This document shows positions 1 to 50,897 of a stretch of DNA of 50,897 bases, one piece after another; position 1 is the stretch's first letter; every line of letters starts with the position of its first letter. The position numbers and the translations under genes were made by a program. The stretch is from the NCBI GenBank assembly GCA_013696965.1, contig JACCXN010000022.1, positions 1 through 50,897 of the forward strand. Reading direction: 5' to 3'. The DNA is from Bacteroidota bacterium. Its GTDB lineage: Bacteria; Bacteroidota; Bacteroidia; JACCXN01. The notes under the pieces were generated by a model. The model saw only the letters and a list, made by a program, of their open reading frames with translations, did not search any database and was not told where the DNA came from.

Positions 1-1650
1 GCCGGTGATAAAGAGTATAAAGCCCCATCAAACAAAGAAGAAGAGGCTCTTACAGAAGTCTGGAAAGAAGTTTTGGGTGCAAAACAATTGAGTGTGGATT
101 CTAATTTTTTCTCTTTGGGAGGAGATTCAATAAAAGCAATTCAGGTTGCATCTAAGCTAAAGAAGTTTGGATATAAACTGGATGTGAAAGATCTTTTTCA
201 GCAATTAACCATTGAAAATATAGCGCCCCTGTTAAAGCAGGATCAATTGAAAGCTGAGCAGGGACCGGTTGAAGGAGAGGTTTTCTTAACACCGATTCAG
301 CATTCGTTTTTCCAGGAGCAGCTTGCTGAGCCGCAGTATTATACCCAGGGTGCAGTGCTTTTTTTAAAGAACAGGTTCAATCATCAGTTGCTTGAAAATA
401 CCCTTGCAAAACTCACGGAGCAGCATGATGTTTTAAGGATGAGATTTGAAAAAGAAGGGGAGAAGGTAAAACAGATAAATACCGGCTTGCAAGGCAAACA
501 TTTTACTTTAGATATTGCAGAGATCGACTCTTTAGATACAAAACAGCAAATAAAGCAAAGCGCGGAGGAAGTACAGCGAAATTTAGACCTGGAAAAAGGC
601 CCGCTTTTAAAAGCAATTCTTTTTAAAGCTCCGGAAGGCGATCATTTGCTGCTGGTTATCCATCATCTTGTTATAGATGGTGTTTCCTGGAGAATATTGA
701 TGGAGGATTTTATGATGTTCTACCAATCTGCAATGCAAAATCAATCTGTAGCATTGCTTCCAAAAACTACTTCTTACAAAGAGTGGGCAGATCAGCTTTT
801 AAATTATGCCAATAGTGATGATTTATTAAAAGAAATTGATTTTTGGAAAAAGCTTGAAACAAACGGAGTATTTAAACTTCCAAAAGATAATACCTCGGCA
901 GAAAATCTGTATAAACATAGTAAAGACATAAGTCTTAAATTATCAAAAGAAGAGACGGCAGATTTACTAAAAAACACCAACCACGCATATAACACTGAGG
1001 TAAATGATCTTTTATTAACCGCTCTTGGGCTTGCAGTTAAAGAATGGTCAGGAACAGGAAAGGTTTTAATTAACCTCGAAGGGCACGGAAGAGAAGATTT
1101 ATTTAATAATTTAGATATCACAAGAACTGTAGGATGGTTTACTTCTCTTTATCCTGTTTTGCTTGAAGCTTCTTCAGAGGATCTTTCTCTTTGTATTAAA
1201 ACTACCAAGGAAATGTTACGGAAGATTCCAAACAAAGGCATTGGTTATGGCATTTTAAAACATATTACATCTGCTGATTTAAAACAAGGACTACAGCTAA
1301 ATCAAAAGCCTGAAATTAGTTTTAATTACTTGGGGCAGTTTGACGATCAGGAGAAATCAGATTTTGAAATAACACCTCTAACGCTTTCAGAAACTGTTAG
1401 TCCTGAAAACAAAAGAAGCTGTTCTATAGATATAAATGGAATGGTGATAGGCGGAGAACTGACTATGGAATTTTCCTACAGCTCGGAAGAATACAGGGAA
1501 CAAACTATCAGCAGCCTGGTAAATGCCTACAAAATTCACTTACAGAACATAATCAATCATTGTATTAATAAAGAAGAAACTGAGATCACCCCAAGCGATT
1601 TAAGTTATTCCGATATAGCCCTTGACGATTTAGAAAATATTTTTGGATAA
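1..1650 (+). CDS. NRPS, C-terminal part (T-E), 5' end outside window
   Basis: The frame is open from base 1, so the gene starts upstream; the TTG at 73 lies inside the carrier domain and is not a start. Codons 1-75 are a thiolation domain (FFSLGGDSIKA; phosphopantetheine Ser codon at 127). Codons about 90-510 are an epimerization domain: HHLVIDGVSW near codon 221, EGHGRE near codon 360, then a TVGWFTSLYP motif and FNYLGQFD. The catalytic His and Glu are present, so it should convert the last tethered residue to a mixture from which the D form is taken. The last 20 residues (acidic, ending DDLENIFG) look like a donor docking tail, as is usual after E domains. The stop codon is directly followed by the ATG of the next NRPS, whose first C domain is DCL type, consistent with transfer of a D-residue. 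Residue identity is unknown because the A domain is upstream. Confidence 0.96.
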   Translation, partial: AGDKEYKAPSNKEEEALTEVWKEVLGAKQLSVDSNFFSLGGDSIKAIQVASKLKKFGYKLDVKDLFQQLTIENIAPLLKQDQLKAEQGPVEGEVFLTPIQHSFFQEQLAEPQYYTQGAVLFLKNRFNHQLLENTLAKLTEQHDVLRMRFEKEGEKVKQINTGLQGKHFTLDIAEIDSLDTKQQIKQSAEEVQRNLDLEKGPLLKAILFKAPEGDHLLLVIHHLVIDGVSWRILMEDFMMFYQSAMQNQSVALLPKTTSYKEWADQLLNYANSDDLLKEIDFWKKLETNGVFKLPKDNTSAENLYKHSKDISLKLSKEETADLLKNTNHAYNTEVNDLLLTALGLAVKEWSGTGKVLINLEGHGREDLFNNLDITRTVGWFTSLYPVLLEASSEDLSLCIKTTKEMLRKIPNKGIGYGILKHITSADLKQGLQLNQKPEISFNYLGQFDDQEKSDFEITPLTLSETVSPENKRSCSIDINGMVIGGELTMEFSYSSEEYREQTISSLVNAYKIHLQNIINHCINKEETEITPSDLSYSDIALDDLENIFG

Positions 1651-4600
1651 ATGATCAGCAAGCAAAATCTCAAAGACCTTTACCCGCTTTCTCTTATGCA
1701 GGAGGGAATGTTGTTTCACGCATTGCTTGAAACTCAATCTACTGCCTATTTTGAGCAAACTTCTTATTTAATAAAAGGTAATCTTGATATTGAAATTTTC
1801 AAATACAGTCTTAACGAATTATTCAAAAGGCACGATGTGCTTAGAACTGTAATAGTTCATAAAAAAGTAGCACGTCCGCTGCAGGTAGTTTTAAAGGAAT
1901 TAGAAGCTGCATTTTATTTTGAAGATTTAAGGCAACAATCTCCTGAAGAACAAAAAAAGGCAATTAGTGAATTTTGTGAAAAAGATGTTGTAAAAGGTTT
2001 TAATTTATCTGAAGATGTACTGATGCGCCTTGCTGTTTTGCAAACAGCTGATGATGCCTGGCGCGTTGTATGGAGCCATCACCATATTTTAATGGATGGA
2101 TGGTGTGTGGGAATTCTACTTCAGGAATTTATGGAGCTTTACCGTGCTAAAAAAGCCGGAAGAGCAGCCCGGCTTTCCAAACCTATACCATACAGTACCT
2201 ATATAAAATGGCTTGAAAAGCAGGATAAGAAATCTGCTTCAGAATATTGGAAAGAATATGTTGCAGGATACGAAGGACAAACTGTACTTCCTGAGCTATC
2301 AAAAACTTCTAAATCAGCTTACCAAAGGGCACAGGTTTCTTTAAAATTTGATACTGAAACCACTGCTAAGCTTGAGGGCCTGGCAAAGAAGAATGGTGTT
2401 ACTTTAAATACACTTTTACAAGCTTGCTGGGCAATTCTTTTGCAAAAATACAATAGTTCTGATGATGTAGTTTTTGGAGCTGTTGTTTCCGGAAGACCTA
2501 CAGAAATTGATGGTGTGGAATCAATGGTGGGGCTTTTCATAAATACGCTTGTTGTACGTGTTGCCTGCGGGGAGGATGAAACCCTTTCGCAGCTTTTGAA
2601 AAAAATGCAGCAGCAAGCCGGAGCATCAGACGCACACGCTTATTTCCCACTTGCAGAGGTGCAGTCATTTACTACTCAAAGGCAAAATTTAATCAACCAT
2701 ATTTTAGTTTTTGAAAATTATCCGCTTCAGCAGGAGCTTCAACAAATAAGCGATCCGGAATCCGGTTATACAATTGGTGATGTAGAATTATTCGAGCAAA
2801 CCAACTACAACCTTACTGTAATGATTATGCCCGGCAAAGAAATAGCCGTTCATTTTGATTACAATGCCGCAGTTTTTAGTACTGTTGTAATGGATCAGCT
2901 TAAAACACATTTTTTTGCTGTAGTTACCCAAGCACTTGCCAATACTGATGTTTCAGTTGCTGCAATCAGTATAATCTCAGAAAAAGAAAAACAACAGATA
3001 CTGCAGGATTTTAATGCCACAACTGTTACTTATCCAAAGCAATCTGTACTTGAATTATTTGAAGAACAGGTTTTAAAAACACCTGGAAAAGTTGCTGTAG
3101 TTTTTGATGATAAAAGTTTGAGCTATCAGCAGGTAGATAAATTATCTGATAAACTGGCTTCATACCTGCTGAACAACTACAAAATTCAGCCTGAGGAAAT
3201 TATTGGCGTGATGCCTGAGCGTTCAGAGCAGGTGCTCGTTTGTTTACTTGGAATTTTAAAAGCAGGAGGGGTTTATCTTCCAATTGATCCGAATTATCCG
3301 CAGGAAAGAATAGAGCATATGCTGGAGGATAGCAGGGTTAAAGTGCTTTTATCTGAAGAAAAATTTAAAGCTCAACTCTCTTTTTATAAAGGAAAAATAG
3401 TTGAAATAACTTCTCTTGCTAATTATCCTGATAATGAAGAAAAGCCTGCACCGTTTCAATTACCTCGTGCAGATCAATTAGCATATATTATTTACACTTC
3501 TGGTTCTACCGGAAAACCCAAAGGTGTTGCCTGTACCCACCGCTGCCTGTATAACCTTATGGAATGGCAGCTCAGGGAAAGCGGCATTGGAGGCGGTTTA
3601 ACTTCTATCCAATATGCATCTTTAAGTTTTGATGTTTCTGTGCAAGAGATGCTTTATAATGTCATTTCAGGAGGAACAATGCATGTTATTGATAATGATA
3701 TGCGTCAGGATATGAACCGCCTTGCATTACTTCTGGATGAGAAACAAATAGAATTACTTACACTTCCTTTTTCTGCATTGAATCTTTTATTCTCTGTAAA
3801 TAAGGATCTGCATAAAATAAAGAGTTTAAAGCACATTATAACTTCCGGTGAACAATTACAATTATCAGCAGGTATTAAAGAGTTTTTACTGAAAAGACCT
3901 GATGTGTATCTGCACAACCAGTATGGCCCATCAGAAACGCATGTAGTTACCAGTTATAGCCTTTGTGGAAAAGATAATTTGTCTGAAACACTTCCACCCA
4001 TTGGAAAGCCTATCGCAAATACTACAGCTTATATTTTAGACAAAGCAGGAAATCCTGTTCCTGTGGGAGTTGCTGGTGAGTTATATTTAGGTGGAGTACA
4101 GGTAGCAAGGGGATATTTAAATCGCCAGGACCTTACTGCGGAGAAGTTTTTGCCAAATCCATTTACCCCGGGAGAAGTATTTTATAAAACCGGAGATCTT
4201 GCCAAATGGCTGCCGGATGGAAATATTATGTTCCTTGGAAGAATTGACGGACAGGTAAAAATCAGAGGGTTTAGAATAGAGCTTGGTGAGATAGAGAGTA
4301 ATCTTTTAAACCATCCTGAAATAATAGAGGCAGCAGTAATTGTAAAGGAAATTCACTCAGGAGTTAAAGAACTTGCAGCATATATTGTTGCTCAAAAAGA
4401 ACTAAGCTTAAATGAAATAAGGAAGTACCTGGGCAAAAGCCTTCCGGAATATATGATACCGGCTTATTTTAGCTCACTTGAAAAATTACCGCTTAGTCCA
4501 AACGGAAAAGTGGACAAAAGAGCTCTGCCTGAGCCGGAAGGTGGTCTTGCAACAGGAACAGAATATGTTGAGCCTTCAACGGAAACAGAAAAGCAACTGG

Positions 4601-7600
4601 CTCTTATTTGGCAGGAGCTTTTAGGTGTTGAGAAGATTGGTTTAAAAGATAACTTTTTTGATTTAGGCGGACACTCACTTAAGGCTACAATGCTTGTATC
4701 TCGTATACACAAAGCTCTTGATAAAGAAGTTCCGTTAAGAGAAGTTTTTGCATTGCCTACCATTGGCCAGTTATCGGCATTTATTGAAAATTCAGGAACT
4801 CAGAAATTTTCTTCCATTCAACCTGCAGAAAAAAAAGAGTTTTATCCCTTGTCTTCTGCTCAAAAAAGAATGTTTGTTTTAAACAGCTTTGAAGGTGTTG
4901 GAACAAGTTATAATATTTCAGGAGTTTTTAAACTTGTTGGTGAAATCGATATTAATCAGTTTGAAACTGCTGTTAAAGAAACCATCAATAACCACGAAAT
5001 TCTAAGGACTTCCTTTAAATTAATTGAAAATGAAGCTGTGCAGATTATCCATCAGGAACTAGATTTTCGAGTTGTTAAAATTAATTGCTCAGAAATTGAA
5101 CTTCCTGAAATATTAGATAATTTCATTCAGCCTTTTGATCTTTCGCAGGCACCATTAATCAGAATTGCGCTGATAAATTTGGAACAAGAAGAATATGTTC
5201 TTGCCACAGATATTCATCATATAATTTCAGATGGCGTTTCTATTCAGCTTTTACTGGAAGAAATCTGCCAAAGGTATGAAGGAGTATTTTCTGCAAGTAA
5301 AGTTTTGGAATACAAAGATTTTTCAAGCTGGCAATTTGATAACCTTTCAAATGAAGGTTTTTCTGAGCATAAAAAATATTGGAAGAATAAATTTTCTGAA
5401 GATGTTAACCGCGCTGATTTACCCGCAGATTTTGAAAGACCGGCATCTCAAAGTTTTGAAGGAGATTTACTAAAAATTTCTTTAAAGCAGGATGATGCAG
5501 CGCTTATTAAAAACCTTACTGAAAGAAATGGGATTACCCCATATATGTTTTTTCTTTCTGTCTTTTATGCCTTTATCCACAGATATACCCGTCAAAATGA
5601 TATTTGTATAGGAACCCCTGTTTCCGGTCGTACACATAAGGATCTTCAAAATATACAGGGAATGTTTGTAAACACACTGCCTTTAAGAAATCAAGTAAAT
5701 CCGGCAGGGGCTTTTGAAGAATTGCTCTCAAATACAAAAAATGAAGTTTTAGATACTTTAAAATATCAGGATTATCCTTTTGAAGAATTACTGCTGCAAC
5801 TGCAGCTTGAAAAAGATACCAGCCGAAATCCATTGTTTGATTATATGTTTTCTTTTCTGGAAGATGTTACTGCTGATTTTTCAACAAAAGATTTTAAAGT
5901 TAAGCATTTAGAAAGTACAGATCACAAGACTTCTATGTTTGATCTTTCACTGGAAGTTTTAAAAACAGGTGAAAATTATACTTTATGCTGGGAGTTCTGT
6001 ACCAGGATATTCAAAAAGCAAACAGTTGAAAATTTTGCAGCGCATTACCTGAACCTGTTAAAAGTTTTTTTACAAGATGAAAAATTAAAGATTTCAGAAG
6101 CAGGAATATTATCTGAATGTGAAATTAAGCATCAGTTAAACATTCTTTCCGGTGGTGCTACAAAACCATTTGATTTAACCTGGCTTGATCTTTTTAATAA
6201 TGTGGTTGAATCTTATCCTGATAAAACTGCATTAATCAGAAACAATAATGAAATATCATATAGGGAATTAAATGAAAAAGCCAACGCACTTGCACATAAA
6301 CTTATAGAAGGTGGTGTAGGCGCTGAACAGGTTGTGGCATTGAGAATGAAATCATCGCCTGAATTTATTTACAGTGTTATTGGTATTTTAAAAGCCGGAG
6401 CGGCTTATCTTCCTATTGATATTGAATACCCGGCAGACAGGGCTTTATATATGCTTGATAATTCCGGTGCCAAAGTATTAATTACCTCACCTGATTTTGC
6501 TTCTGATATATCTTTTAGTGGCTCTTCTTTAGAGGCTAATGCTGAATTATTTAACGGCAAAAAAGAAAATCCGGAAGCAAGATGCACAGCCGATAATATG
6601 GCTTATATTCTTTTTACTTCAGGATCAACAGGAAAACCAAAGGGAGTAATTACCGAGCATAGAGGAATTGCTAATTATGTTGATGTTCTGCCAAAACTTT
6701 TAGGTTTAACGTCCGAGGATACTTTTGTGCAGCACGCTTCTGTTTCTTTCGATGTAAGTGTTGATGAAATATTCTGTTCTTTAGGTATAGGTGCTACTTT
6801 AATTCTTCCAAATGACAGAAAAAATCTTGATGAGCTTATAGATATTGTTGAATCCGGGAAGTTAACCTTCTATGAAGGCACACCACTTATTTTAAGTTAT
6901 ATAAATGAAAATGCCATTACTAAAGGGAATCTGAAAAAAGTTTGGGTTGGGGGTGATACTTTAAAATTAAGTGACTGCAAAAAACTTTTACCTGAAATTG
7001 AAATTATTAATGGTTACGGGCCTACTGAGGCATCTATCACGGCTTCCTGGTATACGCTTAATGGAGATGAAAAAGAAATACCTATTGGAAAACCCATTCC
7101 TAATTACAGGCTTTTTGTAGTTGACAACAATCTTAACCTGATGCCTGAGGGTGCAATTGGTGAACTTTGCATCGGAGGCATAGGGCTTGCAAGAGAATAT
7201 TTAAATAGCCCTGAATTAACAAAAGAGAAATTTACCTTTCTTAAACAAACCGATGAAAGAATTTACAGAACAGGAGATTTAGTGAAATGGCTGCCTGATG
7301 GAAACCTTGCTTTTTTGGGAAGAATTGACAATCAGGTTAAGATAAGAGGGCAGCGGATAGAACTTGGCGAAATAGAGAATAAATTAGAAGCAATTGAAAA
7401 CATTTCACAAGTTGCTGTAATTGATAAAACAAATGCAGAGGGATCTAAATATCTGGTTGCATATTATGTTTCAGAAAAAGAAATCTCATCTGAAATAATC
7501 AGGAAAAATTTAACAGCTAGCTTGCCTGATTATATGGTTCCTGCACATTTTGTACGTTTGGAAAAACTGCCAAAAACGGCTAACGATAAGCTGGATAGAA

Positions 7601-10600
7601 AAGCACTTCCAGAACCTTTTTCAGTTATTAAAAGAAAAGAATACAAAGCACCTTCAACAGAATTAGAAAAAGCAGCTTGTGAAGCATTTAAAACTGTTCT
7701 AAAAGCCTCCTTAATTGGAGTGGAGGATAATTTCTTTGATTGTGGCGGAGATTCTCTAAAGGCAATGATTTTGTCTTCGGTGATAAATAAAGCACTAGGC
7801 ATCAAATTAGGAATTGAAGTAATCTTTAAAAATCCCACACCAGGAGAAATAGCTGCTATTGCTGCAACTCTTGGAAAATCTGATTATAAAGAGATTTCAC
7901 AGGTACCTGAACAGGAATATTACCAACTCTCGCCTTCACAAACAAGATTATGGTTGCTGGATAAAATCCACGGAAATTCTGTGGATTATAATATGGCTGA
8001 TTTATTCACCTTTAATGAAGCTGTAAAACCGCATATACTGGAGAAAGCATTTGATACAGTTGTACAAAGACATGAGGCAATCAGAACAAATTTTGTTGAG
8101 ATAGAAGGGCAGCCAAAACAGAAAATAAATCAAGCGCTTTCTTTTAAGCTCAATATGCTTGATTTTAGCAATGAAGTAAATTCAAAAGCAAAGACGGAAC
8201 TTCTTTATAAAAACGAATGTGATTTTGTGTTTGATCTTTCAAAGGATCTGTTGCTGCGAGCTACGCTTGTAAAAGAAAAAGAAAATACCTGGCACCTGAT
8301 CTTCAATATACACCATATTGTGAGTGATGGCTGGTCGATGAATATTTTTAAAAACGAACTTGTTGCTCTTTACCGCGCTTTTGAAAGTGAACAGGAGAAC
8401 CCTTTAGCGCCTCTTCGCATTCAATATAAAGATTATGCCTCCTGGCAACAGGAGCAGATCGTTGGAAGCAACCTGCATGCATTAAAAAATTATTGGCATA
8501 AAGTGCTTGAGGGCGAGCTTCCAGTAATGGAACTTCCTTATGACTTTAGTTACGCACATGCAAAAAAAGGCTCAGGAAGCAGGTATTCGTTTGTATTAGA
8601 CAATGAACTAAAAAATAAGCTGAATAAACTTGCTTTAAGTTCTAATTCCAGCTTGTTTATGGTGCTGCTCTCAGGGTTTAACATACTGTTGCAGCGCTTG
8701 AGTAATACCCAGGATATTATTATCGGAACGCCCGTTGCAGGCCGTGGCCACGAAGATTTGAAAAGATTAATAGGTTTCTTTTTAAATACTGTAGTGCTTC
8801 GAAACCAGGTTTCGGCAGAGCTAAATATTGAGGAATATCTTAAAGCCGTTAAAGAAAATACGCTTCAGGCTTTAGAAAATCAGGATTATCCTTTTGAACA
8901 GCTTGTTGATGATCTGAAAATCCCAAGAGATATCAACCGTTTCCCGATTACTTCTGTATTCTTTAATATGCTAAATCTTGATGGAGAAAATCACGGGGAT
9001 TTAGCAGAATCAAAATCATCTTTTGAACATCACAACAACAAAGTAAAATTTGATCTGAATGTTTATGCATCAGAGTATAACAACGGCTTGCAACTTACCT
9101 TGGAATATAAAAACGAACTTTTTCTTCCTCAGACGATAGAGGCGTTTTCTGAAAAATTTAAACAAATACTTGAACAATTAGCAGAGGATTCTTCTGTTGC
9201 AGTAAAAGATATTTCTACTCATATAACTAAAAACACTCCATTGCCTTATCAGGAGGTTGAATGGTATAAGGACGAATTAACAGTTCCTGAAGTGTTGCAA
9301 AATTGCTTTAAAAAGTATGCATCTAATGTGGCATTTAAAACAGCTGCTACAGAATTTAAATATTCGGATTTAAATGAAATTTCAAATCAGCTTGCAAGGC
9401 ATCTTTCTAAATTTGGGACAAAACAAAGAGTTGCTATTTGTTTGGAGCACAATGAGTTTTTAGCAGTTGCAATTACGGGTGTTTTAAAGTCAGGAAATGC
9501 TTATGTGCCCATTGATCCTGCATATCCTGTTAGCAGGTTGAAATTTATTGTTGAAGAATCGCAGCCTGTTGCAATCATAACTGATAAAGCAAATAAATCA
9601 CTTGCAAACGAGCTTTTAAATAAAAACAGTATTTGCTTAGATGAATCAGAAGCAGCTTATCTTTTAGAAAGTGCAGAAGATTTCATTGTTAAAGTAAATG
9701 CGGAAGATGAGGCATATGTGCTTTATACCTCCGGAAGTACCGGCCAGCCAAAAGGAGTTTCACAAACACATAAAGGAATTTTGCATTTTGCCTCTATTTA
9801 TGCAGCAGCGATTGGTATTACAGCCGAGGATAAATTATCAGGTTTTTCTTCGGTTTGTTTTGATTCATTCAATCACGAATTATTTCCTGCTCTTTTCTCG
9901 GGAGCTTCTTACCTGCCGCTTTCATTAAAAAGTGGAATTACAATAAATGAGCTGTCAGATTGGACAAACGAAAATAAGATTACAGTATGGCAATCTGTAC
10001 CAACTGTTTTCAGGCAGTTTGCAGATGAGGTAACAGAAAAAAATATAGTTCTTTCCGGAATTCGTATACTAAAAATGACCGGAGAGGCATCCACTAGGGA
10101 AGATTTTGAGAAATTTAAAAAGATAACCAATGCTCTGGCCACCTTTGTGGTAAGTTACGGTTCCACGGAAAATAGTTTAACTACTATTAATTTATTTACT
10201 CACAACAGTGCTGTAACCAAAGCAGCATTGCCTGCAGGAAATGCAGTTAATAATACAGATATAATAATTTTAAATTCATCAGGGAAAACAGCTGATGCTC
10301 TTGAAGCAGGAGAAGTCATTTTGCATAGTCCGGGGCTCACAAAAGGCTATCTGAATATTGTTGAAAATGATAAGATTTTTGTAACTATTGAAAATAAGAA
10401 ATATTACAAAAGTGGTGATATAGGTCGTTTAAACCTTTCCGGACAACTGGAGATATTGGGTAGAAAAGACGGGCAGGTAAAAATACGTGGAATGCGTATT
10501 GAACTTTCTGAAATTGAAGCAGGTTTACTTGCTTATCCGGAAGTTAAACTTGCTGCCGCTACTATTTCTGAGAATAATGATGGATTAAAAAGATTGGTAG

Positions 10601-13600
10601 CATACGTAATATCAAGTAAATCACTTGATTCAACCGAGCTAAGAAACCACCTGTCAAAGCACTTGCCTGAGCATATGATTCCTGCAGTATTTGTTCAGCT
10701 GGAGAAATTTCCAATGACACCAAGCGGTAAAGTTGATAGAAAAGCTTTGCCTGCACCTGATGAAACGGCCCTTTCTTCCTCAACTGTTTATGTTGCCCCT
10801 AGAAATACAACAGAAGAAAAACTTGCTCAAATGTGGCAGCAATTACTGGATGTTAAGCAGGTTGGCGTTACGGATAACTTTTTTGAATTGGGCGGACATT
10901 CTCTTAAAGCCTCCTCTTTTGTTGCAAGAGTTAATAAAGAATTTCAGCGAAATCTGCCGTTAAAGCAAATCTTTATAACACCGACAATTGAGGGAGTTGC
11001 AGCATATATTGAAAAATCCTCAAAGAGTGCTTTAAATACATTAATTTCAGTAGGAGGTGCCGGTAAATATCCTGTATCTTCCGCACAGATGCGACTCTTC
11101 CTGCTCAACCAGTTTGACCCGGAAAGTACTGGTTATAATATGCCGAATGTGATGGAGGTGCACGGAAGGATTGACAGGCAAAAGGTGGAAGCAATATTTC
11201 AGATGTTAATCAGTAGACATGAATCCCTGCGTACATCTTTTGAAATGTCCGGTACTGAATTGTTACAGAAAGTAGGGGAAGAAGTTTCCTTCAACCTGGA
11301 AAAGATAGAAACCTCGGTTGAAGATGCAGAGAAGGCAATTAGCAGATTTATCCGACCTTTCGATTTGTTACAGGCCCCACTTTTAAGGGCAGGGCTGGTT
11401 TCTATCACAGAAGATCATTTTCTGCTGCTTTTTGACATGCATCACATTATTTCTGATGGAACTTCAATGCAGTTAATAACAACAGATTTTATAAAATTAT
11501 ATCGCGGTGAAGCACTTGAGCCTCTTGCAGTGCAATACAAAGACTATGCAGTATGGCAAAAAGAATCATATAAAAATGAAAGGCTGCTTAAGGAGGAAAA
11601 ATACTGGCTCGATAAATTCGAAGATCTGCCCGAGGTGCTCGAACTTCCTTATGATCTGCCGCGACCGAGAGAGCAAAGTTTCCGGGGCGACAGAGCAGAG
11701 GCGGTTATTGACAAAGAACTGCTCAATAAATTCAAAAACCTTCTTCAGCAGAATGAGGTCACACTTTACATGGGCCTGCTTGCCGTGTACAACATTCTCT
11801 TAGCGAAATACAGCGGACAGGAAGATCTAATTGTAGGTTCACCGGTGGCTGGTCGTAATCATCCCGGTTTGGAACCTGTACTGGGCATGTTTGTCAATAC
11901 GCTTGCTATTCGTAACCAGCCTGCAAAAAATAAAACCTTTAATCAGCTAATTGCAGAGGTTAAGGAAAATGCGCTTGATGCATTTGAAAATCAGGAATAC
12001 CCCTTTGAACAGCTTGTGGATAAGCTGAAGATTGAAAAAAACCTTGGTCGTAACCCTCTCTTTGATGTTACGCTCGTGCTGCAGAATATGGATACTGCGG
12101 ATCAGAATATTGAGGGAATTTCATTCAAGCCATACGACCTTAGAAACTATACCAGCAAATTTGATTTAACGCTTTCCGCATTAGAAGAGAGTGAAGGCCT
12201 GCTGCTGAACATGGAATATTCGACCGATTTATTTAAGCATTCTACAATAGAAAGAATGCTTAGGCATTTTGAACAGATCATTGCTGAAGTTGTTACTGAT
12301 TCCAACAAAACAATTGCTGCTATTAACCTGTTAACTTATGCGGAAACAAAGAAAGTAACTGAAGAATTTTCATGTATAAGGGCTCCATATCCAAAAGAAA
12401 AAACAATTGTTGAGCTATTTGAGGAACAGGTGCTGAAAACCCCTGACCTTTTCGCAATTTCTTTAGATGGCAATAAGCTAAGCTATGCCGAACTCAACAG
12501 GCGTGCTAATCAGATAGCTGCACAGCTTTTGAAAAAAGGGGTTAAGATGGATGAACTTGTTGCTATAATAACAAGCCGGTCTGTTGAAACAATCATAGGA
12601 ATGTTAGGTGTTCTTAAAGCGGGAGCGGGTTATGTACCGGTTGATGGGGATTATCCGGCTGAACGGATACAATTTATTCTTCATGATTGCAATGCCCGAG
12701 CGCTTTTAGTGAATGGGCAACTTCCTTCGGTTTCATTTGAAGGTGCAATCATTGACCTCTCTTCCGAATCAATTTACGATACGGATTATCCCAATCCATC
12801 AACAATAAGTGGTCCCCGAGATTTAGCATATGCTATTTACACGTCAGGTACAACAGGTCAGCCAAAGGGAGTGCTTGTAGAAAATCAGGCTGTTGTACGC
12901 CTTGTGAAAAATACCAATTATATTTCCATAAAGGAGGGAGACAAGCTGCTTCAGACAGGATCCATTTCCTTTGATGCTTCCACCTTTGAAATATGGGGAG
13001 CATTGCTCAACGGTGCTGAGCTTCATTTGTGCAGCCTGGATGATATGCTTGACCCTAAAAAACTCAAGTCCATCATAAATGAAAACAAAATAGATATTCT
13101 ATGGCTTACAACCTCTTTCTTCCATCAGCTTGCGGATGCACATATTGAAACTTTTTCAGGGCTAAATTATTTAGGATTTGGAGGTGACCGTTGTTTGACA
13201 CACCTTGTCAACAAAGTGAGGGATGCATATCCAGGAATGCAGCTAGTGCATTTCTACGGCCCTACGGAGAACACTACTTTTTCAACTGCGCATAATATTG
13301 TTGAAACATATCAAGGTGCTGTACCCATTGGTATTCCTATTGCCAACTCTGAGGTTTATATTCTGGACGATGAAAGAAAGGCAGTACCGATAGGAGTAAG
13401 AGGATATTTGTATGTTGGAGGAGACGGACTTTCCAGAGGTTACTTGAATAGACATGAACTTACCTCTGAAAAATTCGTTACGCATCCATTTAAGGACGGA
13501 AAAAAGCTATATTTTACTGGTGATATAGCCAGGTGGCTGGAAGATGGAACAATTGAATTTTTGGGTCGTGATGATCACCAGGTTAAAATTAGGGGCTTCA

Positions 13601-16600
13601 GAATTGAATTGGGTGAAATAGAGCAGTGTCTTATGGAATGCTCTTATGTAAAACAGGCATCTGTGATTGACTGGAATCCGGAAAACAATAATAAGCAGTT
13701 GGTAGCTTATCTTGTTATGAGAGGAGAAGCAAATTTTGATCAGGTAAAAAAATATTTAAATGATAAGCTGCCTGAATATATGATTCCTGCATACTTTATG
13801 GCTGTAGAAAAACTTCCTCTTACCCGTAATGGTAAACTAGACAGGCGGGCACTTCCAGAACCAGTTATGGAAGAAACTGGCAAGGTTAAATTTATTGTAC
13901 CAGCAACAGAAATTCAGTTAAAAGTAGCTTCTGCATGGAAGGAGCTTTTAAAAATAGATCGGGTATGTATTAAAGATAATTTTTTTGATAAAGGTGGACA
14001 TTCGCTTAAAGCCGCACAACTTGTTTCACTAATAAGGGCTCAAATGGGTGTGGAAATTTCCTTGAGGGAAATATTCAGAAACCCTACTTTAGAAGGGATT
14101 GCCAATTTTATTGAAAAAGCAGAAGAAGTTAATAATGAAAGCATACCAACTTATCCTGAAAGTCCTTTTTATCCTGTTTCAGCTGCACAGCGCAGGATGT
14201 TTGTTATCAATCAATTTGAAGATAATAAAGGTACAGCCTATAATATTCCTTTTGCGCTAAGAGTAAAAGGAATAATTGATAAAACCAAACTGGAACAGGT
14301 ATTAAATCAGCTGATTCAGCGACACGAGATATTAAGAACAACTTTTGAATTAAGAGATGGAGAACCGGTACAGCTTGTTCAGGAAAATTTACTGCTAAAA
14401 CCTGAATATCTTAATGCATCTGAAAAGGAAATCGAACAAACAATTTATGCTTTTGTTCGTCCTTTCAATCTTTCTGAAGCTCAATTGGTCAGAGTGTCAC
14501 TGGTGAATATTGGAGACGAAGATAACCTCTTGCTTTTTGATATGCACCACATAATTTCTGATGGGGTTTCTGTGGAGATAATGGTAAAGGAATTCGTTTC
14601 GCTTTACAGTAATGAGGCCCTTGAGCCGTTAAAAATTCAATATAAAGATTTTGCAAATTGGCAGTTTGAGCAGTTTAATAACGGGGCTATTCAAAAGCAA
14701 CAGCAATATTGGGTAGAACAGTTTAAAGATGATGTTCCGCTGCTTGATTTGCCTACTGATTTTGCCCGTTCTGCAATACAGAATTTTTCAGGAGATAATG
14801 CAGGTGTTTTGCTGGATTCAGGTACTTCAGAAGAGATAAGAGCATTCTGTAAAAATAAAGGTGTAACACCTTATATGTTCTTTCTAAGCATTTACTACGT
14901 GCTGCTTCACCGCTACACCAATCAAAATGATATTGTTGTAGGTACAGCTGTTGCAGGTCGTTCACACGCTGACCTTCATTCTTTGATAGGTATGTTTGTA
15001 AATACACTTGCTTTAAGAAACCATCCAAATTCGACATCTGTTTTTGAGGATTTTTTAATTTCTGTTAAAGAAAATACTTTAAAAGCCTTAGATAACCAGG
15101 ATTATCCCTTTGAAGACCTTGTTGAACAAATCGAATTAAAGCGCGACATCAGCCGTAATCCTTTGTTTGATGTTTTCTTTAACTACCAGGTAAAACAGGA
15201 AGAGCAGTTTTTGGTAGATGGATGGGAAATTTCTGTTCCGGAATTTGAAAATAAAATAGCAAAGTTTGACTTAAAGCTGGACGTTCAGGAGCAGGAAAAT
15301 AATTTTGAAATTGAATTTTCTTTTGCCACAGAACTCTTTAAAAAAGACACAATTAATCAGTTGCTAAGGCATTTTACGAATTTACTTTCCGCTTCCCTGG
15401 CTGATCCCAAAAAGGCTTTAAATAAGCTCGAAATGCTCTCAGAGCAGGAGAAAGAAACCCTGCTTTATTCTTTCAATGATACCAAAGCTGCATTTCCAAG
15501 AAAAATGCTTCAGGAAATTTTTGAAGAACAGGTATTAAAAAGAGGGAATGATACTGCAATCATCTGGGATGGCGGAAGTATGAGCTATGATGAGCTGAAT
15601 AAAAAATCAAATAAACTGGCTCATCATTTAAGAATCAATTGCGGAGTTGAAAGAGAAGAAATAGTCGGTTTACTTGTGGACCGCAGTGAATGGATGCTGG
15701 TGGCTATTCTGGGAGTGCTTAAAGCCGGAGGTACTTACCTTCCGATTGATCCTGATTATCCAGAAGACAGAATCGGCTATATGCTTGAAGACAGTGGTTG
15801 CAAAATAATTGTTACCCGCTCAGATTTAAAAGATTTAATAAAAAATGAAATCCAGATAGTTCTTGCTGATGCTGAAGAAATCAAAGATCAGCCGGAGCAA
15901 AATTTACCTTTGGTTAATCAGCCAGATGATCGCTGCTATATTATCTATACTTCAGGTTCTACGGGCCGTCCCAAAGGTGTGCAGATAAGCCACCACAATG
16001 TGGTAAGACTGTTATTTAACGACCGTAATCTTTTTGATTTTAATGCTAATGATACCTGGAGCCTTTTCCATTCCTACTGTTTCGATTTTTCTGTATGGGA
16101 AATGTATGGAGCTTTATTGTATGGAGGGAAATTATTAATTGTTCCAAAGGAAACGGCTCAGAATCCACCTGAGTTTGTTGAGCTTGCAGCACGACATAAG
16201 GTAACGGTGCTTAATCAAACCCCCGGTGCTTTCTATAATTTCATCAGATCAGAGCAGGAGCGTGGTGAAAAAGATCCCCATTTACGATACATAATTTTTG
16301 GCGGAGAAGCCTTGCATCCTTCACGATTAAAAGGCTGGCACCAAAAATATCCTGAAGTAAAGCTGGTGAATATGTATGGAATTACAGAAACTACTGTTCA
16401 CGTAACTTATAAAGAAATTGGAGAAAAGGAAATAGCTGCCGGTATCAGTAATATTGGCATTCCTATACCAACACTAAGCTGCTATATAATGGATATGCAC
16501 CAAAATCTTCAGCCAGTTGGTGTCTCAGGTGAACTTTGTGTTGGTGGAGAAGGCTTATCCAAAGGGTATTTAAACAGAGAAGAACTTACTGCGGAAAAAT

Positions 16601-18672
16601 TCATTCCTCATCCATACATCAAAGGAGAGAAACTTTACCGCTCAGGTGACCTTGCAAAATGGCTTGATAACGGAGAACTTGAATACCTGGGAAGGATAGA
16701 CCACCAGGTAAAAATCAGGGGCTTTAGAATTGAGCTGGGTGAAATAGAAAAGGCAATCGATAACCATCCTGCAATTAAACAGGCTGTGGTAATAGATAGG
16801 GAAGATGAAAAGGGAGAAAAATATCTTTGCGCCTACATTGTAGAAAAAGATGGAAGTACTGTAACAACTTCACAAATGAGAGATCATTTAAGAAGTCCAC
16901 TTCCGGATTATATGGTTCCATCATTCTTCATTAAACTGGATGAAATACCGCTTACTTCTAACGGAAAAGTTGCAAGAAAAGAATTGCCATTACCCGGTGG
17001 AGTTGTTGATACCGGTGCTGAATATATTGCACCGCGAAATAAAACAGAACAGCAACTGGAGCAAATCTGGAGAGAAATTTTAAAAGTTAAAAAAATCAGC
17101 GTAAAAGATAACTTCTTTGATTTGGGAGGGCATTCACTAAAAGCAACACAGGTGCTGGCAAGAATAAGAGAGCAATTAAATGCCGGTGTTACTTTCCGAG
17201 ATTTATTTACTTATACTACCATCGAAGATCTTGCTTCTGTTATACAAAATAAAGGAGTGGTTAAGGGAATTCCGGGAATTATTTCATTGCCGGAACAGGA
17301 GTATTATTCGGCTTCTTTTGCACAGCAGCGCCTTTGGCTGATGAATAAAATTGAAGGAGCGGCTTCTGCTTTTAATATGCCAATGGCTTATGTGCTGGAT
17401 GGAGAACTAAATATCTCTGCTTTCAAAAAAGCTTTTGATACTTTAATTCAGCGTCATGAATCGCTCAGAACCACTTTTATTGCTGTAAATGGCGTACCAA
17501 AACAGAAAATTCACAAGCAGCTAAATTTTGCAATCAAAGAAGAAGATCTTTCAGCAAATCTTAATAAGAATGAGCTTGTAAAAGCTTATGCAGAAAATGA
17601 AGTTAAAACTGCCTTTGATTTAGAGAAAGGGCCATTATTAAGGGCTTCGCTGATTAAAATGGAAGCTGAAAAATTTATTTTCCTTTTTACAATGCACCAC
17701 ATTATAAGTGATGGCTGGTCTATGGGTGTGCTTACAAAAGAATTGTTTACCCTGTATGATGCTTATTGTAGTAAAAAGGAAAATCCGCTGCAAGACCTCA
17801 AAGTGCACTATAAAGAATACGCTGCCTGGCAGGAAACCTTAATGGAAGCAGGAAATATTGAAATTTACAGAAACTACTGGAAACAAAAATTGAATAATAA
17901 TTTGCCTGTACTTGAGGTAAATATTGATTATTCACGTCCGGCTGTAAAAACTTTTAATGGAGCTTTCCATCGCTTTGTATTTTCTAATGAATTAACTGAA
18001 GCCATTAAGAAATCAGCTAAAGATTCAAATGTGAGTACTTTTGTGATGGTTCAGTCAATATTTAAAGTTATGCTTTACAAACAAACTGCGGAGGAAGATA
18101 TTATTATTGGAACACCTGTGGCCGGAAGGGTTCATAAAGATCTTGAAAATCAGATAGGGTTTTTCATTAATACTTTGCCTTTAAGAAATAAAATATCCTG
18201 GACGGATACTTTAAAGGAAGTTGTTGAAAGAGTTGGAAAAACTACCATTGAGGCTTACGAAAACCAACTTTATCCATTTGACAGAATGGTGGAAGATTTA
18301 AAGGTTAAGCGTGATGCCAGCCGTTCACCGATTTTTGATATTGGCATCACCTGGCAGGATTATGAGGATTTACAGAAAGACCAGGTAAATTCTATTACTA
18401 TTTCGAGCCTTGAAACTGAGCTGAAATTTGCAAAATATGACCTGTGGTTATATGGATTTGAAACAGAGGATGGCATTGATTTCAGTTTTGAATTTAACAC
18501 AGACTTATACAAGAAGTCTACCGTAGAGAACCTTTCAGAACAACTGATTAAAATAGCAAATGAATTTGCTTCAGGTTTAAATAAACAGATTTCAGATATT
18601 GAACTGGAAGAAAAAACCGCTAATGTGGCTAATGAAAACACTTCTGAAGCATCATTTGATTTCAATTTTTAA
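1651..18672 (+). CDS. Five-module NRPS, (C-A-T)x5-C
   Basis: The 5673-residue protein starts at an ATG touching the upstream stop. C1 opens with YPLSLMQEGMLFH and has HHHILMDGW near residue 142, a DCL pattern. Other C motifs lie near 1189, 2221, 3264, 4299 and 5349; the C domains before A3 and at the C-terminus carry HHI(V/I)SDGWSM, a different subtype from the HHIISDG(V/T)S of C2, C4 and C5. A3-motif cores (TSGSTG or TSGTTG) lie near 612, 1652, 2689, 3728 and 4763. Carrier serines are 1009, 2035, 3084, 4118 and 5162. Codes I extracted by aligning to GrsA positions, taking Lys for the last: A1 DVQTISQVVK (Pro-like, weak), A2 DVDEWGGITK (acidic pocket, perhaps a basic residue), A3 DSHQKTSLTK (unassigned), A4 DAFWGGFTFK (Val-like), A5 DFWNIGMVHK (Thr, strong). 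It ends with a complete C domain and no A, so its last condensation uses the residue loaded on the next protein. Confidence 0.97.
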   Translation: MISKQNLKDLYPLSLMQEGMLFHALLETQSTAYFEQTSYLIKGNLDIEIFKYSLNELFKRHDVLRTVIVHKKVARPLQVVLKELEAAFYFEDLRQQSPEEQKKAISEFCEKDVVKGFNLSEDVLMRLAVLQTADDAWRVVWSHHHILMDGWCVGILLQEFMELYRAKKAGRAARLSKPIPYSTYIKWLEKQDKKSASEYWKEYVAGYEGQTVLPELSKTSKSAYQRAQVSLKFDTETTAKLEGLAKKNGVTLNTLLQACWAILLQKYNSSDDVVFGAVVSGRPTEIDGVESMVGLFINTLVVRVACGEDETLSQLLKKMQQQAGASDAHAYFPLAEVQSFTTQRQNLINHILVFENYPLQQELQQISDPESGYTIGDVELFEQTNYNLTVMIMPGKEIAVHFDYNAAVFSTVVMDQLKTHFFAVVTQALANTDVSVAAISIISEKEKQQILQDFNATTVTYPKQSVLELFEEQVLKTPGKVAVVFDDKSLSYQQVDKLSDKLASYLLNNYKIQPEEIIGVMPERSEQVLVCLLGILKAGGVYLPIDPNYPQERIEHMLEDSRVKVLLSEEKFKAQLSFYKGKIVEITSLANYPDNEEKPAPFQLPRADQLAYIIYTSGSTGKPKGVACTHRCLYNLMEWQLRESGIGGGLTSIQYASLSFDVSVQEMLYNVISGGTMHVIDNDMRQDMNRLALLLDEKQIELLTLPFSALNLLFSVNKDLHKIKSLKHIITSGEQLQLSAGIKEFLLKRPDVYLHNQYGPSETHVVTSYSLCGKDNLSETLPPIGKPIANTTAYILDKAGNPVPVGVAGELYLGGVQVARGYLNRQDLTAEKFLPNPFTPGEVFYKTGDLAKWLPDGNIMFLGRIDGQVKIRGFRIELGEIESNLLNHPEIIEAAVIVKEIHSGVKELAAYIVAQKELSLNEIRKYLGKSLPEYMIPAYFSSLEKLPLSPNGKVDKRALPEPEGGLATGTEYVEPSTETEKQLALIWQELLGVEKIGLKDNFFDLGGHSLKATMLVSRIHKALDKEVPLREVFALPTIGQLSAFIENSGTQKFSSIQPAEKKEFYPLSSAQKRMFVLNSFEGVGTSYNISGVFKLVGEIDINQFETAVKETINNHEILRTSFKLIENEAVQIIHQELDFRVVKINCSEIELPEILDNFIQPFDLSQAPLIRIALINLEQEEYVLATDIHHIISDGVSIQLLLEEICQRYEGVFSASKVLEYKDFSSWQFDNLSNEGFSEHKKYWKNKFSEDVNRADLPADFERPASQSFEGDLLKISLKQDDAALIKNLTERNGITPYMFFLSVFYAFIHRYTRQNDICIGTPVSGRTHKDLQNIQGMFVNTLPLRNQVNPAGAFEELLSNTKNEVLDTLKYQDYPFEELLLQLQLEKDTSRNPLFDYMFSFLEDVTADFSTKDFKVKHLESTDHKTSMFDLSLEVLKTGENYTLCWEFCTRIFKKQTVENFAAHYLNLLKVFLQDEKLKISEAGILSECEIKHQLNILSGGATKPFDLTWLDLFNNVVESYPDKTALIRNNNEISYRELNEKANALAHKLIEGGVGAEQVVALRMKSSPEFIYSVIGILKAGAAYLPIDIEYPADRALYMLDNSGAKVLITSPDFASDISFSGSSLEANAELFNGKKENPEARCTADNMAYILFTSGSTGKPKGVITEHRGIANYVDVLPKLLGLTSEDTFVQHASVSFDVSVDEIFCSLGIGATLILPNDRKNLDELIDIVESGKLTFYEGTPLILSYINENAITKGNLKKVWVGGDTLKLSDCKKLLPEIEIINGYGPTEASITASWYTLNGDEKEIPIGKPIPNYRLFVVDNNLNLMPEGAIGELCIGGIGLAREYLNSPELTKEKFTFLKQTDERIYRTGDLVKWLPDGNLAFLGRIDNQVKIRGQRIELGEIENKLEAIENISQVAVIDKTNAEGSKYLVAYYVSEKEISSEIIRKNLTASLPDYMVPAHFVRLEKLPKTANDKLDRKALPEPFSVIKRKEYKAPSTELEKAACEAFKTVLKASLIGVEDNFFDCGGDSLKAMILSSVINKALGIKLGIEVIFKNPTPGEIAAIAATLGKSDYKEISQVPEQEYYQLSPSQTRLWLLDKIHGNSVDYNMADLFTFNEAVKPHILEKAFDTVVQRHEAIRTNFVEIEGQPKQKINQALSFKLNMLDFSNEVNSKAKTELLYKNECDFVFDLSKDLLLRATLVKEKENTWHLIFNIHHIVSDGWSMNIFKNELVALYRAFESEQENPLAPLRIQYKDYASWQQEQIVGSNLHALKNYWHKVLEGELPVMELPYDFSYAHAKKGSGSRYSFVLDNELKNKLNKLALSSNSSLFMVLLSGFNILLQRLSNTQDIIIGTPVAGRGHEDLKRLIGFFLNTVVLRNQVSAELNIEEYLKAVKENTLQALENQDYPFEQLVDDLKIPRDINRFPITSVFFNMLNLDGENHGDLAESKSSFEHHNNKVKFDLNVYASEYNNGLQLTLEYKNELFLPQTIEAFSEKFKQILEQLAEDSSVAVKDISTHITKNTPLPYQEVEWYKDELTVPEVLQNCFKKYASNVAFKTAATEFKYSDLNEISNQLARHLSKFGTKQRVAICLEHNEFLAVAITGVLKSGNAYVPIDPAYPVSRLKFIVEESQPVAIITDKANKSLANELLNKNSICLDESEAAYLLESAEDFIVKVNAEDEAYVLYTSGSTGQPKGVSQTHKGILHFASIYAAAIGITAEDKLSGFSSVCFDSFNHELFPALFSGASYLPLSLKSGITINELSDWTNENKITVWQSVPTVFRQFADEVTEKNIVLSGIRILKMTGEASTREDFEKFKKITNALATFVVSYGSTENSLTTINLFTHNSAVTKAALPAGNAVNNTDIIILNSSGKTADALEAGEVILHSPGLTKGYLNIVENDKIFVTIENKKYYKSGDIGRLNLSGQLEILGRKDGQVKIRGMRIELSEIEAGLLAYPEVKLAAATISENNDGLKRLVAYVISSKSLDSTELRNHLSKHLPEHMIPAVFVQLEKFPMTPSGKVDRKALPAPDETALSSSTVYVAPRNTTEEKLAQMWQQLLDVKQVGVTDNFFELGGHSLKASSFVARVNKEFQRNLPLKQIFITPTIEGVAAYIEKSSKSALNTLISVGGAGKYPVSSAQMRLFLLNQFDPESTGYNMPNVMEVHGRIDRQKVEAIFQMLISRHESLRTSFEMSGTELLQKVGEEVSFNLEKIETSVEDAEKAISRFIRPFDLLQAPLLRAGLVSITEDHFLLLFDMHHIISDGTSMQLITTDFIKLYRGEALEPLAVQYKDYAVWQKESYKNERLLKEEKYWLDKFEDLPEVLELPYDLPRPREQSFRGDRAEAVIDKELLNKFKNLLQQNEVTLYMGLLAVYNILLAKYSGQEDLIVGSPVAGRNHPGLEPVLGMFVNTLAIRNQPAKNKTFNQLIAEVKENALDAFENQEYPFEQLVDKLKIEKNLGRNPLFDVTLVLQNMDTADQNIEGISFKPYDLRNYTSKFDLTLSALEESEGLLLNMEYSTDLFKHSTIERMLRHFEQIIAEVVTDSNKTIAAINLLTYAETKKVTEEFSCIRAPYPKEKTIVELFEEQVLKTPDLFAISLDGNKLSYAELNRRANQIAAQLLKKGVKMDELVAIITSRSVETIIGMLGVLKAGAGYVPVDGDYPAERIQFILHDCNARALLVNGQLPSVSFEGAIIDLSSESIYDTDYPNPSTISGPRDLAYAIYTSGTTGQPKGVLVENQAVVRLVKNTNYISIKEGDKLLQTGSISFDASTFEIWGALLNGAELHLCSLDDMLDPKKLKSIINENKIDILWLTTSFFHQLADAHIETFSGLNYLGFGGDRCLTHLVNKVRDAYPGMQLVHFYGPTENTTFSTAHNIVETYQGAVPIGIPIANSEVYILDDERKAVPIGVRGYLYVGGDGLSRGYLNRHELTSEKFVTHPFKDGKKLYFTGDIARWLEDGTIEFLGRDDHQVKIRGFRIELGEIEQCLMECSYVKQASVIDWNPENNNKQLVAYLVMRGEANFDQVKKYLNDKLPEYMIPAYFMAVEKLPLTRNGKLDRRALPEPVMEETGKVKFIVPATEIQLKVASAWKELLKIDRVCIKDNFFDKGGHSLKAAQLVSLIRAQMGVEISLREIFRNPTLEGIANFIEKAEEVNNESIPTYPESPFYPVSAAQRRMFVINQFEDNKGTAYNIPFALRVKGIIDKTKLEQVLNQLIQRHEILRTTFELRDGEPVQLVQENLLLKPEYLNASEKEIEQTIYAFVRPFNLSEAQLVRVSLVNIGDEDNLLLFDMHHIISDGVSVEIMVKEFVSLYSNEALEPLKIQYKDFANWQFEQFNNGAIQKQQQYWVEQFKDDVPLLDLPTDFARSAIQNFSGDNAGVLLDSGTSEEIRAFCKNKGVTPYMFFLSIYYVLLHRYTNQNDIVVGTAVAGRSHADLHSLIGMFVNTLALRNHPNSTSVFEDFLISVKENTLKALDNQDYPFEDLVEQIELKRDISRNPLFDVFFNYQVKQEEQFLVDGWEISVPEFENKIAKFDLKLDVQEQENNFEIEFSFATELFKKDTINQLLRHFTNLLSASLADPKKALNKLEMLSEQEKETLLYSFNDTKAAFPRKMLQEIFEEQVLKRGNDTAIIWDGGSMSYDELNKKSNKLAHHLRINCGVEREEIVGLLVDRSEWMLVAILGVLKAGGTYLPIDPDYPEDRIGYMLEDSGCKIIVTRSDLKDLIKNEIQIVLADAEEIKDQPEQNLPLVNQPDDRCYIIYTSGSTGRPKGVQISHHNVVRLLFNDRNLFDFNANDTWSLFHSYCFDFSVWEMYGALLYGGKLLIVPKETAQNPPEFVELAARHKVTVLNQTPGAFYNFIRSEQERGEKDPHLRYIIFGGEALHPSRLKGWHQKYPEVKLVNMYGITETTVHVTYKEIGEKEIAAGISNIGIPIPTLSCYIMDMHQNLQPVGVSGELCVGGEGLSKGYLNREELTAEKFIPHPYIKGEKLYRSGDLAKWLDNGELEYLGRIDHQVKIRGFRIELGEIEKAIDNHPAIKQAVVIDREDEKGEKYLCAYIVEKDGSTVTTSQMRDHLRSPLPDYMVPSFFIKLDEIPLTSNGKVARKELPLPGGVVDTGAEYIAPRNKTEQQLEQIWREILKVKKISVKDNFFDLGGHSLKATQVLARIREQLNAGVTFRDLFTYTTIEDLASVIQNKGVVKGIPGIISLPEQEYYSASFAQQRLWLMNKIEGAASAFNMPMAYVLDGELNISAFKKAFDTLIQRHESLRTTFIAVNGVPKQKIHKQLNFAIKEEDLSANLNKNELVKAYAENEVKTAFDLEKGPLLRASLIKMEAEKFIFLFTMHHIISDGWSMGVLTKELFTLYDAYCSKKENPLQDLKVHYKEYAAWQETLMEAGNIEIYRNYWKQKLNNNLPVLEVNIDYSRPAVKTFNGAFHRFVFSNELTEAIKKSAKDSNVSTFVMVQSIFKVMLYKQTAEEDIIIGTPVAGRVHKDLENQIGFFINTLPLRNKISWTDTLKEVVERVGKTTIEAYENQLYPFDRMVEDLKVKRDASRSPIFDIGITWQDYEDLQKDQVNSITISSLETELKFAKYDLWLYGFETEDGIDFSFEFNTDLYKKSTVENLSEQLIKIANEFASGLNKQISDIELEEKTANVANENTSEASFDFNF

Positions 18673-18678
18673 AGGATT

Positions 18679-21600
18679 ATGATTAAAAATATCGATAAAG
18701 CACATTTTATATCTAAAGAATATAAGCCATTCCTGGAGTTCTGGCAAGGGAGACTTAAGCTTGTTGAAAACGGATTTTCCTTTGGAAATAAAATTTCAAC
18801 TGCTGAAACTGCTGTTTATGCAGAACAGCAGATAGTATTGGATAAAACTACTTCTGATCTTTTAATTAGCCTTGTAAAAGGTAGTGACACAGGTGTATTT
18901 GTGACGCTTTTAACCGGCTTTTTCAGCTTGCTTTCCCGTTATACCGGTGAGGCAACAATTATTGTTGATACACCGATATTCAATAATATTAATGGCGATC
19001 ACTTTTCAGATAAAATATCATTAATTAAGCAAGTTGAGCAGGAAAAGAGCATTAAGGATTTGCTCATCGGTATGCAGCAGATTACCACCGAAAGTTATAA
19101 ATATCAGAATTTTCCTGTTGCTGCAGTTCTTGGAAATAATTTAGAAGCTTTAACTAATGTTGCAGCTTCATTTACCAATATTCACCCAATCCATATTAAT
19201 GAAACTAACTATGATTTGTTGCTGGATATTAAGAGGAGCGGAGATGAGATATCCATAATTTTTAAATATAATACCAATGTTTTTGAATCCTGGTTTATTA
19301 ATAATCTCTCAAACCATTATCAAAACATTTTAGCTTCATTCTTCGGATTAAATACACTTTTAAAGGACATTGTGCTTCTTTCAAACACTGAAAGAGTGCA
19401 GCTTTTAAAAGAATTCAATGATACTTCCTGTAAATATCCCGATAAACTGATTCACGAATTGTTTGAGGAGCAGGTTTTAAAAACCCCGGATAACATTGCC
19501 CTTATTTGTGATGGTAAACAGTTTTCTTACCGCGAGCTTAACGAGAAATCCAATCAGCTTGCACATTTTATTAAAGAAAAATTTAATGTTAAGGCCGATG
19601 ATATAATAGGATTATTAACAGACAGAAGTGAAGGGATGATTGTTTCTATTCTTGCTGTTTTAAAAGCAGGAGGAAGTTACCTTCCCATAGATCCTGCGTA
19701 TCCTGCAGACAGAATTAGTTATACCCTCTCTGACAGTGGTTGTAAGTTTGTTTTAACAAAACAGCAGTACAAAAATCTAATTCACAATGACATTGCTGTG
19801 GCTGGTATTGAAGATGAAGAGATACATTCTTTTCCTGTTTCAAATCCTGAATATATTAATAAGCCTGATGATCTTTGCTATATCATTTATACATCCGGAT
19901 CTACAGGAAATCCCAAGGGTGTGATGATTCAGCATTACAATGTGGTGAGGTTGCTTTTCAATGAGCAAAATCTTTTTGATTTTAACGAGAAAGACGTTTG
20001 GTCGCTGTTCCATTCCTATTGTTTTGATTTTTCTGTATGGGAAATGTATGGAGCATTGTTGTTTGGTGGCAAGCTTGTGATTGTACCAAAGCAAATTGCT
20101 CAGAATCCTTCTGATTTTGTGGAGTTGGTAAGAAATGAGCAGGTTACAATCCTCAATCAAACCCCCGGCTCTTTTTATAATTTTATAAATGAAGAAATAA
20201 ATTCATCATCTAAAGAACTTAAACTACGCTATGTGATTTTTGGAGGCGAGGCTCTGCATCCGGCAAGGTTAAGCCAATGGAGGAAAAAGTACCCGGAGAC
20301 AAAGCTTGTTAATATGTATGGTATTACAGAAACTACCGTACACGTAACCTATAAAGAAATTACCAAAAAGGAAATTGATGCTGCAATCAGTAATATTGGT
20401 GTTCCTATTCCTACCCTGAGTTGTTTTGTACTTGATAAATTTCAGAATCTGCAGCCAATAGGTGTTGCAGGTGAGCTTTGTGTTGGAGGAAAAGGGCTTG
20501 CGCGTGGTTATCTAAACAGGGCTGAACTAACCCGGGAGAAGTTTATAGATAATCCTTTTGTAGCGGGAGAAAAACTTTATCGCTCAGGTGATCTTGCTAA
20601 ATATTTGCCTAATGGTGAACTGGAATACCTTGGAAGAATTGATCACCAGGTAAAAATCAGGGGTTTCCGAATTGAACTTGGTGAGATTGAAAACTGCTTA
20701 CAAAAGCACCCATCAATAAAAGAATCAGTAGTAATAGATCGAACAGATGAAAAGGGAGAGAAATATCTTTGCGCGTATATTGTTGGATCAACAGAATCTG
20801 CTATAAACAGTGGAGAGCTGCGTGAATACTTAAAGCAAAGCTTACCGGATTATATTATCCCTGCCTGGTTTATTCCAATGGACAATATTCCATTAACAGG
20901 TAATGGTAAGGTAAATCGCAAAGCACTTCCTCAGCCTGAAACACAATTCACAGGTGCAGCCTATGTAGCCCCTCGTAATCAAATAGAGGAGGAGCTTGTG
21001 AAAATCTGGCAGGAAGTTCTTGGAATAGAGAAAATAGGAGTACAGGATAATTTCTTTGACTTAGGTGGACATTCATTAAAAGCAGCACAACTTATAGCCA
21101 TCGTCCATAAAGAGATGGAGGTAGAAGTGCCTTTTGCATTTATCTTTAATACACCTGTGGTTGAAAATATGGCTGAATATATTTCTTCAGCAGGAAAAAC
21201 CAAATATGCAGCCATACGTCCTGCCGAAAAAAGAGCCTTTTACCCACTCTCTGCAGCCCAAAGAAGAATGTACATTTTAAATGAATTTAAAGGAACCGGG
21301 ACTACTTACAATATGCCGGGCGTTCTTTCAATTGAAGGAAATCTTAATATCTCTAAAGTTGAAAACGCTTTTCAACAGCTTATAGCAAGACAAGAGGCAT
21401 TCCGAACAACATTTGAATTTAAGGATGATAATGCGGTTCAAATTATCAATGAAGATGTTCATTTTAAAATTGAAGTAGAAGAGGCAAGTGAGGATAATAT
21501 AGAAGATCTGATTAAAGATTTTGTAAAGCCTTTTGATTTATCAAAAGCACCTTTGCTGAGAGTGAAGTTGTTGAAAATTAAGCTGGAGAAGTATATCCTG

Positions 21601-24324
21601 TTTTTTGATATGCATCATATCATTTCAGATGGAGTTTCAATGGAGATTCTTGTAAAGGAATTTTTTGCGTTTTATAAAGAGGAAGAACTTTCTCCGCTTG
21701 AAATACAATACAAAGATTTTGCTGTTTGGCAGGATGAGTTAACAAATACCGGTAAGCTTGAAAAGCTCGAAAATTATTGGCTGGAACGTTTTTCTGATGA
21801 TCTAACCCTTCTTGATTTTCCCCTTGATTTTCCACGGCCTGCAGTACAAAAATTTGATGGGGCACATATAAATTTTCAGCTAAGTTTAGAATTAACAGCT
21901 GCACTTAAGAAAATTGCCAGGGAAACCGGCACTACTTTGTATATGGTTCTTTTGGCTGCTTATAAGGTTTTGCTTTCCCGCTGGGCAAACCAGGAGGATA
22001 TTATAGTTGGTACCCCTGTAGCAGGCAGACCTGCCCCTGAGTTGCAAAATATCATAGGTGTTTTTATAAACACACTGGCTTTGCGTAATTCGGTTGCTTC
22101 AGATAAATCTTTTAAAGAATTTTTAGGAGAACTAAAGCAAAAAGTACTGAAAGATTTTGAGCACCAGGAATATCAGTTTGAAAATCTAATTGATAAGTTA
22201 AAGTTAAAGCGTGATACAAGCCGCAATCCATTGTTTGATACAATGTTTACTTATGGTGAAGCAGATGAACAGCAGTTGAAAATTGACGGGCTTGAAATCA
22301 ATCAATATTCCTTTGAAAACAAGAGTTCGAAATTTGATATAACCTTTGGTGGAGCAGAAAAAGAAAATCAAATTTGCATAGCTATTGAATACAGCACAAA
22401 TCTTTTTAAAGAGACGACAATTAAAAGATTTTCAAATCATTTCACCAACATAATTTCAGAGATTGCAATTAATCCTGCAATTAAAATTAAAGACATAGCG
22501 CTTTTATCCGATGCTGAAAAACAGCAGGTGCTGGTTGATTTTAACCAGACTGCAGCAAGTTTCCCAACAGGGAAAACTGTGCACGAGCAAATTGATGAGC
22601 AGGCCGAAAAAACACCTGATAACATTGCACTTGTTTTTGGAGAGAAACAACTTTCGTATAAAGAACTGAAAGAAACAACAGGGAATTTAGCCCAGGTTTT
22701 AAGGGCAAAAGGAGTAAAGCGTGGCGATGTTGTTTCCATTATTTCCTCGCCTTCAAACGAGCTGATGATAAGCATTTTTGCAATTTTAAAAGCCGGGGCT
22801 GCTTATTTGCCAATTGATCCATCTTATCCTGCTGAAAGAATTTCCTATATGTTAAGGGATAGCAATTCAAAAGTACTGCTTACTGATTTGGAGTCAGAAA
22901 TGGTGGATGATTTTAAAGGCGTTTTAATCAATATTAAACAGCAGGAAATCTACCAGGGCAATGGTGTTTGCAAAAATATAAATACAGTAGATGACTCAGC
23001 TTATATAATTTATACTTCAGGTTCTACCGGGCTTCCAAAAGGAGTTGTGGTGCAACATAAAGCCCTGAACAACCTCATTCACTGGCACAACAAGTATCAC
23101 CAGCTAACAGAACAAGACAAGGGTACTAAATATGCTGGTTTTGGATTTGATGCGTCAATCATTGAAACATTCCCTTACTTTGTGAAGGGAGCAGCGCTTC
23201 ATATACTACCTGATAACCTGCGCCTGGACCTTGTGAGGCTGAATCAGTATTTCGAACACAATAACATCACTATCGCTTTTCTTCCCACACCAGTGGCAGA
23301 GCAGTTTATCTTTTTAGAAAATAAGAGCTTAAGGGTACTTAATATTGGAGGAGACAAACTGTCGAAATGGAACCCGACCCCATATAAAATCATAAACAAT
23401 TATGGGCCATCTGAATTTACCTGCGTTACCTCTGTGTATGATGTTAACCAAGCATATGCTAATATCCCAATAGGCAAGCCTGTTTCCAATTCCCGGGTTT
23501 ATGTGCTGGATGCTAATTACAAGCCGCAACCAATTGGCGTAAAAGGAGAAATTTTTGCTTCCGGAGCCAATCTTGCCCAAGGATATTTACATCAGCCGGA
23601 GTTAACTTCAGAAAAGTTTATTCCAGATCCATTTAATCCCGGGCAGTTGATGTACCGCACAGGAGATATAGGCCGATGGTTGCCTGATGGAAACCTTGAG
23701 TTTTTTGGCAGAACCGACCACCAGGTAAAAATAAGAGGATTCAGGATTGAGCTTGGTGAAATACAATCTATTTTGCAAACCCATCCTTACATTACAAAAG
23801 CTGTAGTTTTGGATAGAAAAGATGAGGAAGGAAATAAATTTTTGTGTGCGTACATTGTTGCAAATCAGGAAATTTCCCCTGCTGACCTTCGCCAGTACCT
23901 AGGCAAACAATTGCCGGAATATATGGTTCCTGCTTATTTTATTGAACTGGAGGATTTGCCTCTTACTCAAAATGGGAAAACAGACCTTAATAAACTCAGG
24001 GAAATCAAACTCGAAGGGAATATTATTACCACCGCTGAATTTGTTCCGCCTTCTACCGAAACAGAAGAGAAACTGGTAAAAATATGGCAGCAGGTGCTTA
24101 AAATGGATACAATCGGTATCAAAGACAACTTCTTTGAACTGGGAGGAAATTCGCTAAAAATTGTCAAGCTATTAAAATCGATTGAGGATGTATTTCCAGG
24201 AGCAGTGGAAATTAGTGATTTGTTTGATAAATCAACAATCGAACAGCTTGCAGCGCTTGTTGACAGCAAAAATAATACTTCTGCTGAAACAGAAAAACAG
24301 GAAATCAGAGTAGTTGATTTTTAA
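18679..24324 (+). CDS. Two-module NRPS with N-terminal half condensation domain, c'-A-T-C-A-T
   Basis: The 1881-residue protein starts 6 nt after the previous stop, with AAAGG just upstream of the ATG. Residues 1-240 match only the C-terminal lobe of a condensation domain (FLEFWQGRL entry, then a YKYQNFPV segment and the FNDT exit into A); there is no HHxxxDG lobe. A6 (core near 400) reads DFWNIGMVHK, a Thr code, and is strikingly similar to A5 of the previous protein, with the same CFDFSVWEMYG and MYGITETTVHVT blocks. T serine is 799. A full C domain follows (HHIISDGVS near 979). A7 (core near 1442) reads DAIFNGNCVK, related to the Leu code DAWFLGNVVK but with Ile at 239, Asn at 299 and Cys at 330, so its substrate is uncertain. 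The last T serine is 1825 in GGNSLK. It hands its chain to the KS of the next protein. Confidence 0.97.
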   Translation: MIKNIDKAHFISKEYKPFLEFWQGRLKLVENGFSFGNKISTAETAVYAEQQIVLDKTTSDLLISLVKGSDTGVFVTLLTGFFSLLSRYTGEATIIVDTPIFNNINGDHFSDKISLIKQVEQEKSIKDLLIGMQQITTESYKYQNFPVAAVLGNNLEALTNVAASFTNIHPIHINETNYDLLLDIKRSGDEISIIFKYNTNVFESWFINNLSNHYQNILASFFGLNTLLKDIVLLSNTERVQLLKEFNDTSCKYPDKLIHELFEEQVLKTPDNIALICDGKQFSYRELNEKSNQLAHFIKEKFNVKADDIIGLLTDRSEGMIVSILAVLKAGGSYLPIDPAYPADRISYTLSDSGCKFVLTKQQYKNLIHNDIAVAGIEDEEIHSFPVSNPEYINKPDDLCYIIYTSGSTGNPKGVMIQHYNVVRLLFNEQNLFDFNEKDVWSLFHSYCFDFSVWEMYGALLFGGKLVIVPKQIAQNPSDFVELVRNEQVTILNQTPGSFYNFINEEINSSSKELKLRYVIFGGEALHPARLSQWRKKYPETKLVNMYGITETTVHVTYKEITKKEIDAAISNIGVPIPTLSCFVLDKFQNLQPIGVAGELCVGGKGLARGYLNRAELTREKFIDNPFVAGEKLYRSGDLAKYLPNGELEYLGRIDHQVKIRGFRIELGEIENCLQKHPSIKESVVIDRTDEKGEKYLCAYIVGSTESAINSGELREYLKQSLPDYIIPAWFIPMDNIPLTGNGKVNRKALPQPETQFTGAAYVAPRNQIEEELVKIWQEVLGIEKIGVQDNFFDLGGHSLKAAQLIAIVHKEMEVEVPFAFIFNTPVVENMAEYISSAGKTKYAAIRPAEKRAFYPLSAAQRRMYILNEFKGTGTTYNMPGVLSIEGNLNISKVENAFQQLIARQEAFRTTFEFKDDNAVQIINEDVHFKIEVEEASEDNIEDLIKDFVKPFDLSKAPLLRVKLLKIKLEKYILFFDMHHIISDGVSMEILVKEFFAFYKEEELSPLEIQYKDFAVWQDELTNTGKLEKLENYWLERFSDDLTLLDFPLDFPRPAVQKFDGAHINFQLSLELTAALKKIARETGTTLYMVLLAAYKVLLSRWANQEDIIVGTPVAGRPAPELQNIIGVFINTLALRNSVASDKSFKEFLGELKQKVLKDFEHQEYQFENLIDKLKLKRDTSRNPLFDTMFTYGEADEQQLKIDGLEINQYSFENKSSKFDITFGGAEKENQICIAIEYSTNLFKETTIKRFSNHFTNIISEIAINPAIKIKDIALLSDAEKQQVLVDFNQTAASFPTGKTVHEQIDEQAEKTPDNIALVFGEKQLSYKELKETTGNLAQVLRAKGVKRGDVVSIISSPSNELMISIFAILKAGAAYLPIDPSYPAERISYMLRDSNSKVLLTDLESEMVDDFKGVLINIKQQEIYQGNGVCKNINTVDDSAYIIYTSGSTGLPKGVVVQHKALNNLIHWHNKYHQLTEQDKGTKYAGFGFDASIIETFPYFVKGAALHILPDNLRLDLVRLNQYFEHNNITIAFLPTPVAEQFIFLENKSLRVLNIGGDKLSKWNPTPYKIINNYGPSEFTCVTSVYDVNQAYANIPIGKPVSNSRVYVLDANYKPQPIGVKGEIFASGANLAQGYLHQPELTSEKFIPDPFNPGQLMYRTGDIGRWLPDGNLEFFGRTDHQVKIRGFRIELGEIQSILQTHPYITKAVVLDRKDEEGNKFLCAYIVANQEISPADLRQYLGKQLPEYMVPAYFIELEDLPLTQNGKTDLNKLREIKLEGNIITTAEFVPPSTETEEKLVKIWQQVLKMDTIGIKDNFFELGGNSLKIVKLLKSIEDVFPGAVEISDLFDKSTIEQLAALVDSKNNTSAETEKQEIRVVDF

Positions 24325-24398
24325 ACGTAGAACAAAAAGAATAACAATCGGAAAGAGATTGAAATAAGAATACTTACAAAAGACTACAGTCTAAAAGA

Positions 24399-27300
24399 AT
24401 GAAAGATATAGCCATAATAGGAGTAGCCGGGCGTTTTCCGGAAGCAAAAAACATTGATGAACTTTATCATAATTTAAAAGCGGGCAAAGACAGTTCACGT
24501 CCTTTATCTAAAGAAAGGTTAAAGTCAACTACTTCAGCGGTAAATAAAAAATATAAAGTTTTTGCCTGGCTAGATGATGTTGATAAATTTGACCACAAGC
24601 TTTTTAATATATCTCTTGCTGAGGCTCAGAATATGGATCCTCACCAGCGCTTAATGCTGGAAGTGGCCTATGAAACATTCGAAAGTTCCGGTTATAGCAT
24701 TGATCATTTTTTTGGCTCAAATACGGCTGTTTATGCAGGGGATGTAATACTGAAATATTGGGAGCTTGCAGAGAAATATGATCCTACACTATTCACCGGA
24801 AATATAAATGCAGCTACAGCAGGACGAATAGCACGTTTTTTTAATCTTCGCGGCAGTGCAATGATGATTGATACCAACTGTTCCTCAACTCTTGTGGCAA
24901 CTCATTTGGCATGTAATGAACTTGCTGCTGGCGATGCCGGTCATGCACTTGTTTGTGGAGTAAGAATAGTAATTAAACCCGAGGAAGAGGAAGGTGGTGC
25001 TGATTTGGGTATCATGACTCAGGACGGTAAAACAAAATCTTTTTCTGCCGCAGCCGATGGCACCAGTGCAGGAGAAGCTGTTGCTGCTGTGCTTTTAAAA
25101 CCTTTGGATAAGGCTCTTGCCGATAATGATATTATTTATGCAGTAATTAAAGGTTCTGCTTTAAATCAAGATGCCCAGTTATCGGGTAGCCTTACCGCAC
25201 CAAGCAGTGCTGCACAGGCTGAGGTTATTTGCAAAGCCTGGAAAAAAGCGGATATTGATCCGCTAACAATATCCTACATTGAACCTCACGGAAGTGGAAC
25301 TAAACTCGGAGATCCGATAGAAATTCAAGGAATTGACCAGGCATTTAAAGGCTTAACCGATAAAAAGAATTTTATTTACGCCTCTGCATTAAAGTCAAAT
25401 ATAGGCCACACAGACACAGTTGCTGGCCTATCAGGATTAATTAAAACTGTTCTTTCCCTTAAAAATAAAGAATTATTTCCAACTCTTCATTTTGATGCAC
25501 CTAACCCATTTATAGATTTTAAAAACTCAGTTATTGCCATAAATACCCAGTTAAAGAAGTGGGATGTGCCAGAGGGGCAGCCACGAAGGGCAGGAGTAAG
25601 TTCATTTGGGCTTAGCGGAACTAATTGTCATATTATTTTAGAGGAAGCTCCCGAAAGAAAAGCTTCAGCAACCACCGATGAAAAAGCCTGGTTAATAAAT
25701 ATTTCATCACGAAACACAAAAGTGTTTGCAGCAAATCTTCAGGAATTAAAAAGATTTATTGAAGAAAATCCAACTACTTCAATTGCCGATATTAGCCATA
25801 CTTTAAACCGTGGCAGAAAACACTACAACTACAGGTTTTCGGTGCTTTGCAAAAATATAGAATCTATAAAAGAGGCAATAGAGAACTTCTTACCAAATCT
25901 ATCAAATGAGTTTAAAGCATCAAAAGAATTAAAAAAACTGTTCTTTATATTCTCTGACAATACCGGAACAGATGAAGGTTTAATAAATCATTTTATTTCT
26001 AGATATCCTTCTTTCACTGAAGATTATGAAGCTTGTTTAAGGGCTGCATCAGGAATTGAGAATGAAAACATTAAAACTTTTGCTTTTCAATTTGCTTATT
26101 ACAAATTATTTGAAAAATGCGGAATAACATCTCCAAATGTAATGGGTATTGGCTTGGGAAGAGCTGTTATTGACGTAATTACCGGAGGTAAAACCTTAGA
26201 AGATGCATTGAAAACTGTAGTTGATTGTAAACAAACTGCAGTAGAGGAATTAAATAAAAGATTAACAGCGCTTGTTGAAAGAGAAGCTGCCAAGGAGAAA
26301 GTTGCTTTTATTGAAATAGGAACAGCCGGAACGCTGATAGGTGGATTGAAAAATTTAAACTTAGAAAATCAGGAAAATATTTTTGAAGTTTTTGATTTAA
26401 ATGACAATAATGAAGAAGTTTTAAAAGAATTTTTCAGCTCACTTTATCTTTCAGGGTATAATGTTAACTGGCAAAAAGCACATCCTCAAAATTCAGGTCA
26501 AAAAATTAAATTGCCAGCCTATAAGTTTGAGCCCATACGATGCTGGGTGAAAGAGCCGGTAGATGAAAATGATGAAGAATTACAAATTGATATAAATGCC
26601 AAAAATCAGCAGGAAAAAGCAGTTGCAGAAAACTCTGAATTTGTTTCCAATGTGAAAATTGATGAAAGCTGGACACCTATTGAGCAAAAAATAGCGCTAC
26701 TGTGGGTGGAGGTTCTTAAATTAGAAGAAATTGCCTTAGATGATGATTTCTTTGATATAGGAGGGCATTCCCTTATTGCAACACAAATAATCAGCAGGAT
26801 TGAGAAAGTGTTTCAGGTGAAGATTGAATTCACTGATATGTTTGATTATCCTACCATAAGAACACTTGCAGAGGAGGTAGAAAAACAGTCGGAGGTACAG
26901 TTAAAAGATGAGACTGAAAAAGAACCGACAACTTCTCCGACTCAATTACACTATCCACTTTCTGCTGCTCAAAACAGGCTTTGGGTATTAGATCAATTAG
27001 AAGGGGGAGGGACAACCTACAACCTTCCGGGGGTAATGATTCTGGAGGGTAAATTAGATAATCCAAAATTTAAAAAGTCCTTTCAGAAGTTGGTTGAAAG
27101 ACACGAGAGCTTACGTACTTCCTTCCATACCGAAAATGGAGATTTAGTGCAGCTGGTTAATCAACAGGTAGAATTTAAAATTACTTATAAAACAGCTGAA
27201 GAAAGCCAACTCGATAAAATTGTAAATGATTTTGTAAGACCTTTTGATTTATCGAAAGCACCGCTATTTAGAATTGAGCTGGTTGAAATAAATAAAGAAA

Positions 27301-30300
27301 AGCACCTGCTGTTAATGGACATTCATCACATTATTGCTGATGGTGTTTCTCTTAGAATAATCTTTAATGACTTTGTACAGATATACGCAGGTCAGCAATT
27401 GCCTGAGCTTAAAATTCAATATAAAGATTATTCTTTATGGCAGCATTCGTTTTTTCAAAGTGAAGAATTTAAAAAGCAGGAAATTTATTGGTTGAATAAG
27501 TTCTCCGGTGAATTACCGGTGCTTAATCTTGTTTCAAATTTTCCCAGACCTGCCATTCAGAATTTTTCAGGAGAGAAACTGAGTTTTAATTTATCTAAGG
27601 AAGACACTGCAAATATTCGCAGTCTTTCAGGTGAAAATGGAGCTACAATTTATATGACTTTGTTAGCTGCCTATAATGTGCTGTTGTATAAATATACCTC
27701 ACAAGAAGATATAGTTGTAGGTTCTGTTATAGCAGGTAGAAAAAAGAAAGAGTTTGAGAACATCCTCGGGATGTTCGTAAATACGCTTGCTATGCGAAAC
27801 CATCCTTCTGCAGAAAAATCTTTTACTGCTTTTCTTGCAGAGGTTAAATCAACTGCACTGGAGGCTTATTCAAACCAGGATTTCCCTTTTGAGGCATTGG
27901 TTAATAATCTTGGATTGCAACGTGATATGAGCCGTAATCCGCTTTTTGATACTTTAATTACCTATCAGAATTTTTTCAAAGATGATCATTCAAAAGTTAA
28001 TGTAAATGAACTATCCATTTTGCCGTATCCTTTTGAAAATAAAACGTCAAAATTTGATTTAACCTTTGAGTTTTTTGAGGGAGCTGATGCACTGAAACTT
28101 CAGATAGAATATTGTACACATCTCTTTAATAAAGAAACCATTGAAAGACTTTTCGCACATTTTATCCAAATAATAAGAAGTGTTTCAGAAAATAAAAATA
28201 TTGCTTTAGCTGATATTAATCTTTTATCTACTGAAGAAAAAGAACAGCTGCTTGTTAATTTTAATCCTACTGTTAAAACTGAAAATATAAATGAAACTGT
28301 TGTTTCTGCATTTGAAAAACATCTGCTTCAGAATCCTAATAATGTTGCAATTTCAGATGGTAATAGAACAATTTTATATAATGAACTTAATGAAAAGGCA
28401 GAAAATATTGCAGCTCTGCTTCTTAAAAAAGGCTTGGTTAAAGAGGGTGTTGTTGGGGTATTTCTTAATGCTTCGGCAGAATGGCTGTATAGCATTTTAG
28501 GTGTTTTAAAAGCAGGTGGGGCTTATTTGCCAATTGATCCTGCTTATCCTGCCGAAAGAATAGATTTTATGCTTAAAGACAGTGGAGCAAAAATTTTATT
28601 AACTGATAAAACACTATTTCATAAATCAGCATTTAGTGGTGAAGTAATTGATATTACAGAAGCAGCTAATAATATTAATAATGGGGGTGTTAAGTCAGTG
28701 ATTGCTCCTGAAAACCTTGCTTATATTATTTACACCTCAGGTTCTACCGGACAACCCAAAGGCGTTGGTGTTGAACATTCTGCATTGTTTAACCTTTGCA
28801 GCTGGCATAATAATCAATATAACATAACTGCTGCTGATAAAGCCACAAAATATGCCGGACTAGGCTTTGATGCCTCTGTCTGGGAGATTTTTCCATACCT
28901 GGTTTCAGGAGCTTCTGTTACCATTGTTCCTGAAGATATAAGGATGGATATGAGAAAGCTGAACAACTTCTATGAATCGAATGGAATTAGTGTAAGTTTT
29001 CTTCCCACACAAATTGCAGAGCAATTTATGGAGCAGGAAAATTCATCGTTGCGTTTGCTGCTGACAGGAGGTGATAAATTAAGGAGCTTTAAAAAGCAGA
29101 GGTATGATGTGGTTAACAATTACGGTCCTACAGAAAATACCGTTGTGAGTACCTCATTTAAACTTGACAGGTTTTATGAAAATATTCCAATAGGTAAGCC
29201 TGTTGATGGTACGCGTGTTTATATCCTGGATAAAAAAGGAAATCCACAACCTGTGGGTGTGCCGGGCGAATTGTGTGTTGCAGGAAATAATCTTGCAAGA
29301 GGATATATAAATCAACCGGAACTAACAGCACAAAAATTTGTTGCTGATCCTTTTGTTGCAGGTGAAAAAATGTACCAAACAGGCGACCTTGCAAAATGGT
29401 TGCCTGATGGAAACATAGAGTTTTTAGGAAGAATTGACGCGCAAGTTAAAATTAGGGGCTATAGAATAGAATTAGGTGAAATTGAAAATCAACTGCTAAG
29501 TTTTTCCGGGATAAAAGACGCTGTTGTTATTGATGTTGAGGAAAAAGACGCGCAGAAGTTTTTATGTGCTTATATAGTAAGTGAAACAGCAGTTGATACT
29601 TCCTTGTTAAAAGAACATTTAGCTGCGAAGCTACCGGATTATATGGTTCCGCTTCATTTTATTTCTCTTGAAAAAATTCCTTTGAATGCAAATGGAAAGG
29701 TGGACAGAAAAGCTTTGCCGCTTCCGGATGAAAGTTTAAAAACTTCAAGAGCATATGTAGCCCCTATTACAGAAACAGAAGTAAAACTTTCCAAACTTTG
29801 GAGTGAATCTTTAAATATTGAAAAACCAAGCACAGAAGACAATTTTTTTGAACTTGGTGGACATTCCTTAAAGGCAACGCAAATTATTTCCCGGGTTTAC
29901 AAAGTGTTTGAGAAAGAAGTTCCGCTAAGAGAGATTTTTAGAAACCCTACAATTAAAGGACTTGCGGCATTTATTGAGTCTGCTGAAAAATCAGCATTTG
30001 TTTCTATTTCCAATGTTGAGAAAAGGGAGTTTTATCCGCTTTCTGCTTCGCAAAGAAGACTATATATTTTAAACCAGTTTCAGCAGGATAATACAAGCTA
30101 TAATATCCCTGGAGCATTAGCAATTGAAGGACAACTCGATACTGAAAAGTTTGAAGGAGCTATAAAAAAGGTCATTCAGAGGCACGAGAATCTAAGAACA
30201 GCTTTTGTTTTTAATAATGGAGAACCGGTACAGATTATAAAAGAAGATGTAGCGTTTAATCTTTCTTGCCGCGAATCCTCTGAGAATGAGGCAAAAGACT

Positions 30301-33300
30301 TACTGAAAGATTTTGTAAAACCTTTTGATTTAGAACAGCCACCTTTAATTAGGGCAGAGCTGATAAAAATAGCAGAAAATAAGCATTACTTCTTGTTTGA
30401 TATGCACCACATCATCAATGATGAAGTGTCAATGAATATCTTAATAAATGAATTTGCTGCTTTGTATGAGGGTAAAGAGCTTGAACCTCTTAAATTCCAA
30501 TATAAAGACTTTGCCAATTGGCAGAATAATCGTATAGCCTCTGGTACTTCAGATAATCAGAAAAAATTCTGGTTGGGCCAGTTCAAGGATGAAATTCCGG
30601 TACTTGAACTTCCTGCCGATTTTAAAAGACCGGCTTCTAAAAGCTTTAAAGGAAACAGGATTTCTCTGAATTTAAATTTTGAAACATCTCAAAAATTAAG
30701 ACACATAGCGCTTTCGGCAGGAGCAACTTCTTACCAACTATTTTTAACAGCTTTTAATGTGCTGCTTTCAAAATATTCAGGTAGTGAAGACATTGTTGTG
30801 GGAACACCTATTGCCGGCAGAAATCATCCTGACCTGGATAAAATTATAGGGGTTTTCATAAACACGCTTGCACTAAGAAACTTTCCCAAAAAAGATATTT
30901 CCTTTTTATCATTTTTAAAGAATGTTAAGGAAAAATTTATTGAAGCCAATGAAAACAGTGATTATCAGTTTGAGGAATTAATTGGTGAACTCTCTTTAAA
31001 ACGTGATTTAAGCCGCCACCCGCTTTTTGATGTGCTTTTTGTTTTCCAAAGTGCCGGTGAGAGTTCAAATTTCGCATCATCGGGTTTAAATTTTAAACCC
31101 TTAGAATTTCCTTCTAAATCTTCAAAATTTGATATCACTTTTACCATAGCAGATTCAGGGGAAGATTTTAAAATTTTTATTGACTATAGCACCGACTTAT
31201 TTAAAAAAGAAACAATTGAAAAGCTTCAATGCCATTTTGTTCAATTGCTACAGTCTGTAATTCAAAAGCCGGACTCAAAGCTTCAGGACCTTAAACTTAT
31301 TTCTAAAGAAGAAGAACAATTACTTTTAAATGGGTTTAACAATACTTTAAAGAATCATCCAGATAGCGGAAAAGCCATTCATCAGTGGTTTGAAGAGCAG
31401 GTAGAAGGAAATACTTCAAAGGGAATAGTATTTAAAAATGAGAATTTAACTTTTGAAGAGTTAAATATAAAAGCCAATCAATTAGCTCATAAATTAACCA
31501 GGTCCGGAGCAGATAAAAACCAGGTTGTAGCTATTATAACCGAAAGATCATTGGATATGATCACAGGAATTCTGGCAGCTTTAAAATCCGGAAGTGCTTT
31601 TTTACCAATAGATCCTGATTATCCCCAGGAAAGAATTGATTTTGTTCTAAAGGATTCAAATGCCACCATTTTACTTACACAAAGTCACTTAAAGGAGAAA
31701 GCTGATTTTGCAGGTAAAATTATTTTTATTGATGATGCGGCATTCCAACAAGAAGATAATTCAAACCTTTTATGTAACACGAAAGCCGATGATTTAGCAT
31801 ATATTATTTATACTTCCGGCTCAACCGGTAAACCCAAAGGAACTAAGTTAACACATAAGAATCTCAATAACTATGTTTCCTGGTTTATAGAAAATCAGCA
31901 GGTAAAAAAACAGGATAAAACAACACTCATTCATTCATTTGGATTTGATGGTTCCTTTACCAATATTTTTGGTGCTTTGCTTTGCGGACACGAGCTGCAC
32001 ATTATACCTAAAGAATTTCTTGTTGATCCTGAACAATTGCTAAAATATGTTCAAACGGAGCAGATTTCCTATATGAAATTTACTCCTTCACTTTTCAGTG
32101 TGTTTGTAAATTCGGAAGCCTTCAATCAATACGATTGCAGCTCTTTAAGAATGATAATGCTTGGAGGAGAAGCTATAAGTACCGCTGATGTTGAGAAATA
32201 TCATTTAAAATATCGTAACACAGTTTTTGTAAATCATTACGGACCTACTGAAACTACTATTGGCTCTATAGCTCAGGCCATAGATTTTAATTGTTGGGAA
32301 GATTATAAACATCTTCCTTCCATTGGTTATCCAATTGACAATACCCAGGTTTATATTCTTGAGGCTTCCTTGCAGCTTTGTCCAATGGGAGTAGTTGGGG
32401 AGTTGTGTATTTCAGGAGATGGTGTAAGTGTTGGGTATTTAAACCGGGAGGATTTAACTTTAGAAAAATTTGTAGTTAATCCCTTTGATTCTTCTAAGAA
32501 AATGTACCGTACAGGAGATATGGCCAAATGGCTGCCGGATGGACGGGTGTTATTTTTAGGCAGGAGAGATGAACAGGTTAAAATCAGAGGATATCGTATA
32601 GAAACAGGAGAGATTACGGAAGCTGTTTTATCTTTAAAATCGATTTCTGAAGCAGTTGTCGTTGATAGGGAAGATGCCTCAGGCAGTAAATATTTGTGTG
32701 CTTATTTCACAAGTGAAAATGAGGTAGCTATTTCAGAAATTAAAAAAGAGCTTGCCAGGATATTGCCTGAATATATGGTTCCTGCATTTTTTGTGCAGCT
32801 GGATAAAATCCCGGTAACAGCTCACGGTAAGGTGGATAAAAGAGCGCTACCGTTGCCAACACTTCAAAGAATTGCAGAAAAAGAGTTTATAGCACCAAGA
32901 ACAATCACAGAGGAAAAGCTGACTGAAATTTGGAAAGTTGTTTTAGGCCAGGAAAAGATTTCTGTTGATGATAACTTTTTTGAAGTTGGCGGACATTCAC
33001 TAAAAGCCGCAGTTCTTGCAGGAAAAATTTTTAAAGAATTCCAGGTGAAGGTTAGTTTAAAACAAATCTTTGAGCTGCCCACCATTGAAGCACTTGCTCA
33101 AATTTTGGAAAACAAGGAGAACGAGGTTTTCTTATCCATTGAACCAGCACCAGTTTTAGAGGAATATCCTTTATCCTCTGTTCAGAGAAGAATGTATGTT
33201 TTGCAGGAGTTTGACGGAGCAGAGATTACTTACAATCTTCCTATGGCTATGAAAGTGTCAGGAAAAATTGATAAGAAACGTTTTGAAAATGCTTTTAAGG

Positions 33301-36300
33301 AGCTTATAAATAGACACGAGAGCTTAAGAACTTCATTTGAACTTAAAAAGAATCAGTTTGTTCAGCGTGTAATCAGTAATATTGATTTTAAAGTTGAATT
33401 TATTGAATGTTCGGAGTTACAAGCAAAAGCCCTGGCAGATAGTTTTATAAAGCCGTTCAACTTAAATTACCCACCTTTATTCCGGGTAACACTCGTTTCA
33501 ACTTTGCCTTCAGAGCACCTTCTGCTCATTGATATGCATCATATAATTTCTGATGGAACATCCACGGCAATTTTAATTGATGAGTTTTTATCAATTTACG
33601 AGGGTAAAGAAATAAAACAGTTGGCACTTCAGTATAAAGATTATGCTTACTGGCAAAATCAAAGTGAGCAGTTGCTGGTAAAAGAGGAGCAGGCAAACTA
33701 CTGGAAAAACAAATTGTCAGGAGAAATACCCGTAATGAATTTCCCTACCGATTTCCAAAGGCCGGCAGTGCAGGATTTCAGGGGCGGACATATTTTTAAA
33801 AGCATAGATAAAGAAACTGTTCAGCAGTTAAAGCAGCTTGCAAACTCCACTGGAAGCACGCTCTATATCTTACTTTTAACAGCTTACAATGTGCTGCTGC
33901 ATAAGTACACCCAACAGGAAGATTTTATTGTTGGAAGTCCCGTAGCTGGCCGTGTTCACCCAGACCTGGAGCCGGTTGTAGGGCCGTTTGCAAATACGGT
34001 TGTTTTGAGAAATCATCCAAAAAGCGAAAAAACTTTTAGTGAATTTATAGCTGAAGTAAAGGATACTGTTTTAAATGCAATGGAACGGCAGGATTTTCCT
34101 TTTGAGGAATTGCTGGGGCTTTTAAAGGTAGAAAGAGATGTGAGCAGGAACCCGCTATTTGATACGCTCTTTGCATATCAGAATTACCAGCGTAACAGCA
34201 TGGAAGTAGCAGATGCAGGCCTGTCCTTCTCGCCTTACCAATTCGAATACAATATTTCAAAATTCGATATAAGCCTTGTTATACAAGGAGAAGATGAATT
34301 AGAGCTTGGGCTTGAATATGCCTTTAGCCTTTTCTCGGAGCAAACAATGGAAACTTTTTTAAGCAGCTATATCAACCTGCTTCATTATATTTTAAAAAAT
34401 CCAACAGCTCAAATATCAGATATTGATTTTATGTCTGCTGAAGAAAAACATAAAATCCTTGTTGAGTTTAATAATACCGCTTCTAAATGGCCAAAGGACA
34501 AAACGATAGTTCAGCTTGTTGAGGAATTTGTAGAAAGAGAGCCTGAAAAAATTGCACTTGTTTTCGGGGAGCAAAAAATGACCTATGGCGAGCTCAATAA
34601 AAAAGCAAATCAACTTGCCAGGAAATTAAGAGGTTTAGGTGTAAAACCAGATGATCGTGTAGGTTTAATCATTGACAGAAATTTTGATATTTATATTAGC
34701 ATCCTGGGAATCCTTAAAGCCGGAGGTGCGTATGTTCCTATAGATCCAAAAAATCCCTGGGATAGAACCCTGTATATGCTGGAAGACAGCCAGACAAAAA
34801 TTATTGTTACCCAAGAGCATTTGCTTGATATTATTGACTTTGAAGGTACTGTCGTCAATGTAAATGATGCTGCTATTTTTAAAGCAGAAGATACGAACTT
34901 AGCTCTGGTAAACAAATCAACAGATCTTGTTTATATGATCTATACTTCCGGATCTACAGGAAAACCTAAGGGCGTTATGCTGGAGCATCAGAATGTGGTA
35001 AGTTATGCAATGAACTTTAAAACGGAGTACAGCATTGATACAGACAAAGACATTATGCTTAGTCTTACCCGTATAAGTTTTGATATGTCAAACACCGAGC
35101 ATACTGCAAGTATGATAAACGGTATTACAATGGTTATTACAACCACAGAAGAAAGTAACGATCCTCAGCAGCTTTCAGAAATTATAATGCGCACCGGAGC
35201 AAATGTTATGCAGTTTACGCCATCAAGGCTTACGCTTATGTTCAGTGCTGTTGGAGATGAGTTTTTAAATACTGTAAATATCCTTCTTGTTGGTGCTGAA
35301 GCTTTGCCTGTTTCTTTAAATAAGAAATTGCTGCAATACAAGCATCTAAAGGTTTACAATGTTTATGGTCCAACAGAAGCTACTACCTGGAGTACCGGTA
35401 CTTTAATTGAAGAAAACAGAATCACCATTGGTAAGCCTCACCTGAATGAACATGTGTATGTTTTAAATGATAAACTACAAGTAGTTCCTACTGGCGTTTC
35501 AGGAGAAATATGTGTTTCAGGGCCTGGTGTTGGCAGAGGATATACTGACCAAATTCTTTCTAAAGTAAAATTTGTTGAGAATCCTTTTATACAAGGAGAA
35601 AGAATGTACCGCACGGGAGATTTAGGCAGATGGTGGCCTGATGGACATTTGGAATTTATCGGAAGAAGTGATTTCCAGGTTAAAATAAGGGGTTACAGAA
35701 TTGAGCTGGGAGAGATTGAAAACACCTTGCTTGAATATCCTGCAATTACAGAAGTAATCGTATTGGTTAAAGAAAAAGCAGATGCGAAAGACCTTGTAGC
35801 TTATATGGTTTGTAAAGATGAGGTGAATATTGAAGAGCTGAATGAGCATCTTTTAAAAACCCTGCCTGAATATATGGTTCCGGCACATTATGTAAGACTC
35901 GAGCAAATGCCGCTGAACGAGAACGGAAAGCTTGACAGGAAAAAACTTCCTGAACCTTTTGGAAATGTTACTTCTGCCAAAGACTTTACCGCTCCGGTAT
36001 CGGCAACAGAAATTGCCCTTGCAGGGATATGGAAACTAATTCTTGAAGTGGATAAAATAAGCACCCGCGATAATTTCTTTACGCTTGGAGGAAATTCTCT
36101 TAAAGCAGTAGCACTTGTTTCTAAGGTGAAGGAAATCACACAGCAGGAGATTCCTTTCACCATCATCTTCAATTACCCAACCATTGAAAAAATGGCTGCA
36201 TTCCTGGAAGAAAAAAATCAGCAAGCAGAACAGTCAGAAGAGCTAACGCTTTTGAATGAGAAGAAAGAGAAGAATATTTTCGCCTTTCCGCCTGCCATAG

Positions 36301-36917
36301 GATATTCCATTGCCTATAGCGACCTTGCCGGGCAGATGAAAGAGTATTCTTTTTACGGATTCAATTTTATTGAAAACGAGGACAGGCTTAAAATTTATGC
36401 TGATAAAATTATAGCAATTCAGCCTAAAGGTGATTATACTTTATTTGGATATTCTGCAGGAGGAAATTTGGCTTTCCAGGTAGCAAAAGCGCTTTCTGAA
36501 AGAGGTAAAAAAGTGGATGTAGTTATGATAGACTCTTATTTGCGACAAAAGCCGGAGCCGGTAACCGCTGCAGAAAAAGAGGAATATGCAAAACTATATA
36601 TCAGTGATGATTCTGATCATATCTCTAACAGGTATTTAACCAGTGAAGCTATGAAAAAGGCGGCTGTAAGAAAGATTGGTGGCTATTATGATTACCTGCG
36701 CAAAACACCGGACTATGGAAAGATAAACGGAGAAATTTTATTGCTTCGTTCAGAAACCGAAAAAGCCGGAGACAATGGCAGAGAAAGCTGGAAAACTGCC
36801 GGAACAGGTTTAAGAGTTTACCAGGGAGTTGGAGAGCACGCTGCTATGTTCAATGAAGAATATTTTAATACCAACTTTTCTTTGATTTTAAAAATGCTGC
36901 ATAAGGACAAAAATTAA
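24399..36917 (+). CDS. Hybrid PKS-NRPS with terminal thioesterase, KS-AT*-T-(C-A-T)x3-TE
   Basis: The 4172-residue protein begins MKDIAIIGVAGRFPEA, a KS start. KS active residues are intact: Cys161 (DTNCSS), His297 (EPHGSGT) and His337 (SNIGH). Residues about 430-715 are a shrunken AT: GHSxG is replaced by GIGLG at 583-587, the GQGSQ motif is lost, and the segment with the catalytic His is missing, but a PAYKFEP exit remains. T serine is 791. No KR, DH or ER is present. C domains have HHIIADGVS (976), HHIINDEVS (2003, Gly to Glu) and HHIISDGTS (3047). A8 DAWFLGNVVK is the Leu code; A9 DGTKMGHIGK is close to Asp (DLTKVGHIGK); A10 DMTQLGVTWK is weakly Gly-like. T serines are 1823, 2867 and 3900. 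The TE has GYSAGG with Ser4019, Asp4045 and His4147, the spacing seen in surfactin TE, so it should release the chain by cyclisation or hydrolysis. Confidence 0.97.
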   Translation: MKDIAIIGVAGRFPEAKNIDELYHNLKAGKDSSRPLSKERLKSTTSAVNKKYKVFAWLDDVDKFDHKLFNISLAEAQNMDPHQRLMLEVAYETFESSGYSIDHFFGSNTAVYAGDVILKYWELAEKYDPTLFTGNINAATAGRIARFFNLRGSAMMIDTNCSSTLVATHLACNELAAGDAGHALVCGVRIVIKPEEEEGGADLGIMTQDGKTKSFSAAADGTSAGEAVAAVLLKPLDKALADNDIIYAVIKGSALNQDAQLSGSLTAPSSAAQAEVICKAWKKADIDPLTISYIEPHGSGTKLGDPIEIQGIDQAFKGLTDKKNFIYASALKSNIGHTDTVAGLSGLIKTVLSLKNKELFPTLHFDAPNPFIDFKNSVIAINTQLKKWDVPEGQPRRAGVSSFGLSGTNCHIILEEAPERKASATTDEKAWLINISSRNTKVFAANLQELKRFIEENPTTSIADISHTLNRGRKHYNYRFSVLCKNIESIKEAIENFLPNLSNEFKASKELKKLFFIFSDNTGTDEGLINHFISRYPSFTEDYEACLRAASGIENENIKTFAFQFAYYKLFEKCGITSPNVMGIGLGRAVIDVITGGKTLEDALKTVVDCKQTAVEELNKRLTALVEREAAKEKVAFIEIGTAGTLIGGLKNLNLENQENIFEVFDLNDNNEEVLKEFFSSLYLSGYNVNWQKAHPQNSGQKIKLPAYKFEPIRCWVKEPVDENDEELQIDINAKNQQEKAVAENSEFVSNVKIDESWTPIEQKIALLWVEVLKLEEIALDDDFFDIGGHSLIATQIISRIEKVFQVKIEFTDMFDYPTIRTLAEEVEKQSEVQLKDETEKEPTTSPTQLHYPLSAAQNRLWVLDQLEGGGTTYNLPGVMILEGKLDNPKFKKSFQKLVERHESLRTSFHTENGDLVQLVNQQVEFKITYKTAEESQLDKIVNDFVRPFDLSKAPLFRIELVEINKEKHLLLMDIHHIIADGVSLRIIFNDFVQIYAGQQLPELKIQYKDYSLWQHSFFQSEEFKKQEIYWLNKFSGELPVLNLVSNFPRPAIQNFSGEKLSFNLSKEDTANIRSLSGENGATIYMTLLAAYNVLLYKYTSQEDIVVGSVIAGRKKKEFENILGMFVNTLAMRNHPSAEKSFTAFLAEVKSTALEAYSNQDFPFEALVNNLGLQRDMSRNPLFDTLITYQNFFKDDHSKVNVNELSILPYPFENKTSKFDLTFEFFEGADALKLQIEYCTHLFNKETIERLFAHFIQIIRSVSENKNIALADINLLSTEEKEQLLVNFNPTVKTENINETVVSAFEKHLLQNPNNVAISDGNRTILYNELNEKAENIAALLLKKGLVKEGVVGVFLNASAEWLYSILGVLKAGGAYLPIDPAYPAERIDFMLKDSGAKILLTDKTLFHKSAFSGEVIDITEAANNINNGGVKSVIAPENLAYIIYTSGSTGQPKGVGVEHSALFNLCSWHNNQYNITAADKATKYAGLGFDASVWEIFPYLVSGASVTIVPEDIRMDMRKLNNFYESNGISVSFLPTQIAEQFMEQENSSLRLLLTGGDKLRSFKKQRYDVVNNYGPTENTVVSTSFKLDRFYENIPIGKPVDGTRVYILDKKGNPQPVGVPGELCVAGNNLARGYINQPELTAQKFVADPFVAGEKMYQTGDLAKWLPDGNIEFLGRIDAQVKIRGYRIELGEIENQLLSFSGIKDAVVIDVEEKDAQKFLCAYIVSETAVDTSLLKEHLAAKLPDYMVPLHFISLEKIPLNANGKVDRKALPLPDESLKTSRAYVAPITETEVKLSKLWSESLNIEKPSTEDNFFELGGHSLKATQIISRVYKVFEKEVPLREIFRNPTIKGLAAFIESAEKSAFVSISNVEKREFYPLSASQRRLYILNQFQQDNTSYNIPGALAIEGQLDTEKFEGAIKKVIQRHENLRTAFVFNNGEPVQIIKEDVAFNLSCRESSENEAKDLLKDFVKPFDLEQPPLIRAELIKIAENKHYFLFDMHHIINDEVSMNILINEFAALYEGKELEPLKFQYKDFANWQNNRIASGTSDNQKKFWLGQFKDEIPVLELPADFKRPASKSFKGNRISLNLNFETSQKLRHIALSAGATSYQLFLTAFNVLLSKYSGSEDIVVGTPIAGRNHPDLDKIIGVFINTLALRNFPKKDISFLSFLKNVKEKFIEANENSDYQFEELIGELSLKRDLSRHPLFDVLFVFQSAGESSNFASSGLNFKPLEFPSKSSKFDITFTIADSGEDFKIFIDYSTDLFKKETIEKLQCHFVQLLQSVIQKPDSKLQDLKLISKEEEQLLLNGFNNTLKNHPDSGKAIHQWFEEQVEGNTSKGIVFKNENLTFEELNIKANQLAHKLTRSGADKNQVVAIITERSLDMITGILAALKSGSAFLPIDPDYPQERIDFVLKDSNATILLTQSHLKEKADFAGKIIFIDDAAFQQEDNSNLLCNTKADDLAYIIYTSGSTGKPKGTKLTHKNLNNYVSWFIENQQVKKQDKTTLIHSFGFDGSFTNIFGALLCGHELHIIPKEFLVDPEQLLKYVQTEQISYMKFTPSLFSVFVNSEAFNQYDCSSLRMIMLGGEAISTADVEKYHLKYRNTVFVNHYGPTETTIGSIAQAIDFNCWEDYKHLPSIGYPIDNTQVYILEASLQLCPMGVVGELCISGDGVSVGYLNREDLTLEKFVVNPFDSSKKMYRTGDMAKWLPDGRVLFLGRRDEQVKIRGYRIETGEITEAVLSLKSISEAVVVDREDASGSKYLCAYFTSENEVAISEIKKELARILPEYMVPAFFVQLDKIPVTAHGKVDKRALPLPTLQRIAEKEFIAPRTITEEKLTEIWKVVLGQEKISVDDNFFEVGGHSLKAAVLAGKIFKEFQVKVSLKQIFELPTIEALAQILENKENEVFLSIEPAPVLEEYPLSSVQRRMYVLQEFDGAEITYNLPMAMKVSGKIDKKRFENAFKELINRHESLRTSFELKKNQFVQRVISNIDFKVEFIECSELQAKALADSFIKPFNLNYPPLFRVTLVSTLPSEHLLLIDMHHIISDGTSTAILIDEFLSIYEGKEIKQLALQYKDYAYWQNQSEQLLVKEEQANYWKNKLSGEIPVMNFPTDFQRPAVQDFRGGHIFKSIDKETVQQLKQLANSTGSTLYILLLTAYNVLLHKYTQQEDFIVGSPVAGRVHPDLEPVVGPFANTVVLRNHPKSEKTFSEFIAEVKDTVLNAMERQDFPFEELLGLLKVERDVSRNPLFDTLFAYQNYQRNSMEVADAGLSFSPYQFEYNISKFDISLVIQGEDELELGLEYAFSLFSEQTMETFLSSYINLLHYILKNPTAQISDIDFMSAEEKHKILVEFNNTASKWPKDKTIVQLVEEFVEREPEKIALVFGEQKMTYGELNKKANQLARKLRGLGVKPDDRVGLIIDRNFDIYISILGILKAGGAYVPIDPKNPWDRTLYMLEDSQTKIIVTQEHLLDIIDFEGTVVNVNDAAIFKAEDTNLALVNKSTDLVYMIYTSGSTGKPKGVMLEHQNVVSYAMNFKTEYSIDTDKDIMLSLTRISFDMSNTEHTASMINGITMVITTTEESNDPQQLSEIIMRTGANVMQFTPSRLTLMFSAVGDEFLNTVNILLVGAEALPVSLNKKLLQYKHLKVYNVYGPTEATTWSTGTLIEENRITIGKPHLNEHVYVLNDKLQVVPTGVSGEICVSGPGVGRGYTDQILSKVKFVENPFIQGERMYRTGDLGRWWPDGHLEFIGRSDFQVKIRGYRIELGEIENTLLEYPAITEVIVLVKEKADAKDLVAYMVCKDEVNIEELNEHLLKTLPEYMVPAHYVRLEQMPLNENGKLDRKKLPEPFGNVTSAKDFTAPVSATEIALAGIWKLILEVDKISTRDNFFTLGGNSLKAVALVSKVKEITQQEIPFTIIFNYPTIEKMAAFLEEKNQQAEQSEELTLLNEKKEKNIFAFPPAIGYSIAYSDLAGQMKEYSFYGFNFIENEDRLKIYADKIIAIQPKGDYTLFGYSAGGNLAFQVAKALSERGKKVDVVMIDSYLRQKPEPVTAAEKEEYAKLYISDDSDHISNRYLTSEAMKKAAVRKIGGYYDYLRKTPDYGKINGEILLLRSETEKAGDNGRESWKTAGTGLRVYQGVGEHAAMFNEEYFNTNFSLILKMLHKDKN

Positions 36918-36955
36918 GCAGAACTGCAGTTAGAAAAACAGTAAATTTTTGACCT

Positions 36956-37900
36956 ATGGAAGAAGCAAATGCTTTAAAAATTACTCATACCGTAACACCT
37001 CTTGTAAAATACAAGGGGCCTGTTTCGGGGTGGAAAAATATCTGGCTGAAGGATGAAACAAAGCAGGTTTCAAATGCTTTTAAATTTAGGGGCGTGGCGC
37101 ATAAAGTTGGCAATATGCCAAAGGGAAGCACAGTAACAACCGCTTCAACAGGAAACCACGGGATAGCAACGGCAATAGCAGCATCTAAACTGGGATTAAA
37201 AGCTGCCATATTTGTCCCAAAACATACCGCATCGGTTAAAAAGCAAAAGCTAAATTTTTACAATGCACAGCTAATGGAAGTAGAGGGCGAGTACCAGGCC
37301 TGTGTTGCACAGGCAAAAGCTTTTGCTTTAAATAATTCAAATACTTTTTTTATCCACGGATTTGATGATGCTGAAATTATTGATGGTACCAGGAGTTTAT
37401 TCCATGAGGTAAAAAAAGAACTGGAAAATATTCCTGTACTATTTGTTCCAGTTGGTGGAGGCGGGCTTTTATCTGCCTGTTTATTAGAATATCCAATTGC
37501 CCACCATAAAATTTACGCAGTGGAATTAGACCATGCCCCAGCCTTAAAAATCTCATTAGAAAAAGGAGAAAGGGTTCAGCTTGGCAAACTCATTGGAAGG
37601 GCAGACGGAATGATGGTTGACAGGGTAGGGGAATCTGTATTTATTGCCTGCAGAGATAAAGCGGTAGAGGTAAAATTAATCAGTGAAAAAGAACTGGAAG
37701 AAGCTGTAAGATTGCTTTGGAAACACAATGGCATTAAGGCTGAATTATCGGGTGCTTCAGCTCTTGCGGTGGCATTAAAAACAGCCGGTAACAATCAGGC
37801 TTGCTTATGTATTGTTTCCGGTGGAAATATTGATGAGGAGTATTTTAGGGAGATAATAAAAGTTGATTCACTTTTAAATTCAGTTACCTCAACCGATTAA
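36956..37900 (+). CDS. Fold-type II PLP enzyme, threonine/serine dehydratase family
   Basis: The 314-residue protein has the family landmarks: SNAFKFRG with Lys43 as the likely PLP Schiff-base lysine, ASTGNHG, the phosphate-binding loop VGGGGL, and VSGGN near the C-terminus. Its length fits catabolic dehydratases or serine racemase-type enzymes without a regulatory domain. Known relatives deaminate Thr or Ser to oxo-acids, racemise Ser, dehydrate 3-hydroxyaspartate, or make 2,3-diaminopropionate. It starts 38 nt after the megasynthase stop on the same strand, so a precursor-supply role for the NRPS is likely but the substrate cannot be read from sequence. Its last 17 bases overlap the 3' end of the convergent DUF5916 gene. 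Confidence 0.9.
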   Translation: MEEANALKITHTVTPLVKYKGPVSGWKNIWLKDETKQVSNAFKFRGVAHKVGNMPKGSTVTTASTGNHGIATAIAASKLGLKAAIFVPKHTASVKKQKLNFYNAQLMEVEGEYQACVAQAKAFALNNSNTFFIHGFDDAEIIDGTRSLFHEVKKELENIPVLFVPVGGGGLLSACLLEYPIAHHKIYAVELDHAPALKISLEKGERVQLGKLIGRADGMMVDRVGESVFIACRDKAVEVKLISEKELEEAVRLLWKHNGIKAELSGASALAVALKTAGNNQACLCIVSGGNIDEEYFREIIKVDSLLNSVTSTD

Positions 37901-40193
37901 AATCCATAGTCCTAATAAATTTAACAATCACTGATTGGTTTGCAATCAATGGTAACTCCTGATTTAAAGGCTGCATAGGCTGACGCATTGTATTTACTCC
38001 ATGATTTATTACAATAAATAATTCTGTTCCCTCCCTTGGATTATATCTAAAGCGAAAGTTTGAACCAAAATTATTACTCATATCATCATATTGAACCAAA
38101 GCCTTCATACTAATTTTTGAATTAAGCTGGAAGTTTAAATTCAGGGTTACTAAGTGCGTTTCAAAAAGCGCTTCTTGATTCAGGATATGGAAATCATTAG
38201 CAAACCGGATATGATTATAATCATAAGAAGTTTCAAACTGAAAATATTTGTTTAAATTGAATTTTCCGCCAATCCAAATATTGTTCATGTGGCCCCCATA
38301 ATAATCCCCCTTCTTTGCATAAGATTCTAATTTATATCTTTTTGTTGCCGGTGAAGACATATAAACAGATGAAAACCACATAGGATAATTACCAGCCGGA
38401 ACTATAATATCTGAATTCATGTTCCAGGAAAAATTAAAAGTATCCTGGTAAAATTCAAATGGGGTTAATTTTATCATGGATCCATTTTTAAAATGCAGTA
38501 ATGGTGAAACATTAATATTGGAAATTTCGCTTGCTCCCGTAGAAGAATTTCGGGCATTCATTAACACACTTTCCAATTTATAACCGGCAATATGTTTGCT
38601 GTTCTCGGTTACCCATGAATAGCTGTTTCCACTTCTAAACTGTGTTAAATTATTAAAGCGCATAAAACCCATGGCCGGATCAAAATCTTCTCCAAGATAT
38701 TTAGCATCTAAAATATGGCTAAATCCTCTGTTTGATTGCTTTACAAGTTTAAATTGAGCAGCCATATTATTTCTGGTAAAAGAAGTTTCTTCTCGACTAT
38801 TGAAAGTTCCTGAAAAAGCGCCACTGGTAAACCATTTCCTGTTTATCCTGTGCAGGTAATCAACTCCGGCTACCTGATTTGAAACACTCAAATCGCTTAT
38901 ACTAATTCGGTTTGTTAAAATTCCTCCTACATACGAACCATTATTATACAACTCCTTTTTTACCCTAAGTACAGAAAAATTCTCTGAAGGTAAGCCCTCC
39001 TCTTCCATTGCCATAGTTTGCATATTTAATGCCCCAACTTGAAAACCTTTGTGCTGTCCTGTGAGCCTTACTCCTCCCAATACTGGGACTATTAAACCCT
39101 GGCTTCTTCCGATATTCCTAGAAAAAAACAACCGGGTTGGACCCATATTAAAATTGAAATAATCTTCTGATTCCAGGAAGAAGGCTCTTTTTTCTGGAAG
39201 AAATACATTAAAGCGGGTAGTGTTTATAATTCTGTCGTCTACTTCAGCTTGAGCAAAATCGGTATTAACAGAAACATCAAGAGTTAAATTTTTACTCAGT
39301 CCCATTTTAAGATCTGCTCCAATATTACTTAAGATTTTATCTGTTACTGATTTTTCAAAATAATTTTTCCTGGATATGGCTGAATAGTTGGACTCATATT
39401 GAGACCCTGTGCTGTTAAGTATTTTATTCTTCTGAATATCTGAAACAATATATGGAGTAAAATATACCGGCTTTTTACAGGTGAGATTTTCAAAAATAAT
39501 ATCCAAGGCAAGATCAAGACGAAAGTGTGGATCAGCAATGTTCTCATCAAAAGGGGGAGCTATTATTTCTTCATTTAGTCTTCTTATGGTTCTTAATACT
39601 TTAAAACCCATTATTACTTCTTCTTTTTCAGTAAATCTTAAAGAAGAAAAAGGAATTTTAAATTCTGCTATCCAACCGTTTTCAGTTATTTTAACAGCTA
39701 CATTCCAAAAGGTATTAAAATCTTCATTTATTCCTTCGCCATTTTGAGAAATTTCAATATCCTGTCTTACTCCCAGTGGATTTGTGGCAAATGCAATTCC
39801 ATTGAGATTATCATTGTAACTGTCTATGATTACTACAACATTGTCATCGTCTTCAACATCACTGTCACGCTCCATAGCGGTGGCTATCATTTTTTTTGGT
39901 TCAGGATCAAAAAGCTTTATACCAACAAAGAGGTAAGTATCATTATAAAGCAATTTAACCTCTGTGTTAAATGATGGCTTTCCTCCCGGCACTGGACTTA
40001 TCATCATAAATTCCGAAATTACAGGGGCCTTGTTCCAGGTGGGCTCATTTAAAATTCCGTCTGCTTCTATTTCTTCAGTTATCCTTAATGGGCGTATCTG
40101 CTCCTGTGCATATATATTCTGATTTGTGAAGAACAGCAAAGCAAATAAAAGCACGAATGTTTTTCGGGCAATAGAAGTATAATACAAAATCAT
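37884..40193 (-). CDS. DUF5916 outer-membrane protein with N-terminal CBM9-like domain
   Basis: I prefer the ATG at 40193, giving about 769 residues. A TTG four codons further upstream would lie inside a TATATTTG promoter-like box. Residues 1-29 are a signal peptide (hydrophobic FVLLFALLFF, cleavage after IYA before Gln). Residues about 35-220 look like the carbohydrate-binding family 9-type domain (ADGILNEPTW; FVGIKLFD). The rest is rich in alternating aromatic strands, as in the DUF5916 beta-barrel family common in Bacteroidota. The function is not established; an outer-membrane channel or receptor is plausible. It is oriented against the cluster and splits the PLP gene from the thioesterase gene, so it may be unrelated to biosynthesis or may serve export or self-protection. 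Confidence 0.88.
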   Translation of the reverse strand: MILYYTSIARKTFVLLFALLFFTNQNIYAQEQIRPLRITEEIEADGILNEPTWNKAPVISEFMMISPVPGGKPSFNTEVKLLYNDTYLFVGIKLFDPEPKKMIATAMERDSDVEDDDNVVVIIDSYNDNLNGIAFATNPLGVRQDIEISQNGEGINEDFNTFWNVAVKITENGWIAEFKIPFSSLRFTEKEEVIMGFKVLRTIRRLNEEIIAPPFDENIADPHFRLDLALDIIFENLTCKKPVYFTPYIVSDIQKNKILNSTGSQYESNYSAISRKNYFEKSVTDKILSNIGADLKMGLSKNLTLDVSVNTDFAQAEVDDRIINTTRFNVFLPEKRAFFLESEDYFNFNMGPTRLFFSRNIGRSQGLIVPVLGGVRLTGQHKGFQVGALNMQTMAMEEEGLPSENFSVLRVKKELYNNGSYVGGILTNRISISDLSVSNQVAGVDYLHRINRKWFTSGAFSGTFNSREETSFTRNNMAAQFKLVKQSNRGFSHILDAKYLGEDFDPAMGFMRFNNLTQFRSGNSYSWVTENSKHIAGYKLESVLMNARNSSTGASEISNINVSPLLHFKNGSMIKLTPFEFYQDTFNFSWNMNSDIIVPAGNYPMWFSSVYMSSPATKRYKLESYAKKGDYYGGHMNNIWIGGKFNLNKYFQFETSYDYNHIRFANDFHILNQEALFETHLVTLNLNFQLNSKISMKALVQYDDMSNNFGSNFRFRYNPREGTELFIVINHGVNTMRQPMQPLNQELPLIANQSVIVKFIRTMDFNRLR

Positions 40194-40202
40194 AATTAAT
40201 TG

Positions 40203-40210
40203 CAAATATA
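40203..40210 (-). promoter_or_regulatory. Putative -7 box (TAnnTTTG) for the DUF5916 gene
   Basis: The minus strand reads TATATTTGCA, a match to the Bacteroidota -7 consensus TAnnTTTG, ending 9 nt before the preferred ATG. I see no convincing -33 TTG at the right spacing, so this rests on the -7 box alone. Confidence 0.35.
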
Positions 40211-40250
40211 ATTTATTCCCTGAATTGCATCAGCAGTGTGTTTTGTTTTT

Positions 40251-40258
40251 TATTTTTG
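40251..40258 (+). promoter_or_regulatory. Putative -7 box (TAnnTTTG) for the thioesterase-PPTase pair
   Basis: TATTTTTG followed by CA matches the Bacteroidota -7 consensus and ends 21 nt before the GTG start of the thioesterase gene. A TTG at 40225-40227 could be the -33 element, but its spacing of 23 nt is long. With the divergent box at 40203-40210 it makes a compact two-way promoter region. Confidence 0.45.
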
Positions 40259-40279
40259 CAAAACAATTAATATTAAAAA

Positions 40280-41002
40280 GTGAAAAAAACAATTAATTTA
40301 TTCTTTCTTCCCTTTGCAGGAGGGAGTTCTTACTCTTACAGTAATTTCTCATCCTTGTTGCTGCCACATATAAATTGTGTTCCTATTGAATTACCAGGAA
40401 GAGGCAAGCGGAGCAAGGAAGAATTATTAACTGATGCGCATATTATAGCGGAGGATATTTATAATCAGATTAAAGAAATTATTCATTCAGGTGAGGAATA
40501 TGGGATTTTTGGCCATAGTATGGGGGCATTGCTTGGTTATCTTTTATTACATAAAATAAAACTAAACAACCTTCCATTTCCCATTCATTTTTTTGCCTCA
40601 GGCAGAGGTGGCCCATCCTACCTTAATGAGAGGGAAATTTATTATCTGCTTCCAAAACAGGAATTCAGAGAAAAATTAAAAGAGCTGGGAGGCAGTCCAA
40701 AAGAAGTGCTGGAACATGAAGTTTTAATGGATTATTTTGAACCCATACTAAGAGCAGATTTTCAGGTTGTAGAAACTTATTTTCATAAGGAACAGGAGAA
40801 GTTGAAAGTACCCTTTAGTGTTTTTTTAGGTGATGAAGACAAAATAAGCCTTGAGGCTGCAAAATGTTGGCAACTGGAAACAAGTTCCCCCATAAAAATC
40901 CATCAATTCCAGGGAGATCATTTTTTTTTAATACCCCATGTTAAAAGTATATGTAATATAATCTCTGCTGAATTGGATAATGATAAAGCAAAAGTAAATT
41001 GA
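40280..41002 (+). CDS. Type II thioesterase of NRPS/PKS cluster
   Basis: The 240-residue alpha/beta hydrolase starts at GTG. It has the N-terminal LFFLPFAGGS and PIELPGRG motifs typical of stand-alone NRPS-associated (GrsT/SrfD-like) thioesterases. The nucleophile is Ser80 in GHSMG; GDEDK with Asp187 and QGDHFFL with His214 complete the triad. The known role is hydrolytic removal of misprimed acyl groups or stalled intermediates from carrier proteins. It overlaps the next gene by three bases and has its own candidate promoter, so editing and carrier activation are transcribed together, apart from the megasynthase genes. Confidence 0.94.
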   Translation: MKKTINLFFLPFAGGSSYSYSNFSSLLLPHINCVPIELPGRGKRSKEELLTDAHIIAEDIYNQIKEIIHSGEEYGIFGHSMGALLGYLLLHKIKLNNLPFPIHFFASGRGGPSYLNEREIYYLLPKQEFREKLKELGGSPKEVLEHEVLMDYFEPILRADFQVVETYFHKEQEKLKVPFSVFLGDEDKISLEAAKCWQLETSSPIKIHQFQGDHFFLIPHVKSICNIISAELDNDKAKVN

Positions 41003-41664
41003 TAAGCATATTCTATACTTATTGTAAAGAGCCGTTTTCTAAAGAGGTATGGAGCCGCCATTTACAAAGCCTTCCTGTTGCCCTTCACGAAAAAATAACT
41101 TCTTTTAAAAGATGGCAGGACAGGCAATCTTCTTTAATAGGTAAATTACTGCTAAAAGAAGCATTAAAAAGAAACGGATATTCAGGAAATAGTTTACAGG
41201 ATTTAAAATACAATCATTATAACCGCCCCTATTTTGACTTACCAATGGATTTTAATATTTCACATTCCGAAGAACTGGTAATTTGCGCATGGAGCAATAA
41301 GGGAAAGATAGGTGTTGATGTGGAAGCAATAAAACCTATTGATTTTAATGACTTAAAAAAGGCAATGAATGAAAAAGAATGGGCGTTGATTCAAAATTCA
41401 ACAGATTCATTAAGGGAATTCTATAAATACTGGTCAATTAAAGAAAGTGTATTGAAAGCAGAGGGTAGCGGCTTGTCAATTTTATTGGAAGATATGGTTA
41501 TTACCGATACTGAAGTCATTTTGCAAAAAAACAAATGGCATATTCAGGAACTGCTTTTGAATAATAACTATAGCTCCTGGATTGCCTTTAATGACACCAT
41601 TGATACTTTGCAAATTGAAGAAATAGTATTTTATGGCAGTGAAATAATAAATGCTAAAAAATAG
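40999..41664 (+). CDS. Sfp-type 4'-phosphopantetheinyl transferase
   Basis: The 221-residue protein has the family signatures: NISHSEE (residues 86-92), IGVDVEAI with Asp107 and Glu109 as Mg2+ ligands, and YWSIKESVLKAEG with Trp145, Lys148, Glu149 and Lys153. The length fits Sfp/Gsp-type enzymes, which load phosphopantetheine from CoA onto carrier serines; at least 12 T domains in this window would be its substrates. The start is a TTG whose last two bases form part of the TGA stop of the thioesterase gene (TTGA), implying coupled translation. No strong Shine-Dalgarno sequence is visible. Confidence 0.94.
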   Translation: MISIFYTYCKEPFSKEVWSRHLQSLPVALHEKITSFKRWQDRQSSLIGKLLLKEALKRNGYSGNSLQDLKYNHYNRPYFDLPMDFNISHSEELVICAWSNKGKIGVDVEAIKPIDFNDLKKAMNEKEWALIQNSTDSLREFYKYWSIKESVLKAEGSGLSILLEDMVITDTEVILQKNKWHIQELLLNNNYSSWIAFNDTIDTLQIEEIVFYGSEIINAKK

Positions 41665-41682
41665 CTGCTTTTTTTAGCATTT
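41649..41682 (+). terminator. AT-rich hairpin terminator at the end of the cluster
   Basis: AAATGCTAAAAAA at 41649-41661 is complementary to TTTTTTTAGCATTT at 41669-41682, with a short loop. The PPTase stop codon lies inside the structure. The T-run in the right arm makes it a plausible intrinsic terminator; its symmetry would let it work in both directions. Confidence 0.5.
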
Positions 41683-41705
41683 ATTCACAACCTGGATTTA
41701 GAATT

Positions 41706-41831
41706 ATGAACAATCTCTACAGGAAAATACTATTTTTATTACGGGTATTGGTCTCATTTTGTGCGGTCACTAAAACCTATGGGCAGAAAGATAGTAGCAT
41801 AAATAATTTTATAAATAACTTGAACCGCTAG
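41706..41831 (+). pseudogene. Truncated 5' end of a secreted-protein gene
   Basis: An ATG at 41706 opens a 41-codon frame ending at TAG. It encodes a good signal peptide (basic start, FLLRVLVSFCAV core, cleavage after TYG before Gln, as common in Bacteroidota) and then only 15 residues of mature protein. That is too short for a secreted enzyme, and it runs straight into the intron-like segment at 41833-42060, so I read it as the stump of a gene that lost its 3' part. The family of the lost protein cannot be told. A real small secreted peptide is a less likely alternative. Confidence 0.45.
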
Positions 41832-41984
41832 TAGTGCATTGCCAAAAGTTGTTATAAAATGGGAGAAAGATCGAACGTATATGCCAGCATAAGATGGTTA
41901 AAACCAAAGCAAATCCCAAATTATTTTCGCACTGGAGATTGGTGCACCCATAATTTTAATACTTTAGTGTTTTATAAACAAGAA

Positions 41985-42017
41985 GAGCCATGTGAGGGAG
42001 ACTTTCAAACACGGTTC
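41985..42017 (+). ncRNA. Group II intron domain V-like element (intron remnant)
   Basis: The 33-nt segment starts GAGCC and ends CACGGTTC, which pair with each other with a small bulge, and between them TGAGG and CTTTCA flank a GAGA (GNRA) tetraloop. This is the layout of group II intron domain V, whose AGC triad would be at 41986-41988. No reverse transcriptase frame is nearby and only about 230 nt separate the flanking genes, so any intron here is deleted internally. The 69-codon frame covering it resembles no protein I know. Confidence 0.45.
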
Positions 42018-42142
42018 CGTGCGAACGTAAGTGTTAAAAATCACGAATACCAATTAGAAAAAATATAAAATTTGTAAATTCCCTTGCGTGACTCGATTAC
42101 CTGCAAAGCTAATCGGACCTCAAAGATTAACATAAAAACGGA

Positions 42143-43759
42143 ATGAATAAAAGAATATACATTAAAGACTGGTTGCTGTTTAAACCATATGACAGTCAAA
42201 CAATAACAGATAGTTATTATTTAAAACTGAGCAATGACGTTAAACAAGCTATCACAACCAATAAACAATCATTTGTACTTCAAATATATTTAGGCAAAGA
42301 AGAGGTGAATCAATTGGCTTGTTTTTTAACTTCTTATTTCGAAGATATCATCTCTGGAACTAATATTTGGAACAGTTTTATTAGTGTACACAAACGCTTA
42401 TATAAAAAACAACTACCGTTTTATAATATTGACGAGTACTACGAAGAGGAAATAAATGTTCAAGACGTAAGTCTTTTAACATGGTATTTCTTAAATACAA
42501 TACAAGAAGAAAAATTCATTGCACCTTATAATGATTTTATTGTTAAAACAGCCGAAAAGGTAATGGATGTTTTTGACAAAGCATGGGAATATGCCCCCGA
42601 AAATGAGTACCTTAAATCATTTTATCAAATAGATATTAAAGAAGATGATTTTTATGTTGCTAGAAATTTGATTGACACTATTTTATTTAATTCATATTTA
42701 TTTTATACAGATACTTTATTCGACTTAAAAGAAAAAGAACTTGAGATAATTGAAGAAAGTAAAAATGACAAAGAGATAATGATGTTTATAAACGAGAACA
42801 GAGATGCATTACTTCATAAAAGCCACACTCGTTTGCTTAGTCTAACCGGAAAAGAATGGGTTTCGGAAATATTAGGTAATAATCATCCTCTTAGTGCTGA
42901 TTTTTTAAACATTTCTAAAAGAATAAGAGGGTATTTTTTTTACAAAGGACAAGACCATAAAGATATTTTTCTTGAGCATATTGCATCAAGTAAAAAATTT
43001 AAACTAACAAAAAAATCATTTGACTATTCCGATAATTTAAAAGAAATTGATACCATAATATTTATGGGAATTGTAAAATGGAAAGACGAATGGTGGTTTT
43101 CGGGAATACAATTTCAAGCTCCATTTGACCCTGATTTAGTTTTAGATGAAAAAAATTCTCTAGAAAGCAGAATGGCAGTTAATTTCCTAGACCATCAAAA
43201 AAAGGAAGTTGATGAAATGCTCGAAAAACAACTAAAAGCTTTTAAGAACTTTAATAATGGTTCGCAAATAGCATTTATTCCATCAGATAAAATTAATGAC
43301 TTTTATAAAGCCTATACCGAGTTTTTTAACAATTCACTAAATCTTTCTGATAAAGAAATTGAGGAAGCCCACAAAAGAAACCGTAAAGATGGATTTTTTG
43401 GAATTGAAGATAATCCTGAAAATTATTCTGAAGTTGCTGAAACAGGATTGGCATTTTTCAATCCGAAGAGCGGAAGTGAAATAGCTTTGGCAGTTAATTC
43501 GGCATTCCCTTTATCAAACAATCCATATTTTGAAGAAGAATCCAGTGAAGACCATATTATGCGGTTGTTAATGGACGAAAGTTTATCTACTGAATTGGTA
43601 ATGTATTGTATTGATAACTGTAAAAAAGAATTACCTTTTTTTAATAAAGGTGTTGGCAAAATGTATTTAGACGATATAGACTTTTTACTTCGTTTTTGGA
43701 AGAAAAATAATTATCACTCAATACCATCAATAACTTTTACTGGACAAGATGAAAAATAG
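42143..43759 (+). CDS. DUF3843-like protein of unknown function
   Basis: The 538-residue protein starts IYIKDWLLFKPYDSQ and continues TDSYYLKLSN, which I recognise as the opening of the Bacteroidota-restricted DUF3843 family. It has no signal peptide or membrane segment, is rich in Lys, Asp, Glu and aromatic residues, and looks cytosolic. No catalytic motif is evident. It stands alone on the plus strand between an intron remnant and a convergent SnoaL-like gene, in a region of gene debris, so it may be a mobile accessory gene. Family assignment is from memory of the N-terminal motif. Confidence 0.75.
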   Translation: MNKRIYIKDWLLFKPYDSQTITDSYYLKLSNDVKQAITTNKQSFVLQIYLGKEEVNQLACFLTSYFEDIISGTNIWNSFISVHKRLYKKQLPFYNIDEYYEEEINVQDVSLLTWYFLNTIQEEKFIAPYNDFIVKTAEKVMDVFDKAWEYAPENEYLKSFYQIDIKEDDFYVARNLIDTILFNSYLFYTDTLFDLKEKELEIIEESKNDKEIMMFINENRDALLHKSHTRLLSLTGKEWVSEILGNNHPLSADFLNISKRIRGYFFYKGQDHKDIFLEHIASSKKFKLTKKSFDYSDNLKEIDTIIFMGIVKWKDEWWFSGIQFQAPFDPDLVLDEKNSLESRMAVNFLDHQKKEVDEMLEKQLKAFKNFNNGSQIAFIPSDKINDFYKAYTEFFNNSLNLSDKEIEEAHKRNRKDGFFGIEDNPENYSEVAETGLAFFNPKSGSEIALAVNSAFPLSNNPYFEEESSEDHIMRLLMDESLSTELVMYCIDNCKKELPFFNKGVGKMYLDDIDFLLRFWKKNNYHSIPSITFTGQDEK

Positions 43760-43804
43760 TTTACACCAACCATACCTTTGTCATAGTTTGAGATAGCTTT
43801 AAAC

Positions 43805-43833
43805 AAAAAAACAGCCCCATTAAGAGGCTGTTC
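43805..43833 (-). terminator. Intrinsic terminator of the SnoaL-like gene
   Basis: On the minus strand AACAGCC and GGCTGTT form a stem around a short loop, followed by seven T residues (plus-strand A-run 43805-43811). It lies 28 nt after the stop of the SnoaL-like gene and is a textbook rho-independent terminator. The convergent DUF3843-like gene ends 45 nt away on the other side. Confidence 0.8.
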
Positions 43834-43860
43834 CCATTTAAAATGTTACTTGTTTTATAA

Positions 43861-44295
43861 TTAATGAGAGGACAATTCCTTTTCAGTAATTACTCCCATT
43901 TGCATAAGCATACCTAAATTATCACCCACTCCCCAATGTTCTGTTATCATGCCATTTTCAATGGTAAAAATATCAATATTTGTAAATGAAATATTTTTAT
44001 TGGTTGGCTCGATATCAAATAAATTTCCAGTGTGCTTTCCTTTAAAATTAGAAAGTACTACAACTTTATTTTCGCAATTTAATACTTGTTGAATTTCAAT
44101 TTTAAAATCAGACATAGCATCAAAATAAGTTTGACCGATCTCTTTAAAATATTCCAACCCTTTCTTGTTTGAAGTAAAAGCCGGATCAGGTGTATGCTCT
44201 ACTATATTTTCATGCATATATTGATCGAATTGATCAACTTTTCCAGCTTCAAATAATTTGAATGCTTTTGTTACAATTTCTACATTTTTTTCCAT
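43861..44295 (-). CDS. SnoaL-like/NTF2-fold protein
   Basis: The 144-residue protein starts at the ATG at 44295; an extension to 44340 would add a low-complexity Lys/Asn leader and is less likely. Features are those of the SnoaL-like ester cyclase group: an N-terminal helix (AFKLFEAGKVDQFDQYM), NIVEHTPDP, F-K-GKHTG, and FTIENGMITEHWGVGD near the C-terminus. The fold is a small alpha+beta cone used by cyclases, isomerases and hydrolases; a specific reaction cannot be assigned. It is convergent with the DUF3843-like gene, is a single-gene unit with its own terminator, and need not belong to the biosynthetic cluster. Confidence 0.85.
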   Translation of the reverse strand: MEKNVEIVTKAFKLFEAGKVDQFDQYMHENIVEHTPDPAFTSNKKGLEYFKEIGQTYFDAMSDFKIEIQQVLNCENKVVVLSNFKGKHTGNLFDIEPTNKNISFTNIDIFTIENGMITEHWGVGDNLGMLMQMGVITEKELSSH

Positions 44296-44811
44296 GTTAA
44301 TTATTTTTTTAATTAATTTATTAGTTGTTTTACTTAGCATGAAATTAGTAATAATTATTTGTTTTTAAAAGCCTGCCCCAAATGTGGCAATAACAACATT
44401 TATAGTGGTTTAACACCATATTAGTATTGATATATCCCTTTATTAAATGTTTGAAACAAAAAATCCTTTTGTTAAAAGCGCATTGAGAAATTAAGAATGT
44501 ATTTTATTTCACTTTTGACCTTCTAACCCTCCCTTAAATCAGTCTGTTTAATCAGTCTGTTTATATTTCGTGAAACTGAATTGGCTTTTCAGGTTCGGAA
44601 GAAATATAATAGGTGGCCTGAATGCCAAAACGAAATTCATTTTTACAATATCGGAAATGAGGTCATAGCATTTTCTGAAAAATTATTTATAGAAATAATG
44701 TAAAATGAAAACTAAAAAAATAAAAAGAAGAGGCTTCATATACCTACTTTCAAAGAAATAGCAGAGAAGAATCCTGAGAAAATAAAAGAATTAAAAACTG
44801 TGATAATTAAT
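44296..44811. other. Gene-free stretch with decayed coding traces
   Basis: No intact gene is visible. The plus strand has a startless open frame from about 44530 to 44703 and a short one at 44705-44761; neither resembles a known protein. A perfect 13-bp tandem duplication (AATCAGTCTGTTT) lies at 44537-44562. This looks like eroded DNA. Confidence 0.5.
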
Positions 44812-44862
44812 TTAAAACAGCTCTATTTGAGCAGGAGCAAACTCTTTTGGGAGCTCGTTTGT
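44812..44862 (-). pseudogene. cas2: Fossil 3' end of cas2 (copy B)
   Basis: Read on the minus strand, this segment encodes NELPKEFAPAQIELF followed by TAA. It matches, with two conservative changes, the C-terminus of the better preserved cas2 relic at 46588-46900. The nucleotide match between the copies spans 44790-44860 and 46567-46636. Nothing upstream of it on the same strand continues the Cas2 homology. It is a second fragment of the same or a closely related gene. Confidence 0.6.
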
Positions 44863-45066
44863 GCTAAAGTTAGCCTGAATTTATAAACCTTCAAATGTTC
44901 AATATTCATAAAACCGATGTATTCATTGGGAACTGTCTCCAAGCTAGGTCTTTATTGCCAGTTGTTCGTGTTTGGCAGTAAGCACATATTAAACCCAAAA
45001 CAAAGTGCATTTTTTCTAATAAAGTATTGAAAATAAATATTTTACGTTTTGATTTGCAAATAGGCT

Positions 45067-46200
45067 TTACTTATATTGCATCCACCGCATTAAATATTTG
45101 TCATAAACTTCGTAATAAGGGTTTTCTACTGCGGAGTTATAAAAAACAAGTTCTTTTTTGAGCAGGGCATCTAATCCTCTTTTTACTAAGGCAGGGGTTC
45201 CTAATTTATAGTTTGCAATAAATTCTTTAGCCTGTGGCTGATGCACTTTTTCTTGTTTTGCAATTGCAAGCAATATGTTCCATTGTGAAATTGTCAACAG
45301 ATTCTTATATTGAAAAAAAGTATTCTCATTGAGCTTTAATATAGAAAGGGCTGTTTCATGCGCATCTTCCAAGGTGTTGTTTTGCTTGTTTTTCGCAAAA
45401 AGCATAAAACAAAAATACTGTGTGTAAAAGGTATGCAGCTTTGTGAATTCACATATAAAATCAATGCAATCTACATCAATATTTCGATTGTTTTCTTTAA
45501 ACTTTTGATCAATAAATTCCTTGTATTCTTTTTGGTTGATGTAGGTTAAATTCATGTTGGAACAACTGGCAAAAAAAGGACGTTTGGCAGAATTGAAAAT
45601 TTCGTGCATCATTTTTTGGTTGCTTCCGCAAAAAACAAAGCAAATGTTTTTCAAACCTTGAATACAGGTTCTTAAAAGGGCTTCGGTGTTTGTTTCAGGA
45701 TAATCCAATATTTGCTGGAATTCATCAATGGCAAATACTACTTTTACATTTTGCTGGTCTAAAAAATTAAAAATTTGCCCAATTGTATTTTCTTTTTGAG
45801 CTGTGGTTTGCATGGTTAAACTAAGGGATGGATTTCCTGTTAATTCATCAAAACTTATAACAGGGCGAAAGCGCTGAAATAATTCCATTAATTTCCTGCC
45901 TAATGTTTTTTGCGCAGGAAATCGGTTATATACTGCCGTTGCCAGTTGATTGGTAAAGTCAGATATGTTGTTAGTTGCTAAAATATCAACATATATGCAG
46001 GCTATTTTGAGGCTGTTTTTGTAGGGATAAAAAACATGGTGGATTAAACCTGTTTTTCCCAACCGCCTGATTGCAAACAGGGTAACATTCACTCCGTTTA
46101 GCATGAATTGCTGGAGCTGTTTGCTTTCCTGTTTTCTATCGCAAAAATAGGCAGGCCCCCTGTACCCTATGGATACAAATGGATTGAAATCTTTTTCCAT
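45067..46200 (-). CDS. AAA ATPase, archaeal-type ATPase family (PF01637-like)
   Basis: The 377-residue protein starts NPFVSIGYRGPAYFCDR, a standard opening of this Bacteroidota family. The P-loop is AIRRLGKTG (residues 43-51), with Ala where most members have Gly; Lys49 and Thr50 are present. Walker B is VVFAIDEFQQI near residues 152-162, and FVFCGSNQKMM is a sensor-1-like strand. The C-terminal 120 residues look like a winged-helix region ending YEVYDKYLMRWMQY. Such stand-alone ATPases are common in accessory DNA; their role is poorly known. It is preceded by a promoter-like box and a large palindromic array, and is bracketed by two cas2 fragments, suggesting it entered a former CRISPR locus. 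Confidence 0.9.
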   Translation of the reverse strand: MEKDFNPFVSIGYRGPAYFCDRKQESKQLQQFMLNGVNVTLFAIRRLGKTGLIHHVFYPYKNSLKIACIYVDILATNNISDFTNQLATAVYNRFPAQKTLGRKLMELFQRFRPVISFDELTGNPSLSLTMQTTAQKENTIGQIFNFLDQQNVKVVFAIDEFQQILDYPETNTEALLRTCIQGLKNICFVFCGSNQKMMHEIFNSAKRPFFASCSNMNLTYINQKEYKEFIDQKFKENNRNIDVDCIDFICEFTKLHTFYTQYFCFMLFAKNKQNNTLEDAHETALSILKLNENTFFQYKNLLTISQWNILLAIAKQEKVHQPQAKEFIANYKLGTPALVKRGLDALLKKELVFYNSAVENPYYEVYDKYLMRWMQYK

Positions 46201-46204
46201 CCAG

Positions 46205-46212
46205 CAAAAATA
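46205..46212 (-). promoter_or_regulatory. Putative -7 box for the ATPase gene
   Basis: The minus strand reads TATTTTTGC, matching TAnnTTTG, and ends 4 nt before the ATG, which would give an almost leaderless transcript. It directly abuts the palindromic array at 46218-46282. Confidence 0.4.
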
Positions 46213-46217
46213 GTTAA

Positions 46218-46282
46218 ATTTTAATTATGATACAAAATGTATCATACATTTTGTATCATACATTTTGTATTATAATTAAAAT
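46218..46282. repeat. Three palindromic boxes in a long inverted repeat (candidate operator)
   Basis: Three 13-bp palindromes, ATACAAAATGTAT once and ATACATTTTGTAT twice (the same sequence read on opposite strands), start at 46230, 46244 and 46258, an exact 14-bp period. The outer arms 46218-46242 and 46258-46282 form a 25-bp inverted repeat with one mismatch around a 15-nt centre. The position just upstream of the ATPase promoter box suggests repressor binding, but a cruciform or the scar of a mobile element is possible. Confidence 0.7.
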
Positions 46283-46449
46283 ACTCCCATAACCCATCAC
46301 AAAACCAACCAACCTTTTTTCCCGGAATTTCAACAATTCAATTTAAATATATTCAGTTTTATTTACAATTGCAGCCTTTCTGGGGCACTTCAAATTATTG
46401 ATTGACAGATTAACTGTTCAAATGAAATACTTCATTAATGATTTTGATT

Positions 46450-46477
46450 TGCGGAGAATATTTCTGTTATCTCCGCA
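46450..46477 (+). terminator. Orphan terminator-like hairpin
   Basis: TGCGGAGA at 46450-46457 pairs with TCTCCGCA at 46470-46477 across a 12-nt loop and is followed by TTTTT. It is oriented as a plus-strand terminator, yet no plus-strand gene precedes it. The rest of 46283-46566 shows no gene. It could end an unannotated small RNA or be a relic of the lost CRISPR locus. Confidence 0.4.
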
Positions 46478-46566
46478 TTTTTGGACCGAATAATCTCTTT
46501 TGTTGTTTTTTCTGTCACGCTTTTTGTCCCCATCCGACCTGCAGCACATTGCTTTTTAATCAAAAA

Positions 46567-46636
46567 ATTAAAACTGCGATAATTAATTTAGAACAGCTCT
46601 AATTGAGCAGGAGCAAACTCTTTTGGGACTTCGTTT
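46567..46636. repeat. Dispersed direct repeat, copy 2 (copy 1 at 44790-44860)
   Basis: About 70 bp is shared at roughly 90% identity, both copies in the same orientation, 1.8 kb apart, on either side of the ATPase gene. Each copy holds the last 15-16 codons of a cas2 reading frame plus about 20 nt of downstream DNA. It marks a duplication or recombination endpoint. Confidence 0.75.
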
Positions 46637-46900
46637 TTGCCCCAAAAATTCATACTATTACCATCTTGTTTATCTGTAATCCTTTAAAACACTAACCTTT
46701 CCTAAGGAGGCAATAAACGTTGAATCCTTTTTTCATGAACATCAGTATTCTCACTACTGGCACAATGGCGCATATACACGGAAAATTGCATCATGTTAAA
46801 ACCATTTTTTAATAGGTTAGGAAACACGATATTAGTTGTTGCTAAAGCTTCTATTATTAAAGTCAAACAAAAGAAATATCGGATTAAAAAACTGCTTCTT
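46588..46900 (-). pseudogene. cas2: cas2 pseudogene (frameshifted)
   Basis: Minus-strand frames give, in order: IFLLFDF (the first Cas2 strand with its Asp), frameshift, NLLKNGFNMMQFSVYMRHC, ENTDVHEKRIQRLLPP, stop or frameshift, GKVSVL, frameshift, ITDKQDGNSMNFWGK, and NEVPKEFAPAQLELF with TAA at 46588. This is the whole Cas2 fold order, of the type found next to cas1 and cas9 in type II-C systems of Bacteroidota. At least three frame breaks make it non-functional. No cas1, cas9 or repeat array is recognisable nearby. Its start is not clear, so the left boundary is approximate. Confidence 0.75.
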
Positions 46901-46982
46901 TTAAGGAAAAAACACCTTGATTGAAGCATTTTTTGTTTTCCGACACTATCCCACAAAGTGTGTAAACAAAAAAAGTTGAATA

Positions 46983-47180
46983 TTAATTCATTTTCATTCT
47001 GTTGTCAAAAATAATTAAAAATTGATTACAAATTATTCCCCAGTCCCTGATGGGCATGGTCCATTTATTTGGAGCTTCATTAACAGATAAAAATGTGGAT
47101 TTTAAAAACAGCATCATCAGTTAGATAAGAGAGCTTGTTTTTTGTGTATTTTCTGATTTTTCCATTGAGGTGATTTTCAA
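46983..47180 (-). pseudogene. 3' end of an IS256-family transposase gene
   Basis: Minus-strand translation gives [20 protein letters not shown], then one frameshift, then [20 protein letters not shown] ending DNRMKMN and TAA at 46983. This is the conserved C-terminal tail of mutator-type (IS256) transposases. Only about 60 codons remain; the catalytic DDE core is absent. It begins just after the trxB stop and runs up to the cas2 relic. No terminal inverted repeats were identified. Confidence 0.75.
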
Positions 47181-47185
47181 TCAGA

Positions 47186-48130
47186 TTAATGCAGTCCCAA
47201 ATCAGCTAAATACCTCTCAGCATCTAAAGCAGCCATACATCCTGTGCCTGCAGCAGTAACTGCCTGTCGGTATATTTTATCAGCCGCATCGCCAGAAGCA
47301 AATACTCCTGGTACTTTTGTTTTAGTACTTCCAGGGGTAACAATTAAATAGCCTGTAGAATCCATATCCAGCCAATCCTTGAAAATTTCAGTATTTGGAG
47401 TGTGACCAATTGCAACAAAAAATCCGGTTACATCCAGTCTTTTGTCTTCCCCGGTTACATTGTTTGTAATTAAAACACCATCCACACCTTTATCTCCTAA
47501 TATTTCTTTAGTATCAAAATTGTAAAGAATTTCAATGTTGGGAGTGTTCAAAACTCTGTATTGCATTGCTTTTGATGCCCTGAATTCATCTCTACGCACA
47601 ATCATATAAACTTTTTTGCAAAGTTTTGCAAGGTAAGTTGCTTCTTCGGCAGCAGTATCACCAGCTCCAACAATTGCTACATCCTGTCCTTTAAAAAAGA
47701 ACCCATCACATACAGCACATGCTGAAACTCCAAATCCATTAAGTCTTTGTTCTGATTCCAAGCCAAGCCATTTGGCTGAAGCTCCTGTAGAAATTATAAC
47801 TGTGTCGGCAAGTACAGTTTTATTTTCGTCAATGGTTATTTTGTATGGTGCTTTTATAAAATCAACTTCTGTAACCAAGCCCCAACGAATATCTGTTCCA
47901 AATCTTTCAGCTTGTTTTTTAAAGTCCTCCATCATTTCAGGACCTTGAGTCCCATCAGGGTATCCAGGATAATTTTCTACTTCAGTGGTAATGGTAAGTT
48001 GTCCTCCAGGTTGTAAGCCTTGATACATAACTGGTTTCATATCTGCTCTTGCTGCATATATAGCTGCAGTATACCCAGCGGGTCCGGAACCTATTATTAG
48101 GCATTTGATTCTTTCTAATTCTTCTGTCAT
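47186..48130 (-). CDS. trxB: Thioredoxin reductase
   Basis: The 314-residue protein is a standard low-molecular-weight NADPH thioredoxin reductase. It shows the FAD-binding GSGPAG (14-19), the PGGQL loop, the redox pair Cys138-Ala-Val-Cys141 (CATC or CAVC in the family), the NADPH-binding VGAGDTA, the VRRDEFRAS loop, and the C-terminal FAD motif FASGDAAD. It passes electrons from NADPH through FAD to thioredoxin in the cytosol. Length and motifs are complete, so it is functional. It is transcribed toward the transposase relic. Confidence 0.96.
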
Positions 48131-48442
48131 TTTTTCTTAATAATATTTGGAATAGCACATTTAAAACTGAGCACGAAATTAGGGTTTATTGATGATTTTA
48201 ACTGTTTATAATATTAACAAGTTATCTACAATTTATATCCCCCCTAAATTATTTTGCTCTGGGGTTTGATTAAAAAGTGAATTGAATTTGAAAAATTGGA
48301 TACTGGTTTAATATCCAATCAAGAGATTTTGAAATTAAGATTAGGTTAGAAGATGTCCTAATAATAGGGTGTTAATAATTTTCTTTAATGGAAGTTTTTG
48401 GAATTGAAAGTTAAAGTTTCAATATTATTTCAGCTTTTCTTT
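48131..48442. other. Gene-free stretch with a hairpin
   Basis: No gene is seen between trxB and the DUF4249 gene. ATTGGATA at 48295-48302 pairs with TATCCAAT at 48312-48319 around a 9-nt loop, without a T-run on either side. CCCC at 48241 could pair with GGGG about 20 nt on. No promoter could be assigned to trxB with confidence. Confidence 0.4.
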
Positions 48443-49396
48443 TTATTCAAAGGCAATAATAGTATCATATACAGCTCCATAACCGGCCCAATATCCTAGG
48501 CCTCCTTTTGAAATGTTTGATCTTATTGTGGAGGGTGCAGCAAAAGGATTTCCATTATTTGCAATTTCAGTTTCAACATCCCGAAAAAACAAATAAACTT
48601 CACGATCTATCGAACAAAATTTTATTACGATTGTATCTGCTTCCCTGTAATATGCACTTTCTGAATTATTATCAGTGGGTACATCCGAATTTGCTTTAGT
48701 TCCTCTATAAAAATAAAAATCAAAGGTTTTGCCGTTAAAAAACTGATCCTCATAAACAGAATTTGTAACTGGTACATAATTTTCATCCTTACCTAGTCTT
48801 TTAGTGAAAATTCGATATGCGTTGTAGCCAATTGGGTCACTTAATTTTGCCCATATCACACCATGGCTACCTTCTGAGTTTCTTTTTTTATACCAAATAC
48901 TATCCAAATTAACTGGGGAAGGAATTGTGGTAGTAGAATGGTATTCTTTTCCACTGTACTTAACCGACAATGTATAAGCCTGATTTACCTGACCCAAAAG
49001 ATTTGGGTTTAAACTGGTATAAAAACAATAATTGTATAATTTAAGCTGTGCTTCTGAGAGTCCGGTTAATTCAGAAATAAGAGGCAAAAAGGATTCGGAA
49101 ATGCTATCTATGCAAATTTGGGTAAGTTCATATGTCTCTCCTCCAAAATCAATAGATACCTGGGCATCTTTAACCATCAGGTTTTGCAAAGTAGAAAGGT
49201 CAGTAGGAGCAAAATATCCAATGTTTTTTGATAAAAAAACAATTGGGGGCATATTCTGTTCAATAAACCCTTCTACAACTAATTTCTCTTCAGATTGGGG
49301 AATATCAATTGTTATTTCCTTTTCACAGGCTGAAGATATAAGCAGAAATAAAAAAACAAGTAAATTGTATTTAAAGGTTTGTTTGTTAATTGTCAT
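48443..49396 (-). CDS. DUF4249 lipoprotein
   Basis: I choose the ATG at 49396 (317 residues) over 49420 because the signal peptide (basic MTINKQTFKYN, then LLVFLFLLISSAC) starts there and the duplicated leader upstream ends at the equivalent ATG. The lipobox LISSAC gives a lipidated Cys. Downstream ITIDIPQSEEKLVVEGFIE and the SIWYKKR region are typical of DUF4249, a cell-surface family usually encoded beside TonB-dependent receptors. Here no receptor gene adjoins it, which is unusual. The function is unknown, possibly accessory to an outer-membrane transporter. Confidence 0.88.
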   Translation of the reverse strand: MTINKQTFKYNLLVFLFLLISSACEKEITIDIPQSEEKLVVEGFIEQNMPPIVFLSKNIGYFAPTDLSTLQNLMVKDAQVSIDFGGETYELTQICIDSISESFLPLISELTGLSEAQLKLYNYCFYTSLNPNLLGQVNQAYTLSVKYSGKEYHSTTTIPSPVNLDSIWYKKRNSEGSHGVIWAKLSDPIGYNAYRIFTKRLGKDENYVPVTNSVYEDQFFNGKTFDFYFYRGTKANSDVPTDNNSESAYYREADTIVIKFCSIDREVYLFFRDVETEIANNGNPFAAPSTIRSNISKGGLGYWAGYGAVYDTIIAFE

Positions 49397-49548
49397 ATGG
49401 AATACTGTGTTAAATTTCATTCCTGTTTGTGCATGCTTTAAGCATGGCTATTTCATATGTATATAATTTGTTTTTTAAAGGTCATATGGAATACGCCATG
49501 TTATATTCATTAGTGTTTGTGCACTGTTCGGTGCATGGCTATTTCATA
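49392..49548 (-). repeat. Duplicated leader of the DUF4249 gene with covarying hairpin
   Basis: Two units, 49392-49457 and 49481-49548, are about 75-80% alike. Read on the minus strand, each has TATGAAATAGCCATGC, a small hairpin, CACAAACA, and TATTCCATATGAC ending at a start codon. The hairpin arms differ in sequence but stay paired: CATGC/GCATG in the gene-proximal unit and TGCAC/GTGCA in the distal one. The distal ATG opens MTFKKQIIYI then stop, similar to the MTINKQ start of the real gene, so the distal unit is probably the leftover 5' end of a lost paralogue. Confidence 0.65.
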
Positions 49549-49563
49549 AGGCAATAAATTAAG

Positions 49564-50382
49564 TTAAACAATAAATAAACTGGCAATAGCTAATACCTCC
49601 TCTTTTGACAGTGGCTCATCCCATGCTTCCTGCACACCTTCAAGAGGAATATTGGTAATCGTGGTGGCATTCACTCCAGCATGTGTTGTGTTTGCTTCTC
49701 CATCATACACAGCTTGGGTAGGGGCAGGCAATGTTCCTCTGTTGTCGCCTGTAATCCAACCTTTTACAGTATCTAAGCCTTTTTTTGTCCTAAGCCTCCT
49801 AACTTGGGAAGCGTGCCTGGCTTCCACGGAATGAATTTGCAATGCTGCCGTTAGTATATCAGGGCTACTTATTAAATTTCCAGCTTGTCCTTTATAAGCC
49901 CTTACACCAGTATCTTCATAAGCCTGGGCTAAAGCAAGAAAATCCGGGTATTGGTTGAATGGGTCAAAGGCTCCACCAGCAGTAAAGTCAAAAGTAGGCT
50001 TGGAAACTGGAGTTCCTCCTAGGGAGGAAATGGTATCCTTTAAAAAGGTAACATGTACATCCTCATGCAGCCCTATTTGCTGAAACATTGCCCTTTCGGC
50101 ACCCGGTATTACGTTTGAAGCTAAGCCCAGCTGATAATATTCGCTCTCAAGGTATTCAAGCGTAAGGGCAAAATTCAATGTTTCAATTACTGCGGAGTTG
50201 CCTGCTGCCGATGCCATAGTAGGTATTGCAGCCAAAACACCGGCAGGGATTGCTGCTATTGCAACTTTTTTGCTAAATTGGCTTAATTTTGACAAGGCGT
50301 TTCTCCTGGATGCAAAATTGTCATATTCTTCCGGACTTAAGTTTTCTAAGTCCAATCGGTCTAGTAATGATAAAATTCCCAT
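49564..50382 (-). CDS. Ferritin-like domain protein with Tat-type signal
   Basis: The 272-residue protein has a 24-residue extension, then SRRNALSKL (residues 25-33), a twin-arginine-like motif, and a hydrophobic run (about 35-58) ending MASAAGN, suggesting export. The mature part is a four-helix ferritin-like bundle (PF13668 type): LNFALTLEYLESEYY, GLHEDVHVTFL, AQAYEDTGVRAYKG and SVEARHASQVRRL supply the Glu/His ligands expected of a di-metal site. Family members are linked to desiccation or stress, but their reaction is not established. It lies 11 nt downstream of a paralogue, so the two form an operon. Confidence 0.88.
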   Translation of the reverse strand: MGILSLLDRLDLENLSPEEYDNFASRRNALSKLSQFSKKVAIAAIPAGVLAAIPTMASAAGNSAVIETLNFALTLEYLESEYYQLGLASNVIPGAERAMFQQIGLHEDVHVTFLKDTISSLGGTPVSKPTFDFTAGGAFDPFNQYPDFLALAQAYEDTGVRAYKGQAGNLISSPDILTAALQIHSVEARHASQVRRLRTKKGLDTVKGWITGDNRGTLPAPTQAVYDGEANTTHAGVNATTITNIPLEGVQEAWDEPLSKEEVLAIASLFIV

Positions 50383-50393
50383 AGTTTTATTTT

Positions 50394-50897
50394 TTAAGTT
50401 TTAGGTAAGTTAGCCGCATTGATAGGCGTTTTAACATAAATTGAGGCAATTGCAAGAACCTGTGATGGGGTTCTGACCACATCAAGCCCCTGCGCATTTA
50501 CTACATCATTTCCGGCAAAATCAATTGAATTTGGATTGATTAAATCCCTGATTGCTGCGGCATGCCTTGCCTCAACAGATACTATTTTACCTGCAATGAG
50601 CAGTAAATTGACATCCTGCAAGAGCCTGCCTGCTCCATTATAGGCAGATACCCCTAAATCTTCAACAGCCTTAGCTGTTGCCAATACACTGGCACGGTCA
50701 GTAAAATCTACGGTGCTGAAATCAACTTCTAAGTCAGGTATTACAGCTGAGCCAATGGCGGCTTTTAGGAAATCCCTATGGGCCACTTCATGCCTTCTCA
50801 AGTCTTCCATAATTTTTCCTTCTTCTGATGACATGCCACTATATGGTGTAGCAATAATCTGAGTATAAAAGGCCGCTTCCAATTGCTCAAGCGCATA
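50394..50897 (-). CDS. Ferritin-like domain protein, N-terminus outside window
   Basis: The frame is open to the window edge (last codons read YALEQLEAAFY), so the 5' end is missing and the TTG at 50882 is not a start. The visible 167 residues carry the same helix motifs as the neighbour: LEQLEAAFYTQI, LRRHEVAHRDFL, AKAVEDLGVSAYNG and SVEARHAAAIRDL. It is therefore a PF13668-type ferritin-like protein, first gene of a two-gene unit. Any export signal would be beyond the edge. Confidence 0.88.
   Translation of the reverse strand, partial: YALEQLEAAFYTQIIATPYSGMSSEEGKIMEDLRRHEVAHRDFLKAAIGSAVIPDLEVDFSTVDFTDRASVLATAKAVEDLGVSAYNGAGRLLQDVNLLLIAGKIVSVEARHAAAIRDLINPNSIDFAGNDVVNAQGLDVVRTPSQVLAIASIYVKTPINAANLPKT

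Follow-up and report, generated by a model that had tools for sequence, protein, structure and literature searches.

An unusual junction between two NRPS subunits of a Bacteroidota bacterium raises the question of why a protein should begin with half a condensation (C) domain directly after a protein that ends with a complete one. The window, i.e., the whole stretch of 50,897 nucleotides that was analyzed, encodes an upstream NRPS subunit of 5673 aa (1651-18672) with the domain order (C-A-T)x5-C, a downstream subunit of 1881 aa with an ATG start (18679-24324, forward strand) and the order half C-A-T-C-A-T, and after it a third protein (24399-36917) with the order KS-T-(C-A-T)x3-TE. As stated in a preliminary description of this DNA, the upstream subunit ends in a complete C domain (17296-18609, forward strand), which matches Pfam Condensation positions 2-447 with 362.8 bits and carries HHIISDG (about 17695-17715, forward strand) within MHHIISDGWSM. 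It is followed by a linker and C-terminal tail ending in SFDFNF-COOH (18610-18669, forward strand), a putative donor docking peptide, and by the TAA stop (18670-18672, forward strand). The 1881-aa protein opens on the same strand with the C-terminal lobe of a C domain alone (18679-19407), a putative acceptor docking domain, which precedes an A domain (AMP-binding, Pfam PF00501, residues 262-612; 19462-20514, forward strand) and the first carrier (T) domain (Pfam PF00550, residues 772-835; 20992-21183, forward strand). The last C domain of the upstream subunit thus has no acceptor module within the same polypeptide, just as the 1881-aa protein has no C domain for its first module, and the two proteins complement each other in a C|A split. 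Given colinear order, the upstream final C domain would find its acceptor carrier in the first T domain of the downstream subunit. The gap between the TAA stop and the ATG at 18679 amounts to 6 bases and leaves no room for a hidden N-lobe.

Residues 1-243 of the 1881-aa NRPS correspond to the second lobe of a C domain only. Their match to Pfam Condensation (PF00668; 456 positions) falls into two segments, 188-278 and 335-456, which together score 54.9-55.2 bits (cut-off 30.6 bits); no position before 188 is matched, so that the N-terminal lobe is missing. In a custom C-domain HMM they cover positions 180-433 of 434. HHxxxD was absent in 22 of the 22 half lobes checked, as were C5 (GxFxNT) and C7 (RDxxRxP), the window's half lobe included. 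The profile matches agree with the preliminary description, which had placed a second C lobe of about 240 residues without HHxxxDG at the head of this protein. Both its homology to the C-terminal lobe and its predicted fold link the window half lobe to the condensation domains.

An AF2 model of residues 1-760 (pLDDT 86.3, pTM 0.83) displayed an intact C-lobe and A domain, the blocks of the C-lobe mostly reaching about 90 pLDDT apart from a segment of low confidence at 36-42. VIA-align matched the model to LgrA (9meh; Z 53.1, 643 residues, 2.6 A) and EntF (5ja1; Z 51.9, 743 residues, 3.0 A), and both matches span the two domains, beginning at the second lobe of the C domains of LgrA and EntF. 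Since these alignments run across the C-lobe and the A domain, the model suggests that the C-A platform is kept between half lobe and A domain, the latter being predicted to pack on the half lobe as in canonical C-A didomains. Among solved structures, a sequence search found none of a half lobe on its own.

What the preliminary description had not recorded is the tail of the upstream partner. All identified partners of half-lobe subunits, bar a LEENF variant described below, carry a short hydrophobic C-terminal peptide 7-21 residues past the final C domain, with the consensus [F/I]x[F/I][N/D/E]F-COOH, i.e., hydrophobic, alternating and with a free C-terminus; in the window it reads FDFNF (18655-18669, forward strand). 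Where the two genes are adjacent, the tails are SFDFNF in the window, LFNFNF in G334, SFNFNF in G626, SFNFNF and DFDIDFF in G762, INIEINF on contig C12 of G330, FDYDFNF-NKKP and STQFNF in Fulvivirga marina, and SFNFEF in a Cytophagales MAG. In the non-adjacent cases we found FDFDFNF (G475, G388, G533, G430, G559), LDFDFNF (G435, G431), SDFDFNF (G479, G261), FDFEFNF (G451, G478), LDFEFNF (G561), SFDFDF and IEINFNF (G490), IGFNF (G293), IGLNF (G550, G512) and IDIDFNF (G434), together with LDFDFNF and ISFNF on contig C13 of G330 and TDFDFNF on the second starter of its contig C12. HHxxxD is retained in the tailed final C domains that were examined, with one exception that has NHxxxD (G330, C13). 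The subtypes of the two elements co-vary, tails of the types IG[FL]NF or IDIDFNF occurring with IAK[ED]YW half lobes and FD[FE]FNF tails with SKYWKKK. When the tail was tethered to the half lobe through a three-residue linker, AF2 returned a disordered tail (pLDDT under 50) and no docking pose from a 13-row alignment without tail homologues.

The association of tail and half lobe was assessed at adjacent junctions, where the tail accompanied a half lobe in 9/9 cases and was found at 0/11 C-ending junctions without a half lobe (Fisher p = 6e-6, to be taken as an index because relatives are not independent). The numbers of half lobes and tails also match within genomes (4/4 in G330, 2/2 in G490 and 2/2 in G762), and it is from such matching numbers that tails were tentatively assigned to half lobes in the non-adjacent cases. 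In further genomes where a search turned up a half lobe, the tail expected from it was then found (L240, twice; L242; G261; G293; G330, C12). The reverse search, with the first C domain of an FDFNF-tailed starter, located the missing tailed partner in G478 and also led to half lobes that earlier scans had missed in G434, G512 and on contig C13 of G490. A starter homologue in G560 that runs on past its C domain lacked a tail of this kind, and no half lobe came to light in that genome. In G567 the tail LDISFDF is present, and the NRPS contigs of this genome are broken. In these AT-rich genomes the DNA pattern F[ND]F[ND]F-stop turns up roughly as often as a reversed control and is useless alone. 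None of its matches spot-checked in four genomes ended an NRPS gene, a check that is no clean negative control since G434 and G512 later yielded half lobes with the tails IDIDFNF and IGLNF. A few C|A junctions have no half lobe; in these the A domain begins at residue 14-30 and the tails read LLEDY, SKDF and ESMFNQ, so the half lobe is not obligatory.

About 30 N-terminal half lobes ahead of A domains were found in Bacteroidota by sequence and profile searches, and each has a tailed-C partner subunit in the same cluster or genome. Named carriers are Fulvivirga marina (two), Spirosoma utsteinense (= G626) and the Cytophagales MAG. The gene clusters of the relatives were reconstructed from their DNA. 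The architecture of the window is shared by the Spirosoma-type genomes G334 and G626, G762 (two junctions), F. marina (two), the Cytophagales MAG and contig C12 of G330. A direct half-lobe search of 99 relatives gave a match in the own genome only, and in a phylum-wide draw of 395 genomes clear half lobes were present in at least five, among the top-scoring matches listed; the survey covered Bacteroidota, and the scan with a 3-row half-lobe alignment reaches near relatives only. The same split, for which the preliminary description had proposed a search in other Bacteroidota NRPSs, is therefore present there and not peculiar to the window; its absence from homologues, which that description would have taken as a refutation, was not observed.

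Partner genes lie apart in the genus of G330: the tail, of the FDFDFNF, FDFEFNF, IGFNF or a similar type, sits on a C-A-T-C subunit, and the half-lobe subunit is encoded at a different place in the cluster or on a separate contig. As partners are often many kilobases apart or on different contigs, physical splitting of one gene cannot explain the pairing. Most pairs in this genus descend from one ancestral pair, and the number of independent lineages is thus perhaps six to eight. Reading L241 with its frames joined gave no clean fusion. Between its two half-lobe subunits, the NRPS operon L026 on contig C13 of G330 also codes for a KamA-like aminomutase and for a protein resembling amidinotransferases.

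We propose that the half lobe and the FxFNF tail probably act as a docking pair of a new class, one that joins NRPS subunits split between C and A. The upstream subunit would retain a whole catalytic C domain and finish in the hydrophobic tail as donor peptide, and the downstream subunit would bear a catalytically dead C-lobe in place of the missing C domain, carrying the A domain on a normal C-A platform. The half lobe would be bound by the tail, probably together with the outer face of the upstream C domain, and binding is most simply pictured as an edge beta strand with a free C-terminal Phe. Docking would bring the first downstream carrier to the acceptor side of the upstream C domain, so that the chain could be handed on without a covalent C-A linker, and specificity would reside in the subtypes of tail and half lobe. 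The cognate C- and N-terminal elements co-occur, as is generally expected of docking domains. Of the two roles that the preliminary description had considered for the half lobe, that of a large docking module gains support from its recurrence with a matching C-terminal tail.

A further form of such an assembly, which we consider rather unlikely, is that the half lobe docked to the upstream full C domain yields a composite three-lobed condensation center, in which the acceptor side of the C domain would be completed or gated only by the right subunit and docking would be coupled to catalysis. A variant junction in G430 (stitched 65207-74835, L121), G550 (stitched 24421-49001, L182 and L134) and G512 (L278-L279) might then represent the same assembly in another form. 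In this variant a half lobe is fused behind the upstream full C domain, the tail is LEENF, and the downstream subunit opens with another divergent half lobe; an aminotransferase-like gene lies between the two subunits in G430 and G550. The LEENF variant falls outside the simple tail/half-lobe model and hints at lobe-lobe contact.

The C-A platform kept in the AF2 model would also be consistent with a half lobe that serves as a structural platform only, the A domain requiring a C-A interface for stability or substrate gatekeeping, with no docking and the tail otherwise employed. A comparable role has been suggested for ThdA, where a truncated C* may modulate A-domain selectivity (PMC7253712). 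However, a platform alone leaves unexplained why half lobes and tails on other proteins correspond one to one, and subunits that start with a bare A domain occur in the same genomes. We therefore regard an exclusively structural role as distinctly unlikely, and the half lobe may act as a platform in addition to docking.

The preliminary description had alternatively suggested the scar of a recombination in which the original C domain was replaced and a foreign one (GWSM subtype) came to lie at the end of the upstream subunit. On this reading the half lobe would be what is left, without function, of the replaced domain. The half lobe is indeed degenerate relative to active C domains (55 bits), and modules have been duplicated at this locus. 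The last A domain of the upstream subunit and the first A domain of the 1881-aa protein are close paralogues; the C-lobe+A stretches of these two modules (14695-17022 and 18679-20958) are 52% identical, compared with 26-35% for the other modules of the window, which suggests a module duplication across the split. A scar is nevertheless hard to reconcile with about 30 subunits whose half lobes are open, folded, conserved in length, members of one family and paired with tails, often with the partner gene non-adjacent. In a 48-row mixture-model tree all half lobes were separated from all full C lobes (96/96), the N-terminal half lobes alone formed one group (88/75), and the window half lobe was the sister of a Fulvivirga half lobe (91/81) and did not group with any C domain of the window. 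A single origin of the half lobes is thus favored from these sequences and not proven, because several half-lobe branches are long and could attract each other. The tailed C domains are spread over several C lineages (6 changes), which fits a docking cassette joined to different C domains and speaks against separate local scars. The upstream final C domain of the window groups with C3 of the same protein (97/81) and is therefore not obviously foreign. With this kinship and the recurrence of the arrangement in many genomes, neither the foreign C domain nor the scar finds support, and we consider the latter very unlikely.

Truncated N-terminal C domains have been reported in starter modules, as in ThdA of the thermoactinoamide pathway, where a truncated and probably inactive C* before the A domain opens the assembly line (PMC7253712). 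The window subunit resembles ThdA in having an incomplete, presumably inactive C domain directly ahead of the A domain at the protein N-terminus, and the 1881-aa protein might likewise begin a chain of its own. In contrast to ThdA, which has no upstream partner, the half-lobe subunits have one with a conserved tail. The upstream subunit ends with an active-looking C domain that lacks its own A-T, the half-lobe module lacks its own C, and the same holds in other clusters. On contig C13 of G330 the half-lobe subunits appear, from the presumed order, to be the second and third of three. An inert starter domain is thus highly improbable.

A sequencing or assembly artefact, i.e., a false TAA dividing one protein, has practically no chance of being correct: both ORFs do share one frame across a single stop, but a fused protein would still hold a full C domain, FDFNF and a half C domain, and in the relatives the two genes stand apart and have a start each, being in different frames, at a distance of kilobases or on separate contigs. 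A sequencing error or missed start that joins a full C domain to the downstream protein was excluded by the same relatives and by the 6-base gap.

Among the known NRPS docking pairs, a review lists COM, PAX and betaHD, none of them at a C|A junction (PMC9113145). The betaHD, a small alpha-beta-beta-alpha-alpha domain, has been reported to precede C, E, Cy, TE, MT and other domains (PMC9113145). The pair proposed here resembles SLiM-betaHD docking in that a short C-terminal peptide of the upstream subunit would meet a larger folded N-terminal domain of the downstream one and subunit order would be set non-covalently. It differs in its donor, which follows a C domain, and in its acceptor, a C-lobe of 240 residues that stands ahead of an A domain. 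The about 70-residue alpha-beta-beta-alpha-alpha N-terminal domain that defines betaHD is not present, the N-terminus being the 243-residue C-lobe. In many of the clusters studied there are about 70-90 extra N-terminal residues before C domains, as well as acidic/hydrophobic T-tails (EIEKFYI, MKFFEI), and these look like betaHD docking at other junctions.

In COM docking, which serves E|C junctions, the acceptor forms part of a C domain that is complete and active (PMC12402864, PMC9113145). An acceptor made of condensation-domain elements is thus common to the COM (helix-hand) system and the half-lobe junction, whereas the latter is a C|A junction with an isolated dead lobe and does not qualify as COM. 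At positions 1-3015 of the window, a C-like domain with HHLVIDGVSWRIL closes the first ORF, whose tail is DLENIFG, and LYPLSLMQEGMLFH opens the protein after it. This resembles an ordinary E|C junction served by docking of the COM type, in which case two or more kinds of junction would be at work in the assembly line. At about 25896-26466 (residues 500-690 of a 4172-aa protein), the stretch after the KS, QFAYYKLFEKCGITSPNVMGIGLGRAVIDVITGGKTLEDAL, is acyltransferase-like with GIGLG in place of the usual GHSxG; no Pfam acyltransferase was reported in this stretch, which is possibly a dead AT remnant.

In the DHD docking of trans-AT PKS (KS|DH split modules), a disordered region of about 70 residues binds an active DH domain (PMC9113145). 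Docking within a module at an unusual junction, by a C-terminal appendage of an upstream catalytic domain, is common to both systems, but DHD docking has no pseudo-domain as acceptor. Truncated C domains are also described as degenerate insertions in a fungal NRPS (PMC4041764). No report of a half-C/FxFNF pair was found in the open-access literature.

None of the docking pairs in the review uses a repurposed lobe of a catalytic domain (PMC9113145). If the half lobe and the tail are indeed a natural, subtype-specific C|A pair, assembly lines could be split and recombined between C and A, and genome miners could order the subunits of Bacteroidota clusters whose genes are not colinear. Annotations of a "truncated, probably inactive C domain" would then become a predictable connection signal.

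Follow-up and report, generated by a model that had tools for sequence, protein, structure and literature searches.

The window analysed here, which comprises the whole of contig JACCXN010000022.1 (50,897 nt) of a Bacteroidota bacterium, encodes an NRPS/PKS module whose acyltransferase (AT) domain is reduced to a half-size core without its catalytic residues. This module, which lacks a ketoreductase (KR), is probably active in chain extension and supplied with malonate in trans, most likely by FabD, while the pseudo-acyltransferase (psiAT) is presumably retained as a spacer.

The shrunken acyltransferase

The module forms residues 1–830 of an uninterrupted open reading frame of 4172 aa (24399–36917, forward strand) and has the order KS-(shrunken AT)-ACP, with no KR (Table 1). 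The KS motifs TNCSST (residues 159–164, with Cys161), EPHGSGT (295–301, His297) and KSNIGH (332–337, His337) and the ACP motif GGHSL (788–792, Ser791) were each located in the translation, with the four catalytic residues at the positions given in the original prediction, which had described both domains as looking intact. The motif PAYKFEP (residues 706–712, nt 26514–26534), reported there as a surviving part of the AT exit, is likewise present and lies inside the longer exit motif.

In the intervening region, SDNTG (residues 519–523) occupies the position of GQGSQ, Gly585 stands where the AT serine is expected, and a deletion has removed ~120 residues, among them the AFHS histidine. The absence of GQGSQ, the replacement of GHSxG by GIGLG and the loss of the catalytic-His segment had all been proposed beforehand and were confirmed by the translation, by a hidden Markov model (HMM) and by alignment with 16 intact ATs. 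The nucleophile position is occupied by Ser in 16 of 16 intact ATs, the core measures 163 residues as opposed to 304–314, and the segment from LEDAL to FIEIG spans 32 residues rather than 151–154, with no AFHS. No intact Ser-His pair was found in this alignment, and neither residue of the AT dyad is present in the module. Judged by its position in the FabD fold, the deletion presumably takes away the small subdomain together with a portion of the large subdomain.

The AT model PF00698 gave no match in the module, whereas the Pfam models for the KS, the linker and the ACP did. An HMM built from 15 intact ATs of other genomes, with 200 shuffled sequences as a control, matched residues 505–714 as three collinear pieces with a total E-value of 2e-16 (best shuffle 0.55), so that the homology of the psiAT to ATs goes beyond chance. 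Its middle piece (FvveYaLaklwislGikPsaliGHSlGefvAAclagvfsledaLklva) pairs with FAFQFAYYKLFEKCGITSPNVMGIGLGRAVIDVITGGKTLEDALKTVV, placing GHS opposite GIG. The same pairing was obtained in a profile comparison with FabD only, at a non-significant E-value of 0.06. Comparison with a profile of intact PKS ATs was significant over the C-terminal 85 columns only, and the assignment of the N-terminal half therefore rests on the collinear HMM pieces, the PDB sequence search and the structural models.

AlphaFold2 (AF2) modelled the fragment with a pLDDT of 80.4 and a pTM of 0.77, and with values of 86.2 and 0.89 when the KS was included; the Streptomyces plasmid sequences described below were left out of this modelling, and because the input alignments contained intact ATs, the models count only partly as independent evidence. 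They place a strand at residues 580–583 and a helix from residue 585/586, and according to them the psiAT holds a nucleophile elbow without a nucleophile. A Foldseek search with the model retrieved AT and KS-AT structures (best E-value 5e-15). Most of these alignments span ~440 columns although the query has 320 residues, which fits a large internal gap. The modelling and comparison with KS-AT didomains that had been recommended with the original prediction returned a confidently predicted half-AT fold.

Table 1. Coordinates of the module and of associated features in the window
Feature	Position (nt)	Strand	Evidence or remarks
Upstream NRPS protein; terminal PCP as likely peptide donor to the KS	18679..24324	+	domain motifs
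KS domain, aa 1–416	24399..25646	+	PF00109 E 5e-61, PF02801 E 6e-36; Cys161/His297/His337 intact
KS-AT linker / flanking subdomain, aa 430–500	25686..25898	+	PF22621, PF22336 and PF16197 above cut-offs
Pseudo-acyltransferase (psiAT) half core, aa 514–676	25938..26426	+	intact-AT HMM, AF2 model, Foldseek
Nucleophile elbow GIGLG, aa 583–587, replacing GHSxG	26145..26159	+	Gly585 codon 26151–26153
Short connector, aa 605–635	26211..26303	+	intact ATs are ~120 residues longer here and contain the AFHS histidine
Post-AT linker with exit motif LPAYKFEPIRCW, aa 705–716 (LPxYxFx5W)	26427..26549	+	
ACP, aa 760–826, phosphopantetheine Ser791	26676..26876	+	PF00550 E 1e-17
Three C-A-PCP modules and thioesterase, remainder of the 4172-aa protein	26877..36917	+	domain motifs
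4'-Phosphopantetheinyl transferase near the cluster	40999..41664	+	PF01648 E 3e-14

Relatives and conservation

A search of plasmid proteins identified two Streptomyces megaplasmids (NBC_01450 and NBC_01483) whose products share 40% identity with the module across the whole KS-AT. A profile search in a second genus of the class to which the window's genome belongs returned eight full-length matches in 7 of 250 genomes (G529, G881, G828, G910 with two copies, G916, G939 and G924). The Streptomyces modules (L047 and L048, 20001–22106), which are the nearest relatives of the window module, are unannotated and reside on plasmids predicted to be mobilizable. Transfer of the psiAT module between phyla is suggested. 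The two modules of G910 (L064, 1413–19965, and L063) belong to different groups; in one of the two clusters, the neighbours are an aminotransferase and a pair of intact cis-AT KS-AT-ACP modules, and the AT of a neighbouring module could act as donor there.

Glycine occupies the nucleophile position in all 11 members, that is, the window module and ten relatives from two phyla, and the deletion lies at the same place. The half core measures 147–163 residues throughout, the KS Cys/His/His residues and the ACP serine are invariant (11/11), and the members examined all show the order KS-psiAT-ACP-C at the N-terminus of the protein. Decay by chance, or misassembly of a single genome, for which nothing spoke other than the draft state of that genome (106 contigs), has a negligible probability and is refuted by the relatives: the 4172-aa reading frame is unbroken, and both the deletion and the glycine recur in ten other sequences. 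Residual AT activity in cis was also rejected, both catalytic residues being gone in all members, as were readings of the region as a chance motif or as the result of a frameshift.

In pairs of closest relatives (L047/L048, L049/L050, L012/L049, L012/L050 and L053/L054), dN/dS was ~0.11–0.34 for the psiAT core as compared to 0.06–0.11 for the KS. Judging from these ratios, the remnant is under purifying selection, more relaxed than the KS yet maintained, which by itself points to no particular function. The psiAT and the linker are the fastest-changing parts of the module.

Contig scans with the AT stretch of the window and with its KS yielded no confirmed relative, and searches at the order and family level took in three genomes only. 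At the class level, a search with the single AT stretch gave partial matches only, and the psiAT profile, applied to 395 genomes across the class, recovered the window's own genome and elsewhere just C-terminal matches. The psiAT type is thus rare in the class.

In the KS tree, which is small (39 sequences), the window module grouped with the Streptomyces modules and one group of the other genus (support 100/99), and all 11 psiAT members fell together (85/69). The 11 members were united there with seven trans-AT KSs, separately from the cis-AT KSs (100/97), while two other trans-AT sequences were placed among cis-AT ones. The best PDB sequence matches of the window KS were headed by trans-AT KSs such as PksL. 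The original prediction had envisaged a cis-AT module turned into a trans-AT-dependent one. Dependence on an AT in trans agrees with the loss of both catalytic residues, but a recent or local conversion does not hold, since deletion and glycine are common to ten relatives in two phyla, whose KSs are also those with which the window KS groups. The psiAT form is accordingly an old one that the members have in common.

Proposed acyl donor and working of the module

With both AT catalytic residues missing, the module is expected to need an AT acting in trans. It shows several features of a trans-AT module, with KS and ACP catalytic residues complete at the sequence level and no functional AT in cis, and FabD is the only free-standing AT in the genome. 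As stated originally, no AT gene lies in the window; the whole genome (3.86 Mb, scored 100% complete) has a single PF00698 protein, which scores above the cut-off of the FabD equivalog model TIGR00128 and represents the free-standing malonyl-CoA AT that had been proposed as a search target. FabD is also the sole AT-family protein in four of the seven related genomes (G529, the single-contig G881, G939 and G924). The remaining three (G828, G910 and G916) contain additional AT domains, and on each of the two Streptomyces plasmids a free-standing AT-like ORF of 307 aa is present at a long distance from the module, so that donors may differ and FabD need not serve everywhere. In pseudotetraivprolide biosynthesis, malonylation by FabD has been demonstrated for the ACP of PipC, which has no AT of its own (PMC12828459), and heterologous production of barnesin indicates FabD as the AT (PMC13096860). 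Given these precedents and its status as the only AT in the genome, FabD would be the most likely malonyl donor for the window module.

The contig opens inside an NRPS gene (positions 1–1650 of the window), and the assembly line is therefore longer than the window shows. Because the window is the entire contig, a dedicated trans-AT gene might be located in an unassembled upstream part of the cluster. This is rather unlikely, as the genome was scored complete with one AT and the relatives, one of them assembled in a single contig, likewise have FabD only; in the window's own genome assembly, in which this contig starts inside the cluster, no dedicated trans-AT was found.

Under the favoured reading, in which the module extends the chain with malonate supplied in trans, the peptide would pass from the terminal PCP of the upstream NRPS protein to Cys161 of the KS, while Ser791 of the ACP would receive malonate from an AT made elsewhere, most likely the FabD of fatty-acid synthesis. 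Decarboxylation and condensation by the KS would then generate a peptide extended by a beta-keto unit, the module having no KR, and this peptide would be handed on to the next C domain. Alternatively, the KS and ACP could do no more than pass the peptide along to the C domain that follows, making malonate and an AT unnecessary, in line with the absence of a working cis AT and of an identified dedicated AT. Non-extending KSs typically lack one catalytic residue; here all three, including both histidines required for decarboxylation, are invariant in the 11 members, making a relay without extension improbable.

In the extending module, the psiAT itself would carry out no chemistry. Flanked by the KS-AT linker on one side and, on the other, by the post-AT linker leading back to the KS, its half-size core would fill the space in between; it may further offer a surface to the incoming AT. 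A spacer between the two linkers is the simplest role, and the remnant is plausibly structural, as the original prediction had suggested in its mention of a structural linker. The glycine sits at a strained strand-turn-helix elbow and may persist together with the fold; its conservation alone is no proof of a new function. A dedicated docking domain that positions FabD or another trans AT for the ACP, instead of a passive spacer, would account for the retention of a folded psiAT, which ordinary trans-AT modules do not have. Those modules, including PipC with FabD, nevertheless function without a half core of this kind (PMC12828459), and the rapid change of psiAT and linker provides no pointer to a conserved FabD interface; we consider such a dedicated docking function unlikely. 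Similarly unlikely is the proposal of a conserved family of AT pseudoenzymes, having lost the small subdomain and carrying a fixed glycine for the catalytic serine, that recruits housekeeping FabD to the NRPS/PKS line; if true, the pseudoenzyme would be a built-in adaptor joining fatty-acid synthesis to secondary metabolism.

Elsewhere in the assembly line, the upstream NRPS protein starts with a condensation domain of which only the C-terminal half is left (18679–19413); this half lacks HHxxxDG and aligns with the latter half of other C domains at an E-value of 1e-12. The protein directly before it ends in a complete C domain. Going by its sequence, the half domain is, after the psiAT, another vestigial domain of this assembly line. 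In the second NRPS module of the 4172-aa protein, HHIINDE replaces HHxxxDG of the C domain (30405–30425). The NRPS genes are followed by genes for a PLP-dependent dehydratase-like enzyme (36956–37900), a type II thioesterase (40280–41002) and the phosphopantetheinyl transferase, all of which may belong to the cluster.

Comparison with known systems

According to the literature, all that trans-AT modules retain is a KS-AT linker remnant (PMC11775670), and another study describes co-evolution of the KS with both the flanking subdomain and the LPTYPFx5W motif (PMC11260071). The window module retains both the flanking subdomain and a motif of this type. However, it does not have the canonical docking remnant, in which the linker alone separates KS and exit motif: the exit motif lies at residue 706, compared with ~568–591 in canonical trans-AT loci of the phylum and ~860 in cis-AT modules. 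Modules of the PksL type (bacillaene) share the active KS, ACP, linker and LPxYxFx5W motif and the lack of a working cis AT, but PksL has 27 residues where the window module has 165 and keeps a half AT core with its elbow. Cis-AT didomains (DEBS, CurL) share with it the fold of the retained segments and their order, whereas the window module is devoid of ~120 residues, the Ser and the His.

PipC, of a detoxin/rimosamide-like system, is also an AT-less NRPS/PKS module loaded by FabD in a genome without a dedicated trans-AT, but differs by description in having a modelled AT docking domain, a KR and a TE (PMC12828459); its ACP was also observed to acylate itself when highly concentrated. BrnF (barnesin A) is a trans-AT PKS of an NRPS/PKS pathway with FabD indicated as its AT; in contrast, it contains reducing domains, and no pseudo-AT has been reported for it (PMC13096860). 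PepC (pepstatin, Streptomyces catenulae), compared by description only, is a KR-less KS-AT-ACP protein of an NRPS pathway whose AT was called truncated, although its authors class it as cis-AT (PMC12081711); it may be a member of the psiAT clade. A search of the open literature with a few phrases found no description of a conserved clade of half-ATs with Gly in place of Ser. The psiAT module is filed as a variant of trans-AT modules and not as a new kind of system.

For annotation, the failure of PF00698 to detect the psiAT means that such modules are taken for ordinary AT-less ones. A folded half-AT with a fixed Gly elbow in two phyla represents a natural case for seeing which part of an AT is structurally needed by a KS module, and the clade provides a defined site for testing trans-AT docking. 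Genomes with FabD as their only AT are clean systems in which to ask how often the FabD of primary metabolism feeds type I modules.
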